Positions 1 through 64,000 of a stretch of DNA of 64,000 bases are shown in pieces. This DNA is from Castor canadensis (Eukaryota > Chordata > Mammalia > Rodentia > Castoridae), in the NCBI RefSeq assembly GCF_047511655.1, contig NC_133401.1, positions 17,854,501 to 17,918,500 of the forward strand, in the 5' to 3' direction. The notes beneath the pieces were generated by a model. It had not been told where the DNA came from. It was given only the letters and a program-made list of their open reading frames with translations, and did not search any database. A program made the position numbers and the translations under genes. Each line of letters begins with the position of its first letter. The stretch's first letter is position 1.

Positions 1-323
1 GTCCCAAGCAGTGGGGCAGGGCCAGAACTTTCCCAAGACAGATCTGACTAAAAAGTTTGGGGGGGAGTCCAAAAAGGAAGGGGTGGAGTCTATATTTGTC
101 TAGAAAAGGGGTGGGGCTAGCAGTTGAGCCAGTGGAAGTGACGGTAGAATTTCTGGGGTTCAAATGGGGTGTGTGAGTGAGAGTGAGTGAGAGTGGGAGA
201 GAGCCCAGTAGAGAAGAGCATGAAGCCTTGCCTTTAGTTCTCCTGTTCCCCTGCCCTCAGGAGCTCCCAGTGCTGATCCAGATTCTGAGAGGGAAGTGGT
301 GGGACCGTGGTCCAGCCAGTGAA

Positions 324-3300
324 ATGGTGAGCTGGCTGGGAAGGAGGCTTGGGACAGAGGGAATCATAGCAACTGTCAGACCCTGAGTTGAGTGGCTTTG
401 GGGCATGTAGGGTTTTCTTTAGCCCTCAGTTGCCTCTTGGTCTTAGGCAGCCACACTGGATTTGAAGTCAAAGGAGGAGAAGGATGCTGAGTTGGACAAG
501 AGGATCGAAGCTCTTCGTAGGAAGAATGAGGCTCTCATCCGGCGCTACCAGGTGCCCTAGCCCCGCCCTGGGAGACCCCATCCCCTCTCCTCCCCGCAGT
601 GAGTTTTTCTCACCTCTCCCTTAAAACCTTTTCATGGCTCCCCATCACTGTCAGGATAAATGCCACAGGCCTTAGCCTGCCATTCCTTCCTTCATTCCAT
701 CACTCACTCATTCATCACAAGTGTTCAGTAAGGCGTCACTGTCTCAAGGCCCTCGTTGAGTGGTGCTGGAGTGCAGCTGCAACAGAGACAGCCCTGCCCT
801 CAGATGGTGCTGACCCTGACTGGACAAGGCTCAGATGGGGAGTTCAGAGGCCAGGCCAGGGGAGGCCAGAAGGGGCTGCTGACCCAGCCTGGGGTACCTT
901 AGGGAGGGCTTCCTGGCAGAGGGGACTCTGAGGTCTGAAGGGTGGTTGGCTGTTAGCCAGTTGAATAGGAGAGTGGCCCATGTTTCAGGCAAAGGGAGCA
1001 CTGTGGTCACATATTTGGATGTAAGAGGGCTTGGAGCTTAAAGTTTCAGGGTCATTTGGGGCAGTACTGATCTGGAGAGTTCACAGGGACCAGGCCATGT
1101 AGGGCCTGGATGCCTAAGGCCGTAGAGCCATGGAGGGCTTAAGCAGGAGTGGGCCCAGGTCAGAAGAGCTTTTTAGGGAATCTCCTTTGGCTGCTGTGTA
1201 GTGGTGGTTGGGAGGAGGTGATACTGTAGACCAGAAAGCAAGGAGGCTACTAGGTCAGGGATTCTAGAGAAAGAAGTTGTCTAGCTCAGGGCTTGGCTAT
1301 TGAGAGAGTCTTGGTGACTGAGGGCAGGGAGGAGGGAGAGGAGGAAGAAGGAAGGTCCGGGGCCAGGTCCAAGAGTTGGTAGTGGGGCCTAGCTACTCAG
1401 GAGGCAGAGGGCAGGAGGATCGCGGTTTGCAGCTAGCCCAGGTAAGTAGTTTGCAAGACCCTATCTAGAAAATACCTTTCACAAAAGAGGGCTGGTGGAG
1501 TGGCTCAAGTGGTAGAGCACCTGCCTGGCAAGTGTGAAGTTCTCAGTTCAAACCCCAGCACCACCAAAAAATTACAAAAAGTGAAAAATAGAGTAGGTAA
1601 GTGTTGTCCCTGAGATGGGACCTGGGAAGGGAGTGGGCTTCATTGACTCATTCTTCATGTGTTCATTCATTAAAAGAAATACTGAGTTGTGTCATGAGAT
1701 AGGCAGTGATGTAGGCTCACGGTATGCCTCAGGGAACAAGCAGACAGATATCCCTGTGCTCTAATGGACAGGGGGTGAGAGCAGGGAAGCTGGTTTCTGA
1801 AGGGGGTCAGGGAAAGCCTCCCTGAGAGGAGATGCTGGAGAAGAGGGTTGAAAGATGTTGGAGCAGAAGGCGCTGGTAGAAAGAACAGCTGGTGCAAAGG
1901 CCCTGAGGCAGATGTGAGCCTGGTGTGTTCTGGGAACAAGTAGTTCTGGGAACAGCGAGAAAGCTCAAATGAGCAACAGGGAGCTAGGAGAAGATGGAGG
2001 CAAGGAGACTGGCTGCTGTAGGCCCTGTAGGCTGTGGGCCACCTTTGTCTCTCATTGGAGACGGGCACCATGGGAAGGGTTGGACCAGCTTTCTTGCCTT
2101 TAACTTTGGAAGGAGGCCTGAGTTGGGGCCAGACTTAGGAGGAATTCAGGGGCTGTGGGAGTCCAGCCTGTGGACAGAGCCCCTGACACCCCCATACCAT
2201 GGGTGTTTGCCCCTAGGAGATTGAGGAAGACCGGAAAAAAGCTGAACTTGAGGGAGTAGCAGTGACAGCACCCCGGAAGAGTCGCTCGGTGGAGAAGGAG
2301 AATGTGGCAGTGGAGGTGGTGAGCCCATCGGAGCGGGGGCTCCTGAGGTTGGGGAGGGGTCCAGCTGCCTTGAACCTGTGAGGGCCTCAGTCCCAGCAGC
2401 TGCCCCTATGGGCTCTCCAGTCTCCCTGCTCTGTGACCGTGTTTATCCTTCCTCCCCCTTCCAGGAGAAGAACCTGGGTCCCCTTCGGAGGTCTCCTGGG
2501 ACTCCTCGGACCCCAGGAGCCAACAGGGGGGGCCGGCCCACCCCACAGCAGGGAGGCCGGGCAGGCATGGGCCGGGCACCCCGGAGCTGGGAGGACAGTC
2601 CTGGGGAGCAGCCGCGAGGAGCTGGGGGCCGGGGCCGGAGGGGCCGGGGCCGGGGCTCCCCTCATCTCTTAGGTGCTGGAGATGCCTCAACCTCCGACCG
2701 CAAATCCAAGGTAGGAGCTGGGCAGGGCATGGAGCTCACCTTGGGCTGAGGTTCTACATGCTCTGGCTTTCTGTCCCCAAGCTCCTCTCTGTCTCAGCCC
2801 TGCCCTTCTGCTCTCTCTACCTCCCTTCTTCCTTCCTGGCCAGTGCTGTGTACCCTCTCATCTCTTTCTGTCTCGGTGCCTCTCTCCAGCTCTCCCATGT
2901 TGGTTGCCTGCCCCCTCTCCCCTGCCTGTCATTCTCCTCTTTTTGGTACCAGTTGTCTGTTCATCTGTCTCAGTGTGCACATTCGTGTAGCTGTGGTCTT
3001 GGTGTGACCTCTCCACTCCCCTGCCACGCTGATGGGGGAGGCTGGCAAGCTTAGTTGGATGTGGGTACGACCTTCCACAGTTCACTTTCCGTCTGTTTGC
3101 TTCCAGTTCTTGCTCTTACACAGGAATGGTGATTAGATTTAAAGGTTACTTTGAGCTGGGTGTGGTGGGGGCACCTGTAATTCCAGCACTCAGGAGGTTG
3201 ATGCCAGAGGATGCCAAATTCTAGACCAGTCCAGGCTATGTAATGAGACCCTGTCTTAAAAACCCAAAATAAATGTGAGTGAGTGAGAGAGAGAGAGAGA

Positions 3301-6300
3301 GAGAGAATGAATGAATGAGGTATTTAAGCCTCCTGTGAGTAGGCACGGCACTGTTTGGCACACTAAGCTGCAACAAAAGGATCCCAAAATGTGGGGGGCC
3401 TCAGTAGAGTGGGTGAGTTGAACAGTGAGGGTGGAGATGTCACTCTGGGACCCAGGTTCCCGCCTTCCATGGCCTGATGGTCACCTGGAGCATGGTCACT
3501 GTCTGCCTGGTAGATGCCGGGTGGCTGAATTCACAGGGGAGTCGAGTCAGTCTAGCCCTGTGCCACTTTCCATGAGAAGTGAGAGCCCAGCCGCACCTAA
3601 CTGCAGAGGCACTTGGGAGAGCCTCCACTGTCCCGTGAGGGGGGGAATGGGTGGTGGGCTGATAGTTGTCTGCTGTTGTCACCATCATCCTTACTGTGGC
3701 AGCTAGGGTGTGTTGGGGGCCCCAGCACCCTGACACTGAGCGGTCAGCTTCAGCAGTTTGCTGGAAAGACTCAAGGCTCATTGTAGAATAGGACTTGTGG
3801 CTCAGATTTATCACACTGACAGGACACAGTAGAATCAGCCAGGGCGGCAGGCGGGGGCTAGAGGGATTGGGGAGTGGAGCAGGGAAAGAGTCCTCTCCCT
3901 TTGGGATCCCCCAGTGTGGAATTGTGTCAGTACCTGCCAGGGATGGTCCAGAGACACCAGTGCCCTGGGTTGTGGTTGGAGGTCAGGCCCCTCTGCCTGG
4001 AACATTCGGAAATGCAGGCTCCAGGAGGAAAGTCGGGTTACCTGGTGTTAACTGGGAACGGGCTGAGAGGAACTCCCATGCCACTCACCTCAGGGCGAGG
4101 TCAGGCCTGCTATGTCACTCCATTCTGCATGACTGGTTTGAGTAATATTTTCTGGTGCCTGGTGTCCCCTTTGTCCCCCAGGAGTGGGAGGAACGGCGCA
4201 GACAGAACATTGAGAAGATGAATGAGGAAATGGAAAAGATTGCCGAGTATGAGCGGAACCAGCGGGTCAGTACTGCAGGTGGCCAGGGCTGAGTGGCCAG
4301 GACCTAGGGGCTGGTGTCCCTGCCAACCTCACCCCTGTGCTGCAGGAAGGAGTGCTGGAGCCTAACCCAGTGCGGAACTTTCTGGATGACCCCCGGCGCC
4401 GCAGTGGACCCCTGGAGGAGCCAGAGCGGGACCGCCGGGAGGGCAGCCGCCGGCATGGGCGCAACTGGGGGGGCCCTGACTTTGAGCGTGTGCGCTGTGG
4501 CCTGGAGCAGGAGCGGCAGGTGGGTGCTGGCAGTGGGGCCTCAGTGGTCCCCTGGGGACCGAATGCAATTGTGCGTGGGTTCAGTGGAGACCAGGACAGA
4601 GCAGGTGTCACCCTTGGTGCTGGGATCCGTGGTTTGTCTGTGAAGGATTTCTGCCATGTCTTACTTCTGACACCCTTGCTGGAGGGTGGCCAGCAGAAGA
4701 GCCCAGCGGGGTGAGGGTCAGGGTATTGTCTCCAGACTGCGATGCTGGATGAGGGGTGGGGCTCAAGGACCATCCTGCCTTCATAGTTCACCTCGCTGGG
4801 TGAGGGCTGGCTGTCCCACACTCCTTGTTATAGGGTGGCTTGGGGGTTTCTTCTCATTACTGACATCAGTGTTGTTTGCTGGACCTGTCCCAACTCTTTT
4901 ATTTTATTTATATATGTTTTTTGTGGTACTGGGGTTTGAATTCAGGGCTTACACTTTAAGCCACTCCACCAGCCCTTCTTTTTGTGGGGGGGGGCTGAGA
5001 TAGGGTCTCACAAACTATTTGCACATGTAGGCTTCTAACCAAGATCCTTTTAATCTCTACCTCCTGAGTAGCTAGGATTACAGGCATGCGCCACCAGTGC
5101 CCAGCTTATTTTTGTTTTTATGGTGCTGGGGGTGGAACCCAGGGGCTTGCATGGTAGGCAGAATTCTGCTACCGAGCTGTGCCCCTGGCTCGCAGGATCT
5201 TTTTTCAGTGCTGGGTACAAGAGTTGTAAGGCAAAGCCCCTGCCCTGCTGGTGTTTGTTCTGGTGGCAGGTTACTGGTGAAAATCTAGTTAGAGGTGGGT
5301 AATGTGAGGGTGGCCAGCAGAAGAGCCCAGCCAGGTGAGGCGCAGGGTGCTGCTTTAGAGATGGGGAGGTTCTCTCTGAGCAGGCCACTTGAGGCACCTG
5401 CTTGTATCACTGCCTGTCACCTCTTCCCTGTGTCAGTGAGTGAATGATTCCACTTCTGAGAATCAGAGGGACAGGGGAGGATGGGGATGGGCTTTAACTG
5501 CCTGTGGATGGTCTGGGGGCAGGGCCGCCGGGCTGGCCTGGGCGGTGCTGGTGACATGACACTGTCCATGACGGGCCGCGAGCGGTCGGAGTACCTGCGC
5601 TGGAAGCAGGAGAGGGAGAAGATTGACCAGGAGCGCCTGCAGCGACACCGCAAACCCACTGGCCAGTGGCGGCGGGAGTGGGACGCCGAGAAGACTGATG
5701 GCATGTGAGTCTCTCCTCGCTGACCCACCTTGGGGCCTGGGACTTTTGCCTCTCTCTGGTGTCTTCCTGGATATGAGTAATGTGTCACCACAGTTCACCA
5801 AGTCCTCCAGGCACATGGTAATGTGTGCATAGGTCCTCAGGGTTCAGCTGGCCCAGGTTGGGTGCTAAGTTCTGGGTCCCCCAGACTCAGCATCCCCATG
5901 CAGATGGAGCTTAGGTGTGCTGGCAGCAAATCTTTTGAGCCAGAGTCAACACCAAAGGCTGTAGGTTTATAGAACTTCCAAGGCTGAAAAGAATAGGGGG
6001 GTGGGGCAAAACCTAAAATTGTTGATCCTTAAAAGACTGCCATAACCAGGCACCGCTGGCTCACACCTGTAATCCTAGCTACTCAGGAGGATCATGGTTC
6101 AAAGCCAGCCTGGGCAAATAGTTCATGAACCCTTATCTCAAAAAAACCCTTCACAAAAATGGCTGGTGGGGTGGCTCAAGGTGTAGGCCCTGAGTTCAAG
6201 TCCCAGTACCACACACACAAAAAAACAATGACTGCCATTCATCAGTTCTTCCAGAACCTTCTATATGAACTCACCCCAGGTGGGTTTATTCTAGGGTCCA

Positions 6301-8815
6301 GGCTGAGGGCAGCAGCTACTGGGGAGATTACTGTCTTGGGTTTGACAGATGCTCCCTGGCCTCTCTTGTGGGTATCCCAGCTGTGACCCCACGAGGCTCA
6401 GGGTGGGGTATAAATTCTGATGTGTGGAGGGGACAAAGCACTGCCAACAGTGATGAGACCTTTGGTGCCTTCCTCTGTCCATTGTCTGACCTGTCCCCAC
6501 CAGCCTGGACCCTGTGCTGCTTTCTCTCTGTGCCTTGCCAACGAGGCCTTATCCCCAGTCAAGCCTGACTGTTCTCTTTTGGGTTCTAGGAAATGTTTAG
6601 CCAGACTTAAAAGCACAGGTATCACTGTGTCATTGTCAGGACCTACTTCCATAGTGAGGCAGAAGCTTCTATAAGAGCTGCAGCATTGGCATCTTTAGGT
6701 TTGACCCTGTCCCCTATCCTTTGCTGTGCTGGAAGTTTTCATACAACTTTAGCCTGTTTTGTGGGCTCTGGCTAAAATAAAAAGAGGATTGGGGCTGAGG
6801 GCGTGGCTCAAGTGGAGCCTGGTGATTGGTTGGGAGCATGGTTTTGGGTGGGTTTTCTTTTTGTTTTGTTTTGTTTTTTTATTGCAAGCAAGCTTGTTGA
6901 ACAGACATTGTAGCTGGTCTTTTGGGGAGATATTCTTGGAGTTAATGAGAAAAGAACTGTTTTCATTTTGTCCCCAGGGCACTCTGAGGCTAATTAACAT
7001 ATGTGTCTTGATTTCAGCTGCAAATACTTAGCTGAGGCTCAGTGCCATGAAGGCTGTGGTGTTGGGGACACAGTGGTAAACAGAACATTGTGCCTTCATG
7101 GAACTTGGAGTCTAGTGGGCAAGATGACAGGTTGTGAGAAGTAACAGCAGAGGAAGGCGGTAGGGATGAGACTTAGACTATGTAGGTGATACACGTTAGG
7201 TGGGCTGTCTCAGGTCTGATGGAGGTGATGGAGTGAGCTGCTGAAATGTGAAGGATGTTCCCGGAGCAGCTTGTGCAAAGGCCCTGAGTCAGGGTAGGTG
7301 TGGCAGGAGAATCTGCTTAGCTGGCGAGGTGAGAGTGAATGACAGGAAATAGCTCAGACAGGAAGCTTTCCAAGGGTCTATGGTGAGTTGCCAAGTTTTT
7401 ACTTTGGGGGCTAAATTCTGAATGTTTTTTCTTTGTGTATTTGTCACTAAAATGTCAGATTTGCACCTATCACCCAATCCTGTCCTGATTGACTGACTAT
7501 CCTCTGATCTGATCTCCGATTCTGGCCTCCACCTCTCCCCCTGCTTTTTCCCCCAATCTCACTCCCTTGTTCCTCCAGCCACTTGCTCACCCTGCTTCTC
7601 TTTTCCCAGGTTCAAGGATGGCCCAACCCCTGCCCGTGAACCATCCCACCGCTATGGTGAGTGGTGTCCTCAGAAGGCATGAGGCAGCTGCTAGGCTTGG
7701 TGCAGGGTAGGTGGGGAGGTATTTTGTGTGGTGTCCTCGTCCCCTGACTCATTCTGAGTACTGTTGCAGATGACCAGGCCTGGGCCCGGCCCCCTAAGCC
7801 CCCCACTTTTGGGGAGTTCCTTTCTCAGCACAAAGCTGAGGTCAGCAGCCGCAGAAGGAGAAAGAGCAGCCGCCCCCAGGCTAAGGCAGCTCCCTGCTCC
7901 TACAGGTGGGGGCACCCTTTCCCAGGCCACAGGGCTGGGTGACTTTCCCTGGTCCTCTTCTGACGTGGTGTTTGTATGAGTGCATCTGTTTGTGGCCTGT
8001 CTGCCTTGCAGCACTGAAGTCTGGATTTTGGCTTTACCCTCATCTGCCCCCTTTTCCCACCCATCCATCTGTGCTTCTGTCCCCCCTCTCTCTCCTGCCT
8101 CTGAAAACTGGGGACAAATATCCACTATTCCCTCAGTATGACAGGTAGGATGACTTCCTCCTATCCATCCTCCATCAAGACCTCACCCCTGTCCTCTGTC
8201 CCCTCCAGTGACCATGATGACCGCTGGGAGACGAAAGAGGAGGCAGTGTCAGTGTCCCCCACCCCAGAGGCCCCAGGAACTATGACCCGGGAGGAAATGC
8301 CCACAAAGGTAAGGCAAGGCAGCTGTGTGTGTGCTCAGGGTCCACACCTTTCCCTGACCTGCCAATGTTCCACACAGCCTCCCGAGATCCCAGCCCCTGC
8401 CCACCGGCCTCCTGAGGACGAGGGGGAGGAGGATGAGGGTGAAGTGGACGAGGGTGAGGAGGATGAAGAATGGGAGGACATGAGTGAGGATGTGACTGAG
8501 GACGAAGAGGAGGAGGAGGAAATCGAGGAAGAAGAGGGTGCTGAGGCACAAGAGGAAGAACAAGACCAGGATCACCAGCACCCACAAGCTGAGCCCACTG
8601 GGGACCCTACCCAGGAGCAAGCTGACCTGGAGCTTCCCACACCCCAGGAGCCACTCTCTCCAGCTCCTGCTGCGCCTTCCAGCCCCTTCTCACCACCTGG
8701 AGGCCACCAGCCTGTGCCTGACTGGGGTGAGGAGATGGAGCTGAATTCTCCCCGGATGGCCCACCCTCTCGGCTCCTTGTCTCCGGGTGAGGCCTGGCCT
8801 TTTGGGAATGCATGA
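324..8815 (+). CDS. CCDC9: CCDC9, coiled-coil domain-containing protein 9 (11 coding exons, about 538 aa)
   Basis: I built the spliced CDS from GT-AG borders and the conserved protein: 324-326 (ATG alone, last codon of an exon starting near 261), 447-551, 2217-2318, 2465-2710, 4182-4265, 4346-4519, 5523-5704, 7610-7656, 7770-7905, 8209-8308, 8378-8815. The total of 1,617 nt stays in frame; human CCDC9 has 531 aa. Residues about 9-50 form a charged coiled coil. An RG-rich box lies near 121-134, a second charged helical stretch near 153-180, and an acidic Glu/Asp tract near 405-458. The protein ends GEAWPFGNA. From family knowledge, CCDC9 is an RNA-binding protein proposed to associate with the exon junction complex. 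The earlier first exon is left of the window. The exon 3 donor could be 2316 or 2319; I chose 2319 (GTGAGC), which keeps the residue found in human. Confidence 0.93.
552..2216 (+). repeat. CCDC9 intron between the first two coiled-coil exons: old repeats and one composite SINE
   Basis: Two stretches (about 700-1380 and 1650-2120) resemble a widespread old mammalian repeat ('...aaggccctgaggcag...' type); I cannot name the class. A plus-oriented composite SINE lies at about 1386-1575: a 7SL-like body, then a tRNA-like body ending in CACCACCAAAAAA. No coding signal is seen apart from the flanking exons. Confidence 0.6.
2711..4181 (+). repeat. CCDC9 intron with B1 SINE and (GA)n tract
   Basis: A B1-like SINE in plus orientation lies at about 3152-3275, followed by a GTGA/GA simple repeat at about 3275-3318. 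2750-3100 is pyrimidine-rich unique sequence. The remainder shows no recognisable feature. Confidence 0.6.
4520..5522 (+). repeat. CCDC9 intron with minus-oriented SINEs flanked by a short direct repeat
   Basis: A composite SINE in minus orientation occupies about 4912-5105 and an ID-like SINE about 5107-5195. A roughly 40-base segment beginning GAGGGTGGCCAGCAGAAGAG occurs at about 4683 and again at about 5307, so a short intron segment was duplicated on either side of the SINE cluster. Confidence 0.6.
5705..7609 (+). repeat. CCDC9 intron: composite SINE and old repeat
   Basis: A plus-oriented composite SINE lies at about 6047-6226. About 7020-7340 belongs to the same old 'aaggccctgag' repeat type as the first intron. 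The rest (5705-6040, 6230-7010, 7340-7609) is unique intronic sequence with no coding signal that I recognise. Confidence 0.55.
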
Positions 8816-8984
8816 AGCTGGCTGCCTGTGTGTGTGCACAAGGGGTGTGGCAGGGCCTGGGACCCCACCTGCCTCAGCCCTGGTGGCTGGGGACAGCAGT
8901 CCGTGCCCACTGTGCAGCAGTGCCCCCGACTCTGGAATGCTCACTCCTAGAGCCTGTCCCTGCTCGTTCAGAGCCCTCTTTTTC

Positions 8985-8990
8985 AATAAA
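8985..8990 (+). promoter_or_regulatory. CCDC9: CCDC9 polyadenylation signal AATAAA
   Basis: AATAAA lies 170 bases after the CCDC9 stop codon in unique sequence and closes a short 3' UTR. Cleavage would be expected around 9000-9015. It ends only the canonical form of the transcript; the possible extra exons start 130 bases further on. Confidence 0.8.
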
Positions 8991-9118
8991 GAGTTCACAT
9001 CCTGAAGTGACCTTCCCCCAAGTGTGTCCTTAAGGCCCCTCCAGCTCCCCTTGGATCTTCTTTCTAAGTTGGGGACTTTTGGAAGGGAGAGGGCTTGACT
9101 GGGCCTCCCCTTCCCCAG

Positions 9119-10391
9119 GAGGTGACCAGCCAGCCCCTGCCTCCCTGGAGAGTGGGCCCAGCTTCCCAGGAACCCAGAAAGCTGAAGAGGAGGGGTCTGA
9201 GGCGACTCCAGGTGGGGGTCACATGGCGTGGTGGAGGTGGTGCTTCTGTGGGCGCCTCTTCTGTGATCAGGGAGAAGGGCTTGGCACCAGGAGGGTGGTG
9301 GAGCCTGAAGGGTGGCGGTGCAATCTGGGTGTGCAGTTACCATACTGGGCCAGGCTTGGGTGGGCCAGAGTCAAGCAATGGGTGTACTAAGAGAAATGGG
9401 AGTTATTTGGGTGGCACCTGGTGAGGGGGCTGCACAGGAACCTGAGAAGTGTAATGGGATGGGGCTAGGCCCTGGGGGAGGATCTAGAGGGGTGTAGAAA
9501 TTCCCACTAAGCTCTACCGGTCAAAAGAATGGGGGTTTGGCCAGCTCTGGTGGCTCAGGCTTGTAATCTTACCTGCTCAGGATACAGAGATCAGTAGGAT
9601 CTGGGTTCAAAGCCAGCTCTGAGCAAATAGTTTGTGAGTCCCTAGCTTGAAAATACATAGCACAAAAAAGGCTGGTGGAATGGCTCAAGGTGTAGGTCCT
9701 GAGTATTCAAGCCCTGGTACTGCACAAAAAAAAAGGATTTGGCTGTGGACGGGATTAGAGTTTTGGGAAGATTAGACTAGCAGGCCTGGTTGTCATTTTG
9801 GGCCCCATGGAGTGAGAGCAAAAGGTCAATATCCTTGTGTCCCCCTCCACCAGGTAGGAGCCAGGCTTGCAACCAGTGACGCCTCCCTCCCCTCCCCACT
9901 GCAAGGGCTGTTAGAACGGGTGTGGGGATGCGGGAGAGGGCCTGCACCGGGTCCTGCAGGACTTGCTTGGTAGCGGTTGGTAGGACCGGGAAATGAACCC
10001 AAGAGTGGGTAGTGTTTGGAGTTGTGGACAGGGCGAGACCGGGTGCTCTTGTTTTTGGCCACGAGTTGTCAGGGTGAACGGGATCTTCCTTCCCCGGCGT
10101 TTCTCTGATCGTAGACAGGGCTATGTTGTGGTGCATGTTGCTTCGTGGGTTCGCTGAGGGCCAGAGGGGTCAGTTGGAGGCCCCCATCTGGGCAGCTCCC
10201 AGCTCCACTGGCAGGAAGGGCAGGCAGGGCCAGTCGGAGGAGGTAAGCTGGCTGTGCCCTCCGCTGACCGCTCTTTCTCTTCCCCAGAAGCGGGCCCCGA
10301 GGGCCAGGAGACAGCGGAGATCACCGACTTCCAGAGGGTGCGTTTCTGCAAGGTGGTGGCGGCCGCGCCGCCCCCGGGGGCCGCCCGCTGA
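9119..10391 (+). CDS. CCDC9: Possible alternative 3' exons of CCDC9 (longer C-terminus)
   Basis: A GTGAGG donor at 8787 lies inside the last canonical coding exon and leaves phase 1. Joining it to 9119-9211 (acceptor AG at 9117, donor GT at 9212, 93 nt, phase 1 at both ends) and then to 10288-10391 (acceptor AG at 10286) keeps the frame open. It gives about 31 residues (GDQPAPASLESGP...) and then EAGPEGQETAEITDFQR..., ending at TGA 10389-10391. This isoform would have about 594 aa in place of 538. An ATTAAA at 10656-10661 could serve as its polyA signal. The splice sites and frame are seen directly. That the isoform is made is inference. A SINE (9538-9733) sits in the intervening intron. Confidence 0.45.
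9538..9733 (+). repeat. Composite 7SL/tRNA-type SINE
   Basis: A 7SL-like body ('ggctcaggcttgtaatctt') is followed by a short link and a tRNA-like body that ends in an A-run. It lies between the two candidate CCDC9 extra exons. Confidence 0.75.
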
Positions 10392-11079
10392 CTGCGCCGG
10401 GACAGCGGCTCCGCGCTCCGCACTAACCCTGCTCCTCTGCTTCTGCCACTCTGCAGCCAGGAGAGGGTTAAGTGTAAAGGGGGCGGAGCCGGGGCTGTAG
10501 TCCAATCCAGTGAGGACTTGTGCAGCCCCACCTGGGCACGTCGGGTGGAGACCTAGGTGCCATTCCCGGGGAGTTCCCGTCTCCAGGGGTCCTCACCTGG
10601 GGCCTGGCAAACAGCGGTGACTTGCGAAGGACTTGAACTCGGGCCGCCCGGCTGCATTAAACGCAGTGCTTCCGCTAACCTTGCAACTGTGTTTCTGGCG
10701 GGGGCAGGCTGGGCTGCTGTGCTTGGCGGGCTTTTCTGCGGCGGAACAGGCGGGAGGAAGGGGTCTTCCCTCCTTTGCTCCCCTGACTCTTCTTCCTTCC
10801 CCCTCGCAGGCCTCCCTGAGTTCCTGAAGACGCTGCTGGGAGGGGTCGGAAGCCTCCCCATCTTGATGGGGAGGGGGCCGTAAGAGGAGGGGTTATCTGA
10901 CTCTCCAGGCCGTGTTCGCTCCTCCCCGGAGCCCACTGTAGGTCCCCTGGCTCTAGGGAGAGGTATTGAGGGTGGTGTAGGAAGGGGCCTGGCTGGAGTG
11001 GGGGTGGAGCTGGAACCTCTGGAATTTAAGGTTAGCCCTCAGGACCCCTGGCCTCAGGACGGCAGGAAGATGTTTGGAG

Positions 11080-12032
<953 letters not shown>

Positions 12033-12207
12033 CCGGCCGCCAGCCCTCGACAGCGCCGATGGGCCCGGCTGCCTCCCCATGACATCGCCCAGAGTCCCCG
12101 GAGCCGGCATCCCGGAGAAGGGGGCGAGGGCCCCGGCCTCGCCTCGGCCCCCTGACCTCCCCCGTAGGATCTGAGCGTCTCCTCTCCCCGCGTCCGCGTC
12201 CATCTGC

Positions 12208-12213
12208 AATAAA
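12208..12213 (+). promoter_or_regulatory. INAFM1: INAFM1 polyadenylation signal AATAAA
   Basis: AATAAA lies 176 bases after the INAFM1 stop, followed by a GT-rich stretch (CGTGTGTCTGTCGTG) typical of a downstream element. Confidence 0.8.
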
Positions 12214-12239
12214 CTCCAGCTCAGCTGCCTCGTGTGTCT

Positions 12240-15200
12240 GTCGTGCTGTCTCCGAGGTGCCTCTCCACCCACAGCCCTAGTTCTTTGTCTCTCACCCCGG
12301 GTGGGCTGCCTGGCTTCCCCCTTCCCTATGACTCCCTTTTTCTTCTTCCATGCCCTCTAGTAACTTGGGGGTTAGGGCGGGGAGAGGACGCTTATCAGTA
12401 CCAGGGCCACTGAAGGTCAGACAGTGTGAAGGACTTCCCATTCTCCCGTGTGCTTGGGGGCAAAGGACTACTGGTGTTCTGGAGAGAAGCAGAGGACAAG
12501 CTGGGAATCTGGGAATTGCTTTGTATAGTTACGGTGCCAGAGACAGATTAAGTCACCTGCTATCACCTGCTATCAGGGACTCCATGCTTACTTCCTGGGG
12601 TCAGGTGAGGGCGGGCAGGGATGGTGGCTGGTGCTTTTCTGCTTCTGGAACCGAGGAGCAAATTCTCAAAGCACTGTTCGGCCTTGGAAGGTGAGTACAA
12701 CCTTTCTGGTGAGCATTGCTGCTGGTCAGCCACGGGCAGGTTACTCAGCCTCTCTGGTCTTGTGAACTGAAGACAGTAATAGCAGTTAACAGAGTTGCTG
12801 TGAGGACTGAAGAAACTGGTGGCCCAAAACCCTGTTTTTAGACAGTGTCACATGACTTCTGTCTTTCCACCATCTCCCTCCCTTGGAATTTTTAAAACCA
12901 CAGCTTGGATCCTGAGGGATATCAAGTCAGGCCAAAGCACTGGTCGCCAGCACATTGAGTTAGGGGAAGGGAGAGACCTCTCCTTTCTGTCTCCACTGGT
13001 CCAGCTTTGCAGTTTTCAGTTCTCTTTCAGCCCCATGGTCCCCAGTGTGTCTTCTCCTTGTCTCTGCCTCCCTCTCCACTGTCTCTTTTGCGTCTCGTCT
13101 CTTCCTCTGTTTCAACCTTTGTGTATGTCTTCCCACGTCTGTGTCTCCTGACACTGCTGCCCCCTCTCCTTGCTGTCTGTCCCCAGCTGGTTTTTCTCTC
13201 ACCACTTGTCTCCCTCATCTTGTACCATCTGGTTCTCATTCTTGCCCTGTTCTCCCCGAGTCTCGGCTACCTGCCGCTCCTCGGTCTTCTTACCTTCATT
13301 TTTCTCCCTTCCTTTCTCCTGTTTCTCTCAGTCTCTCTTCTAGCTCCTCTCTGAATCTTTCATTTAAGCAAAAAAAAAAAAAAAAAAAAAAAAAAAGATG
13401 TTTTTGAGACAGGGTCTTGCTGTGTAGCCCAGACTGGCTTGCAACTTCCAATTTTCCTGCCTTAGCCTCCCAAATGCTGGGATTACAGAAATGCATCACC
13501 ATGCCCAGCCCCAATATTTTTTAGACATCTGTGTGGTTACTTGTTTTAACAAGCAAATCCTCCCACTGTCATCAGAACTGACATTTTAGTGGGGAGACTG
13601 ACAAGAGACATGGTTAGTAACTTACAGATATGTTGTGTCAGGTAGTAATAAGCACAATGAGAGAAATAAAGCAGGGAAAGGTGACAGGAAATGGAGGGGA
13701 GCTGGTTACTGGGTCCAGGCAAGGATGGAGCAGGCAGGTCTCTGGGAAGGGGCAGTGTGAGGGCAGAAGGAACTGGACGTGCCAAGGCCCTGAGGCTGGA
13801 GGGCTCGGCTTGTTCAAAGAATAGCATACAGGCCAATGTGACTGCTGCCAGCATGAGTGAGGAGGAGTGCAGAAGGAAGTGAAGAGGGATGAGCCATGGG
13901 AGCAGAGGAGGGACTAGATCTGACTTAGATGTTAATCAGACTCTGGCTGTCATGTGCACAACAGACTGTAGGGGGCGGTAGTGGAGGCTCAGATGCAGGA
14001 TGATGGTGACTGGCCCAGAAAGAAGTGAGTGGTTAAGTTCTCCCTGTGCACATAGTGGTAAAATGTGCAGCACAGGCCGGGTGCGGTGGCTCACACCGAT
14101 AATCCTAGCCACTCAGGAGGCAGAGATCAGGAGGATCGAGGTTCCAAACCAGCCCAGGCAAATAGTTCCTGAGACCCTGTCTCAAAAATACTCAACACAA
14201 AAAAGGAGTGGCTCAAGGTATAGGCCTGTAATCCTAAACTACTTGGAAGGCTGAGATCAGGAGGATCTCAGGTCAAGGCCAGCCCAGGTAAAAAGTGTTC
14301 AGGAGACCTGATCTCAATTGATAGCTGGGTGTGGTGGCATGCACCTGTCATCCCAAGCTATACAGGAGGCTGGGGTTGGGAGGATTGTGATTGCAGGGAG
14401 CCCAGGCAAAAACTCTGGGAGACCTGAGCTCAATGGAAAAAAGCTGGGCATGGTGATGTGTGCCTGACATCCCAGTAACTGCAAGGCAGGAAGCATAAAA
14501 CAGGCTGGTCTGGGCAAACAGCAAGAATCTATCTCCAAAATAACCAGAGCAAAAAGGGCTGGAGGTGGGGCTCAAGTAGTAGAGCACCTGCCTAGCAAGT
14601 GCAGAGGCCTGAGTTCAAATCCTAGTGCCACCAAAAAAAAAAACAACACAATTCCATCAGTGTTAATAGGAGCCAACCCCCAGTGTCAGCAATGGAACTG
14701 TACTGTACTAAGTCAATGCAGTGTGCATAGAATGTTAACCACTTAAAGCGCACAGTTCAGTAACAGTGCTCGATGTGCCCATGACAACCCCGATCCTGCC
14801 CTCATGGAGGGCAATTCCAGTGGAGGACAGACCTGTTCCAGATATCGATGGTAGCAAGTAGATAGGGCCGGGACGGGGGATTTCAGTGGGCTGAGGGAAC
14901 CACTGAGTGGTAGTGGAAGGGGTGCCTGGCTGCTTGGCTCATCTTGCGGTCAGGACAGGCCTGCGGTGGGGCTCTGATTTTATTATCTTTAGTGGTACTG
15001 GGGTTGTGCCCTACCACTTGAGTCACAGTCTAGTCCTTTTTTGCTTTAGTTATTTTTCAAATACACTCATATTTATTCCAGGGCAGCCTGAACCTTGATC
15101 CTCTTATTTGTGCTTCCTGTAGCAGGGATGACAGATGTGTGCCACCAAACCCAGCTTTTATGGGTTGAGATGGGGGTCTTGGAAACTTTTTGCCTGGGCT

Positions 15201-16690
15201 GGCCTAGAACCTCAGTCCTCCCAATCTCTACCTCCTGAGTAGCTACGATTACATGCAAGAGCAACCCAAGCCCAAATAGGGTCTCCCTATGTAGGCCAAG
15301 TTGGCTTCAAATTCACAATCCTCCTGTCTCAGCCTCCCAAGTGCTGGGATTACAGGCGTGCCTCACTATGCCTGGCTTCCTGATCATGTTCTATATGACC
15401 TGTTCCTGAGAACCCAGCAGCTTGTCTTGGAGGGCAGAGGGTAACACATCAATCAGGAATGGCTTAGTTAAAACAAAAAGAAATATCCAACTTTATGTGG
15501 CTTAGGCAACATGGAGCTTTATTGGCTTTCGTGACTAGAGTTCCAGAAGATGGGCTTCTGAGGGACACAGCAGCCAGACCTTATTCCTGGCACTTGACTT
15601 TTTCTACCCCTCATATGACAGAGTGGTGAAGCAGGCACCTATTATCACCTCCCACTTAATGATTTGGAAACTGAAGTTCAGACAGGTGGAGTAACTTGTG
15701 TGGTGTCACACAACAAACGATGGTAGAACCAAGTGCTGGGTAGGGTTTCTGCTCTTGTGTGTGTGTGTGTGTGTGTATGGGACTGGGGTTTGAACTCAGG
15801 GCTTTTTGCTTGCAAGGCAGGAGCTCTACCACTTGAGCCACACCTCCAGTCCATTTTGCTCTGGTTATTTTGGAGATGGGTCTCCCCAACTATTTGCCCT
15901 GGCTGTCCTTGAGCCTGACTCCTCCTGATCTCAGCCTCCCAAGTGGCTAGGATTACAGGCATGAGTTACCAGAGCCTGGTAAGTTTCTACTCTTAACCTC
16001 TGGTCTCCCTGGGGACTTTGGGAAGGTAGATGTGTCAGGGGCAGGAGATTTTTGGGGGACACATATGTCCAGGAGGAATGAAAGGGGGAAGAGCCTTCAG
16101 ATGGATGCTGGTCTGAGAGCTGAGTCCCAGGTTGCAGATGGTTCTGAGAAAGTCTGGGGAAGGGTGTCTGTGGAGCAGGTCCCTGAGCAAAGGTTTTCCA
16201 TCAGAGGAATCCTGGGTCGGGTGGCAGTGGGCTGCCACTAACACCCACTTGTCTTCTGTCTGTCATTGGCTTGGGGCAGCCCAAAGGTGCTCTTGGCGCT
16301 CATGTGGGGCGCTGTCAGCTGTGCTCTGGGCAGCAGAATCTCTTAAAGGGAGAGCTGGCTGGGTGAGGTGGCCCACACCTGTAATCTTAGCTACTTAGGA
16401 GGCTGAGATTGGGAGGATCGAGGTTCGAGGCCAACCTGGGCAAATAGTTCCCGAGACTCCATCTCCAAAATAACCAGAGCAAAATGGACTGGAGGTGTAA
16501 CTCAAGCAGTAGAGCGCCTGCTTTGCAGGTTCGAAGACCGCGGTTCAAACCCCAGTCCCTCCAAAAAAAAAGAAGGGAGACTTGGCAGCGCCTTTCCATG
16601 GCCACCACAGGGACCTCAGGTATTCTGTGCATGGGATTGGCCTCATCCCCGAGCTGCTTCCCCTCGAGGCTGAGAGGCTGAGGGTCGGGA
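12240..16690. repeat. Intergenic: B1, multimeric and trimeric SINEs, MIR-like fragment, (TG)n
   Basis: MIR-like fragment about 12720-12830. Pyrimidine-rich stretch 13020-13350. A-run about 13370-13396 next to a minus-oriented B1 (13397-13512). Old repeat 13560-14030. A plus-oriented multimeric SINE at 14073-14640 with four successive 7SL-like bodies and one terminal tRNA-like body. A minus-oriented trimeric SINE at about 14977-15275, followed by a B1 at 15278-15380. (TG)n at about 15753-15777. A minus composite SINE at 15779-15977 and a plus composite SINE at 16353-16570. No gene is seen; long frames here are SINE artefacts. Confidence 0.65.
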
Positions 16691-17170
16691 GCGCATACCT
16701 GTGAGCTGTGAGCGCCCACTCCCATCCCTGGGTAGTAAGGCGCCTGGCTCCTACTAGGGAGCCTAAGGGCTTTCCTTCAATCTGATTGGGCCAACGTGAG
16801 TCACATGATAAGCCTGTGCCAGGGAACTGTCAGGTGCTGGTTGGTTACAATTTGAGTCCCTGAGCCACTCACAAGTGAAGGCGGGTTTATTATGAACTTT
16901 TAGGCCAATCAGAACTCAGCCCTGGATCTGGGCTCAGAGGTTGACATCTAAGTCAGCAGCCACACTGCAAGGGCTGGGGCTGCCAGGAGGGGGCGCGCAA
17001 CACTGTCGTTTTCCTGGACCTGACCCTTCCCTGTCTTTCCTCCTAAATCCCCCAAACCTGGGAACGAAGATTTGCAATCAGAGCAGGACTATATGTGGGA
17101 GCTTGCCAATCAAATCTGCACCCATTATCTGTGATTCCGAATTCTGAGAAGCTCTGACAGCTTTAAAACT
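16690..17170. promoter_or_regulatory. Unique segment with several CCAAT/ATTGG boxes (possible regulatory element)
   Basis: This is one of the few repeat-poor stretches of the intergenic region. It contains ATTGG and CCAA near 16787-16796, CCAATCAG near 16902, a TCACATGA E-box near 16801, and CCAGGAGGGGGCGC at 16983-16996 that resembles a CTCF core. Motif clustering is visible; regulatory activity is inference, and an old LTR is an alternative explanation. Confidence 0.25.
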
Positions 17171-18020
17171 TTTTTTTTTGGGGGGTGGTAATTTTGCTTC
17201 AGTCTCACAAATGGCAAATCAACTAACATGAGCTTTTTTTTTTTTTTTTTGTGGGACTGGGATTTGCAGGCACTCTACAGCTTGAGCCATATCTTTCTCA
17301 GTCCATCTTTCTCTGGTTATTTTGGAGATGGGAGGGGGGGGTCTCAGGAAATATTTGCCTGGGTTGGCCTTGAACCGTGATCCTCCAAATCTCAGCCTTC
17401 CAAGTAGCTAGGATTACAGGCGTGAGCCATGGTGCTGGGCTTTAACATTAGCTATTTATACTTTTTATTATCCGTTTTAGAGTGAATCTTCACACTGGAG
17501 TTGGAGAAGTGGAGGTAGGAGGATCTTGAGTTCCATTTTGATACAAAAATGTTAACGCATCTGATGGGGAGCAAAGCCTCAGGCCCCCGGGAGTGTTATA
17601 CAATATATAGCATTTGCTCAGAATTGCTTTTCTAAAATTGGAAATGATTCTGAGTTCTGAAATACATCTGGCCCCAAAGGCTTCAGCTGAGGGATTATGG
17701 ACCTGTCATTTGGCACACTGCCAAAACTAGATTTATCTTAATTATTGGTTCAACACTTACTTAATGGCTTTGGGAAGAAACTAATTTTCCGCTACAGATT
17801 TTTTTTCAAAATATTGAATGATGTCTCTTTGCTAATGAGATGCTATTTTTAATGTTTTGTCTGTGACTGTGTGAGTGTGTCCAAGTGTGAGTGTGAGTTT
17901 GTGTTTGATCATGGCTGTGGGACTGTGTGAAAGAAAGTGTATGTGTATGCATGTCTAGTTGTGTCTGTGTGAGTGTGACTGTGGGTCTGGGTGAGAGAGA
18001 GTGAGAGCGAGAGAGAAAGC

Positions 18021-18054
<34 letters not shown>

Positions 18055-20580
18055 ATGTTTAAGATTTAAAGTTTGAGCTGAGCTCCAGTGGCTTACACCT
18101 GTAATCTTATCTACTCGTGAGACTGAGAATGGGAGGATTGAGGTTTGATAGCAGCTGGGGCAGATAGTTCATGAGACCCCCCCATCTCCAAAATAACTAG
18201 AGCAAAATGAACTGGAGGGGTGGCTGAAGCGGTAGAGCACCTGCTTTGCAAGTGTGAAGCCCTGAGTTCAAATCCCAGTCCCACCAAAAAAAAAAAAGAT
18301 TTAAGGTTTGTATGCTGACCAGGCATCATGGATCACGCTTGTAATCCCAGCACGGAGAGGTGGAGGTAGGAGGATCTTGTGTTCCATGCCAGCCTGGGCT
18401 ACCCAGTGAGAGCCTGTCTCAAAGAACCAAGATCTGGGATACAGCTCAGTGGCAGATCCCTGCCTAGCACGTCCGAGGCCCTGGGTTCTGTTCCCAGCAC
18501 CGAAAGAAACCAAACAGCAATAAGGTTCAGGTGCCAAGACAGAAAGCCTTCATTTCAGGGCGCCCTTGATCTTGAACTTTACACTTTCAGCAGGCTGGGA
18601 AAACAGTGGAGAAATTTTGTGCAGCCAAGCAATACCTCTCACGTCCACTAGAGGGCACTGTCCACATGGGAGGAGGAAACTACTACAGTTTTGCCATTAA
18701 GTCCTGGGGTTTTGCAGAGGTTGGGACAGGCGCTGTGGGAGGAAGGGGTATGTGGGGGACAGGTGTGGGGGGACAGGGGTCGTTCAGCTGACCACAGTGG
18801 ACATGGAGCAGCGCTGCTCAGATTCACCGCCCTCGGGATTCCTTCATGCGCTTAAAATTCAGAGTTTTTATTTGTGTGGATTGCAGCTCAGTATTCAGAT
18901 ATTAAGTTTAAAAGGAGACATTTGCAAGTGTTTATGATTCACTAAAAAAGAACCATAGTCATTGCAGTTTTCCCCTGATTGGTTTATTGTGGTAAAATGG
19001 TAACACAAAGTCTACCATTTTAACCATTTTTAAATGGCCCCCAGGTTTTCTGTTTTGTTTGCAACAAGGTCTTAATATGTAGCCCAGGCTGGCTTCGAAC
19101 TCACCATCCCGCTGCCTCAGCCTCACAAGTGCTGGAATTACACCGTGCCTGCTACAGTCAGTTTTTTGTTTTGGAAAATAGAGTGTTGGGAAGCTGGTGG
19201 AGTGGTGGCGTGCCTGCTTAACAAGCATGAGGCCCTGAGTTCAAACCCCAGTACCACCAAGAAAAAAATTAGTGTAAAGAAAGGCGCTTTTAATTTCTTT
19301 TCTTCAGCATTGGCTTGGTAGAAGGCAGCTGGATTCTTATAGCTGCTTCTGGGTTTAGGCTGTTCCAATTCCACAAACCGTTCGCACTCTGGAAACAGCC
19401 ACTGGACTGGGAGAATGAACAAGCCAGAAAATGTCTTTGGATTTTTGTGAAAATTCTTTTGGCTCTGCATATACCCATGACAGGGTATATGTAGCTCAGG
19501 CTGGCCTGGAACGTGCCATCCTCCTGCCGCTGCCTCCTGAGTGCTGGGATTATAGGGGTGTACCACCACGCCTGTCTTGGACACCTCTTTGCATCTTCGT
19601 GACACCAGCTGGTGGATGGTAATGGTTTTCTGAGTCTCTGGAGTAAAGTCCTTCCAAGTCGTGGGAGGCAATGGGTTCGTGGATATATTTAATTTCAAGT
19701 ATGGGCTGTTTATCATGCACTAACGAGACCTCAATATTGCTATAAACACGGTGCATGGGAGCTATAGTATGCACTTAATGGATTTCCCAAGAGACTAATT
19801 GGATATCTTATTTCAGTTTTGCATCCTGAGTTTTGGCTCAATGACTGTGAGCATCTTACAGTCATATAAAAACCTTTATAATGGTAAGTGATTTCCCATT
19901 TGGAAAAAAAATAAAGGCCCTTTGCCAGAGTTATAAAAAGTAGAGGCAAAGAATCAGTCAAGGAGGGAAGTGAAGAAGCTGACCTCAAACTCTGGATGCT
20001 CCTACCTCATCCAAGTGCTGGGATTACAGGCGTGCACCACCATGCCCATCTGAGGAAGCATTTTGATTCAGGTTATTCCCTTCTCTTGTCTCCCAGGACT
20101 GTCTTGGACATTCTATATCCTTTGTTAGAGACCTCGATGAGTGAGTGGCCACTTCGGAGTGCTCACATCCACAGGGGATGTAGTGGGATGGGAAGTGAGG
20201 ACTTCTGGTCACAGACTTGAGGTAATTTGAGTTTCCATTTCAGGGGGAAGGTGGGCAGAAAAGGAGTAAAATATGGTCATGACTTTTTTAACTTTTTTTT
20301 TTTTTTTGGTGGTACTGGGGTTTGAATTCAGGGCTAGGCAGGCACTCTATCACTTGAGCCTCACTCCCAGCCTTTCCCCCCCTTTTTTTTCTTTGTGGTA
20401 CTAGGGCTTGAACTCAGGTCCAACACCTTGAGCCACTCCATCAGCCCTTTTTAGGGGAAGGGTTTTTCGAGTTAGGGTCTCTCAAACCGGGCTGGCTTGG
20501 AACCGCGATCCTCCTGATTTCCACTTCCTGAGTAGTTGGGGTTACAGGCGTGAGTCACCAGCTCAAAGAACCACCATTTT
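17170..20580. repeat. Intergenic: SINEs and a GTGT/GAGA microsatellite
   Basis: Minus composite SINE 17228-17445. AT-rich unique stretch 17450-17860. Degenerate GTGT then GAGA repeat 17865-18055. Plus composite SINE 18078-18298. B1 plus ID pair 18318-18505. Minus B1 at about 19045-19150, plus tRNA-like SINE 19188-19265, minus B1 about 19480-19580, B1 fragment 19983-20050, minus tRNA-like SINE 20296-20385, minus composite SINE 20390-20565. 19600-19980 is unique with no recognisable feature. Confidence 0.6.
18645..18658 (+). promoter_or_regulatory. Strong CTCF-like motif
   Basis: CCACTAGAGGGCAC matches the CTCF core consensus at every key position, on the plus strand, in unique sequence between INAFM1 and the C5AR genes. 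Binding is not shown by the motif alone. A boundary between the broadly expressed genes on the left and the myeloid receptor genes on the right would be a plausible role. Confidence 0.45.
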
Positions 20581-20755
20581 GAATCTTTACTCCCCACACT
20601 CCTGCGTGGGGAGCAGAAAAAGTGTCTCCCTCTTCCCACTTCTCCCTACTTTATCCTGTGATATCAAAATAAACCCTTGCTAGAATTTCCACCCGTGAGA
20701 CTCTTCTTGTGAGATACCTTGAAATTCTCGTGTGTGGATCTCAAGTTCCCCATCA
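20580..20755 (+). mobile_element. Truncated LTR 3' part (ERV-like)
   Basis: A pyrimidine-rich segment with AATAAA at 20668-20673 is followed by about 80 bases of unique sequence, the layout of the R/U5 end of an endogenous retroviral LTR. No complete LTR ends or target duplication could be defined, so the class is open. Confidence 0.3.
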
Positions 20756-23700
20756 CAAAAAGGGCTGGTGGAATGGTTCAAGGTGTAGCCCTGAGTTCAA
20801 ACCCCACTACTTCCAAAAAAAAAAAAAAAGAAGAACCACGTGAATAATTTATAAGAGGCAAAAGCATGTTAATTGCTTCTTAACTCCAATAAATGACTGC
20901 TGAAAACATCCCAGGAAAATCAAACTCCTGCCGAGAGGATGCTAGTTACAGATCCGAGACTTCCTGTGAACAGCTTGCAAAAAGTCACGCAGGCTTTTTG
21001 GCGGGTTTGCTATTAAGGTGATCTCAGGAGCAGAGGGGACTCTGGGAGGTGACAGGGCTAGGAAGGCTCTGTCCTCCTGGGTGGGATTAATACTGTCTTA
21101 GTCAGACTCTGACAAAATACATGAGAAGACAGCTGAGGATGGAAGAAATCTCACTCCACCATGGTGGGGAGGGCGGGTGGAGCAGCTCATCTCATGGTGG
21201 ACAGGAAGTAGAGGGGACTGTGACAAGCTACAGCCCCCTCATCCTGAGTGACCTACTTCCTCCAGCTAGGTCCCATCTTCTAATGCTGCTAGTTGTGTAC
21301 CAAGCTTTCAATATATGAAGGGGGACCACACTTGCCTTTGCATAATGGTTTTTGTTATTTTAGGTGGTTTTTTTTTGGCAGCACTGGGATTTGAACTCAG
21401 GGCTTCACATTTGTAAAGCAAGTGCTCTTCTGCTTGAGCCACTCCTCCAGTCCATTTTGCTCTGATTATTTTGGAGATGGGGGTCTCGGAAACTATCTTC
21501 CTGAGCTGGCTTCAAACTGCAATCCTCCCAATCTCAGCTTCCCAAATAGCTAGGATTACAGGCGGGAGCCACCAGCACCCAGCAAATAATGGCATTTTTT
21601 TCTTTTGAATAGTGGTATTTTTATTCCATATCAGGAGCTAGTTAAAATAATCTGAGTAAATTATATATAAAATAACAATAATTCATACAGATACCAACCT
21701 TGTTTCCCGTGCAATATGGACTCACGTGAGTATTAAAAACCATTACCAGCTTGTTCTGTTCTTTGGAAAAAGAAATCTATGTGTGACACATTACCCAAAC
21801 AAAAGGTCTGGTCCCCACTCTGAGGTTGAGAAATTGTTGTCGTGCTCTTGAATGTCAACTTGCAGGAGCAGTCTAGTGTTTTCATTGTCCATCTGTCATG
21901 ATAATTTGTCACCCTGGTCCTAACATTGCAATTGACATCCTGGCGTTTTTGATAATGGTCCAGGGGACATTTGCCACTCTCAGTTGTCTTGGCGACAGGA
22001 CACCTCCCCCCGCCACATCTAATAAAAGGGTTGGAATGAGAAAACTCATGGGCTGGCGGAGTGGCTGAAGTGGTGGAGTGCCTGCCTAGCAAGCATGAGG
22101 CCCTGAGTTCAAACCCCAGTGCCGCCAAAAAAACCCCCCAAAAACATGCAAGTGAATTAAAAAGTGAGGGCCATCCATTAGTTTGCTAGTTCTGCCCTGG
22201 GACGGGATCTGGGGAAGGACTGGGAGAAATGGGGGAGCCATGAAGAATGAGGCCAGGAAGAGACACTGCCTCGGGCGTGCTAGCATGCACTGCTTAGGGA
22301 GGGGAGAGCTGCTATAACAAATAAACCCCAAGCCAGCAATGGCTTAAACAGGGAAGGTTTTTCTCATTTGTGTATCAGTTCAGGATGGGGGCTCTAGGTT
22401 GGCAGGTGGACTTTCTCCTGCATCATTTGGGTCCCCAGGTTCTTTGTGACTTCTCATCCCTGAGGCCCTTCTGATTACAGGAAAGGCTAGGTCACCTCAT
22501 TCAGGTTCCAGTGGGAAGAAGGGGAGCGAGACTAGAAGAAGCACCCCCCACCTCCAGCAGAATCTACTTCTGGACCCTACTCACTTCTGAGCTTGTCTGT
22601 GTTCGCAATAAATCTTTTTTGATTTTGGTGGGACTGGAGTTTGAACTCAGGGCCTCACACAGGCGCTCTACCACTTGAGCCACGCCCCAGCCCTTTTTGC
22701 TCTGGTTATTTTGGAGCTGGGGTCTTGTTTGATGTCCACACTGGCCTGGATGGAGATCCTCCTATTTATGCTTCTCTTCTAGCTGGGACAACAGGTGTGA
22801 GCCGCCACACTTGGCTCATTAGTTAAGATGGGGTCTTGAGAGCTTTTTGCCAGGGCTGGCCTTGAACTGCCATCCTCCCAATCTCTACCTCTTGATTAGC
22901 TGGGATTACAGGCATGAACCACCATGCCCAGCTTTTTGTTTTTTTTTTTTTTGAGATAGGGTTTTGCTGTGTCGTTCGGGCTAGTCTCCAACTCTTGGGC
23001 TCAACTGATCTTCTCACCTCAGTCTCCCAAGTAGCTCAACTGACAGTCGGGCATCTTCGTGCCTGGTTCAAACTCTCTGAGAACATAGGATTATCATCTC
23101 CTCCCACGGCCCAACTTTCAATAATTGAGCGAAATAATGTGTTACACATTAGCACTTCTGGTCCCTTTGTCTGTATGATCTCATTGACTCATACCTGGGC
23201 TATGCATAGGCACCCTCTTTTCATTGTTCTTTTTTTGTGATGTTGGATTTGAACTCTGGACCTACACCTCAAGTCACTCCACCAGCCCATTTTTTGTGAT
23301 TTTTTTTTTTTTTGTAATAGGGTCTCTCAAACTATTTGCTGGGCTGGCCTCAAACCATGATCCTCCTAATCTCTGCCTCCTGAGTAACTGGAATTACTAG
23401 TTACACACTGGCACCTGGCTGTTGTTTTTCTTCCACCAGGAATGGAACCAAGGGCCTTGGTGCTCCATCACTTGTTTTTATTTTGTTTTTGAGGTAAGGT
23501 CTAATGCTTTTGCCCAGGCTGGCTTTAAATCTTGATTCTCCTATCTCTGCCTCCCAAGTAGCTGGGATTACAGGCTTCATCACCACACCTGGTTCCCAAC
23601 ATCTCAGTCAAAGACTAGGAGACCGAGTCTCAGGGAGGTGAAATAATTTGACCAACGTTGGTCAGCTTTCGGGTTGGACCTGAAGCAGGAATCTGGTTCC

Positions 23701-26700
23701 AGAAACTATTTTTACATAAAAGTATTTTTTACTTTTTATTTTTCAGTGTCTGAAGCAAAACCAAAACCAGAATTCACAGAATGATATGTCTTATTTTTTA
23801 ATGTAACATTTTATCAAGTTTGGCATTTAAAAATATAAGATGAGTCAATGTAGATACTTTAGAACTTCCTCTTTTTTTAGAACAAAACATTTCTCTATGG
23901 AGAGAAAATGGCCCACACATATGTTCATAGACCCGTGTGCCTCCTCATGAGCTATCTTTTTTGTTATTTTAGCATCTGGCATGACTTACATGTTTGATTA
24001 TAACTTCTTCTCGCTCCCTTTCTTTTTTTGGCAGTACTGGGGTTTGAACTCAGGGCCTCACTCTTGCCAGGCGGGCGCTCTACCACTTGAGCCACTCCAC
24101 CAGACCACAGCTATGAGAGGATTAAATGATTACTGCTGAACACATATGCCTTCACATCTGAGGAACCAAACTAAACTTTGTTCCACAAAAACACACATAA
24201 ATTACTTCTTATGAAACTTTTTTTTTTTTTTTTTGAGTATTGGGGTTTGAACTCTGGGCCTGCACTTTGAGCCACTCCACCAGTCCTTTCTTGTAACAGG
24301 TTTTTTCGAGATAGGGACTCTTGAATTATTTGCCTGGGCTGGCTTTGAACCTCGAGCCTCCTGATCTCTGCCTCCTGAGTAACTGGGATTACAGGCGTGA
24401 GCCACCGCACCCAGCATTCAACACAGCTTTTATAGTTTGGAAAACAGACTATTTTGGTAGGCATTTAGGGTTTGTTCTAACTTGAAGAATATTTAGAATA
24501 ACATTGTCTAACAGAACTAAGATAAAGCTACTTATGCAATGAAGAATTTTAGTAGCCATTTTAAATCCAATACAAGGTTGGGATTTAATTCTTGGTTTTT
24601 TAAGTGGATACAATTATTTTTTCTTGGTGATACTGGGCTTTGAACTCCGGGCCTTGCACTTGCTAGGCAGGCAGTCTACCTCTTGAGCCATGTCCCCAAC
24701 TCCTCTTTCTTTAGGCTATTCTATCAGATAGCGTGTTTAATTTTTGCCCAGGACCTGCGCTGGACAGGGATACTTCAGTCTACGACCTACACCGCCTTCC
24801 TAGCCGAGATGGCAGGCATGAACCAGCATACCCAGCTTATCAGCTGAGATGGCATCTCATTACCTTTTACCTGGGTTGGCCGGGAACCTGCATCCTCCCA
24901 GTCTCCACCTCCTGAGTAGCTGGGATTCCAGGCATGAGCTACTGAGCCCAGCTCACAACTCATTATTGAAGTGTCACTTCCTGGAAAGCGAGCTGACTTG
25001 TTTTATCCCTGGACCCATTTTCATCATGAGGTATTAAGAGCCTTTTGAAGGCGATTTTTTGGGGAAATACTTGTTGAAATATAATATGCAGGTAGAAAAG
25101 TACACCCATTGTACATAGACTCAGTGAATTTTTGCCAGCTGAAGACCCCCACGTAATTGACACCCAGTATCACAGATGGTTCGGGTTTTTTTGGCTGTGC
25201 TGGGGTTTGAACTCAGGTCCTCACATTCGCTAGGCAGGTGCTCTACCACTTGAGCCACTCCGCCAGCCCAGACCTTGACTGGACCCCAGAACACCCCAGG
25301 TCCCCCTTCCCAGGGCTCCCCACCACTGATGCCCACCATCCAGGCCCTGGCACTGTTGTTAGGTCTGCCTCATGTCTGAATTCGTTCAGGCAACCATACC
25401 CTAAAGACATTTTTGTGTTGCTTTGGTTTTTGAGGCTGGGTCTCACTATACAGCCCAGGCTGGCCTTGAACTGCCCACCTTCCTGCCTCAACTTTCCAAG
25501 TGCCGGGATTACAGACGTGCACCTCTATGTCTGGGTTGCTATCGCCATTTTTTTTTTTTTTTTTTGGAAACTGGTTTCTGCTGCTGAATGTAATGAATGT
25601 TTGTGAGATCCGTTCCTGTTTCCCATGTAGGAATAGAACACTCATTCTCACTGTGTAATATTCCCTTGTGTGGCATATTCATTTATTCGTTGTATTGTTT
25701 TCTCTCTCTCTCTCTCTCTCTCTTTGGCTGTGCTGGGCTTTGAACTCAGGGCCTCACTCTCCCTAGGCAGGTACTCTATCACTTAAGCCACTCCGACAGC
25801 CCTATTTTTATTTTTTTCATCTGTTTTCCCCCACGCCCAGACCTTGTCATCTCCAAGGCAGCATGTTAAACTGTTTAACAGCAAGAGAATGAGCCGGGCG
25901 TGGATGGTCACGCCTGTAATCCCGGCTACTCAGGAGGCAGAGATCAGGAGGATCTCAATTCGAGGCCAGCCCAGGCAAATAGTTCAGGAGACCCTATCCC
26001 CAAAAAACCTAACACACACACGTGCACACACACACAAAGCGAGGCAATAATATTAGTTCTGAGAAAACCTCCCTGTCTTGGGTTCAGATTTCCCACCCAT
26101 GGAGCAGCTGCAGAGGAGTGAGTTCAGCACAGCTCTACAGGGGGCGCCATCTGCACGCCAAGAGCGCAGCAGGGACACCGCTCCTCCCCCTGACTGGCTC
26201 TTTAGCCTCTCAGGTGTCCAGTGCCACCTGGGCCTCAGGTTTTAATTCTGCAGGGCGGGGTGGGGCTTCAGTGCCTGCATTTCTAGTCTTTTCTTTTTTG
26301 GCAGCACTGGGGTTTGAACTCAGAGCCCTGCACTTGCTAGGCAGGCGCTCTACCACTTGACCCACTTCTCAAGCACTTTTTGCTTTGGTTAGTTTTGAGA
26401 TGGGGTCTCATGTTTTTGCGTGGACTGTGGTCCTCCTACCTCTGTCTCCTGAGCAGCTGGGATGACAGGTATGTGTCACCATGCCCATCTTTTTATGGTT
26501 GAAGTCTTGCTTTTTTTTTTTTAAAAAAAACAAAAACAGGATGGCCTCAAACTGCAATCCTCCTGATCTTCACCTCCTGTGTAGCCGGGATTACAGGCGT
26601 GAGTCACCACACCCAGTTGAGTCACCGAATTTCTATCATGTTTGGGAGACACCAAATGCTGTGGACCTGGATGTCATAATTTGTGTAGTGAGGGCTGTCC

Positions 26701-27235
26701 CCCCACCCCAGCGCAGGCCAAGCACTTTCAGAATCAGAGAACCTGCTGGAGGGAACGCGAATGGCTCACCATTAAATGGGGCAGCCGCTTGCGGGAAGTT
26801 TGTCAGCGTAGTGGGTTGTGTGGTGGCCCCTCAAATATATGTCCACCTGGGGCCTGTGAATGTGGCCTTATTTGGAAAAAGAAGTGTTTTCCAATGTCAT
26901 TAACTGAAGGATCTCAAGATGAGATAGTTACAAATTACCCCGGTGAGCCCACATCAGTGTCAAGTGACTGTAGAAGAGAAAGAAGCAAGGGCACAGAGGA
27001 GAAGGCCTTGTGAAGATGGAGGCAGAGATCAGAGGGATGGGGCCACAAGCCCAGGCATGATGGGAGAGGCCAGGAAAGATCCCCCCTTCCCTCCCAGAGC
27101 GTTTGGAAGCCTGTGGCTCTAGTAACACCTTGATTTCAGACTTCTGGCCTTCAGAACTGTGAGAGCATAAATTTGAGTTTGTCATAAACAGGATGGTTTG
27201 TATCCACTTGTTACAACAGCCTCAAAAAACTAATG
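20755..27235. repeat. Intergenic: SINEs, L1 pieces, old LTR-like repeats
   Basis: Plus tRNA-like SINE 20755-20830. MaLR-like piece about 21085-21330. Minus composite SINE 21368-21590. Plus tRNA-like SINE 22050-22128. Minus trimeric SINE 22612-22935, then B1 22938-23036. Minus composite 23230-23420 and a further SINE to 23600. Minus tRNA-like 24028-24110. Minus composite 24218-24416. Minus trimeric 24613-24955. Antisense old L1 3' pieces about 25060-25170 and 25590-25690, interrupted by SINEs (25180-25272, 25420-25545). (CT)n 25700-25724. SINEs 25725-25803 and 25885-26030 (the latter plus). (CA)n 26010-26036. Minus trimeric 26291-26616. An old LTR-like repeat 26805-27235 of the same family as 57,620-58,070. 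No gene seen. Confidence 0.6.
26135..26148 (+). promoter_or_regulatory. CTCF-like motif
   Basis: CTACAGGGGGCGCC has the CAGGGGGCGC core of CTCF sites, in a short repeat-free island (about 26040-26285) with elevated GC. Its orientation is the same as the motif at 18645. Motif evidence only. Confidence 0.3.
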
Positions 27236-27315
27236 CAACCCTTTTTCCCAGGCTGGCTTCAAACTCACCATCCTCCTGCCTGTGCTTCCCAAGTGCCGGG
27301 ATTGCAGGCGTAAAC

Positions 27316-27690
27316 TGTAGCAGGGAGGAGGATCAGAAGAAAACAGTCTAGGCCTGAGTCCTGAGAAAGTAGCAGGGAGGTAGGGATGGCGTAGGAGAAA
27401 GATCAAACCTGAGAAATCTGAACATGAGGAAGGTCACATAGCACCACAGAGGGAAAGTCACGTAGCACTTGGGGTAAAGTAGGCAATAAAATTAAATATA
27501 ACCGTATATGGACTAGACCTTGCTTTTTGCTTCTGTAACCTGCTTGCAAGGGTGTGTAAGGTGAGACCCCTTTGTTCTCAGGGCTCAGCCTTTGGCCACC
27601 AGTCCGCTGGGTCTGTGTCGGCACAATAAAGCATTGCTTCCTGCTAATTGCCTCAGTGTCCCGTATCTCAGCTAGCAAACTCCCAAAACA
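27316..27690 (+). mobile_element. Solo ERV LTR inserted into a B1 SINE
   Basis: The 375-bp element begins TGTAGCAGGG and ends CCCAAAACA, with AATAAA at 27625-27630 in the position expected for the R region. It splits a minus-oriented B1: the left part ends near 27311 and the right part resumes at about 27691 with 'accaccatgcctgg'. The 4 bases on each side are AAAC and GAAC, a target-site duplication with one change. A 4-bp duplication fits a class I (gammaretrovirus-like) ERV. No internal region is present. Confidence 0.7.
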
Positions 27691-27724
27691 GAACCACCAT
27701 GCCTGGTTTACAAACCATTTTTTT

Positions 27725-30530
27725 GTGGGTGGTACTGGGGTTTGAACTCAGGGTCTACATCTTGAACCACTCCACCAGTCCCTTTTCATGATGAGTATTT
27801 TCGAGATAGGGTCTCGTGAATTATTTCTCCAGGCTGGCTTTGAACCCTGAGCCTCCTGATCTCTGCCTCCTGAGTAGCTAGGATTACAGGTGGGAGCCAC
27901 CAGTGCCTGCTTGTTTTGTTTTTGAGACATGATCTTGCTACCTTTGCCTAGGCTAGCCTCAAAGTCAAAATCCCCCTGATCTGTCTCCCGAGTACCGGGG
28001 ATTATAGCCATGAACCACCATGCCCAGGCAAAATCACATTTTTATATATGTACGTCTTAAAAAATTGAAACTTCTAGACTTTTGCGAGTAATAATGAGGT
28101 CAGCACACCCACTCTACCTCCTGTCAGGGTGCTTCTTACCTTGATCTGGCTGGGTGGTTCCCAAGGGCTTGGACCAATCTCTTTGTCACCTGAGTAATTA
28201 TTTTTATTATTCTTGGTGGTATTTCCTGCCAGCCAGCTGTTGCTGCGTCCTCACCTTCTTCCTCCCAGCCTCCGCCTGGTACTTATCAGACCTCCTCCTG
28301 CTCAGGCCCAGAGGATGCTGGGACGTCTGGTGAGCCCACAGGCCAGCGTGGGAAGTTGGCCCAGGCTCAAGCACTGTCACTGATGGGCCCACCACATCCT
28401 GCCCAAAAGCCATCGTGGCCACAGGCCAGGAGCCTCAGTACCATGGAGGGGACAGTGGTGGACGGAAGCCGCCGTTGGCAGGCACAGGGCTTCCTGTGGT
28501 GGCTGAGCACAGCTGTTTCTCTGTGGGGTGTGGCGGCCTTGGCCCCCACAGCCCATGCACTCCTGCTGGGTGCCAGCTTTGCAGCGAACCTGCTCCTGCT
28601 CCGTGGCCACTTGAGCGTGGGCCTTTTTGGCTTCTTTCCTTTTCATGGTGTAATTTGAACTCAGAGCCTGAGCCAACAGCACCGGGCTTTGCCCTTGAAC
28701 TCTTCATCCTCCTACGTCCATCTCTTGAGTAGCTGGGATTACAGGCGTGCACCACCATACTCTCCTGAGGTAGTCTATGATCATTTTTTTCTGTACTGTT
28801 TTTGAAATCCGGTGTGTGTGTTGCACTCATGGTCCATCTCAATTCAGACTCGTTGAATGTGCACAGCTTGGTGGCCTTGTGGCTGGTGACCACTGTAACA
28901 CTCAATCAGTTCTGAATCTTGAAAGGAAGAGGAAGAGACCCTAGAAGAGGCTGCTTGCAGAGGACGGTGAAGACGCACGTGGCCTCAAAACCTCAGACAG
29001 AGTCATCTGCATAAGTCCTCGCACACAGCCGCCAGGGGTGCGCACAAGCGTATGGTGTAAGCAAAAATGGTGAAGTCTCCCATTTCCACTAGGAGGGAAG
29101 CGATCAAGGGAGCAGGGTTCAGATAGTGACGGAGCAATGATGCTCCAGAGCGATGCATTTTAAACTGCATTGTGAAAACCTCGGTTCTGGGTGTTGGGAC
29201 GATGGGGACATTTTTGGGGTGTGGGGGAGGGGAGAATACATGTCTAGATTGCTTAAAAGTGTACAGTGGGTTACCATGGTAATGAAAACAAAACTTGACT
29301 CTTTTTACGCGCTGAGGTTTGAACTCTGGGCCTCAAGCTTGCTAGGCAGTCACTCTACCACTCAGGCCACGCCCCCAGCTTTTTGCTTTTGTTATTGTTG
29401 CTTAGGTGGGACTGGGATTTGAACTCAGGACTTCAGATTTGCAAAGCAGGTGCTCTACTGCTTGAGCCACACCTCCAGTCCATTTGGCTCTGGTTATTTT
29501 GGAAATGGGGGTCTCCAGAACTATTCGCCTGGACTGGCCTCGAGCCATGATTTTCCTGATCTCAGTCTCCCAAGTAGCTGGGATTACAGGCGTGAGCCAA
29601 AGGCTTGGACTTGTTATATATATTTTTAATGGGGTCTTGTGTCTTTTGCCTGGGCGGTTGGCCTGGACTGTGATCCTTCTATTTATGCCTTCTGCACCAT
29701 TGGGATGACAGGTGTGTGCTGTCACACCCAGCTTTATTGGTTGAGACAGGGTCTCCAGAACTGTTTGCCTGGGTTGGCCTGGAACCAGGATCCTTCTGCT
29801 CTCTACCTGTTGAGTAGCTGGGATTACAGGCGTGAGCCACCACATCAGCCTCATTATTTTGAGAGTGGCCCTTGCTGTGTAGCCCAGGCTGGCCTGGAAC
29901 TTGCTGTCCTCCTGCCTCAGCCTCCCAAGTGCTGGGATTACAGATGTGCACCACCTCACCTGGCCCTCCTCTTTTTCTTCCTTCCTTCTCTCCCTCTCTT
30001 ACTTCCTTCCTTCCTCCCTCCCTCCCTCCCTCCCTCCCTCTCTCTCTCTCTTCTTGGCGCTCTTGGGACACACCCCCTCCACTGAAGCACATTTTCTCCT
30101 GAATGTGTACCACTTTCTCATCATCTTAAAGTTCAAAACTTGCACAAGGAAACATCATGAGTTGGGGCCCCTGCAGGGGCTCCTTCCCTGCCTCTGGCAT
30201 GTCGCTTAAAGACCCCGGAATGAGTGAGTGGGTGATGCAGGATGAGGTGAGATGAGGAGTTCATTTCTAAGCTGAGGGTTGTGGCTTGCAGACGGGTCTT
30301 CTGCCCACTTCAGAACTCTATAGGGGCCAGGTGTGGTGGTGCACACTTGTAATCCCAGTACACAGAGGCAGGAGGATGTTGAGTTTGAGACCAGCCTGGG
30401 CTACATAGTGAGTTCTAGGCCAGTCTGGGTTACTCAGAGAGATCTTATCTTGAAACCAAACCAACCCAAAAAAATCTAGAGGAAGATTTAATGGCAAAAT
30501 ATACCACTTCCACAGATCTTTGAAGTCTCT
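27725..30530. repeat. Intergenic: SINEs around an unidentified unique stretch
   Basis: Minus composite SINE 27725-27910 and a further B1/7SL-like SINE 27911-28030. A unique, GC-rich stretch 28205-28660 with open frames on both strands but no protein I recognise. B1 fragment 28690-28770. Repeat-poor 28800-29290. A nested minus SINE cluster 29302-29860 (a composite copy inserted in a trimeric copy), a B1 29862-29963, and a CCTT/CTCC tract 29985-30052. Plus B1 30325-30475. Confidence 0.55.
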
Positions 30531-30865
30531 CTGGGCCTCTAAGCAGCCTGGCTAAGAGGCCAAGGGGCCCATTCCAACCCCTGCTCTCCAGGGCTCCAGG
30601 GAGACTTCAACCAAAGAGACCGCTGAGCTTTCCCCAGCAGCCTGGGACTCCACAAGGAGGAGAGAGTCACTCTCATTTGGGGAGACAGAGGCCACAGGGG
30701 AGGCTGAGCCTCGACAGGGAGGAGGCCCCCAGCTGGCTCCCTCCTACCTTGGACCAGGAACTTGTCTGTCTTCCAATCCCCACCTCTCCCTCCGGCCTGG
30801 GAGGTATGTAGGGTTCGCCAGGTGGATCCCCCACGGAGGGGCCTGGCAGGGGTGCCCAGTGTGTG

Positions 30866-30962
30866 GACCAATGGGAACCCCAGAGAGGAAGGCCTGTCAT
30901 TTCCTCCTGCTATCTGCATTGCCTTGTGGGGCTTTAAAACCACAGCCCAGGCGCAGGAAGGA
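30866..30962 (+). promoter_or_regulatory. C5AR1: Probable C5AR1 promoter (CCAAT box and TTTAAA box)
   Basis: CCAAT is at 30868-30872 and TTTAAA at 30933-30938, in a repeat-free island (about 30530-31020). If transcription starts about 30 bases after TTTAAA (near 30963), the CCAAT box lies about 95 bases upstream. From established knowledge, the murine C5a receptor promoter depends on an NF-Y-bound CCAAT box at about that distance. The island is 7.7 kb before the coding exon, a gap similar to that in human. The assignment is inference from motif spacing and position. Confidence 0.5.
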
Positions 30963-31009
30963 AGGACCTACAGACAGACATCCCAGCGCCCCGGAGGAGC
31001 CAAGACTTG
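30963..31009 (+). other. C5AR1: Probable untranslated exon 1 of C5AR1
   Basis: The short stretch after the TTTAAA box ends in CAAGACTTG with a consensus donor GTGAGC at 31010. C5AR1 genes have a two-exon structure in which a small first exon carries the 5' UTR (in human also reported to carry the initiator ATG). Here the three bases before the donor are TTG, so no ATG is supplied; the start used is the one in exon 2. The exon's 5' end is estimated from the TTTAAA box. Only one such exon is seen for the two coding-exon copies. Confidence 0.4.
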
Positions 31010-34000
31010 GTGAGCTGGCTCCTTTCTTTCTTTTTGGGGAGGCTCTGGGATTTGAACCCAGGGCCTCTTGCATGCTAGGCAAGCCTCTACTGCTTGAAGC
31101 ATATCCCAGCCCTTTGCTTTGGACTGGGGTTCGAACTCAGGGCTTTGCACCTGGAAAGCAGGAGCTCTACCTCTTGAGCCGCTCCTCCAGGCCATTGGGC
31201 TCTGGTTATTTTGCAGATGGGGTCTTACAAACTCTTTGCCTGACTGGCCTCAAACCATGATCCTCCCGACCTCAGCCTCCCAAGTAGCTAGGATGACAGG
31301 TGTGTGTTTTGTTTTTGAGATAGGGTCTCTCTGGCTGACCTGGGCTGGCCTTGTACTTGTGATCCTCCTGCCTCTGCCTCCCCAGTAGCTGGGATTATAG
31401 GCGTGTGGCCCCTTTCTGTCTCCCTAACTCTCTCTTCTCACTCTGACTCCCTCTTTCCCCCGCTCACTGGCTTTCAGTCTCCCCCTTTGTCATCTCTTCT
31501 TCATCCCAAACTCACTCCAGGGATGGGAGGTGACCAAGGAGGAAGATTGTCAAGAAGTGATGGCGGCCACAGTAACCTCCCAGGACTGGGGACTTGTGAG
31601 AAGTTTCTCGAATCAGGGAACACTTGAATCAGGCCCCCTAAAATGATGAAGACTTCCTCCAGCAGGGCTGGCATGCAGCTCGGTGGTAGAGCACGTCCGA
31701 CTGGTGCCCGGTCCCGGGTTCCTTCCCAGCACAAAACGACAAAAACTCTACAACTGAGAAACCCAAAAAGTCCAGGTCAGGAGGCTGCAAAGAGCCAGTT
31801 TGGAAGAACGGCAGGGTGTTTCAGATGCTCTGATGACAGAGAGGGGGAAACTGAGGCAGAGGGAGGAGCAGAGGTGGCCTGGGTCCTCCAGTGGCTGGTG
31901 GCTGCTCTATCTTGACTCTCAGAGGGAGCCCATCCCTGTGGCCCCTTTTGGCCTGTGACCTGAGGTCACAGCCGAGCTGTGATTTAGCACCTGTCGTCAG
32001 GTAACCTCAGTCTTGCTTCATCTTACGAAAGAGGAAACGGAAGAAGAAGCGATGCCTAGGAAGAGGGTGAGGTTGCCTTGCCCCTCATCCCTGCCTGGAG
32101 GTCTGATAAATGGAACTTTAGAACAAGACAACCGTTACCTGCTGCCTTTTTCCTTTCCTTGTAATATTCCAAAGTACCAAAGGCTGTTCAGAGAAAAGTC
32201 ACTCTCTCTGCCCTTCCCAGAGCCTTGGCTCCTTGTCATTGCTCTCAGAGGCAACCATGGGGAGCAGTGTATGGTGGAACTTTCCAGAAACAGGCTATAG
32301 ATGGCCTAGATAAGAAGCTTGGGGAACAAAGGAAGAAAGAATTGGATGAGGGGTGACCCCAAACTCAGTTCAACTTCTGCTTCTACTGTGTACTAGCTGG
32401 GGGGCGTTGAACTCAGGGTGTTGTGTGTACTAGCCAAGTGCTTTGTTACTTAGGCAATGCCCCCAGCCCTCTTACTTTTATTTTGCTTTTGAGATAAGGT
32501 CTCCCACGTAGCTGGGATTACAGGTGTGAAACACCACCTCCAACTTGGGCTTTCTTCCTTTTTTTTTTTTTTGAGAAAAGGTCTCTCTTTGTAGCCCAGG
32601 CTGGCTTGGAACTCGTGCTCATTCTGTTTCAGCCTCCCAAGTGCTGGGATTACAGATGTGCATCACGATGGCCCACCAGCGGATTGTTTAACGATGTCCT
32701 GTCTGCGTAGGGACAGGGAGGGGATGCTCAAAAAAATCCACAGACCTGGACATTGTGTATTTACTGCTCCGAGAGCATTACTGTGAGGTCTGTGATTTCC
32801 CTGGTGGCAGGGGATGCAGGCAGGACTTTGCCTATTGGAGGGATGGGGGAACCGAGGAGAGGAAGGGAGGGGCGAGGTGAAGTGGGTCAGCTGCCCATCC
32901 CATGCACCAGCTCCAGATGTGGAAAGTCATGGCTCTCTGTGATCTCAAGTCTTCCTTTTTTTTTTTTTTTCCCACAGCAGGGTTTAAACTCAGAGCCTCA
33001 TGCTTGCTAGGCAGGCGCTCTACCTCTTGAGCCATGCCTCCAGTCCATTTTGCTCTGGTTATTTTGCAGATGGGGTCTCATGAACCATTTGCTCAGACTG
33101 GCCTTGAACCTTGATCCTCCTGGTCTCTGCCTCCCAAGTAGCTAGGATTACAGGCATGAGTCACTAGTACTGGCTGTATTTTGTTTTTGAGACTGGGTCT
33201 TAGTGAGTTTGCCTGGGAACAAACTTTGTGATCATCCTGCCTTTGCCTCCAGAGTAGCTGGGATTACAGGTATGTGACATCATGCTCAGATCAGCCTGGC
33301 ATTTTTACGTTGCATTACATATTGGCGATCTTTTTACATTAGCACATTACAACTTCCTCATTCTTTCTTGGTTTTATTTTTTTCCCAGTACTGGGATTTG
33401 AACTCAGGGTTTTGGGTTTGCTAGGCAGGTGCTCTACCACTTGAGCTACATCCCCAACTCCTTTTGCTTTTGCTGTAGTTATTTTTCAAGTTGGTTCTCA
33501 CATTTATGCCTAGAGTATCCTGGACCATAATTCTCCTGTTCATGCTTCCTGCCTAGCTGGGACGACAGGTGTGTGCCACTATGCCCAGTTTTATTAGTTG
33601 AGATGGGGTCACTAACTGTTTCCCCAGGCTGGCCTCAAACCACGATCTTCCCAATCTCTGCTTCTGAAGTAGCTAGGATTACAGGTGTGAACCACCAGCT
33701 GCCAGCTCCTCGGTCTTTTTCATGGTTACATAGTGGTCTGTTGCCTGGGCATGTCATCATTAGCATGGCCTCTTCCTTTTCCTGGACACTGAATCCCGGC
33801 CTTCATTTTTTGTCTGTTTTTTGAAACAGGGGCTTCCAAACTTTTTCCAGGTAGTCACAAACTTGTGCTCCTCCTGCCTTGACCTCCTGAGTGCTGGGAT
33901 TACAGGTGTGGACCACCACACCTGGCTTCTTTCCAGTCTGTTTCCAGCTGTTTGCATCAGGGGAACCGAGGAAACCACAGAGTGTTACACTCAGCATGAT

Positions 34001-34486
34001 GAGGTCAGCAGGAGGGGAGGACAGGGTGAGCTCACGCCAGGAAGGGAGTGTGGAAGCTGATGTAGGAGTGAGGTGGAAGAAGGCTCTGCATTTTGGGTCT
34101 GAGTCATTCTGAGAGTTGAAGAAAACAGGCGAGGCAATTAACTTCCTGTGTCACATCCCAGGGGACAGCCTTCCCCAGCAGTCTGGGGCCACCTGCTGTG
34201 CCTGGCATCAACCCTTCAGTGACTTGAGCATGGGACCTGGACAGCACCGTCCAGGGCTAGCAAGTGGGAGGTCAGGGTGTGGGGGCGTCTGAGGAGTGGT
34301 GCGGCCAGTGAATACTAAGGGACACACTTCAGCATTTCAACCTGATTGACTTATTTTCAAGTTGTAAAAAATGACAAGAATAGGGGAAGTATGCTTTTTA
34401 CTTCTCCAGATCTGTCCATCTACTCCTATAATCCACCACTCCACCAGCCAGTCTCCGTCAACTATCCAGTTATCTATCTGTCAGCT

Positions 34487-35462
34487 ATCCACCCACCCAC
34501 CCACCCATCCACCCATCCACCCACCCATCCACCCACCCACCCATCCACCCACCCACCCATCCACCCACCCATCCACCCACCCATCCACCCATCACCCACC
34601 CATCCACCCACCCACCCATCCACCCACCCATCCACCCACCCACCCACCCACCCATCCACCCAAACATCCACCCATCACCCACCCATCCACCCACCCACCC
34701 ATCCACCCACCCATCCACCCACCCACCCACCCATCCACCCAAACATCCACCCATCACCCACCCATCCACCCACCCACCCATCCACCCACCCATCCTCTCA
34801 ACCACCCATCCACCCACCCACCCACCCATCCATCCGCCCATCCACCCAAACATCCACCCATCACCCACCCATCCACCCACCCATCCACCCACCCACCCAT
34901 CCACCCACCCATCCTCCCACCCACCCATCCACCCACCCACCCATCCATCCACCCATCCACCCAAACATCCACCCATCACCCACCCATCCACCCACCCACC
35001 CATCCACCCACCCATCCTCCCACCCACCCATTCACCCACCCATCCATCCATCTACCCACCCTCCCACCCATCCATCCACCCATCCATCCACCCACCCATC
35101 CACCCACCCATCCACCCATCCACCCACCCATCCACCCACCCATCCACCCACCCACCCACCCATCCACCCACCCATCCACCCACCCATCCACCCACCCATC
35201 CACCCATCCACCCAATCATCCACCCACCCACCCACCCATCCACCCATCCATCCACCCAATCATCCACCCATCCACCCACCCATCCACCCATCCACCCAAT
35301 CATCCACCCACCCACCCACCCATCCACCCATCCATCCACCCACCCATCCACCCACCCATCCACCCACCCATCCACCCATCCACCCACCCATCCACCCAAT
35401 CATCCATCCACCCACCCATCCATCCACCCACCCACCCACCCATCCATCCCTCCATCCATCCA
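34487..35462 (+). repeat. Tetranucleotide minisatellite (CCAC/CCAT array), 976 bp
   Basis: The array consists of CCAC and CCAT words in varying order. A longer-range pattern is visible: a unit carrying CAAACATCC then CCATCACCC recurs at about 34661, 34740, 34847 and 34962, and a CAATCATCC variant recurs after 35210. The words contain no stop codon in any plus frame, so frames of 484 and 410 residues run through it. These are not genes; they encode only His/Pro/Thr/Ser/Ile runs that follow from the repeat. Confidence 0.95.
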
Positions 35463-38400
35463 CACCTGTCCATTTCCTCTCTGTCTCTCTTATCTCTCAC
35501 CTTCACCTTTTTTTCTGCACTGGAGTCAAGTGTCAGCCTCATATCCCTTTCCCCGCACAATGTCAGCGTCTACTTCTGCAGAACCAGAGTGCACCCTCCA
35601 TGAGCATGGCAGTCACCAAAGTGGGAAGTCCAGCATCACTGAGTCACTATGTCCTGTCCACGCCCGAGTTCACACAGCCATTCCTGTCACAGCCTTCAGA
35701 GGGACTTGGACTTTCCGGCTCTGGCTCTAGAGCAGGCCGTGTCTGGGTGATCTGGCTCTTTTTATTGATTTATTTTTTTTTTGGCAGCACTGGAGTTTGA
35801 ACTCAGGGCTTCGTGCTTGCTAGGCAGGCACTCTGCCACTTGAGGCACTCTGGCAGCCTTTTTGTTCTTTTTTTTTTTTAATTATCATATTATTATAATA
35901 TCATATATTATTGTACTGGGGTTACATTGCAACATTCGAAAAAGCGTTTACAATGTATCTTAGGGAAATTCACCCCTTCATTGTTCTTCTTTTTCTCTGG
36001 AGACAGGGTCTTGCTTTTTGCCCAGGCTGTCCTGGACAGTGACTCTCCTATTCTAAGTTTCCTGCAGTTGCTGGGATTACAGGCATGTACCACCACACCC
36101 ATCTGTTCTGCCTCTTTAGTCTCTGTTTCAGCTGGAACAGTCCCTCAGTTCTTCTGTGTCTTCACGACACTGGTCTTTTTTATTGACTAAAGTTCTTACA
36201 CATATCCAGCTTTTAAAGTGCCCATTTCAGTGGCATTAGTACATTCACAATCTTGTGCAACCACCACCTCCATATTTCCAGAACATGCCATCGTCCCCCG
36301 AAGAACTCCTGCATCCCCCATGCCCCAGAGCCCCTCCCTCGGCCCAGGCAGCCACAAATCTGCTTTCTGCCTCTCTAAATATGTCTACCCTGACATTTCA
36401 CAGAAATGCAGTCCTAGCTACAGATCTTTTTTGTGCCTGGCTTCTTTCACCGTCTGGCAGCCTGTTTTGGAGGTGTCACACCCCAGCACGTATCACACTC
36501 CATTCCTTTATATGGCTGGTTGCTGGTGCTCTGTGTGGACAAACACCACACCCTGTTCATCTTCTTGTTTGCCATTCCTGACACTTCCCTTTCAATAACT
36601 CATAGTCAGTAATCCCAGCTACTTGGGATTGCCAGCCTGGGCAAAGCGTTCCCCAAACCCCATCTTAACAAGTAGCTGGGCATGGTGGTGTGCTCCATCA
36701 TTCCCAGCTACATCGGAATCATAAATTGGAGGATTCAGTCTGACCAGCGGAAAACAGGAGACCCTACTCAGAAAAATACATAAAACAAAAAGGGATGGGG
36801 AGTGGCTCAAGTAATAGAGCGCCTGCCTAGCAAATATGAGGCCCAGAGTTCAAACCCCAATACCGCCAAAAAAAAAAAAATCAATCACCACTCTGGTTCC
36901 ACCATCATGTGCCCAGGGGCCATAACAGGGCTCGCTTCAGGATGTTAAAGGGACTGGAGAAAAGGAGGAGTAAGGGTTTTGGTCTCAGTGCCTCAGTGGT
37001 CATGACATCAACATGGCGGCAGCAATGGCTGCCATGTCCAGCCCCTCCTGTGTGTCAGGCACTGTGCTAGGCGCTGACATTTCTTATCTCATTTCATCTG
37101 CAAAGTGGGGTCTTAGTAGGTATAAACCCCAGTCTACAAACTCAGGCGCATGAAAAATCCAGCTATGAGTAAGTCTAGAGCAAATAATTTCCTTCCTTCC
37201 TCCCTCCCTCCCTCCCTCCCTCCCTCTTCCTCTGCCTTCCTCCCTCCCTTCCTTTCTCTCCTTTTTCTCTGATAGTACTAAGCATTGATCCAGGGCCTGG
37301 TGCTCGCTAGGCAGGCACTCACTCTCCCACTGAAGCCCATGCTCCCGGCCCTTTTGTTTGCATTTGGTTTTTGAGGCAGGGTCTCACTAGCTTTGCCTGG
37401 GCTGGCCTCAAACTCGTAACCCTCCTGCCTCTGCTTCCGCAGTGCTGGTATTATACCATGTGTCACTGTGCCCTCACTGAGGGTTTGAATGTGTTCCTGG
37501 AGGACCCAGGACACCATACTTTGTCTTCTAATGCCTTTTCCCTCCCCCCACCCAAGGGCCTCTTCATCCCTCATCTGTACACTGGGTTATCCCTGTAATC
37601 CCAGCATTTGGGAGGTGGAGGCAGAAGGATTGAGAGTCCAAGGCCAGCCTGGGGCTATATAGTGAGACCCTGTTTCAAAAGCAAAATAAAAACAAGAAGG
37701 CTGAGGGCATAGGTCAAGTGGTAGAAGACTTGCACAGTACGCTTAAGACCAAAGATTCAGTTCCTCAAAACTGCAAAAAAAATTGCATTAAAGTATATTG
37801 ATGACTGAATTTTGGGAGAGTACCCTCCTAAATTTTTTTTTTTTTTGTTCTGGGCTTGAACTCAGGGCCTATACCTTGAGCCACTCTTCCAGCCCTTTTT
37901 GTGATGGGATTTTTCAAGATAGGGTCTCATGAACTATTTTGCCTGGGCTGGTTTTAAACCTCAATCCTCCTGGTCTCTGATTCCTGAGTAGCTAGGATTA
38001 CAGGTGTGAGCCACCGGTGCCTGGCTCCTCCTAAATTTTGTGCCCAAGGTTAAATGAGGCTCTGTCAAACCTGTGCCTTCTCTGGGTAGCCCGGCAAAGA
38101 GGGAGCCCAGAGCTGAGCATATGTCTCAGTGGGTGAAAGGCAGAGAAAAGGGATAATGGTGATCTGGGGGGAAGCTGCCCGTTAATATCACCTGCATTTG
38201 TGGATGATATTAAACATTTCAGCTGGGAATAGTGTTGCACACCTGTAATCCCAGCTACTCAAGAGGATCCAGGTTTGAAGCCAGCCTGGGCAAATAGTTT
38301 GTGAGACCCTATCTTGAAAACAAACCCATCACAAAATAGGGTTGGTGGAGTGGCTCAAGGTGTAGGCCCTGAGTTCAAGCCCCAGTACTGCGAAAAAAAA

Positions 38401-38559
38401 AAAACCCACAAAAAAGCTGAGTGTGCTGGTGCGTGTCCACTTATCATCCCAGTTACATGGAAGGCACAGATTGGAGGATCAAGGTCTGAGGCCAGCCCAA
38501 AACCAACCGCCATCCCCCCAAAAAAACCAAAGCTAGATCTTATCTGAAAAATAGCCTAA

Positions 38560-38645
38560 AGGGACTGGGGAGTGGCTTAAGTGGTAGAGTGCCTGCCTAG
38601 CAAGCAGGAGGCCCTGAGTTTGAATCCCAGTACTGCCCTCCCCCA
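38560..38645 (+). repeat. tRNA-type SINE at the left edge of the duplication (parent A)
   Basis: This copy reads GGGACTGGGGAGTGGCTTAA, then AGTGGTAGAGTGCCTGCC, then the diagnostic right part 'caggaggccctgagtttg'. Its last ~67 bases, from 38579, are the start of the duplicated unit and recur at 40938. Confidence 0.85.
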
Positions 38646-40937
38646 AATCTGTAACAAGCAGTGCGTCGTGTGCGCTGACCATCGAGAAGGGACAGTGAGT
38701 GGCTGTACTGGTAGAGAACTCAGACTCTCCCTTTTATTCACTAGGGCACCATGGATAATGGCACCTCTGTTGATGACTACTACAACTACCCTGAGGGGAC
38801 CTTGGACCCCAATGTCCCTGTGGACAACAGTCTCAAACGCTTGTATTTCGAGGATGTCCTGGTCTTGGCCATCTACTCCCTTGTGTTCCTGGTGGGTGTG
38901 CTGGGTAACACCCTGGTGGTGTGGGTGACAGCGTTTGAGGTCAGGCGCACCATCAACGCCATCTGGTTCCTCAACTTGGCGGTGGCTGACCTCCTGTCCT
39001 GCCTGGCGCTGCCCATTTTGTTCGCATCCATTGTTCTGCACAAGCAGTGGCCCTTTGGTGCCGCCGCCTGTCGCGTCCTGCCCTCGCTGATCTTGTTTAA
39101 CATGTACTCCAGCATCCTCATCCTGGTCACCATCAGTGCCGATCGCTTCCTGCTGGTGTTCAAGCCCATCTGGTGCCAGTCCTTTCGCCGAGCCAGGGTG
39201 GCCTGGGCAGCTTGTGCCATGGCCTGGGGCTGTGCCCTGCTGCTCAGCGTTCCTTCCTTCCTGTTCCGTGTGGTGAGAAAAGACCCCTTCTCCTCCCACA
39301 CGACATGTGGCATTGACTATGGTAAAGATGGCTTCCACGTGGAGAGGACGGTGGCTATGCTCCGGCTCGTCTTGGGCTTCGTGGTGCCCCTGGTCATCCT
39401 CATCACCTGCTACACCTTCCTCCTGCTCCGGACCTGGAGTCGCAAGGCCACGCGCTCCACCAAGACACTCAAGGTGGTGGTGGCTGTGGTGGTCAGCTTC
39501 TTTGTCCTCTGGCTCCCCTACCAGGTGACGGGGACAATTATGGCCTTCCTGCCCCAGTCCTCAGCTGCCTTCTACTGGCTGCAAAGACTGGACGCCCTGT
39601 GCGTGTCCCTCGCCTATGTCAACTGCTGTGTCAACCCTATCATCTATGTCACTGCTGGCTGGGGTTTCCTGGTCCAGCTCCGAAAGTCTCTTCCCAGTGT
39701 CCTCCGGAACGTGCTGACCGATGAGTCCCTGAGTAGAGAAAGCAAGTCTTTCACACGCTCCACGATAGACACGCAACCTCAAAAGAGCCAGGAGGTGTAA
39801 GGCGAGGCCTCTGAGGCCACTACATGTCCCCATGGTCCTCCTTCCTTTCACTCTGCTCATTTTAACTCAGCCCTGGCGGTGAGTGGGTATGGCTTTTATG
39901 GACTTGTCCCCAACCTTTCCATCTTCTCTGTCCTCATCCTCCATGAACACTTCCCTGTAGGGGACAGTCAACCTATCTTTCCAGCCAATCCTTGTTTGTT
40001 TGGATTTTTTTTTTGGAGATACCAGGGTTTGAACTCAGGTCTCTGTGCTTGCTAGGCAGGTGCTCTACCACTTGAACCGCTCCGCCAGCCCTTTTTTGTG
40101 TTGGGTATTTTCAAGATAGGGTCTTGGAACTATTTGCCCTGGCTGGCTTTGAACTGTGATCCTCCTGATCTCTGCTTCCAGAGTAGCTGGGATTATAGAG
40201 GTGAACCACTGGCACTGACTCACTGGCACTTGACTCAAATTAATTTAAGAGTTTCATGGAGACATTTCCATACACGTATATAATGTGCTTTGATCACGTC
40301 ACCCCTCTCTTACTGTTTCTTATTAATTCGTTCCCCCCCTTTTCTTATTAATTAGTACCTATTTTACTTTCTTCATCTTTTCCTTTTACTGGGCTTTGAA
40401 CTCAGGGCATGATGCTTGGGCGGCAGAGCTACCTCTGAGCTAGGTCTCCAGCCAATATTCCAGCTTCTGACAAGTTGCTTAGATATTTATTTTATGGACA
40501 GATGGCATCTCCAAAGTTACTCTTTTCAGGACAAAGCAAAAGTGTATCAGCTTATTCATGCTTTCGTGAGCTTCTTTAAAGAAAAACATTATGTTAAAAT
40601 GTTACTCTTTTATTTTTTCTGAGATGGGGGATGGTCTGGTTATGTTCCCCAGGCTGGTCTTGATCTCAAAATCATCCTGCCTGAGCCTCCTGAGTAGCTG
40701 GGACTACAGGTGCATGCTGCTGTGCCTGGCTGCTATTTGATTTTTAAGTACTAAGTAAAAAGATGTTACGTAGTTACGTTACAAACTGAGAGGAGTCTGA
40801 GTTGGGGGAACATTGGTTAGGCAGTTACATATCCAACTTCCAGGAGTGGGTAAGAGGGGAATTTAACTAATTTTTTTCTACCTTGAGAACTTCTGTTCTG
40901 GTTGTACTTAAAAAAAAAAGGACTGGCAGAGTGGCTC
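38579..40937 (+). repeat. Tandem unit 1 (2,359 bp) containing a C5AR1 coding exon
   Basis: The unit starts inside the parent-A SINE and ends inside the hybrid SINE. It holds the intron 1 splice acceptor, the full coding exon, the proximal 3' UTR, a minus composite SINE (39998-40215), an L1 3' fragment (about 40215-40380), an ID-like piece (40385-40455) and a B1 (40618-40735). Every landmark recurs exactly 2,359 bases later, with the same homopolymer lengths, and I saw no base difference by eye. Confidence 0.93.
38751..39800 (+). CDS. C5AR1: C5AR1 copy 1, C5a anaphylatoxin chemotactic receptor 1 (349 aa)
   Basis: This is a class A seven-helix receptor for complement C5a on myeloid cells, signalling through Gi. 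The acidic N-terminus carries Tyr10, Tyr11 and Tyr13 (candidate sulfation sites) and an N3-G-T glycosylation site. Class A marks are N53 (helix 1), D80 (helix 2), C107-C186 disulfide pair, D131-R132-F133, FFVLWLPY in helix 6 and N295-P-I-I-Y299. A Ser/Thr-rich tail (about 300-349) offers GRK/arrestin sites. Human C5AR1 has 350 aa. The acceptor AG at 38743-38744 precedes GGCACCATGG, a strong start context. The frame is intact. The second copy encodes the same protein. Confidence 0.97.
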
Positions 40938-41005
40938 AAGTGGTAGAGTGCCTGCCTAGCAAGCAGGAGGCCCTGAGTTTGAATCCCAGTACTGCCCTCC
41001 CCCAA
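40920..41005 (+). repeat. Hybrid SINE at the duplication junction
   Basis: The left part (GGACTGGCAGAGTGGCTC, after a run of ten A) matches the SINE at 43279; the right part (CAGGAGGCCCTGAGTTTG) matches the SINE at 38560. The switch lies within the 26 bases 40938-40963, which are identical in all three SINE copies. This is the expected product of unequal exchange between the two flanking SINEs. Confidence 0.9.
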
Positions 41006-43296
41006 ATCTGTAACAAGCAGTGCGTCGTGTGCGCTGACCATCGAGAAGGGACAGTGAGTGGCTGTACTGGTAGAGAACTCAGACTCTCCCTTTTATTCAC
41101 TAGGGCACCATGGATAATGGCACCTCTGTTGATGACTACTACAACTACCCTGAGGGGACCTTGGACCCCAATGTCCCTGTGGACAACAGTCTCAAACGCT
41201 TGTATTTCGAGGATGTCCTGGTCTTGGCCATCTACTCCCTTGTGTTCCTGGTGGGTGTGCTGGGTAACACCCTGGTGGTGTGGGTGACAGCGTTTGAGGT
41301 CAGGCGCACCATCAACGCCATCTGGTTCCTCAACTTGGCGGTGGCTGACCTCCTGTCCTGCCTGGCGCTGCCCATTTTGTTCGCATCCATTGTTCTGCAC
41401 AAGCAGTGGCCCTTTGGTGCCGCCGCCTGTCGCGTCCTGCCCTCGCTGATCTTGTTTAACATGTACTCCAGCATCCTCATCCTGGTCACCATCAGTGCCG
41501 ATCGCTTCCTGCTGGTGTTCAAGCCCATCTGGTGCCAGTCCTTTCGCCGAGCCAGGGTGGCCTGGGCAGCTTGTGCCATGGCCTGGGGCTGTGCCCTGCT
41601 GCTCAGCGTTCCTTCCTTCCTGTTCCGTGTGGTGAGAAAAGACCCCTTCTCCTCCCACACGACATGTGGCATTGACTATGGTAAAGATGGCTTCCACGTG
41701 GAGAGGACGGTGGCTATGCTCCGGCTCGTCTTGGGCTTCGTGGTGCCCCTGGTCATCCTCATCACCTGCTACACCTTCCTCCTGCTCCGGACCTGGAGTC
41801 GCAAGGCCACGCGCTCCACCAAGACACTCAAGGTGGTGGTGGCTGTGGTGGTCAGCTTCTTTGTCCTCTGGCTCCCCTACCAGGTGACGGGGACAATTAT
41901 GGCCTTCCTGCCCCAGTCCTCAGCTGCCTTCTACTGGCTGCAAAGACTGGACGCCCTGTGCGTGTCCCTCGCCTATGTCAACTGCTGTGTCAACCCTATC
42001 ATCTATGTCACTGCTGGCTGGGGTTTCCTGGTCCAGCTCCGAAAGTCTCTTCCCAGTGTCCTCCGGAACGTGCTGACCGATGAGTCCCTGAGTAGAGAAA
42101 GCAAGTCTTTCACACGCTCCACGATAGACACGCAACCTCAAAAGAGCCAGGAGGTGTAAGGCGAGGCCTCTGAGGCCACTACATGTCCCCATGGTCCTCC
42201 TTCCTTTCACTCTGCTCATTTTAACTCAGCCCTGGCGGTGAGTGGGTATGGCTTTTATGGACTTGTCCCCAACCTTTCCATCTTCTCTGTCCTCATCCTC
42301 CATGAACACTTCCCTGTAGGGGACAGTCAACCTATCTTTCCAGCCAATCCTTGTTTGTTTGGATTTTTTTTTTGGAGATACCAGGGTTTGAACTCAGGTC
42401 TCTGTGCTTGCTAGGCAGGTGCTCTACCACTTGAACCGCTCCGCCAGCCCTTTTTTGTGTTGGGTATTTTCAAGATAGGGTCTTGGAACTATTTGCCCTG
42501 GCTGGCTTTGAACTGTGATCCTCCTGATCTCTGCTTCCAGAGTAGCTGGGATTATAGAGGTGAACCACTGGCACTGACTCACTGGCACTTGACTCAAATT
42601 AATTTAAGAGTTTCATGGAGACATTTCCATACACGTATATAATGTGCTTTGATCACGTCACCCCTCTCTTACTGTTTCTTATTAATTCGTTCCCCCCCTT
42701 TTCTTATTAATTAGTACCTATTTTACTTTCTTCATCTTTTCCTTTTACTGGGCTTTGAACTCAGGGCATGATGCTTGGGCGGCAGAGCTACCTCTGAGCT
42801 AGGTCTCCAGCCAATATTCCAGCTTCTGACAAGTTGCTTAGATATTTATTTTATGGACAGATGGCATCTCCAAAGTTACTCTTTTCAGGACAAAGCAAAA
42901 GTGTATCAGCTTATTCATGCTTTCGTGAGCTTCTTTAAAGAAAAACATTATGTTAAAATGTTACTCTTTTATTTTTTCTGAGATGGGGGATGGTCTGGTT
43001 ATGTTCCCCAGGCTGGTCTTGATCTCAAAATCATCCTGCCTGAGCCTCCTGAGTAGCTGGGACTACAGGTGCATGCTGCTGTGCCTGGCTGCTATTTGAT
43101 TTTTAAGTACTAAGTAAAAAGATGTTACGTAGTTACGTTACAAACTGAGAGGAGTCTGAGTTGGGGGAACATTGGTTAGGCAGTTACATATCCAACTTCC
43201 AGGAGTGGGTAAGAGGGGAATTTAACTAATTTTTTTCTACCTTGAGAACTTCTGTTCTGGTTGTACTTAAAAAAAAAAGGACTGGCAGAGTGGCTC
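40938..43296 (+). repeat. Tandem unit 2 (2,359 bp) containing the second C5AR1 coding exon
   Basis: This is the head-to-tail repeat of 38579-40937. It ends in the parent-B SINE at 43279-43366, after which unique sequence (43367 onward) continues the original 3' flank. The unit includes no copy of the candidate exon 1 or promoter. Confidence 0.93.
41110..42159 (+). CDS. C5AR1: C5AR1 copy 2 (349 aa, identical to copy 1)
   Basis: This has the same open frame, the same acceptor (AG at 41102-41103) and the same protein as copy 1, including the DRF and NPIIY motifs and the Ser/Thr tail. It has no private exon 1. Transcripts would have to start at the shared promoter near 30.96 kb and splice exon 1 to this acceptor (skipping copy 1), or start from a cryptic promoter in unit 1. 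With no difference from copy 1 it is a very recent duplicate, a gene-converted one or an assembly duplicate. Confidence 0.9.
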
Positions 43297-43366
43297 AAGT
43301 GGTAGAGTGCCTGCCTAGCAAGTGCAAGGCCATGAGTTCAAATCCCAGTACTGCCCCCCCCCAAAT
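43279..43366 (+). repeat. tRNA-type SINE at the right edge of the duplication (parent B)
   Basis: It begins like the hybrid SINE but continues with its own right part (TGCAAGGCCATGAGTTCA) after the shared 26 bases (43297-43322). It marks the end of the second unit. Confidence 0.88.
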
Positions 43367-43712
43367 AAGGGCATTTTTATTTATAGGCTGTTCCAGATTC
43401 ACTGATGTTATCATAGTACAGTGAGAGCCTGAGTAGGCTTTCCCAACTTCCCTAAAGCTACATTGCTGACTCACAACTGATGTTGACCTTGATACGATCA
43501 AGGTCCGGGGCACTCCCGTCCCCACTCCCGTCCCCACTTTTCCACTTATATCCTCTTCCCTCCACCCCCCAGCCTCATCCCTGACCCCAGTTGGCCACGA
43601 ATCCACCCTCCATGTGTACAGCACTGTCATTTCCAGAACTGTAGTCAGGAACCCCATGGTAGCTAACCTTTGAAGCTTTTGAAAAACTACTATGTGTGAT
43701 TTCTGTGATGAA

Positions 43713-43718
43713 AATAAA
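43713..43718 (+). promoter_or_regulatory. C5AR1: Probable C5AR1 polyadenylation signal AATAAA
   Basis: This is the first AATAAA on the plus strand after either coding copy. I found no AATAAA or ATTAAA between 39801 and 43712, only an AGTAAA-like variant near 40754 and its copy. Transcripts from copy 1 would therefore be expected to read through copy 2 to this point. The segment 43367-43720 is unique and would be the distal 3' UTR. Confidence 0.5.
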
Positions 43719-45059
43719 AAAAAATAATCAGTGTGGAAATGTTCAGTTATTTACAAAGTGTAATTTCTGCTTAGATTGTATGTGTGTGTGTGTTCGGCTA
43801 GAAGCCGTGTACAAACCAATGTGAGAAGTATGGTGAATCACGTGTAGTTTGAAATTTTCTGATAAGGACATTAAAAAAGTAAAAAGAAAGTAGTTGGGGG
43901 CTGGAGGCACAGCTCAAGTGCCAGCCTAGCAAGCAAGAAGCCCAGTTTAAACCCCACTACGGTAAAGAAGGAGGAAGAGGAGAAATAGCAGCAGGTGGGT
44001 GTGGTGCTTCATGTCTGTAATCCCAGTTACTTGGGAGGCGGAGGCAGGAGGGTCCTGAGTTCAAGGCCAGCCTGAGCAACGTCAGCAAAATAAAAACAAA
44101 AGGACTGGGATGTAGCTCAGTGCTAGAGTGCTAACCTAGCCTGGATGAACCCTGGGCTCCATCCCCAGTATCCCAAAAGAAACCAGAAATAGCAATAGTA
44201 ATCTGGGTGTTATGGATGGTGCACAAGTGTCCATCCTGATTGAGAACTGGCCTGCAGGGGGGCGCTGCAGAGGTGGAGGAAGCTATGGGAGGCGGGGCTT
44301 AGCGGGAGGTCCTTAGTCATTGGGGCGTGTCCTCAGCAGGGAGTAGCGAGCATGACAGGCATGCCAAAATTTCCAGATTTTGTTCAGATGAGGTCTTGTG
44401 AACTTTTTTACCCTGGCTGGTCTTGAACTATGGTTTTCCCATATCCACCTCCTGAGTAGCTGGGATTACAGGAGTAGCTGAGATTACAGGCATGAGCCTC
44501 TGAGTCCAGTTTAAATACATTGTTGATATATTTTCTCTCCCTCCCTCCTTTCCCCTCTCTCGCTCTCTGTCTCTCTGACAGGATCAGTGTAGCGCAGGTT
44601 GTTCTTGAATTCATGCTCCTCCTGCCTCCTCTTGCATATTGGGATTGCAGGTGTGCACCATCACACCTGGCACTTTTTAATTCTTTGAAAATAGTTCAGG
44701 AGACCCCCCCCATCTCCAAAGTAACCAGAGCAAAATGGACTGGAGGAGTGGCTCAAGGGGTAGAGCACCTGCTTTGCAAGAGAGAAGGCCTGAGTTCAAA
44801 CCCCAGTCCCACCAGAAAAAAAAAAAAGAAAAAAAAAAGGGGTGGAACTTAGGGGGAGGCTTTTAGCCACTGGGGTTGTGTCCTTGAAAGGAATGATGGG
44901 AACATTCTGCTTCCTAGCCATGAGGGTAGTGGCTTTGCTGTACTGTGTGCTCCCGCCATGATGCACTTTCCTGCTACAGGCCCAAAGCACCAGGGCCCAG
45001 CGGATCATAGACAGAACCTCAAGAACTGTGAGTCAGAACAAATCTGTCTTCATAAATTG

Positions 45060-45227
45060 TGTTAGGCTTTGGATCTGCAATGGCCCCAAATGATCCCTCT
45101 GTTTAAGGCCTGGTTGCAGCTCTGGGTGCTATTGGGAGGTAGGGGAGCCTCTGGGAGGTGGGGCCTAATGAAAGGAAGTTAAGTCGTTGGGGGTGTGGCC
45201 TTGAATTGGATATCCAGACCCTGGGGC

Positions 45228-45272
<45 letters not shown>

Positions 45273-45490
45273 GTGCCTCTCCCTCCTCCTCCTCCCTTCC
45301 CTTTCGCTCCTCCTCCCCCTTCCCCTCTCCTCCCTGGTTCCCAGCCAGTGATGTTCTGCCTCACCACAGGCCCAAGCAGCAGGGTTTCATGGGATGGAAC
45401 CTCTGAAACCATGAGCCCAAATAAACCTTTCTTCCTTCTAAGTAAATTATCTCAGGTGTTTCATTATGGCAATGGAAGGCTACCAGTACA
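45060..45490 (+). mobile_element. MaLR-type LTR, apparently nested in another MaLR LTR
   Basis: It begins TGTTAGGCTTTGGATCTG, contains the 'gggaggtggggcctaatg' block, a (CT)n expansion and the typical 3' block with AATAAA (45419-45424), and ends near CCAGTACA. Immediately after it, 45492-45541 is another MaLR 3' terminus ('gaaagctgaccaacaca') that fits the end of the LTR broken off at 45059. Confidence 0.5.
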
Positions 45491-47090
45491 AGCTGATGGT
45501 CTCAGGTACTTGTCACAGTACCAGAAAGCTGACCAACACATCTGCTCTTAAATTTGGCCTTTTTTTTTTTTTTTTTTTTTAGCAGAACTGGAGATTGAAC
45601 CCTGGGCCTTGTGTTTGCTGGGCAAGCACTCTACTACTTGAGCCACACACACCCAACCCTTTTGTTGTTATTTTGTTTTGAGACAGGGTCCCATAACATT
45701 GCTCAGGCTAGCCCCTGCCTCTACCTCCAGAGTAGCTGGGATTACAGGTGTGTACTACCATACCTGGACAGCCTGGTTTTCAAAGACTATCACTGCCCTC
45801 CTCCTGCAGAGTGCTACCTCCTCCAGGAAGGTGCCATGACTTCTTCTCTGCCTCCCCACACTCCACCTCTGTTCCTGGGCATCATTACCTTTCCTGGTCT
45901 GGATGGGAAGTGGTAGCCAGTGACTTCCCCCCTCCCCCACTCCCAACCCCATTCAGGAAGGAGATACTGTCCCAATCACTGTTTCCTACAATAATCTAGG
46001 AACACTGAGAGGCCAGTGAGTGGGACCCAGGTGGCCTGTGCCTGGGCTTGAGCGGCTCTGTCGTGGAAGGAAGTTGGCTGAAAGGCCAGGCTATTGCTTA
46101 ACCTGTGGTCTGGAGAATCTGCTGGGTCAACAACTAGCAAAGGGGAAGTGGTGGGGAAAGGAAGTACATGACAGGCTTGGCTTGGTTGTGTCCCCAGCCC
46201 CAGCCCCAGCCCCGTGCACCCTAGGTTTTCACTCCCCCATCTTCTCTTCAGACCTGGGCTGGGGGACAGCACCTCCCCTTGTGTCTGTGCCACGTGACCT
46301 CCCTGTGCCTCGTGAGGACGCTGCTCTGGGGGCCACATATGTGACTTTGCCTTCCTTAACAGACGAGCAAAAAGAAGCAAAAAGTCCGAGCATGGTTGAG
46401 CATGCCTGTAGCCCCAGAGGCAGGAGAACCTCAAGGTCGAGGCCGGCCTGAGCAATGTTGGTGAGGCTCTGTCTCAAAAACAAAAGGGCTGGGGACATGG
46501 CTCAGTGGTAGAGTCCTTGCCTAGCATGTGTGGGGGCCTGGGTTCAGTCCCCAGCACTCCGCAGTACAAACAAGCAAGCAAGCAAACAAAAGCACCTCTT
46601 ACCTGGACCTGCCACATTTCGGGTGCTCAGTAGCTTCATGCGCCAGCGGCTACTGTGTGAGGCCCTCAGGGCCGCACTTCCCTGGGTGACACTCAGGGTA
46701 TCTACAAAATTCTACTACCTAGGAGCCCCCTGAGGTTCTGGGGTGACATCCTTAGAAGCCTGTGGATCAAATGGTCTGTGACTCACAGTGTGGGATCCCT
46801 GGGGTCAAGTGGCCTGAGTGACATTCTGAGTCTGTGGTTGTAATGCAGCCTTCAGCGTTTAATTGAGCTCAGCTGTCAGCAAATCTGGCCCAAAGCTTGT
46901 TTTTGTCAATAAAGCTTTATTGAAACACAGTCATATCCATTCCACCTATGGCTTCCCTCAGGCTACTGGGCAGTTGTTGAGTAGGTGTGACAAGACCTAG
47001 AATGGCTTCTTGACCTGCAAAAGTGAAAATATTTACTTACTTTTTTCAGTAAAACTGGTCATGATGAAATTTATTCCCCAACGGTGAAGT

Positions 47091-47415
47091 AGAGGGAGGG
47101 TGGGAATTAATCTCTTGGTATTTGGAGATGGGACTTTGGAGTGGGGTTGAGGTCCAATGGTGCCATAGGGGTGGCCCTATGAGGGATCAGTCTGAGGGGA
47201 CTGTGGCTTTATAAGAAAAGTCACTGTATCAGCACGTGACTGGTGGCCAGCACTGTCTCAGGACTCAGAAGTGTCCCCATCAGCAAGAAAGCCCTCAACC
47301 TTGGGCCTCCCCAGCTTCCAGAACCCTGAGTGCCGAATGAATAAACCTTCATTCTTTAAAAATCACTCAGTCTCAGGCATTCAGTTATAGCAACAGAAAA
47401 CAGATTAAGACACTG
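47091..47415 (+). mobile_element. MLT1-like MaLR LTR remnant
   Basis: The order of blocks (GGAGATGGGACTTTGG..., CCTATGAGGGATCAG, 'ttccagaaccctgag', AATAAA at 47339-47344, then 'acagattaagaca') follows the MLT1 family. It is degraded and has no internal region. Confidence 0.5.
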
Positions 47416-49654
47416 ATTCTTGGTCTAGATAGTCAAAAATTCTAAGATGTGCTTTCATAGTTGTTTATCTTATGATTGTGTGTGAGGGTTTTGTATTTTT
47501 CTTTTTCTTTTTTTTTTTTTTTTTTTGGTGGTACTGGGTTTGAACTCAGGGCCTCATGCTTGCTAGGCAGGTGCTTACCACTTGAGACAGTCCTCTAGCC
47601 CTGTTTCATGATGGGCATTTTTGAGATAGGGTCTAGCGAGCTATTTCCCTGGGCTGGCTTTAAACTGTGATCCTCCTGATCTCTGTCTCCTGAGCAGCTG
47701 GGATTACAGGCGTGAGCCACCACACCTGGCATAGTTATGCTTTATAACTTGTACATATGTTCAGACATTCTTTTCTATGATCAAATATTGCACAGCATAT
47801 ATTAATTATATTGTCCAAAAGACAAGACTATGACTCCCTATTGAAGCCACTCACTGTGTGAGGCTCCATCAGGTTGAGCCCTATGAAATAGCCAAGATTC
47901 TGCCTATTTCGGGGTGAGGAGGATTTTAATACTATCTATTGCTTTTGAAAAATTGTGGAGTCAGGAGCCACTGTACACGCCTGTAGTCCCAGCTACTCGG
48001 GAGGCTGAGGCAGGAAAATCAGAGATCCCAGAGGCCAGGCTGGGCTATGTAGCCAGACCCCCCCAGCTGTGGTAGAGGTCACACACCACGCCACTGGTGT
48101 TAGTGGCACGTAGTGAACTCACCATGTTGTGAAACTGTTTCTAGTTCTAGAACATTTCGCCACCCCAAAAGGAAGCCTCATATTCAGCTGGTAGCTCCTC
48201 ATCCCCCCAACAAAAATGGCAATTTCATATGAGTTAAGTCAACCACCTTCTAGAATTGTCTCAATATTGATTTTGTTTTGTTTTGAGATAAGGTCTTGCT
48301 ATGCAGCCCAGGCTGGCCTCCAACTCTCCATCCTCCTGCCTCAGCCTTCTGAGTGCTGGCATTACAGACGTGCCCTACCATGCCTGGCTATGTTGTGTGC
48401 ATTTTAAATTGAGTCACCTACTTAATACTCAAGATTGTCCACTTCACAGACAGGAAAATAGAGGCTCGAGGCTCGTTCTCAGCCTCTGTGAACTTGGAGA
48501 GGAGGTTAAGAACTGCTATGGTCAACTTGGCCTTGTTCTCCTGGTGGAAAATTGAGACCCAGAAGGTGATAGAACTTGTGTTTTGCTTACCACAGAAACT
48601 TCAGCCCTATGCTTGACTGACCTTTTCTTTTCTTGAACTCAGGGGTTACACCTTGAGCCACTCTGCCAGCCCTTGTGAAGTTTTTTTTTGAGATAGGGTC
48701 TCTAGGACTATTTCCCCAGGCTGGCTTTGAACCTCGATCCTCCTGATCTCTACTCCTGAGTAGCTGGGATTACAGATGTGAGCCTCCAGCGCCGGCCTTT
48801 GACCTTTCTGAGCAGGGCGTGATCCTGAACCATCATCCTTGGAAAATGTGAGGAAGAAGAGTGTTTACCTGTCTGCAGATTGCAGACAGGAGGGGCCCAG
48901 CTCCCAGTTGGAGCCTGGGAGGGGGCAGGGGGCACTTGGAACTTGTCACAGGATCTCAGGGGACATTGTGGGGAGTCTGAATCCAGGCCCAGACCTCCAG
49001 ACATTGAAATTAAACCACCCACAAGTCTGATTTTCAGGAAACCGGCAACAAGGAGGTGAGGGCTGGGATGTGGGTCAGCTCTATCCTGCTTTACCTTGGC
49101 TGTGTCACTTTGGGATCTGTGAGTCATGGGAGGACCACAGGACAAACATGCCCTGGGGCTGGGGAGAGGCCACTCCTGCTTTTCCTGATTGTAGACGTTT
49201 GCTGGGCTGTGAGGTGGCAGGTCCCAGGGAATCCGGTGCACTTCGGGGACCTCCTGGGTCCTGCCTGCGGACTCAGATTGGTCAAATTGGGGACCTTCTC
49301 AGAGAGACGGTAAGGATGAGGGAGTCTGGGAGGAGGGAGAAGTTTGCTGGTCTCGGCCTCTGTTGGAATCTGGGAATCAGAGCGAGAATTCCAGGTGTGA
49401 GGAACACCACCACCGGGCTGGAACTCCTGTCAGAGGCCCAGACTCCTGGAGTTCACTCAGGTCGCCCCACAGTACACTCCTGGGAAAGCAGGCAAGCGTT
49501 TTGTTACATGCAGTGTATGGGGGACAGTGTCAGACCTGCAGGAGTTCCTGCAGCTGGTGGTAAATCCCCAAAGGGCAGCTGGCCCTTTGGCACATGTCAC
49601 GTCAGAGCTGGGCGACTGTGGCTCTTCGTAAGGTGACAGCATCCAGGTACCCAG

Positions 49655-50012
49655 TGTAAGGTACTGCCGAAAAAAGACCACGCCACGTGTGGAAAGGAAA
49701 GGTTTATTGGTCCAGACCGCAGGGCCGTCACTCTGGGGTTCAGAGTGAGGCGGCTTGGCTGAATTGGGTAGTGGGCTTTATAGGAGGGGCCAAGCCATGG
49801 GGGAGGGAGAATCTGGTCTCTGATTATCTGTGATCACCAGATGGAACAGGTCGACACGCCTGGCTAGTTGAATAAGTGGAAGTTCCTGAGTTGTTTTGCA
49901 AGCCGAGAAACAATCAGGCAGGGAGAAACAAGTGGTCATAAATCAGGGGGTCTGGTTTTAAGGTGTAGCCTTGGGTCCTTCTGCCCACCCCAAGAATGCC
50001 AGGGACCTAACA
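49655..50012 (-). mobile_element. Solo ERV LTR, minus strand, with 5-bp target duplication
   Basis: Read on the minus strand the element starts TGTTAGGTCCC (at 50012) and ends ACCTTACA (at 49655). It is flanked on both sides by CCCAG (49650-49654 and 50013-50017), a perfect 5-bp target duplication. A TATA-like sequence (complement at 49776-49782) and a polyA signal (complement TTTATT at 49703-49708) are in the right order. It is 358 bp with no internal region, so it is a recombined solo LTR. Confidence 0.75.
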
Positions 50013-50082
50013 CCCAGCATTGCCCCCAGGTACCCCAAGGGCAGCTGCCTTCCAAGCCAGAGTCCTTTGTCTTTTTGTGTGT

Positions 50083-53000
50083 GTGTGTGTGGTGCTGGGA
50101 TTTGAACTCAGTGCTTTGCACTTCCTAGGCAGGTGCTCTACCACTTGAGTCACTCCACCAGCCCTTTTTGCTTTAGTGATTTTTCAGATGAGCTGGCTTG
50201 GACCTTGATCCTCCTACCTATGGTCTCCCAAGTAGCTGGGATGACAGGTGCACCATGCTAAGCTTATTTGTTGAGATGGGGTCTTGCTAACTTTATGGTC
50301 TTGAACTGTGATCCTTTTGATCTTTGCCTCCTGAGTAGCTGAGATTACAGGGTTTTTTCTCCTTCCCGCCTTCCCTCCCTCCCTCCTTCCCTCCTTTCTG
50401 AGACAGGATCTCACTATGTAGCCCAGGCCTACAACTCTCAATCCTCCTTCCTTAGTCTCCTGAATCCTGGGATTACAGGCATGCACCACTATGCCTGGCT
50501 TTTTCTTATTTGCTTGTTTCTGAGCTGGGTCTCGCTATGTAGTCCAGGCTGGCCTCGAACACCAGGGCTCAAGTGATCCTCCTGCCTCAGCCTCCTGAAT
50601 TGGGACTACAGGCGTGCACCACTGCACTTTCTCCTTTGCCTGTTCAGAATTTTCTAAGAATGGAAACACTCAGTCACCCCACCTCCCCACCCCGGCCCGT
50701 GTGTCTGTGTCTGGCTTCCTTTCCTCAACATGGTGTCATGGAGTCCATCAACATTCCTGAGTGTGATTCATTCCTTCCCCTTCTTGTAGACGACTCAGCT
50801 GTGTGAACACTGCACACTGCTGGAGGTGAATTGTGACAGGGTTTCCTTATCTGCTGGGAACATTCTAGGTGCCTTTCCTGACGGTGCTGGGGATGGAGTC
50901 CAGGGCCCTCGCGTGCTAGGCAGGCCGAGCCACAGCCTCAGCCTTCAGACAAGACTTTTAGAGAACCTGTGTGCCCTTTTCCAGGTGGGGGACAGGGCAG
51001 ATGGCGGTGGGAGGAATCCTGGTGTGGCTTTCGGGGATTCTCCCCCACAGGCCCAGAGCAGGGGGGTTGTGCTTCCTGATATGGAGACAGTTCTTTCCCA
51101 TCTAGGATTGTTACAAACATGGTTTTCCCTTCCTCTCTTTTCCTTTGTTCCCTCCCTCCCTCCTTCCTTCCTTCTTTTCCTCCTTCCTTCCCTCCCTCCC
51201 TCTCTCTTTCTTTAGTACTGGGATTTGAACTCAGGGCCTTCACCTTGAGCCACTCCACCAGCCTTTTTTTGTGAAGGGTTTTTTCAGATAGGGTCTCATG
51301 AACTATTTGTCTGGGCTGGCTTTGAGCACGATCCTTCTGATGTCTGCCTCCTGAGTAGCTACGATTACAGGCGGGAGCCACCCACACCTGGCTTTTTCTT
51401 TTTTTTAACAGGGTCTTGCTAAGCAGCCCAGGCAGGCCTTGAACTTGAGATCCTCCTGCCTCAGCCTCTTGAGTATCGAGATTACAGGTGCACCTGGTAA
51501 AAACGGTTAATTCTGGCACAAAATAGGTGCACAGTAATTGTCAGTTATTTTAATTACTGAAAGTGAGAATTGTATTCTAGCTAGGGATATACGCTTATAT
51601 AGAGTACAAAAGCATGCACATATAAAGTATTGAGTGTAAAAATAATAAGATAACAACGCTTGTCCTGATGCTCCTTATTATAGTTTATTTATTTATGGAT
51701 TTTAAAATTTGTTTGATGGGACTGGGGCTTGAACTTAGGGCTTTGCACTTGCAAGGCAGGTGCTCTACTACTGGACTGCTACACCTCCAGTCCATTTTAC
51801 TCTGGTTATTTTGGACATGGGGGTCTCATGAATTATTTGCCTGGGCTGGCCTCGAACCTTGATCCTCCCGATCTCAGTCTCCCAAGTAGCTGGGATTACA
51901 GGCGTGAGTGCTGCACCAGCATCGTTATTAAGCAGTCGTCCAAGGCTGGATAATAAGCATGGCACAAGCGTGGACTGATTTTGAGGCTCCTATGACGTGT
52001 CAAGATAGATGGGGAAAGACTGAAGACACATTACATGGTGCTGGGCATTGGTGCTCACGCCTATCATCCTACCTACTTGGGAGGCTGATATCAGGAGGAT
52101 TACAGTTCAAGGCCAGCCTGGGCAAATAGTTCATGGGACCCCCATCTCCAAAATAACCAGAGCAAAATGGCCTGGAGGTGTGGCTCAAGTGGTAGAGCAC
52201 CTGCTTTGCAAGAGAGAAGCCCTGAGTTCAAACCCCAGTCCCACCACAAAGTAAAAAAAAAGGAGAGAAAGTTTCCTGGACTGTAATCAGCAAGAGCTGG
52301 ACAGGGTGGAGTCCAAGAGGGGAGGAGGATGGACATGTGGTTGATGATAACCAACTGCTAACTCCTGTGTCACGCCGTCATGGCCCAGTGCTGTGCTCAG
52401 CCCTCCCCTCCCCAACACATTCATTTAGCACACTGAGTTCGAAAACATCCTCCAGGGTAGGTACATTCTTTTTCCCTTTTAAAGACGTGGAAAATGAAGC
52501 ACAGAGCGGTTAAGCAACTTGCCAAAGGTCACACAGCTGGTGAGGGTTTGAGGTTTAAAATCTGCACACATTTTACTCTGGGAGTGAAAACAAGAGGATC
52601 TCAGAATCCCAAACTCCAAACTCAAAAAAAGAAAGTGGCTTGGGGATTGAGCCTGGCTCACAAACACAAGTCCCTGGATTCAATCCCCAGTACCACAGGA
52701 AAAAAAAAAAGTGGCTTGGCATTTTTGTTGTTAACCTGGCAGGGTGAAGACTGTCCCAACTTCCTCCCTGTCCTTCCTCTTGCGTCAACATCTGCTGACT
52801 TGGGGCTGTGCCCGCCAACCCACAGCAGTCAGCAGAGGGTGTCAGATCCTTGTCACGGGGCTGAGGGGAGGGAACCCAAAGCATGGTGCTCCTCAAGTCC
52901 TGCCAGGCCGGTGAGGTGGGTCCACATCCATGAGTCATTCCTCAGAGGAAGAAACCAGGACAGCCAGCCACGGCTGCCACCGAGGGTCGCCGACTCAGAT

Positions 53001-54536
53001 TTGGGCTGACACTTCCAGGGCTTGGGCTCCGCCATGAGACTAAGGCTGCTGAAACTCAGCTCTGCCCTCCAGTTAGCTGAGAGGTCTTAGGTAAGTGACT
53101 TACCTTCTCTGTGCCTCAGTGTCTCCATCTGCAGAATGGGTTTCACAACATGGAGTCAGAATCGGAGTGCTGGTAGGAAGCTAAGGCCACACAGTGTTTA
53201 AAGCAGCTGGATGCAGGCACATAACACAAAGCCGTAAATGAGAACAAAATCTAAAACCAAGAAATTTTATTCTTATCACTGGTGGATGATGTCACCTGTC
53301 TGTTCAGTCCCTCCCGTGCCTCCCATCGCACGTAGAATAAAAGATGAAGCTCACGGTGCTCCACCTGGCTCTGCAATGACCAGGCCCCTGATCTCTTTCT
53401 TCTTTTTTTTTTTTTTTGGTGGGACGGGGTTTGAACTCAGGGCTTTGCTCTTGCAAAGCAGGTGTGGCTTGAGTCACAGCTCCAGTCCATTTTGCTCTGG
53501 TTATTTTAGAGATGGGGTCTCTAGAACTGTTTGCCCTGCTGGAGTCAATCCTTCCCAAGTAGGAATCAGCCTCCCAAGTAGCTAGGATTACAGGCGTGAG
53601 CCACCTTGCCCAGCTTCCTTCCCTCCCTCCTCCTCCCTCCTCCCTCCTCCCTCCTCCTCCCTCTCTCTTTCTTTTCTGGGAGCTGTAGCATGTTTGGTAA
53701 CCCAGATACAGACCATGGCGTCCATGTTGAAAGTTCCATTGCTGTGCTGTACTCCACTCCAAATGATAATTGACCAGGGTTCCAATAGTTTAAAGGTTTG
53801 GAATTCCCATGTATACATATTTTTGAAACATTATCTCATTCTGTGGCCCAGGCTGGCCTCAAACTTATGATCCTCTGGCCTCAGCCTCCCGAGTGCTGGG
53901 ATTATAGTCATGCCCTATAATGCCTGGCCTGCCACGATCTGAATCATGTTAGGGTTCTAATGTGATAACTTTGCACACTTCTAAGATGTGAAGGCACTAG
54001 TGCTCTGACACACTAGCATTCTAGAATCGCAACAGCCTCACATGTTGGGTCTGATGCTGTTTAGTATTCTAGAAATCCAATATTCTGACATGCTTGAGTT
54101 CTGAGACTGTAATATTCTAGAACTCCAAGCTGTGTGGCTGGGGTGTGGCTCAGTGGCTGAGTCTTGCCTGTGTGCAAGGCTCTGGGTTCATCCCCAGCAT
54201 GGCAAAAAATTAAAGGGTTGGGTGTGGTGGCTGATACCTGTAATCCCAGCTACTTGGGAGTTGGAGGTAGGAGGGTCATAGTTCAAAGCCAGCCTGGGGA
54301 AAAATTTATTGAGACCTCCTCCTTCCCTCCATTTCAACCAATCAGCTGGGCATGGTGGTCTATGCCTGTAATCCCAGCTACTCGGAGGCATGGGTAGGAG
54401 GACTGAGGTCCACTGCCAGTCTCCAGGCAATAGTGGAGACTATGTGAAAAATAACTAAAGCAGAAAGGGCTGCGGGTGTAGCTCAAGGGGTAGAGCACCT
54501 GCCTTGCAAGCACAAGGCCCTGCGTTCAAATCCCAG
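50083..54536. repeat. Region between C5AR1 and C5AR2, right part: SINEs, L1 fragment, MIR
   Basis: Minus trimeric SINE 50083-50360. B1s 50361-50510 and 50515-50630. Antisense L1 fragment 50640-50810. CCTT/CTCC tract 51145-51212. SINE 51213-51400 and B1 51395-51500 (minus). Minus composite 51712-51910. Plus composite 52040-52260. MIR-like 52485-52570. ID-like 52630-52710. Unique 52720-53060 and MIR 53064-53150. Minus composite 53405-53620, with a CTCC tract to 53670. B1 53820-53930. ID 54137-54205 and plus SINEs 54213-54330 and 54345-54536. No coding gene. Confidence 0.55.
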
Positions 54537-55150
54537 TGTGAGAGGAGCAGTGAGGCAGAAATGGTTCTGAGGAGGTGAAGGGAACAGATGGCAGAAGTAA
54601 CTCTGTCTTAGATAAAGGCCCAAGGAAGGCATCCTTGAAAGCAAACAGCTAAGGAGAGTGAGGAGCGTGCTTTTCACGCAGATAATAAGGCAGAGGTCTC
54701 TCTCCTAGATGAGGGAGATGGGAAGGCATCTTTAAAAACAAACGTCTAAAGAGATGAAATGCAGAGCCCTTAAGGAAGATAACACGGCAAACTTTCCCAA
54801 GATTGCAGAAGGGGGTTATAAACATAAAAAATGGTGGATCTCACCAAGATAACAAGAGGTAGTCATAAAACGTATGTGACAGGCTCAAGGACAAGGTGGA
54901 CAAACAAGACCATCCTGGCATATCCAGTCTGATAAGGATGGGGATGAGGAGGCAGAAGTTAATTAGACAGCCAATTATAGCTTCAGCTTCAAAGTAGAAT
55001 AGGGGAGCCTGTGTCAGGCAGAGCCCTATATTACCCCTTAGACTTCAGCCTTCCTTTGGCTTAGCTCCTTCACTAAGTCCCACCCGTCAGGGAGCTCTGC
55101 TGTCCTTTCAATAAACTTTGTGCTTGCTTTAACTCTTTATTTCTTTTCCT
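54537..55150 (+). mobile_element. ERV LTR upstream of C5AR2
   Basis: It begins TGTGAGAGGAGCAG directly after the tail of a tRNA-type SINE. It contains direct repeats of an 'aaggcatcc/aaacaaacg' kind and has AATAAA at 55112-55117 followed by TTTGTGCTTGCTTTAAC, an R/U5-like end. The right border is hidden by the SINE at 55158. It lies about 220 bases before the C5AR2 coding exon on the same strand, so it could supply promoter or intron sequence; that is inference. Confidence 0.55.
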
Positions 55151-55157
55151 TTTTTGT

Positions 55158-55337
55158 GGTACTGGGGTTTGAACTCAGGGCCTACACACCTTAAGCCACT
55201 CCACCAGTCCTTTTTTGTGATGAGTTTTTCGAGATAGGGTCTTGAGAACTATTTGCTGGGGCTGGCTTCGAACTGCCATCCTCCTCATCTCTGCCTCCTG
55301 AGTAGCTGGGATTACAGGCGTGAGCCACCGGCGCCTG
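55158..55337 (-). repeat. Composite SINE abutting the C5AR2 splice acceptor
   Basis: A minus-oriented tRNA-like part (GTGGTACTGGGGTTTGAAC) is followed by the 7SL-like part, ending at 'gccaccggcgcctgc'. Only about 30 bases separate it from the acceptor AG at 55369-55370, so the branch-point region may be partly or wholly SINE-derived. Confidence 0.8.
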
Positions 55338-55375
55338 CTGTCCACTGACTTTTCATCCTGTCTTGTCCAGGTGAG

Positions 55376-56389
55376 ATGGAGAACGACTCTCTCAGCTATG
55401 AGTATGGGGACTACAGTGACCTCCCAGATGTCCCTGTGGACTGTCCAGATGGTGCCTGCCTCTCCATGGACACCCTCCGTGTGGCCCCGCTCCTTCTGTA
55501 CGCTGCTATCTTCCTGCTGGGGGTGCCGGGCAATGCCATGGTGGCCTGGGTGACCGGGAAGGAATCTGGCCAGAGGATCTGGGCCATGTGGTTCTTGCAC
55601 CTGGCGGTGGCTGACCTGCTGTGCTGCCTGGCTCTCCCCATCCTGGCAGTGCCCGTTGCCTGGAGGGGACACTGGCCCTTTGGGGCAGTGGGCTGTCGGC
55701 TGCTGCCCTCCGCCATCCTGCTGTCCATGTACGCCAGTGTCCTGCTTCTGGCTGCTCTCAGCGCTGACATCTGCCTGATGTCCCTCAGCATCCCCTGGTG
55801 GGCCATGGATCGGCGGGCCCGTGGGGTGCAGGTGGCCCGGGGGACAGCCTGGGTGCTGGCTTTGCTGCTGACTGTGCCATCTGCTGCCTATCGCCACCTG
55901 CACCATGAACCCTTCCCCTTCCAGCTGCAGTGTGTCGTGGACTACAATGGCTCAGTCGCGGCCGAGGTCACGGTAAACGCCATTCGGTTCATATGTGGCT
56001 TTCTGGGACCGCTGGTGTTTGTGGTCAGCTGTCATATTGTGCTCCTGAGACGAGTGGCCCGAAGCTACTGGAGTCTGAGCACAGCCGTCGTGGTGGGTTT
56101 TTTTGTCTGCTGGGCCCCTTACCACCTGCTGGGGCTGGTGCTCACCTTGGCTGCCCCCAACTCGGTGCTCCTGGCCCGGGCCCTGAGGGCTGAGCCTTTG
56201 GTCGTGGGCCTTGCCTTGGCTCACAGCTGCCTCAACCCCATGATCTTCTTGTATTTTGGGCGGGCTCAGCTCTGCAGGTCACTGCGAGCTGCCTGTCACT
56301 GGGCCCTGAGGGAGCCCCAGGACCAGAAGGAAAGTGTGGTAAGCAGGAAATCCACCAGCCATGACCTGGTGTCAGAGATGGAGGTGTAG
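55376..56389 (+). CDS. C5AR2: C5AR2 (C5L2/GPR77), second C5a receptor (337 aa)
   Basis: This seven-helix receptor binds C5a and C5a-desArg but couples poorly or not at all to G proteins; it recruits arrestin and modulates C5AR1. Length equals human C5AR2 (337 aa), and the ends match well (M-ENDSLSYEYGDYSDL, ...STSHDLVSEMEV). Visible marks are N53, D80, the C107-C186 pair, D131-I132-C133 in place of DRY (Arg lost, as in human DLC), a short third intracellular loop (RVARSYWS), and NPMIFLY at 287-293. N3-D-S and N191-G-S are glycosylation sequons. A consensus acceptor (TCTTGTCCAG, ending 55370) leaves only GTGAG before the ATG, so the coding sequence is in one exon. No AATAAA was found close downstream. 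Confidence 0.97.
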   Translation: MENDSLSYEYGDYSDLPDVPVDCPDGACLSMDTLRVAPLLLYAAIFLLGVPGNAMVAWVTGKESGQRIWAMWFLHLAVADLLCCLALPILAVPVAWRGHWPFGAVGCRLLPSAILLSMYASVLLLAALSADICLMSLSIPWWAMDRRARGVQVARGTAWVLALLLTVPSAAYRHLHHEPFPFQLQCVVDYNGSVAAEVTVNAIRFICGFLGPLVFVVSCHIVLLRRVARSYWSLSTAVVVGFFVCWAPYHLLGLVLTLAAPNSVLLARALRAEPLVVGLALAHSCLNPMIFLYFGRAQLCRSLRAACHWALREPQDQKESVVSRKSTSHDLVSEMEV

Positions 56390-58600
56390 GAGAGAGGGAC
56401 ACTGGGTTCAAATCTCCTAGCTCATTTCATGTAGTGCATAGCTGGATCTAGGGACTTCATGATCTCTGTTTTATTCTTCACTTGACAAGCATTCATTACA
56501 CACTTGCTCTGTGCAAGGCCCTGAGGTAACAGGCAGTGGAGTATAGCAGTAACGAGAACAGATATAAATCCTGCCCTTGGGACAGACAATGAGTAATCAA
56601 ACAAAGGACTATGGAGTTTATCAAAGGTGATAAGTGCTACAAAGCCTAAAGAGGACAAAGAAGGCTGGGTGGGACAGTATGTGTCAGCCAGGCAAGGGCC
56701 CTCAGGAAAGGTGATATGTGAGCCAAAACCTGAATAAGGGAGAGAGGAATCAGGCTTAAATCTGGGAGAAAATTGTTCCAGGCAGAGGGAACAGCACATG
56801 CAAGAGCTCTGAGGCAGGCTAAGGAAGTAGCTCAGTGGTAGAGCACTTGCCCATGATGGGACATACTTATATGAAAATACTATTTGTTGTTTATTCCTAT
56901 AATCCCAGCTACTCAGAAGGCAGAGGTAGGAGGATCTCGGTCCAAGACTGTCCCTGGCAAAAATGTGAGACCTTATCTGAAAAACAGAAAAAAAAAAAAA
57001 AGATCGGGGGCATGGCTTAAGTAGTGCCACACTCACTTAGTAAAGGCAAGGTCCTGAGTTCAAACCCCAGTCCCACCAAAAAAGTTATTTATTGTCTATC
57101 TGGAATTCAAATTTAACTGGGCATCCTGTATTTTTATTTTCTAAACTAGACATCCCTACTCTGAGCAGAGGAATGTCTCAATTCCACTTAAATTTTAATA
57201 CGATCCCTCTGCTTGCTGGTGGAGATTAGACAATGAGGGGGGAAATCAAGAGGTCCAGTAGGGAGGCTACTGCCATAGTCCTAGCAAGAGGTGAGGGTGC
57301 CTTGGGTCAGAGTAAAAGGGAGGCTGATAGATTATGGATGGTTTTTGTTTTTTGGTGGCACTGGGGTTTGAACTCAGGGATTTACACTTGCTAGGCAGGT
57401 GCTCTACCACTTGAGCCACTCCACCAGGCCTTTTTTGTGTTGGGTATTTTCAAGATAGGGTCTTGTGAACTATTTACTCCGGCTGGCCTCAAACTGTAAT
57501 CCTTCTGATCTCTGCCTCCTGAGATAGCCGGGATTACAAGAGTGAGTACCACCACATATCATGAAGGAAAGGCCATGCCCAAGCTTGGCATTGGCATTCG
57601 AGACTGCTCTCCACTGGAGGACACACTCACACCCTGGCTTCTCAGACCCTGTTGCCCGCAGCATGGTGGCTCCAGTAAGGTTCATACCCTAATCCCCCGA
57701 AACGGTGAATTTGAGAGCCTTATGTGAAAAAAGATACTTTGCAGAAATGATTAAATTAAGGATGCTGAGATGGAGAGATTCTTTATGATTGCTCTGGTGG
57801 GCCCAAGACCACCACGAGGATCCTTTAAAGATGGACACAAGAGATCAGAGCCAGTGACAGATGTGATCAGAGGAAGGCGCCACAAGCCAAGGAATGCAGA
57901 TGGCCTCCAGAAACTGAAAAAAGGGAAACAGACTCTCTGCAAACCCTCCTGAAGGAAACCAGACCTGCTGACACCTTGACTGCAGATTTGTAATCCCAAC
58001 CCTTTCAGAGAATACACTGTATTTTCTCACATCTCTGGTTTGTGGTCTTTTGTTACAGCTACGCCAATAGCCCCCTGGGGCTGGTACCACTGCAGAAAGT
58101 TCTAGAAGACGATGTGGCTCTAGAATCAAGGCTTACATCACAGTAGAGTGGTACCTGTGTATGCAGTCATGTCTCAGGACGTCACTTTACACGCATTCTC
58201 CTTCAGGGTATCTGTCAGTCACCGTTTTGTTACCATGGTGACATCTTTAACTCAGGCTATGTATGAAAAAAGAGAGAGAGATGTTAATTAGGTTTACAGT
58301 TTAGGAGGCTGGAAGATCAAACAGTACAGCAGGCCTGGGAGGGACCCGGGCTGCCTCACTTCCTGATGGATGGGACTGGCGGGAGGGTGGGGCGGAGTCA
58401 GTGGGTTCTGTCTCCAATCAGCAGAGCACTGCCCTCCAAGACCCGCCCCCAATGACCTAATGTCCTCTTGCAAGGCCACGCCCCCCGCTTTTAAAGGCAC
58501 TGGAGTTTGAATTTAGGGCTTCAAGCTTGCTAGTCAGGTGCTCTACCACGTAAGCCATCATGCCAGCTCCTTTTAAAATCTTTAAAACCATTTCGATTAG
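56390..58600. repeat. Downstream of C5AR2: old repeats and SINEs
   Basis: Old 'gcaagagctctgaggcagg' repeat 56460-56830. Plus SINE 56830-57080. A further piece of old repeat 57180-57340. Minus composite SINE 57345-57560. An old LTR-like repeat 57620-58070 of the same family as 26805-27235. Minus tRNA-like SINE 58495-58570. 58140-58490 is unique with nothing recognised. Confidence 0.5.
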
Positions 58601-59260
58601 TGTGCATTAATTGCACAAAATGAGGGCTTTCATTGTGCTATTCTCACATACACACACGCGCACACACACACACACAGAACGTACTTTGACTGCATTCATC
58701 TCCTCTATTACTTTCTCTCCCCCTTCCCCTAACTTCTTTGCAAAAATTTTAAATGGGTTGCGTTATGACCTTTCCAGATATAGATATAATTCGATCATGT
58801 TCTCTCCTGTCCTCTCCACCTCCCACCTCTTGTAGGTTCTCCTCAAATAGTTTATGTTCACTACTTTTTTTTTTTTTTAGATCTAGATTGAGAAAACATC
58901 TGATACTTGCTTGTATTTCTGAGTCTGGCTTATCTTGCTTGATACAATGGTCTCCTGTTCCACCCATTTTCCTGCAAACACCATCATTTCCTTCTTCTTT
59001 CTGGCTGTGTAGTACTCCACTGTGTATCTACACCACGTTTGCTTTATCCATTCATTAGTTGTTGGGCGCCTGGGCTGATTCCACAGCGTGGTGTCATAAG
59101 CTGTGCTTCTTTGGATGTGGGTGTGCAGGTGTAGCATAGGTGGGTCTCATGTTAAATCTCCTTTTAATTTAGTGAGGAGCCTCCATATTTCTTTCCACAG
59201 CGGCTGCGCTAATTTACCTTCCCACTGGCAGTGTATGAGGGTCCTTTTCCCTGCATCCTC
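58600..59260 (-). mobile_element. LINE-1 3' fragment, antisense
   Basis: On the minus strand, 58883-59137 encodes a recognisable end of L1 ORF2 (WCRYTVEYYTARKKKEMMVF, then AGKWVEQ). The adjacent 59140-59260 matches the preceding ORF2 segment, and 58600-58880 the 3' UTR, with (CA)n at 58643-58678 and an A-run (complement) at 58865-58880. It is truncated and disrupted, with no intact ORF. Confidence 0.8.
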
Positions 59261-61040
59261 ACCAAGATGCTCACCCTGTCTCTTAAAGGCTCCATAGCAC
59301 TCCCAGTGGTGCCACCCCAGGACCCCTTCTCCAATCACACAGACCTCTGGAAGGGGATACAATTAAATCATATCCAAACTATGACAGGGTAGTTCTTCTG
59401 AGCACCCAGAAATAGGGTGAGATGCAGGGAGGGGAAGCTATCTGCCCAAGATCACACGGCAAGAAAATTGGAGAGGCAGAATTTGGGGTCAAACTGATGA
59501 TTCCATTCTTAATTAGCTCTTCACCAAAAATTTCCTTCAAGGGCTCATTCAGATGAGGCCTCCTTGAGGAAGCCTCCCTGATTCTCTGTCTGGGAGAAGT
59601 TCCATTCACTGAGTTAAACTCCAAATTCCCCAAGCATGACAACTGTACCTCTTTCATTTCTGTTTCTCTTTCCTCTTCCATCCTTGGTTGAGAGAGACCC
59701 AAGTTTAATTTGTCTATACCTAGTATTTTTTTGGAAGTACTGAGATTTGAACTCAGGGCCTTGTGGTTGCTAGGAAGGCCCTTTATTGCTTTGTTCCCAG
59801 ACCCTCCCCCCATTTTTTAACAACTAGACTGTGGGCCCCCTGGTGTTGGGGATCTCTTTCTTACTATCTCTTTTTACTATATACTGTAAAGAAACATGGC
59901 TTCTCAACAATACTTACACACACACATATATACATTTTGGGTGGGTCTGGGATTTGAATTTAGGGCTTTGCACTTGCAAAACAGGTACTCTACCATTTGA
60001 GTTGTGGAGTCCATTTTATTTTGGTTATTTTGGAGATGGGGGGGGGGTCTCTCGAATTATTTCCCTAGGCTGGTCTTGAACTATGATCCTCCTGATCTCA
60101 GCCTCCCATGTGGCTAGGATCACAGGCGTGATCTCTTTGCTTGTTCTTAAGTTTATTTATTTGAGACGTTTGTTTGTTTGAGACAAAGATCTTGCTACAT
60201 AGCCCATGCTGGCCTCAAACTCACCATTCTCTTGCCTTAGCCTCCCAGGGGCTGGGATTATAGAGTGTACGACCATATCCAGCTGTTTTCTTTTTCTAAC
60301 CATAAGTATATTGACTTCCTTAAATTCTCAAAGAACATGTGTTAATGATTTTTTCAAAGAATTAGTCTCGTGTTTGCTACCGAGCCCTACTGTTGGTTTG
60401 TGGTTTTCTTTTTAATTTCATGTTTGTCATTTACTTCCTTTTGGCTTTTTTTCTTTTTGGAGGGACTGGGGTTTGAACTCAAGGCTTCATGCTGGCAAAG
60501 TCTTCCCCCTTTCTGTTAACAGACTTTTGGGCAAAAACTTGGGCAATGGGAGTCCCAACAGACTGTGCTGGGCCACCCATCCCAATACCGTAATTAAAGA
60601 GACTAGTAGACCGGCAGGGATTGACAATCAAGGCCAGTCTGGTCCAAAAAGTTAGCCAGACCTCATTGTAACCAGTAAGCGGGGTGTGGCGGCACCCGCC
60701 TGTGGTCCCAGCTATGTGGGAGGCATAGGTAGAAGGATCGAGGTTCACACCAGCATAGGGAAAAAGTGAGAACCTATCTGAAAAAAATAACCTAAGGTAA
60801 GAAGGGGTGTGGCTGCCTAAGAAGCAGAAGGCCCTGAGTTCAAATCCCAGTACTGCCAAAAAAAGCAGAGATTTACTCAATACGGCCATGTCAGAAAGCA
60901 CAGATAAAGGGGTTCAATGACCCTCAAGGCTGCTTTTGGGGTACATACTTGAGCTTTAGTCTAAGTAGAGAAAGAATTGGGGCAGGGGAGAGAGATCTGT
61001 ATAATTAAGCAGGATTTGTGACAGTGTGGCCCTGTCCAGG
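59260..61040. repeat. Intergenic: MIR/L2-like pieces and SINEs
   Basis: MIR-like 59395-59490. L2-like 59524-59690. Minus SINEs 59725-59815 and 59935-60140. B1 60165-60285 (minus). Minus SINE piece 60455-60545. Plus SINE 60675-60860. No gene seen. Confidence 0.45.
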
Positions 61041-61350
61041 TCTCGGTCCTGGTTCCACAAGAGAAGTCCTGTCACTAGGAGACAATTCCCATGAGATGAC
61101 AGCTCCTGCTGGGGTGATCTTGTCGGGGGACGATCTGTCTGTGAGCCTCTGCCCTTGCTAGATTCCAGGGTGACTACAGGTTTAGGACAGTGACTGGAGA
61201 CTTTTAGGTGCCTCTGTGGGGTCTGGAAGAGGACTTGTAAAAGCCGACGGTGACATGCCTCAGTTACTCTTATCTCTGTGTTTTCAGCCTAGAAGGCAAT
61301 GGAACAGGCCAGGTATCACAGGCTTGCGACAGACACTCCTGAGTGAGTAA

Positions 61351-61731
61351 TGTTAAACTGAAAAAGGCGCAGAATAGACAGGCGGGAGACAGCTCAACGC
61401 CAGCACAGGGTATATTTGGGAAGAAACCCTGCAGAGGGGACCCCAGAAAGAGAGCTGGAGCTCCAGCTGCTTACAGACTGGGGGTAAATATAGGAGATAG
61501 GTGGAGAAGTCCCAGGAAGGTCACTGGGTGGGAAAACCCTCAATGGCCCTCTGACCCTCTGGAGATAAAGGCTTAAGGGCCAGTCACTCTTCTAGGCCAG
61601 GTGGGGGGTTTCTAGTTAATGGCTAAAGGTGGATGTTTATTTTTGTCTAAGGTCAGGTGGAGTTTCCAGTAAGTCACCTTCAAGGGGAGGGGGTCCAGTT
61701 CTAATATGGCTGTCCTTTTGTTCACCTAACA
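61351..61731 (-). mobile_element. Candidate ERV LTR, minus strand
   Basis: Read on the minus strand it would start TGTTAGGTGAAC and end CAGTTTAACA. The flanks are AGTAA and AGTAG, a possible 5-bp target duplication with one mismatch. I found no clear polyA signal, so this is weaker than the LTR at 49655. Confidence 0.35.
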
Positions 61732-62600
61732 AGTAGCACACCCCTTGCAGACTGAAGCAGGGGTCTCACCAAAGTGAAGGAGACAGATACAAAATGGAGG
61801 CAGGGATGTCAGCTGTTCTCCTACCTTTAGTTACCTTGTGGGCCCACGAACTGCAGTTTATACGCACCTGTATTTCCTTTTTTTTTTTTTTTTTTTAATT
61901 GTAGTTCTTTGAAAATTTTAAGCAGGAGGCTTACTTAACTTTTCCTCTTCTATCTTCTGATAAAATGAGTTGGCTTCTGCATGCTTTGTTTTCTATTTCC
62001 ACTGGGCATCCCACTTACAATACGTAAGTCAAATTTAATTCAGGTTGAGCATCCCTGATGTGGAATCCTGAAATCTGAAATGCGCCAAAATCCGAAACTT
62101 TTTGAGCATTCACATGACACCGTAAGTGGAAAATTCCACCCCTGACCTCATGTGTGGGGTCTCAGTGAAAACGTAGGCACACTAAAAGTCTTGAATAAAA
62201 TTATCTCCAGGTCTTGAATAAAATTATTTGTTTTGACTTCAGTCTCATCTTCACGATACCTTGTTATGTACATGCAAACATCCCAAAATCTGAAAAAAGG
62301 CTAGATGTGATAGTTTATTCCTGTAATCCCAGCTCCTTGGGTGGCAGAATCAGGAGAATCTCAGTCTGAGGTTGACCTGGGCAAATTTAGCTGGGAACCC
62401 TACCTGAACGCAAACTAAAAGCTTTAATAAAATGATCAGGGGACTGCTTAAACAATGCCTGAGCTTCCTCTCTGGCCTAAAACTTGTCCCCACGATCCTG
62501 GGGTGCATGTGGCGATCCTGGGGTACAAAGTGGCTGCGCATGGGGAAGGGTCGGGATGGGCCAGGTGCAGGAATTTGGAAATCTGCACCTTAAGTTTTCC
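61732..62600. repeat. Intergenic: DNA-transposon-like fragment and SINE
   Basis: 62033-62300 carries the familiar 'ggttgagcatccctgat' and 'gaaactttttgagc' blocks of an old non-autonomous DNA transposon (Tigger/MER-like; exact family not certain). A 7SL-like SINE lies at 62310-62445. The rest is unique. Confidence 0.4.
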
Positions 62601-62864
62601 ACCCGCCCCTAGAGGGCTCAGTGTACCCCGGCGTTCCATCAGAACCTCGGGGGGACGGTGGGGGGAGGGGCTGAGGGGCAGGAGCGCGCTGTGCGCAGGC
62701 GCCTGATGGGCCGTGTCTCCTCCGCCGCTCCCTATTGGCTCTTCTGTCTGCAGTAGGGCGGGGTCAGGCCGTCAGGGCAGTGTGCGCATGCGCAAGCCTA
62801 AACGCGTGCGCGTGAGGGGGGGGCTCCTAGGACCGGAAGTGGAGCGTCCGCTGCTTTTAGTGAG
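62600..62864 (+). promoter_or_regulatory. DHX34: CpG-island promoter and probable untranslated first exon of DHX34
   Basis: The sequence turns CpG-rich here. It holds an inverted CCAAT box (ATTGG 62734-62738), a GC box (GGGCGGGG near 62756), a palindromic NRF1 site (TGCGCATGCGCA 62783-62794) and an ETS/GABP site (CCGGAAGTG 62833-62841). A consensus donor GTGAGA begins at 62865, so a short untranslated exon probably ends at 62864. Gene identity rests on conserved order: in human, DHX34 (an RNA helicase of nonsense-mediated decay) follows C5AR2 on the same strand. No DHX34 coding exon is in the window. Confidence 0.6.
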
Positions 62865-64000
62865 GTGAGAGGCGGGGCGCATACTGGCGGTGGCGGTGGT
62901 GGTGGCGGCGGCGGCTGCTGCAGTTTGGTATTGAGCCAAGGGGTGAGGGAATCCCCAAGATGAGGAAAAATGTGGAGACAAGTCGAGGGGTCGCACTGAG
63001 CCCCGGGGAGACTGAGGGGAACGCGGCCTCTGGGGAGGAGTGAGGAGCAGACGATTGGGATGGAGGGGCGAGAGACCGGATCATGGCGGGGCAGAGTGAC
63101 GGGTGGCGAAAGGTGGACACCGACAGAAGAAAACCCGAAAAAAACGGGGTGATAGTGAACCATCCCGAAAAATGGGTAGAGGAGGAGACGGAGCCCAGAC
63201 CCAGATTTCAATTCGTGTCTGCCTCCTCTGGCTCAGTAACAGTGTTTTCTTAGAATTGCAAGAAAAATGTATGTTTACATGTGGGTACACCATTTATAAT
63301 GTGATTATATGTACTTTATATGTAGAGGCACAATATATGTATGTGTACAAATGTATAGAATTTGGAATACATTGATACGGTAGCACAAAAAGCTATTATT
63401 AAAACTTCAGACCATTGAGAGATGAAAGGATTAGATAGAGAAAAGGGGAGTGAACGTTGGGGCAGGGACTGGTGGCTCTCTCCTGTAATCCTAGCTATTT
63501 GGGAGGCTGAGATTGGGAGGATCGAGGTTTGAGACCAGCCCAGGGAAATAGTTCTCGAGATCCTATCTCCAAAAAAAACCAGAGCAAAATGGACTGGAGG
63601 TGTTGCTGAAATGGTAGAGCGCCTGCTGCTTTGTGTGAGTGTGAAACCCTGAGTTCAGACCCCAGTCCAAAAAAAAAAGTGAGAATTGGGAGACAAAATG
63701 GAGATCCAGGGGAAAAAAAAAGATTCAAAGAAAAGGAGACCTGAAGCGGGACAGAGGAAGAGACAGTAGGATTACAGATAAAATCAGACTGAAAAATGAG
63801 ATCAGGTACATACAGAGAGATGGGACCAGACTAGGAAAGGGAAGAGAGATGAGGTGGTAAGATGGACTAAGAAATAGACCATGCCCTGGAGATGTAGAGA
63901 GGATGACACACCTGCCAGGGGACATGAGCCTAGGAAAAGACACCAGGAGGTGGTCAGAGACATAGAGAAATTGGAAGATCCAGGTAATCTAAAAGTCTTA
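62865..64000 (+). other. DHX34: Probable DHX34 intron 1 (to the window end)
   Basis: The CpG-rich part continues to about 63130 and includes a GGC/GGT triplet run at 62885-62925. An AT-rich stretch follows at 63245-63420, then a plus composite SINE at about 63465-63680 and purine-rich unique sequence. No coding exon was recognised. Confidence 0.5.

Follow-up and report, generated by a model that had tools for sequence, protein, structure and literature searches.

Tandem duplication of the C5AR1 terminal coding exon in Castor canadensis, probably by unequal exchange between SINEs

Results

C5AR1 and C5AR2 in the window

The window, which is the whole stretch of 64,000 nt of Castor canadensis DNA analysed in this study, contains two identical forward-strand frames of 349 aa at 38751-39800 (copy 1) and 41110-42159 (copy 2), both recognized from open reading frames and Pfam, and copy 1 also from solved structures and relatives. 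The Pfam family was PF00001, the rhodopsin-family seven-helix receptor, at 201.4 bits. The best solved-structure match was 8hk5_A, C5a anaphylatoxin chemotactic receptor 1 (E 1.2e-154), and the best C5AR2 chain reached 4.6e-62. Judged by this homology, the duplicated exon encodes C5AR1. The predicted Castor canadensis C5AR1 protein P0002, which lacks residues 70-98, is identical to the window protein where aligned; it is the only separately named Castor C5AR1 among the matches listed and is silent on copy number. The relatives were the best 120 of 317 protein matches, clustered at 90% identity and unsuited to counting gene copies. Moreover, the window protein departed from none of the columns 97% conserved among 118 fetched proteins (partial sequences included, P0002 excluded for its gap), a strict cut-off at which departures could be missed. 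By these comparisons the encoded protein looks like a normal C5AR1. Structures of C5AR1 have already been solved, and NCBIfam has no family for C5AR1 or C5AR2.

The locus is fixed by a neighbouring C5AR2 frame of 337 aa at 55376-56389 on the forward strand (open reading frame, Pfam and protein matches). We take a C5AR2 neighbour and a small separate first exon upstream to be traits of C5AR1, and homology and motifs place both here, with a candidate exon 1 ending at 31009. Elsewhere in the window, Pfam gave no match to a 225-aa frame at 8138.

The putative promoter region and first exon

The C5AR1 promoter region and exon 1 (5' UTR) were putatively assigned to 30831-31009 on the forward strand by tblastn and by the donor motif TTG/GTGAGC after 31009. 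The queries were 11 predicted N-terminal extensions, picked by eye from 14 mammalian proteins, and the target was 12001-38744. The extension of Elephas C5AR1 (P0072) matched 30831-30947 (E 7e-8), and the PRRSQD of Apodemus C5AR1 (P0039) matched 30989-31006 with E 0.32, in agreement with the P0072 match in place and strand; the remaining matches were weak and dispersed over other parts of the target, the best with E 0.022 and 0.023. One strong and one weak match thus point to an exon 1 at about 30.83-31.01 kb, probably ending at 31009. The approximate donor score of 7.34 is modest; 132 of 3,608 GT sites reach 7. The codon at 31007-31009 is TTG, and the matching place in the Apodemus predicted protein holds Met. 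Because the exon 1 codon reads TTG in the beaver, the exon was missed by a search for ATGGTRAG, which has no occurrence in 20001-38570; the ATG/GT sites in 12001-38570 were unconvincing as an exon 1 end. From the donor and acceptor motifs, intron 1 would span 31010-38744 on the forward strand, 7,735 nt to copy 1.

Two identical units

Self-comparison of the window demonstrated that 38579-40963 equals 40938-43322 with zero mismatches over 2,385 bp at an offset of 2,359. Unit 1 (38579-40937) comprises 166 nt of intron 1, the acceptor, the complete coding exon and 1,137 nt of 3' UTR, and unit 2 (40938-43296), also on the forward strand, does not differ from it at any of its 2,359 bp. The preliminary description of two head-to-tail units at 38579-43296, each with an intact 349-aa C5a receptor frame, a splice acceptor and the proximal 3' UTR, was thus borne out at exactly 2 x 2,359 bp, and the whole coding exon is doubled. 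Identity extends 26 bp past the two-unit span because the exchange point lies somewhere within a 26-nt tract common to three SINEs. An identity of 2.4 kb cannot be the product of chance.

Two other origins of the second copy were considered. A retrocopy of the C5AR1 mRNA would accord with the intronless frame, but the unit ends fall inside SINEs, and unit 2 includes a piece of intron 1 together with the acceptor; this origin was rejected as next to impossible. Gene conversion or repeated exchange could have kept the copies of an older duplication from diverging, and tandem copies 2.4 kb apart can indeed convert each other. However, the units match at every base, noncoding sequence included, up to the SINE switch point, and we regard this history as very improbable.

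A hybrid SINE at the junction

Three tRNA-like elements, which we presume to be of ID type, lie on the forward strand at the unit boundaries; ARAGORN calls tRNA-Ala for such elements at six places. SINE 1 (38568-38642; Rfam tRNA at 38568-38638, 36.9 bits) is the left exchange partner, SINE 2 (40925-41001; Rfam tRNA, ARAGORN and blastn) occupies the duplication junction, and SINE 3 (43284-43360; found by blastn and absent from the Rfam tRNA matches) is the right partner. SINEs 1 and 3 share orientation and are 87.7% alike over 73 nt (blastn). The 5' part and left flank of SINE 2 resemble SINE 3, and its 3' part and right flank resemble SINE 1. Over 110 aligned columns covering the SINE and its flanks, there are 16 sites where SINE 2 matches only SINE 3, none of them later than 38578, and 14 where it matches only SINE 1, none earlier than 38605; no site is out of order. 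By alignment, the switch falls inside the 26-nt tract common to all three (40938-40963, forward strand). Homologous elements in the same orientation therefore lie at both breakpoints, with one chimeric element at the junction, as in rearrangement by homology. In comparison, when pairs of breakpoints 1-4 kb apart were drawn at random, they landed in register within ID-type SINEs of the same orientation in 247 of 2,000,000 trials. On this pattern, the hybrid SINE 2 is the mark of an unequal SINE/SINE exchange, in which SINE 1 in intron 1 would have recombined with SINE 3 in the 3' UTR across the C5AR1 terminal exon.

The same evidence bears on the alternative of a duplication made falsely by the assembler in an animal with a single copy. 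The absence of any mismatch over 2.4 kb, SINEs and 3' UTR included, would fit a copied contig. However, the join has no gap, the letter N being absent throughout the window, and the 26-nt exact overlap is short compared with the k-mers or overlaps usual in assembly. Misplacement of a haplotype contig is disfavoured by the absence of N and by the in-register hybrid SINE, which misplaced contigs are not expected to yield. No second such duplication of at least 150 nt was found in the window, the only other direct repeats (30-nt seed, minimum 150 nt) being a CCAC-rich satellite family. Furthermore, the C5AR1 and C5AR2 proteins of the window are recorded on one contig of 87,067,848 bases, and the assembly is therefore contiguous, which argues against the artefact. 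An assembly error is accordingly considered unlikely, and it would matter only as a correction.

Splice sites and poly(A) signals

The acceptor ctctcccttttattcactag/GGCACC precedes both frames, so that the exon starts at 38745 in copy 1 and, after the identical cactag, at 41104 in copy 2 (41104-41109, forward strand); both units carry it with 166 nt of intron. In approximate splice scores computed from frequency tables, five of 1,212 AG sites in 25-44 kb outscored the acceptor at 38745. On the same scale, a donor-like GT (GCG/GTGAGT) at 39879-39880 on the forward strand, 78 nt past the copy 1 stop, scored 9.3 and shared with its copy at 42238 the highest score in 38701-43750. This site is a candidate that could pair with the copy 2 acceptor.

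Neither AATAAA nor ATTAAA occurs inside the 2,359-bp unit. In a scan covering six hexamer types out of many variants, the first AATAAA downstream of either copy lies at 43713-43718 on the forward strand and is the candidate sole poly(A) signal; an AGTAAA inside the unit at 40754 could act as a weak one.

Discussion

C5aR1 is a driver of complement inflammation and of the recruitment of neutrophils. Exon 1 and the likely message-end signal lie outside the duplicated unit, and therefore the locus most likely holds a single gene whose last exon is present in two identical copies. We consider it probable that a very recent tandem duplication arose by SINE exchange and left a single C5AR1 gene with two identical terminal coding exons. 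Such a gene would combine a single promoter and exon 1 with two complete coding exons, followed by one main poly(A) signal. Splicing of exon 1 to the copy 1 acceptor would yield an mRNA with a 3' UTR of about 3.9 kb containing the untranslated second frame, and splicing to the copy 2 acceptor would yield the ancestral mRNA with a 1.6-kb 3' UTR. The receptor of 349 aa would be the same with either choice. The use of splice sites and of poly(A) signals is here read from motifs, and the outcome for expression is a prediction. Under one promoter, C5aR1 output would be expected to stay about unchanged, and it could be somewhat lowered by a long or junction-bearing 3' UTR.

Two independently expressed genes with doubled dosage would agree with the two intact frames, each of which has an ATG, the start codon being part of the duplicated exon. 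However, the promoter and exon 1 stretch has a single match in the 64-kb window, outside the duplicated unit, and the unit includes 166 nt ahead of the exon. Since that stretch occurs once and the unit has no canonical signal, copy 2 is without a visible promoter and copy 1 without a canonical end. We therefore judge two such genes to be highly unlikely. It had been proposed that the doubled exon would act through dosage or through later divergence; increased dosage finds no support in this layout, and divergence has not begun, the copies having zero differences.

The lack of differences also bears on age. With 2.2e-9 and 4.5e-9 mutations per site and year assumed, the duplication would be younger than about 0.3 My, and it may therefore still segregate. 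A bolder and rather doubtful proposal is that this is a real, young, segregating beaver allele which alters C5aR1 output through RNA processing and not through copy number. In that case, messages from copy 1 would either keep the 3.9-kb 3' UTR, with an entire second receptor frame inside it, or be spliced to the copy 2 acceptor from the donor-like GT that lies 78 nt beyond the stop of copy 1. The latter would place an exon junction downstream of the stop, so that the message would be marked for nonsense-mediated decay, and more copies would mean less receptor. Such an allele would have been made possible by a shift of the beaver C5AR1 start codon from exon 1 to exon 2, since the duplicated exon would thereby be a self-contained coding unit.

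As a recent duplication of a whole coding exon, the locus would be a neat natural experiment on the consequences of gaining an identical second terminal exon but no second promoter, with splice choice, 3' UTR length and decay all readable in one place. It is also a warning for annotation, as finding two intact frames of C5AR1 in one genome does not by itself imply two genes.

Comparison with known systems

Among the listed papers on C5AR1 duplication or on C5AR1 and the beaver, none dealt with the present duplication in its title or opening abstract lines, and neither "C5AR1" nor "C5a" occurs in the main text of the paper on the beaver genome (PMC5295618). A parallel for a change in the copy number of a mammalian C5a receptor gene is the fruit bat Cynopterus sphinx, for which the available text of a review records duplication of C5AR2 (PMC12026326); several C5AR2-like records of Pteropus, differing from one another, were also among the protein matches listed. 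In contrast to the fruit bats, the beaver change affects C5AR1, involves only the terminal exon and shows no divergence.

Tandem exon duplication with mutually exclusive splicing, as outlined in the accessible parts of PMC9013439 and PMC9741552, likewise places adjacent exon copies with their own acceptors in one gene. In the beaver, however, the copies are terminal, contain the whole frame and are identical (0 differences in 2,359 bp), so the choice would leave the protein unchanged, whereas mutually exclusive copies differ and give different isoforms. The beaver acceptors are identical, and terminal exons need no donor, the GT at 39879 being a candidate.

The closest likeness is to Alu/Alu unequal exchange, which shares with the beaver locus imperfect SINEs in the same orientation at both ends, a hybrid SINE at the junction, a short shared tract and no inserted bases. 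The beaver differs in that tRNA-derived elements of ID type take the place of Alu, and the unit amounts to exactly one terminal coding exon, that of an innate immune receptor. For human rearrangements mediated by transposable elements through homology, the consulted portion of PMC9675761 gives a median junction homology of 17 bp, and an "average divergence" of 80% for chimeric-Alu partners, taken here as 80% identity; the beaver junction has 26 bp and partners about 88% identical. As far as the available text of PMC6286558 goes, human complex variants had no hybrid Alu at their junctions, and another study with hybrids is cited there. The beaver duplication is thus a fresh case of a type of event that is already known.

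Results and Discussion

The beaver C5AR1 locus carries two head-to-tail units of 2,359 bp, and sequence comparison in the window demonstrated that 38579-40963 equals 40938-43322 at every base, with an offset of 2,359. The preliminary description of such units, each with an intact 349-aa frame, an acceptor and a partial 3' UTR, was thus confirmed base for base. Both units contain the last 166 nt of intron 1, the acceptor, the full 349-aa frame (copy 1, 38751-39800; copy 2, 41110-42159) and 1,137 nt of 3' UTR. The two proteins are identical, and PF00001 was found in both. Among solved structures, the top match was a chain named C5AR1 (8hk5_A, E 1.2e-154), and the highest-ranking C5AR2 chain gave an E of 4.6e-62; C5AR2 itself lies downstream of the C5AR1 copies at 55376-56389. 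In the protein search (best 120 of 317 matches), the first match, P0001, was the window protein itself, the next was a 320-aa C. canadensis C5AR1 (P0002), and the remaining relatives among the matches listed shared at most 70%. The UniRef entry P0002 is identical to the window protein apart from residues 70-98, which the window encodes and P0002 lacks, perhaps because a different beaver assembly is incomplete there in its sequence or its annotation.

Substitution rates of 2.2e-9 and 4.5e-9 per site per year were used for dating, and zero differences over 2,359 identical sites gave 95% upper bounds on age of ~0.29 and ~0.14 My, respectively. Two identical units might also be read as an assembly error, which we consider rather improbable. 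A real duplication, being so young, may well be polymorphic.

In other mammals, according to the human gene literature, the start codon lies in the first exon. C5AR1 is described with two exons in a review (PMC7905230). Exon 1 was searched for with 11 predicted N-terminal extensions from other mammals. One of them, from Elephas (P0072), matched 30831-30947 (E 7e-8), and another, from Apodemus (P0039), aligned its PRRSQD with 30989-31006 (E 0.32), which lies on the same strand and is separated from the Elephas match by 41 nt; all other matches of the extensions were weak and scattered. The end of this putative exon 1 reads ...cggaggagccaagacTTG/gtgagc and, joined in frame to the coding exon, would encode ...RRSQDLGT-MDNGT. 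Because the Met codon of the Apodemus protein is TTG in the window (31007-31009) and no ATG is present in 30950-31009, translation of beaver C5AR1 most likely starts at the exon 2 ATG (GGCACCATGG), six bases past the acceptor (38745-38753). The start codon thus appears to have moved from exon 1 to exon 2, so that the duplicated exon would be self-contained for coding. Squirrel and marmot proteins carry MVLMDNGT and MAFMDNGT, which suggests a related arrangement. The exon 1 stretch ends 7.6 kb upstream of unit 1, and 30800-31009 matched only itself in the window. Intron 1 also harbors a 960-bp CCAC-rich satellite (34487-35446) that falls in long open frames (410 and 469 aa) with many THPP-type repeats; these frames probably arise by chance from the repeat unit.

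Neither AATAAA nor ATTAAA occurs in 38.3-43.7 kb; the first lies at 43713, past copy 2, followed by a GTGTGG stretch. AGTAAA (40754 and 43113) was the sole one of six scanned hexamers inside the units. With 43713 as the signal, the 3' UTR before the duplication would have been ~1.58 kb long, and only the first part of it would have been doubled. The two identical acceptors score 11.94 each, outscored by five of 1,212 AG sites in 25001-44000. Moreover, a donor-like GCG/GTGAGT lies 78 nt beyond the copy 1 stop (GT at 39879-39880) with a score of 9.3, joint top of the region (38 of 3,608 GT sites in the window score at least 9), and an acceptor-like site at 40182 scores 10.2.

Splicing of exon 1 to the copy 1 acceptor would give a message with a 3.9-kb 3' UTR enclosing the second frame, and splicing to the copy 2 acceptor would give the ancestral message. 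In a third route, the donor-like GCG/GTGAGT paired with the second acceptor would place an exon junction over 55 nt beyond the stop, a position that triggers decay; frequent use of this pairing is disfavoured because the resulting internal exon, 1,134 nt, is unusually long. Even before the duplication, splicing from this donor to the acceptor-like site at 40182 would have been possible. In all three routes, translation of the first frame most likely yields one and the same receptor. With two identical acceptors most likely served by one promoter, one exon 1 and one main poly(A) site, the doubling of dosage suggested earlier would not be expected.

At E 1e-3, a single family of tRNA-like SINEs, which we take to be ID elements, gave 56 full or partial matches and is thus abundant in the window. 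For C. canadensis, the ID count in the draft genome is 441,613 (PMC5295618). Three of these SINEs mark the duplication: SINE 1 (from 38568, intron 1), SINE 2 (from 40925, the junction) and SINE 3 (from 43284, 3' UTR). In an alignment of 110 columns that took in the flanks, 16 sites of SINE 2 matched only SINE 3 and 14 matched only SINE 1. In unit-1 coordinates, the former all lie at 38578 or earlier and the latter all at 38605 or later, which placed the switch point within the 26-nt tract between the two groups. Judged from its sequence, this hybrid is the product expected if SINE 1 on one chromatid exchanged unequally, or by template switch, with SINE 3 on another. Same-orientation, in-register SINEs of the family occurred at random breakpoint pairs 1-4 kb apart in 247 of 2,000,000 trials, a figure inflated by the inclusion of the SINEs of the duplication itself. 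SINE 2 (40925-40997) has an Rfam tRNA score of 50.6 bits versus 36.9 for SINE 1, and the other 11 Rfam tRNA matches in the window all fall below it (next, 40.9 bits), so the exchange would have happened to yield a more tRNA-like element.

SINE-mediated tandem exon duplication is a known kind of event, and the present case is a new instance in a notable gene; no published record of a beaver C5AR1 duplication was found in the open-access literature among the matches listed. The beaver junction, with 26 bp shared and 87.7% identity between the SINEs, resembles human TE-mediated rearrangements by homology, for which a median junction homology of 17 bp and an "average divergence" of 80% between chimeric-Alu partners, taken here as 80% identity, are given (PMC9675761). 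Hybrid Alu elements were not seen in the complex variants described in another human study (PMC6286558). According to a review, C5AR2 is duplicated in the bat Cynopterus sphinx (PMC12026326). Furthermore, several differing C5AR2-like proteins are on record for Pteropus medius, and others for P. vampyrus and Rousettus (P0207, P0210, P0217, P0221, P0225), sequences suggesting that C5AR2 has expanded in fruit bats. Copy changes of C5a receptors therefore do occur in mammals.
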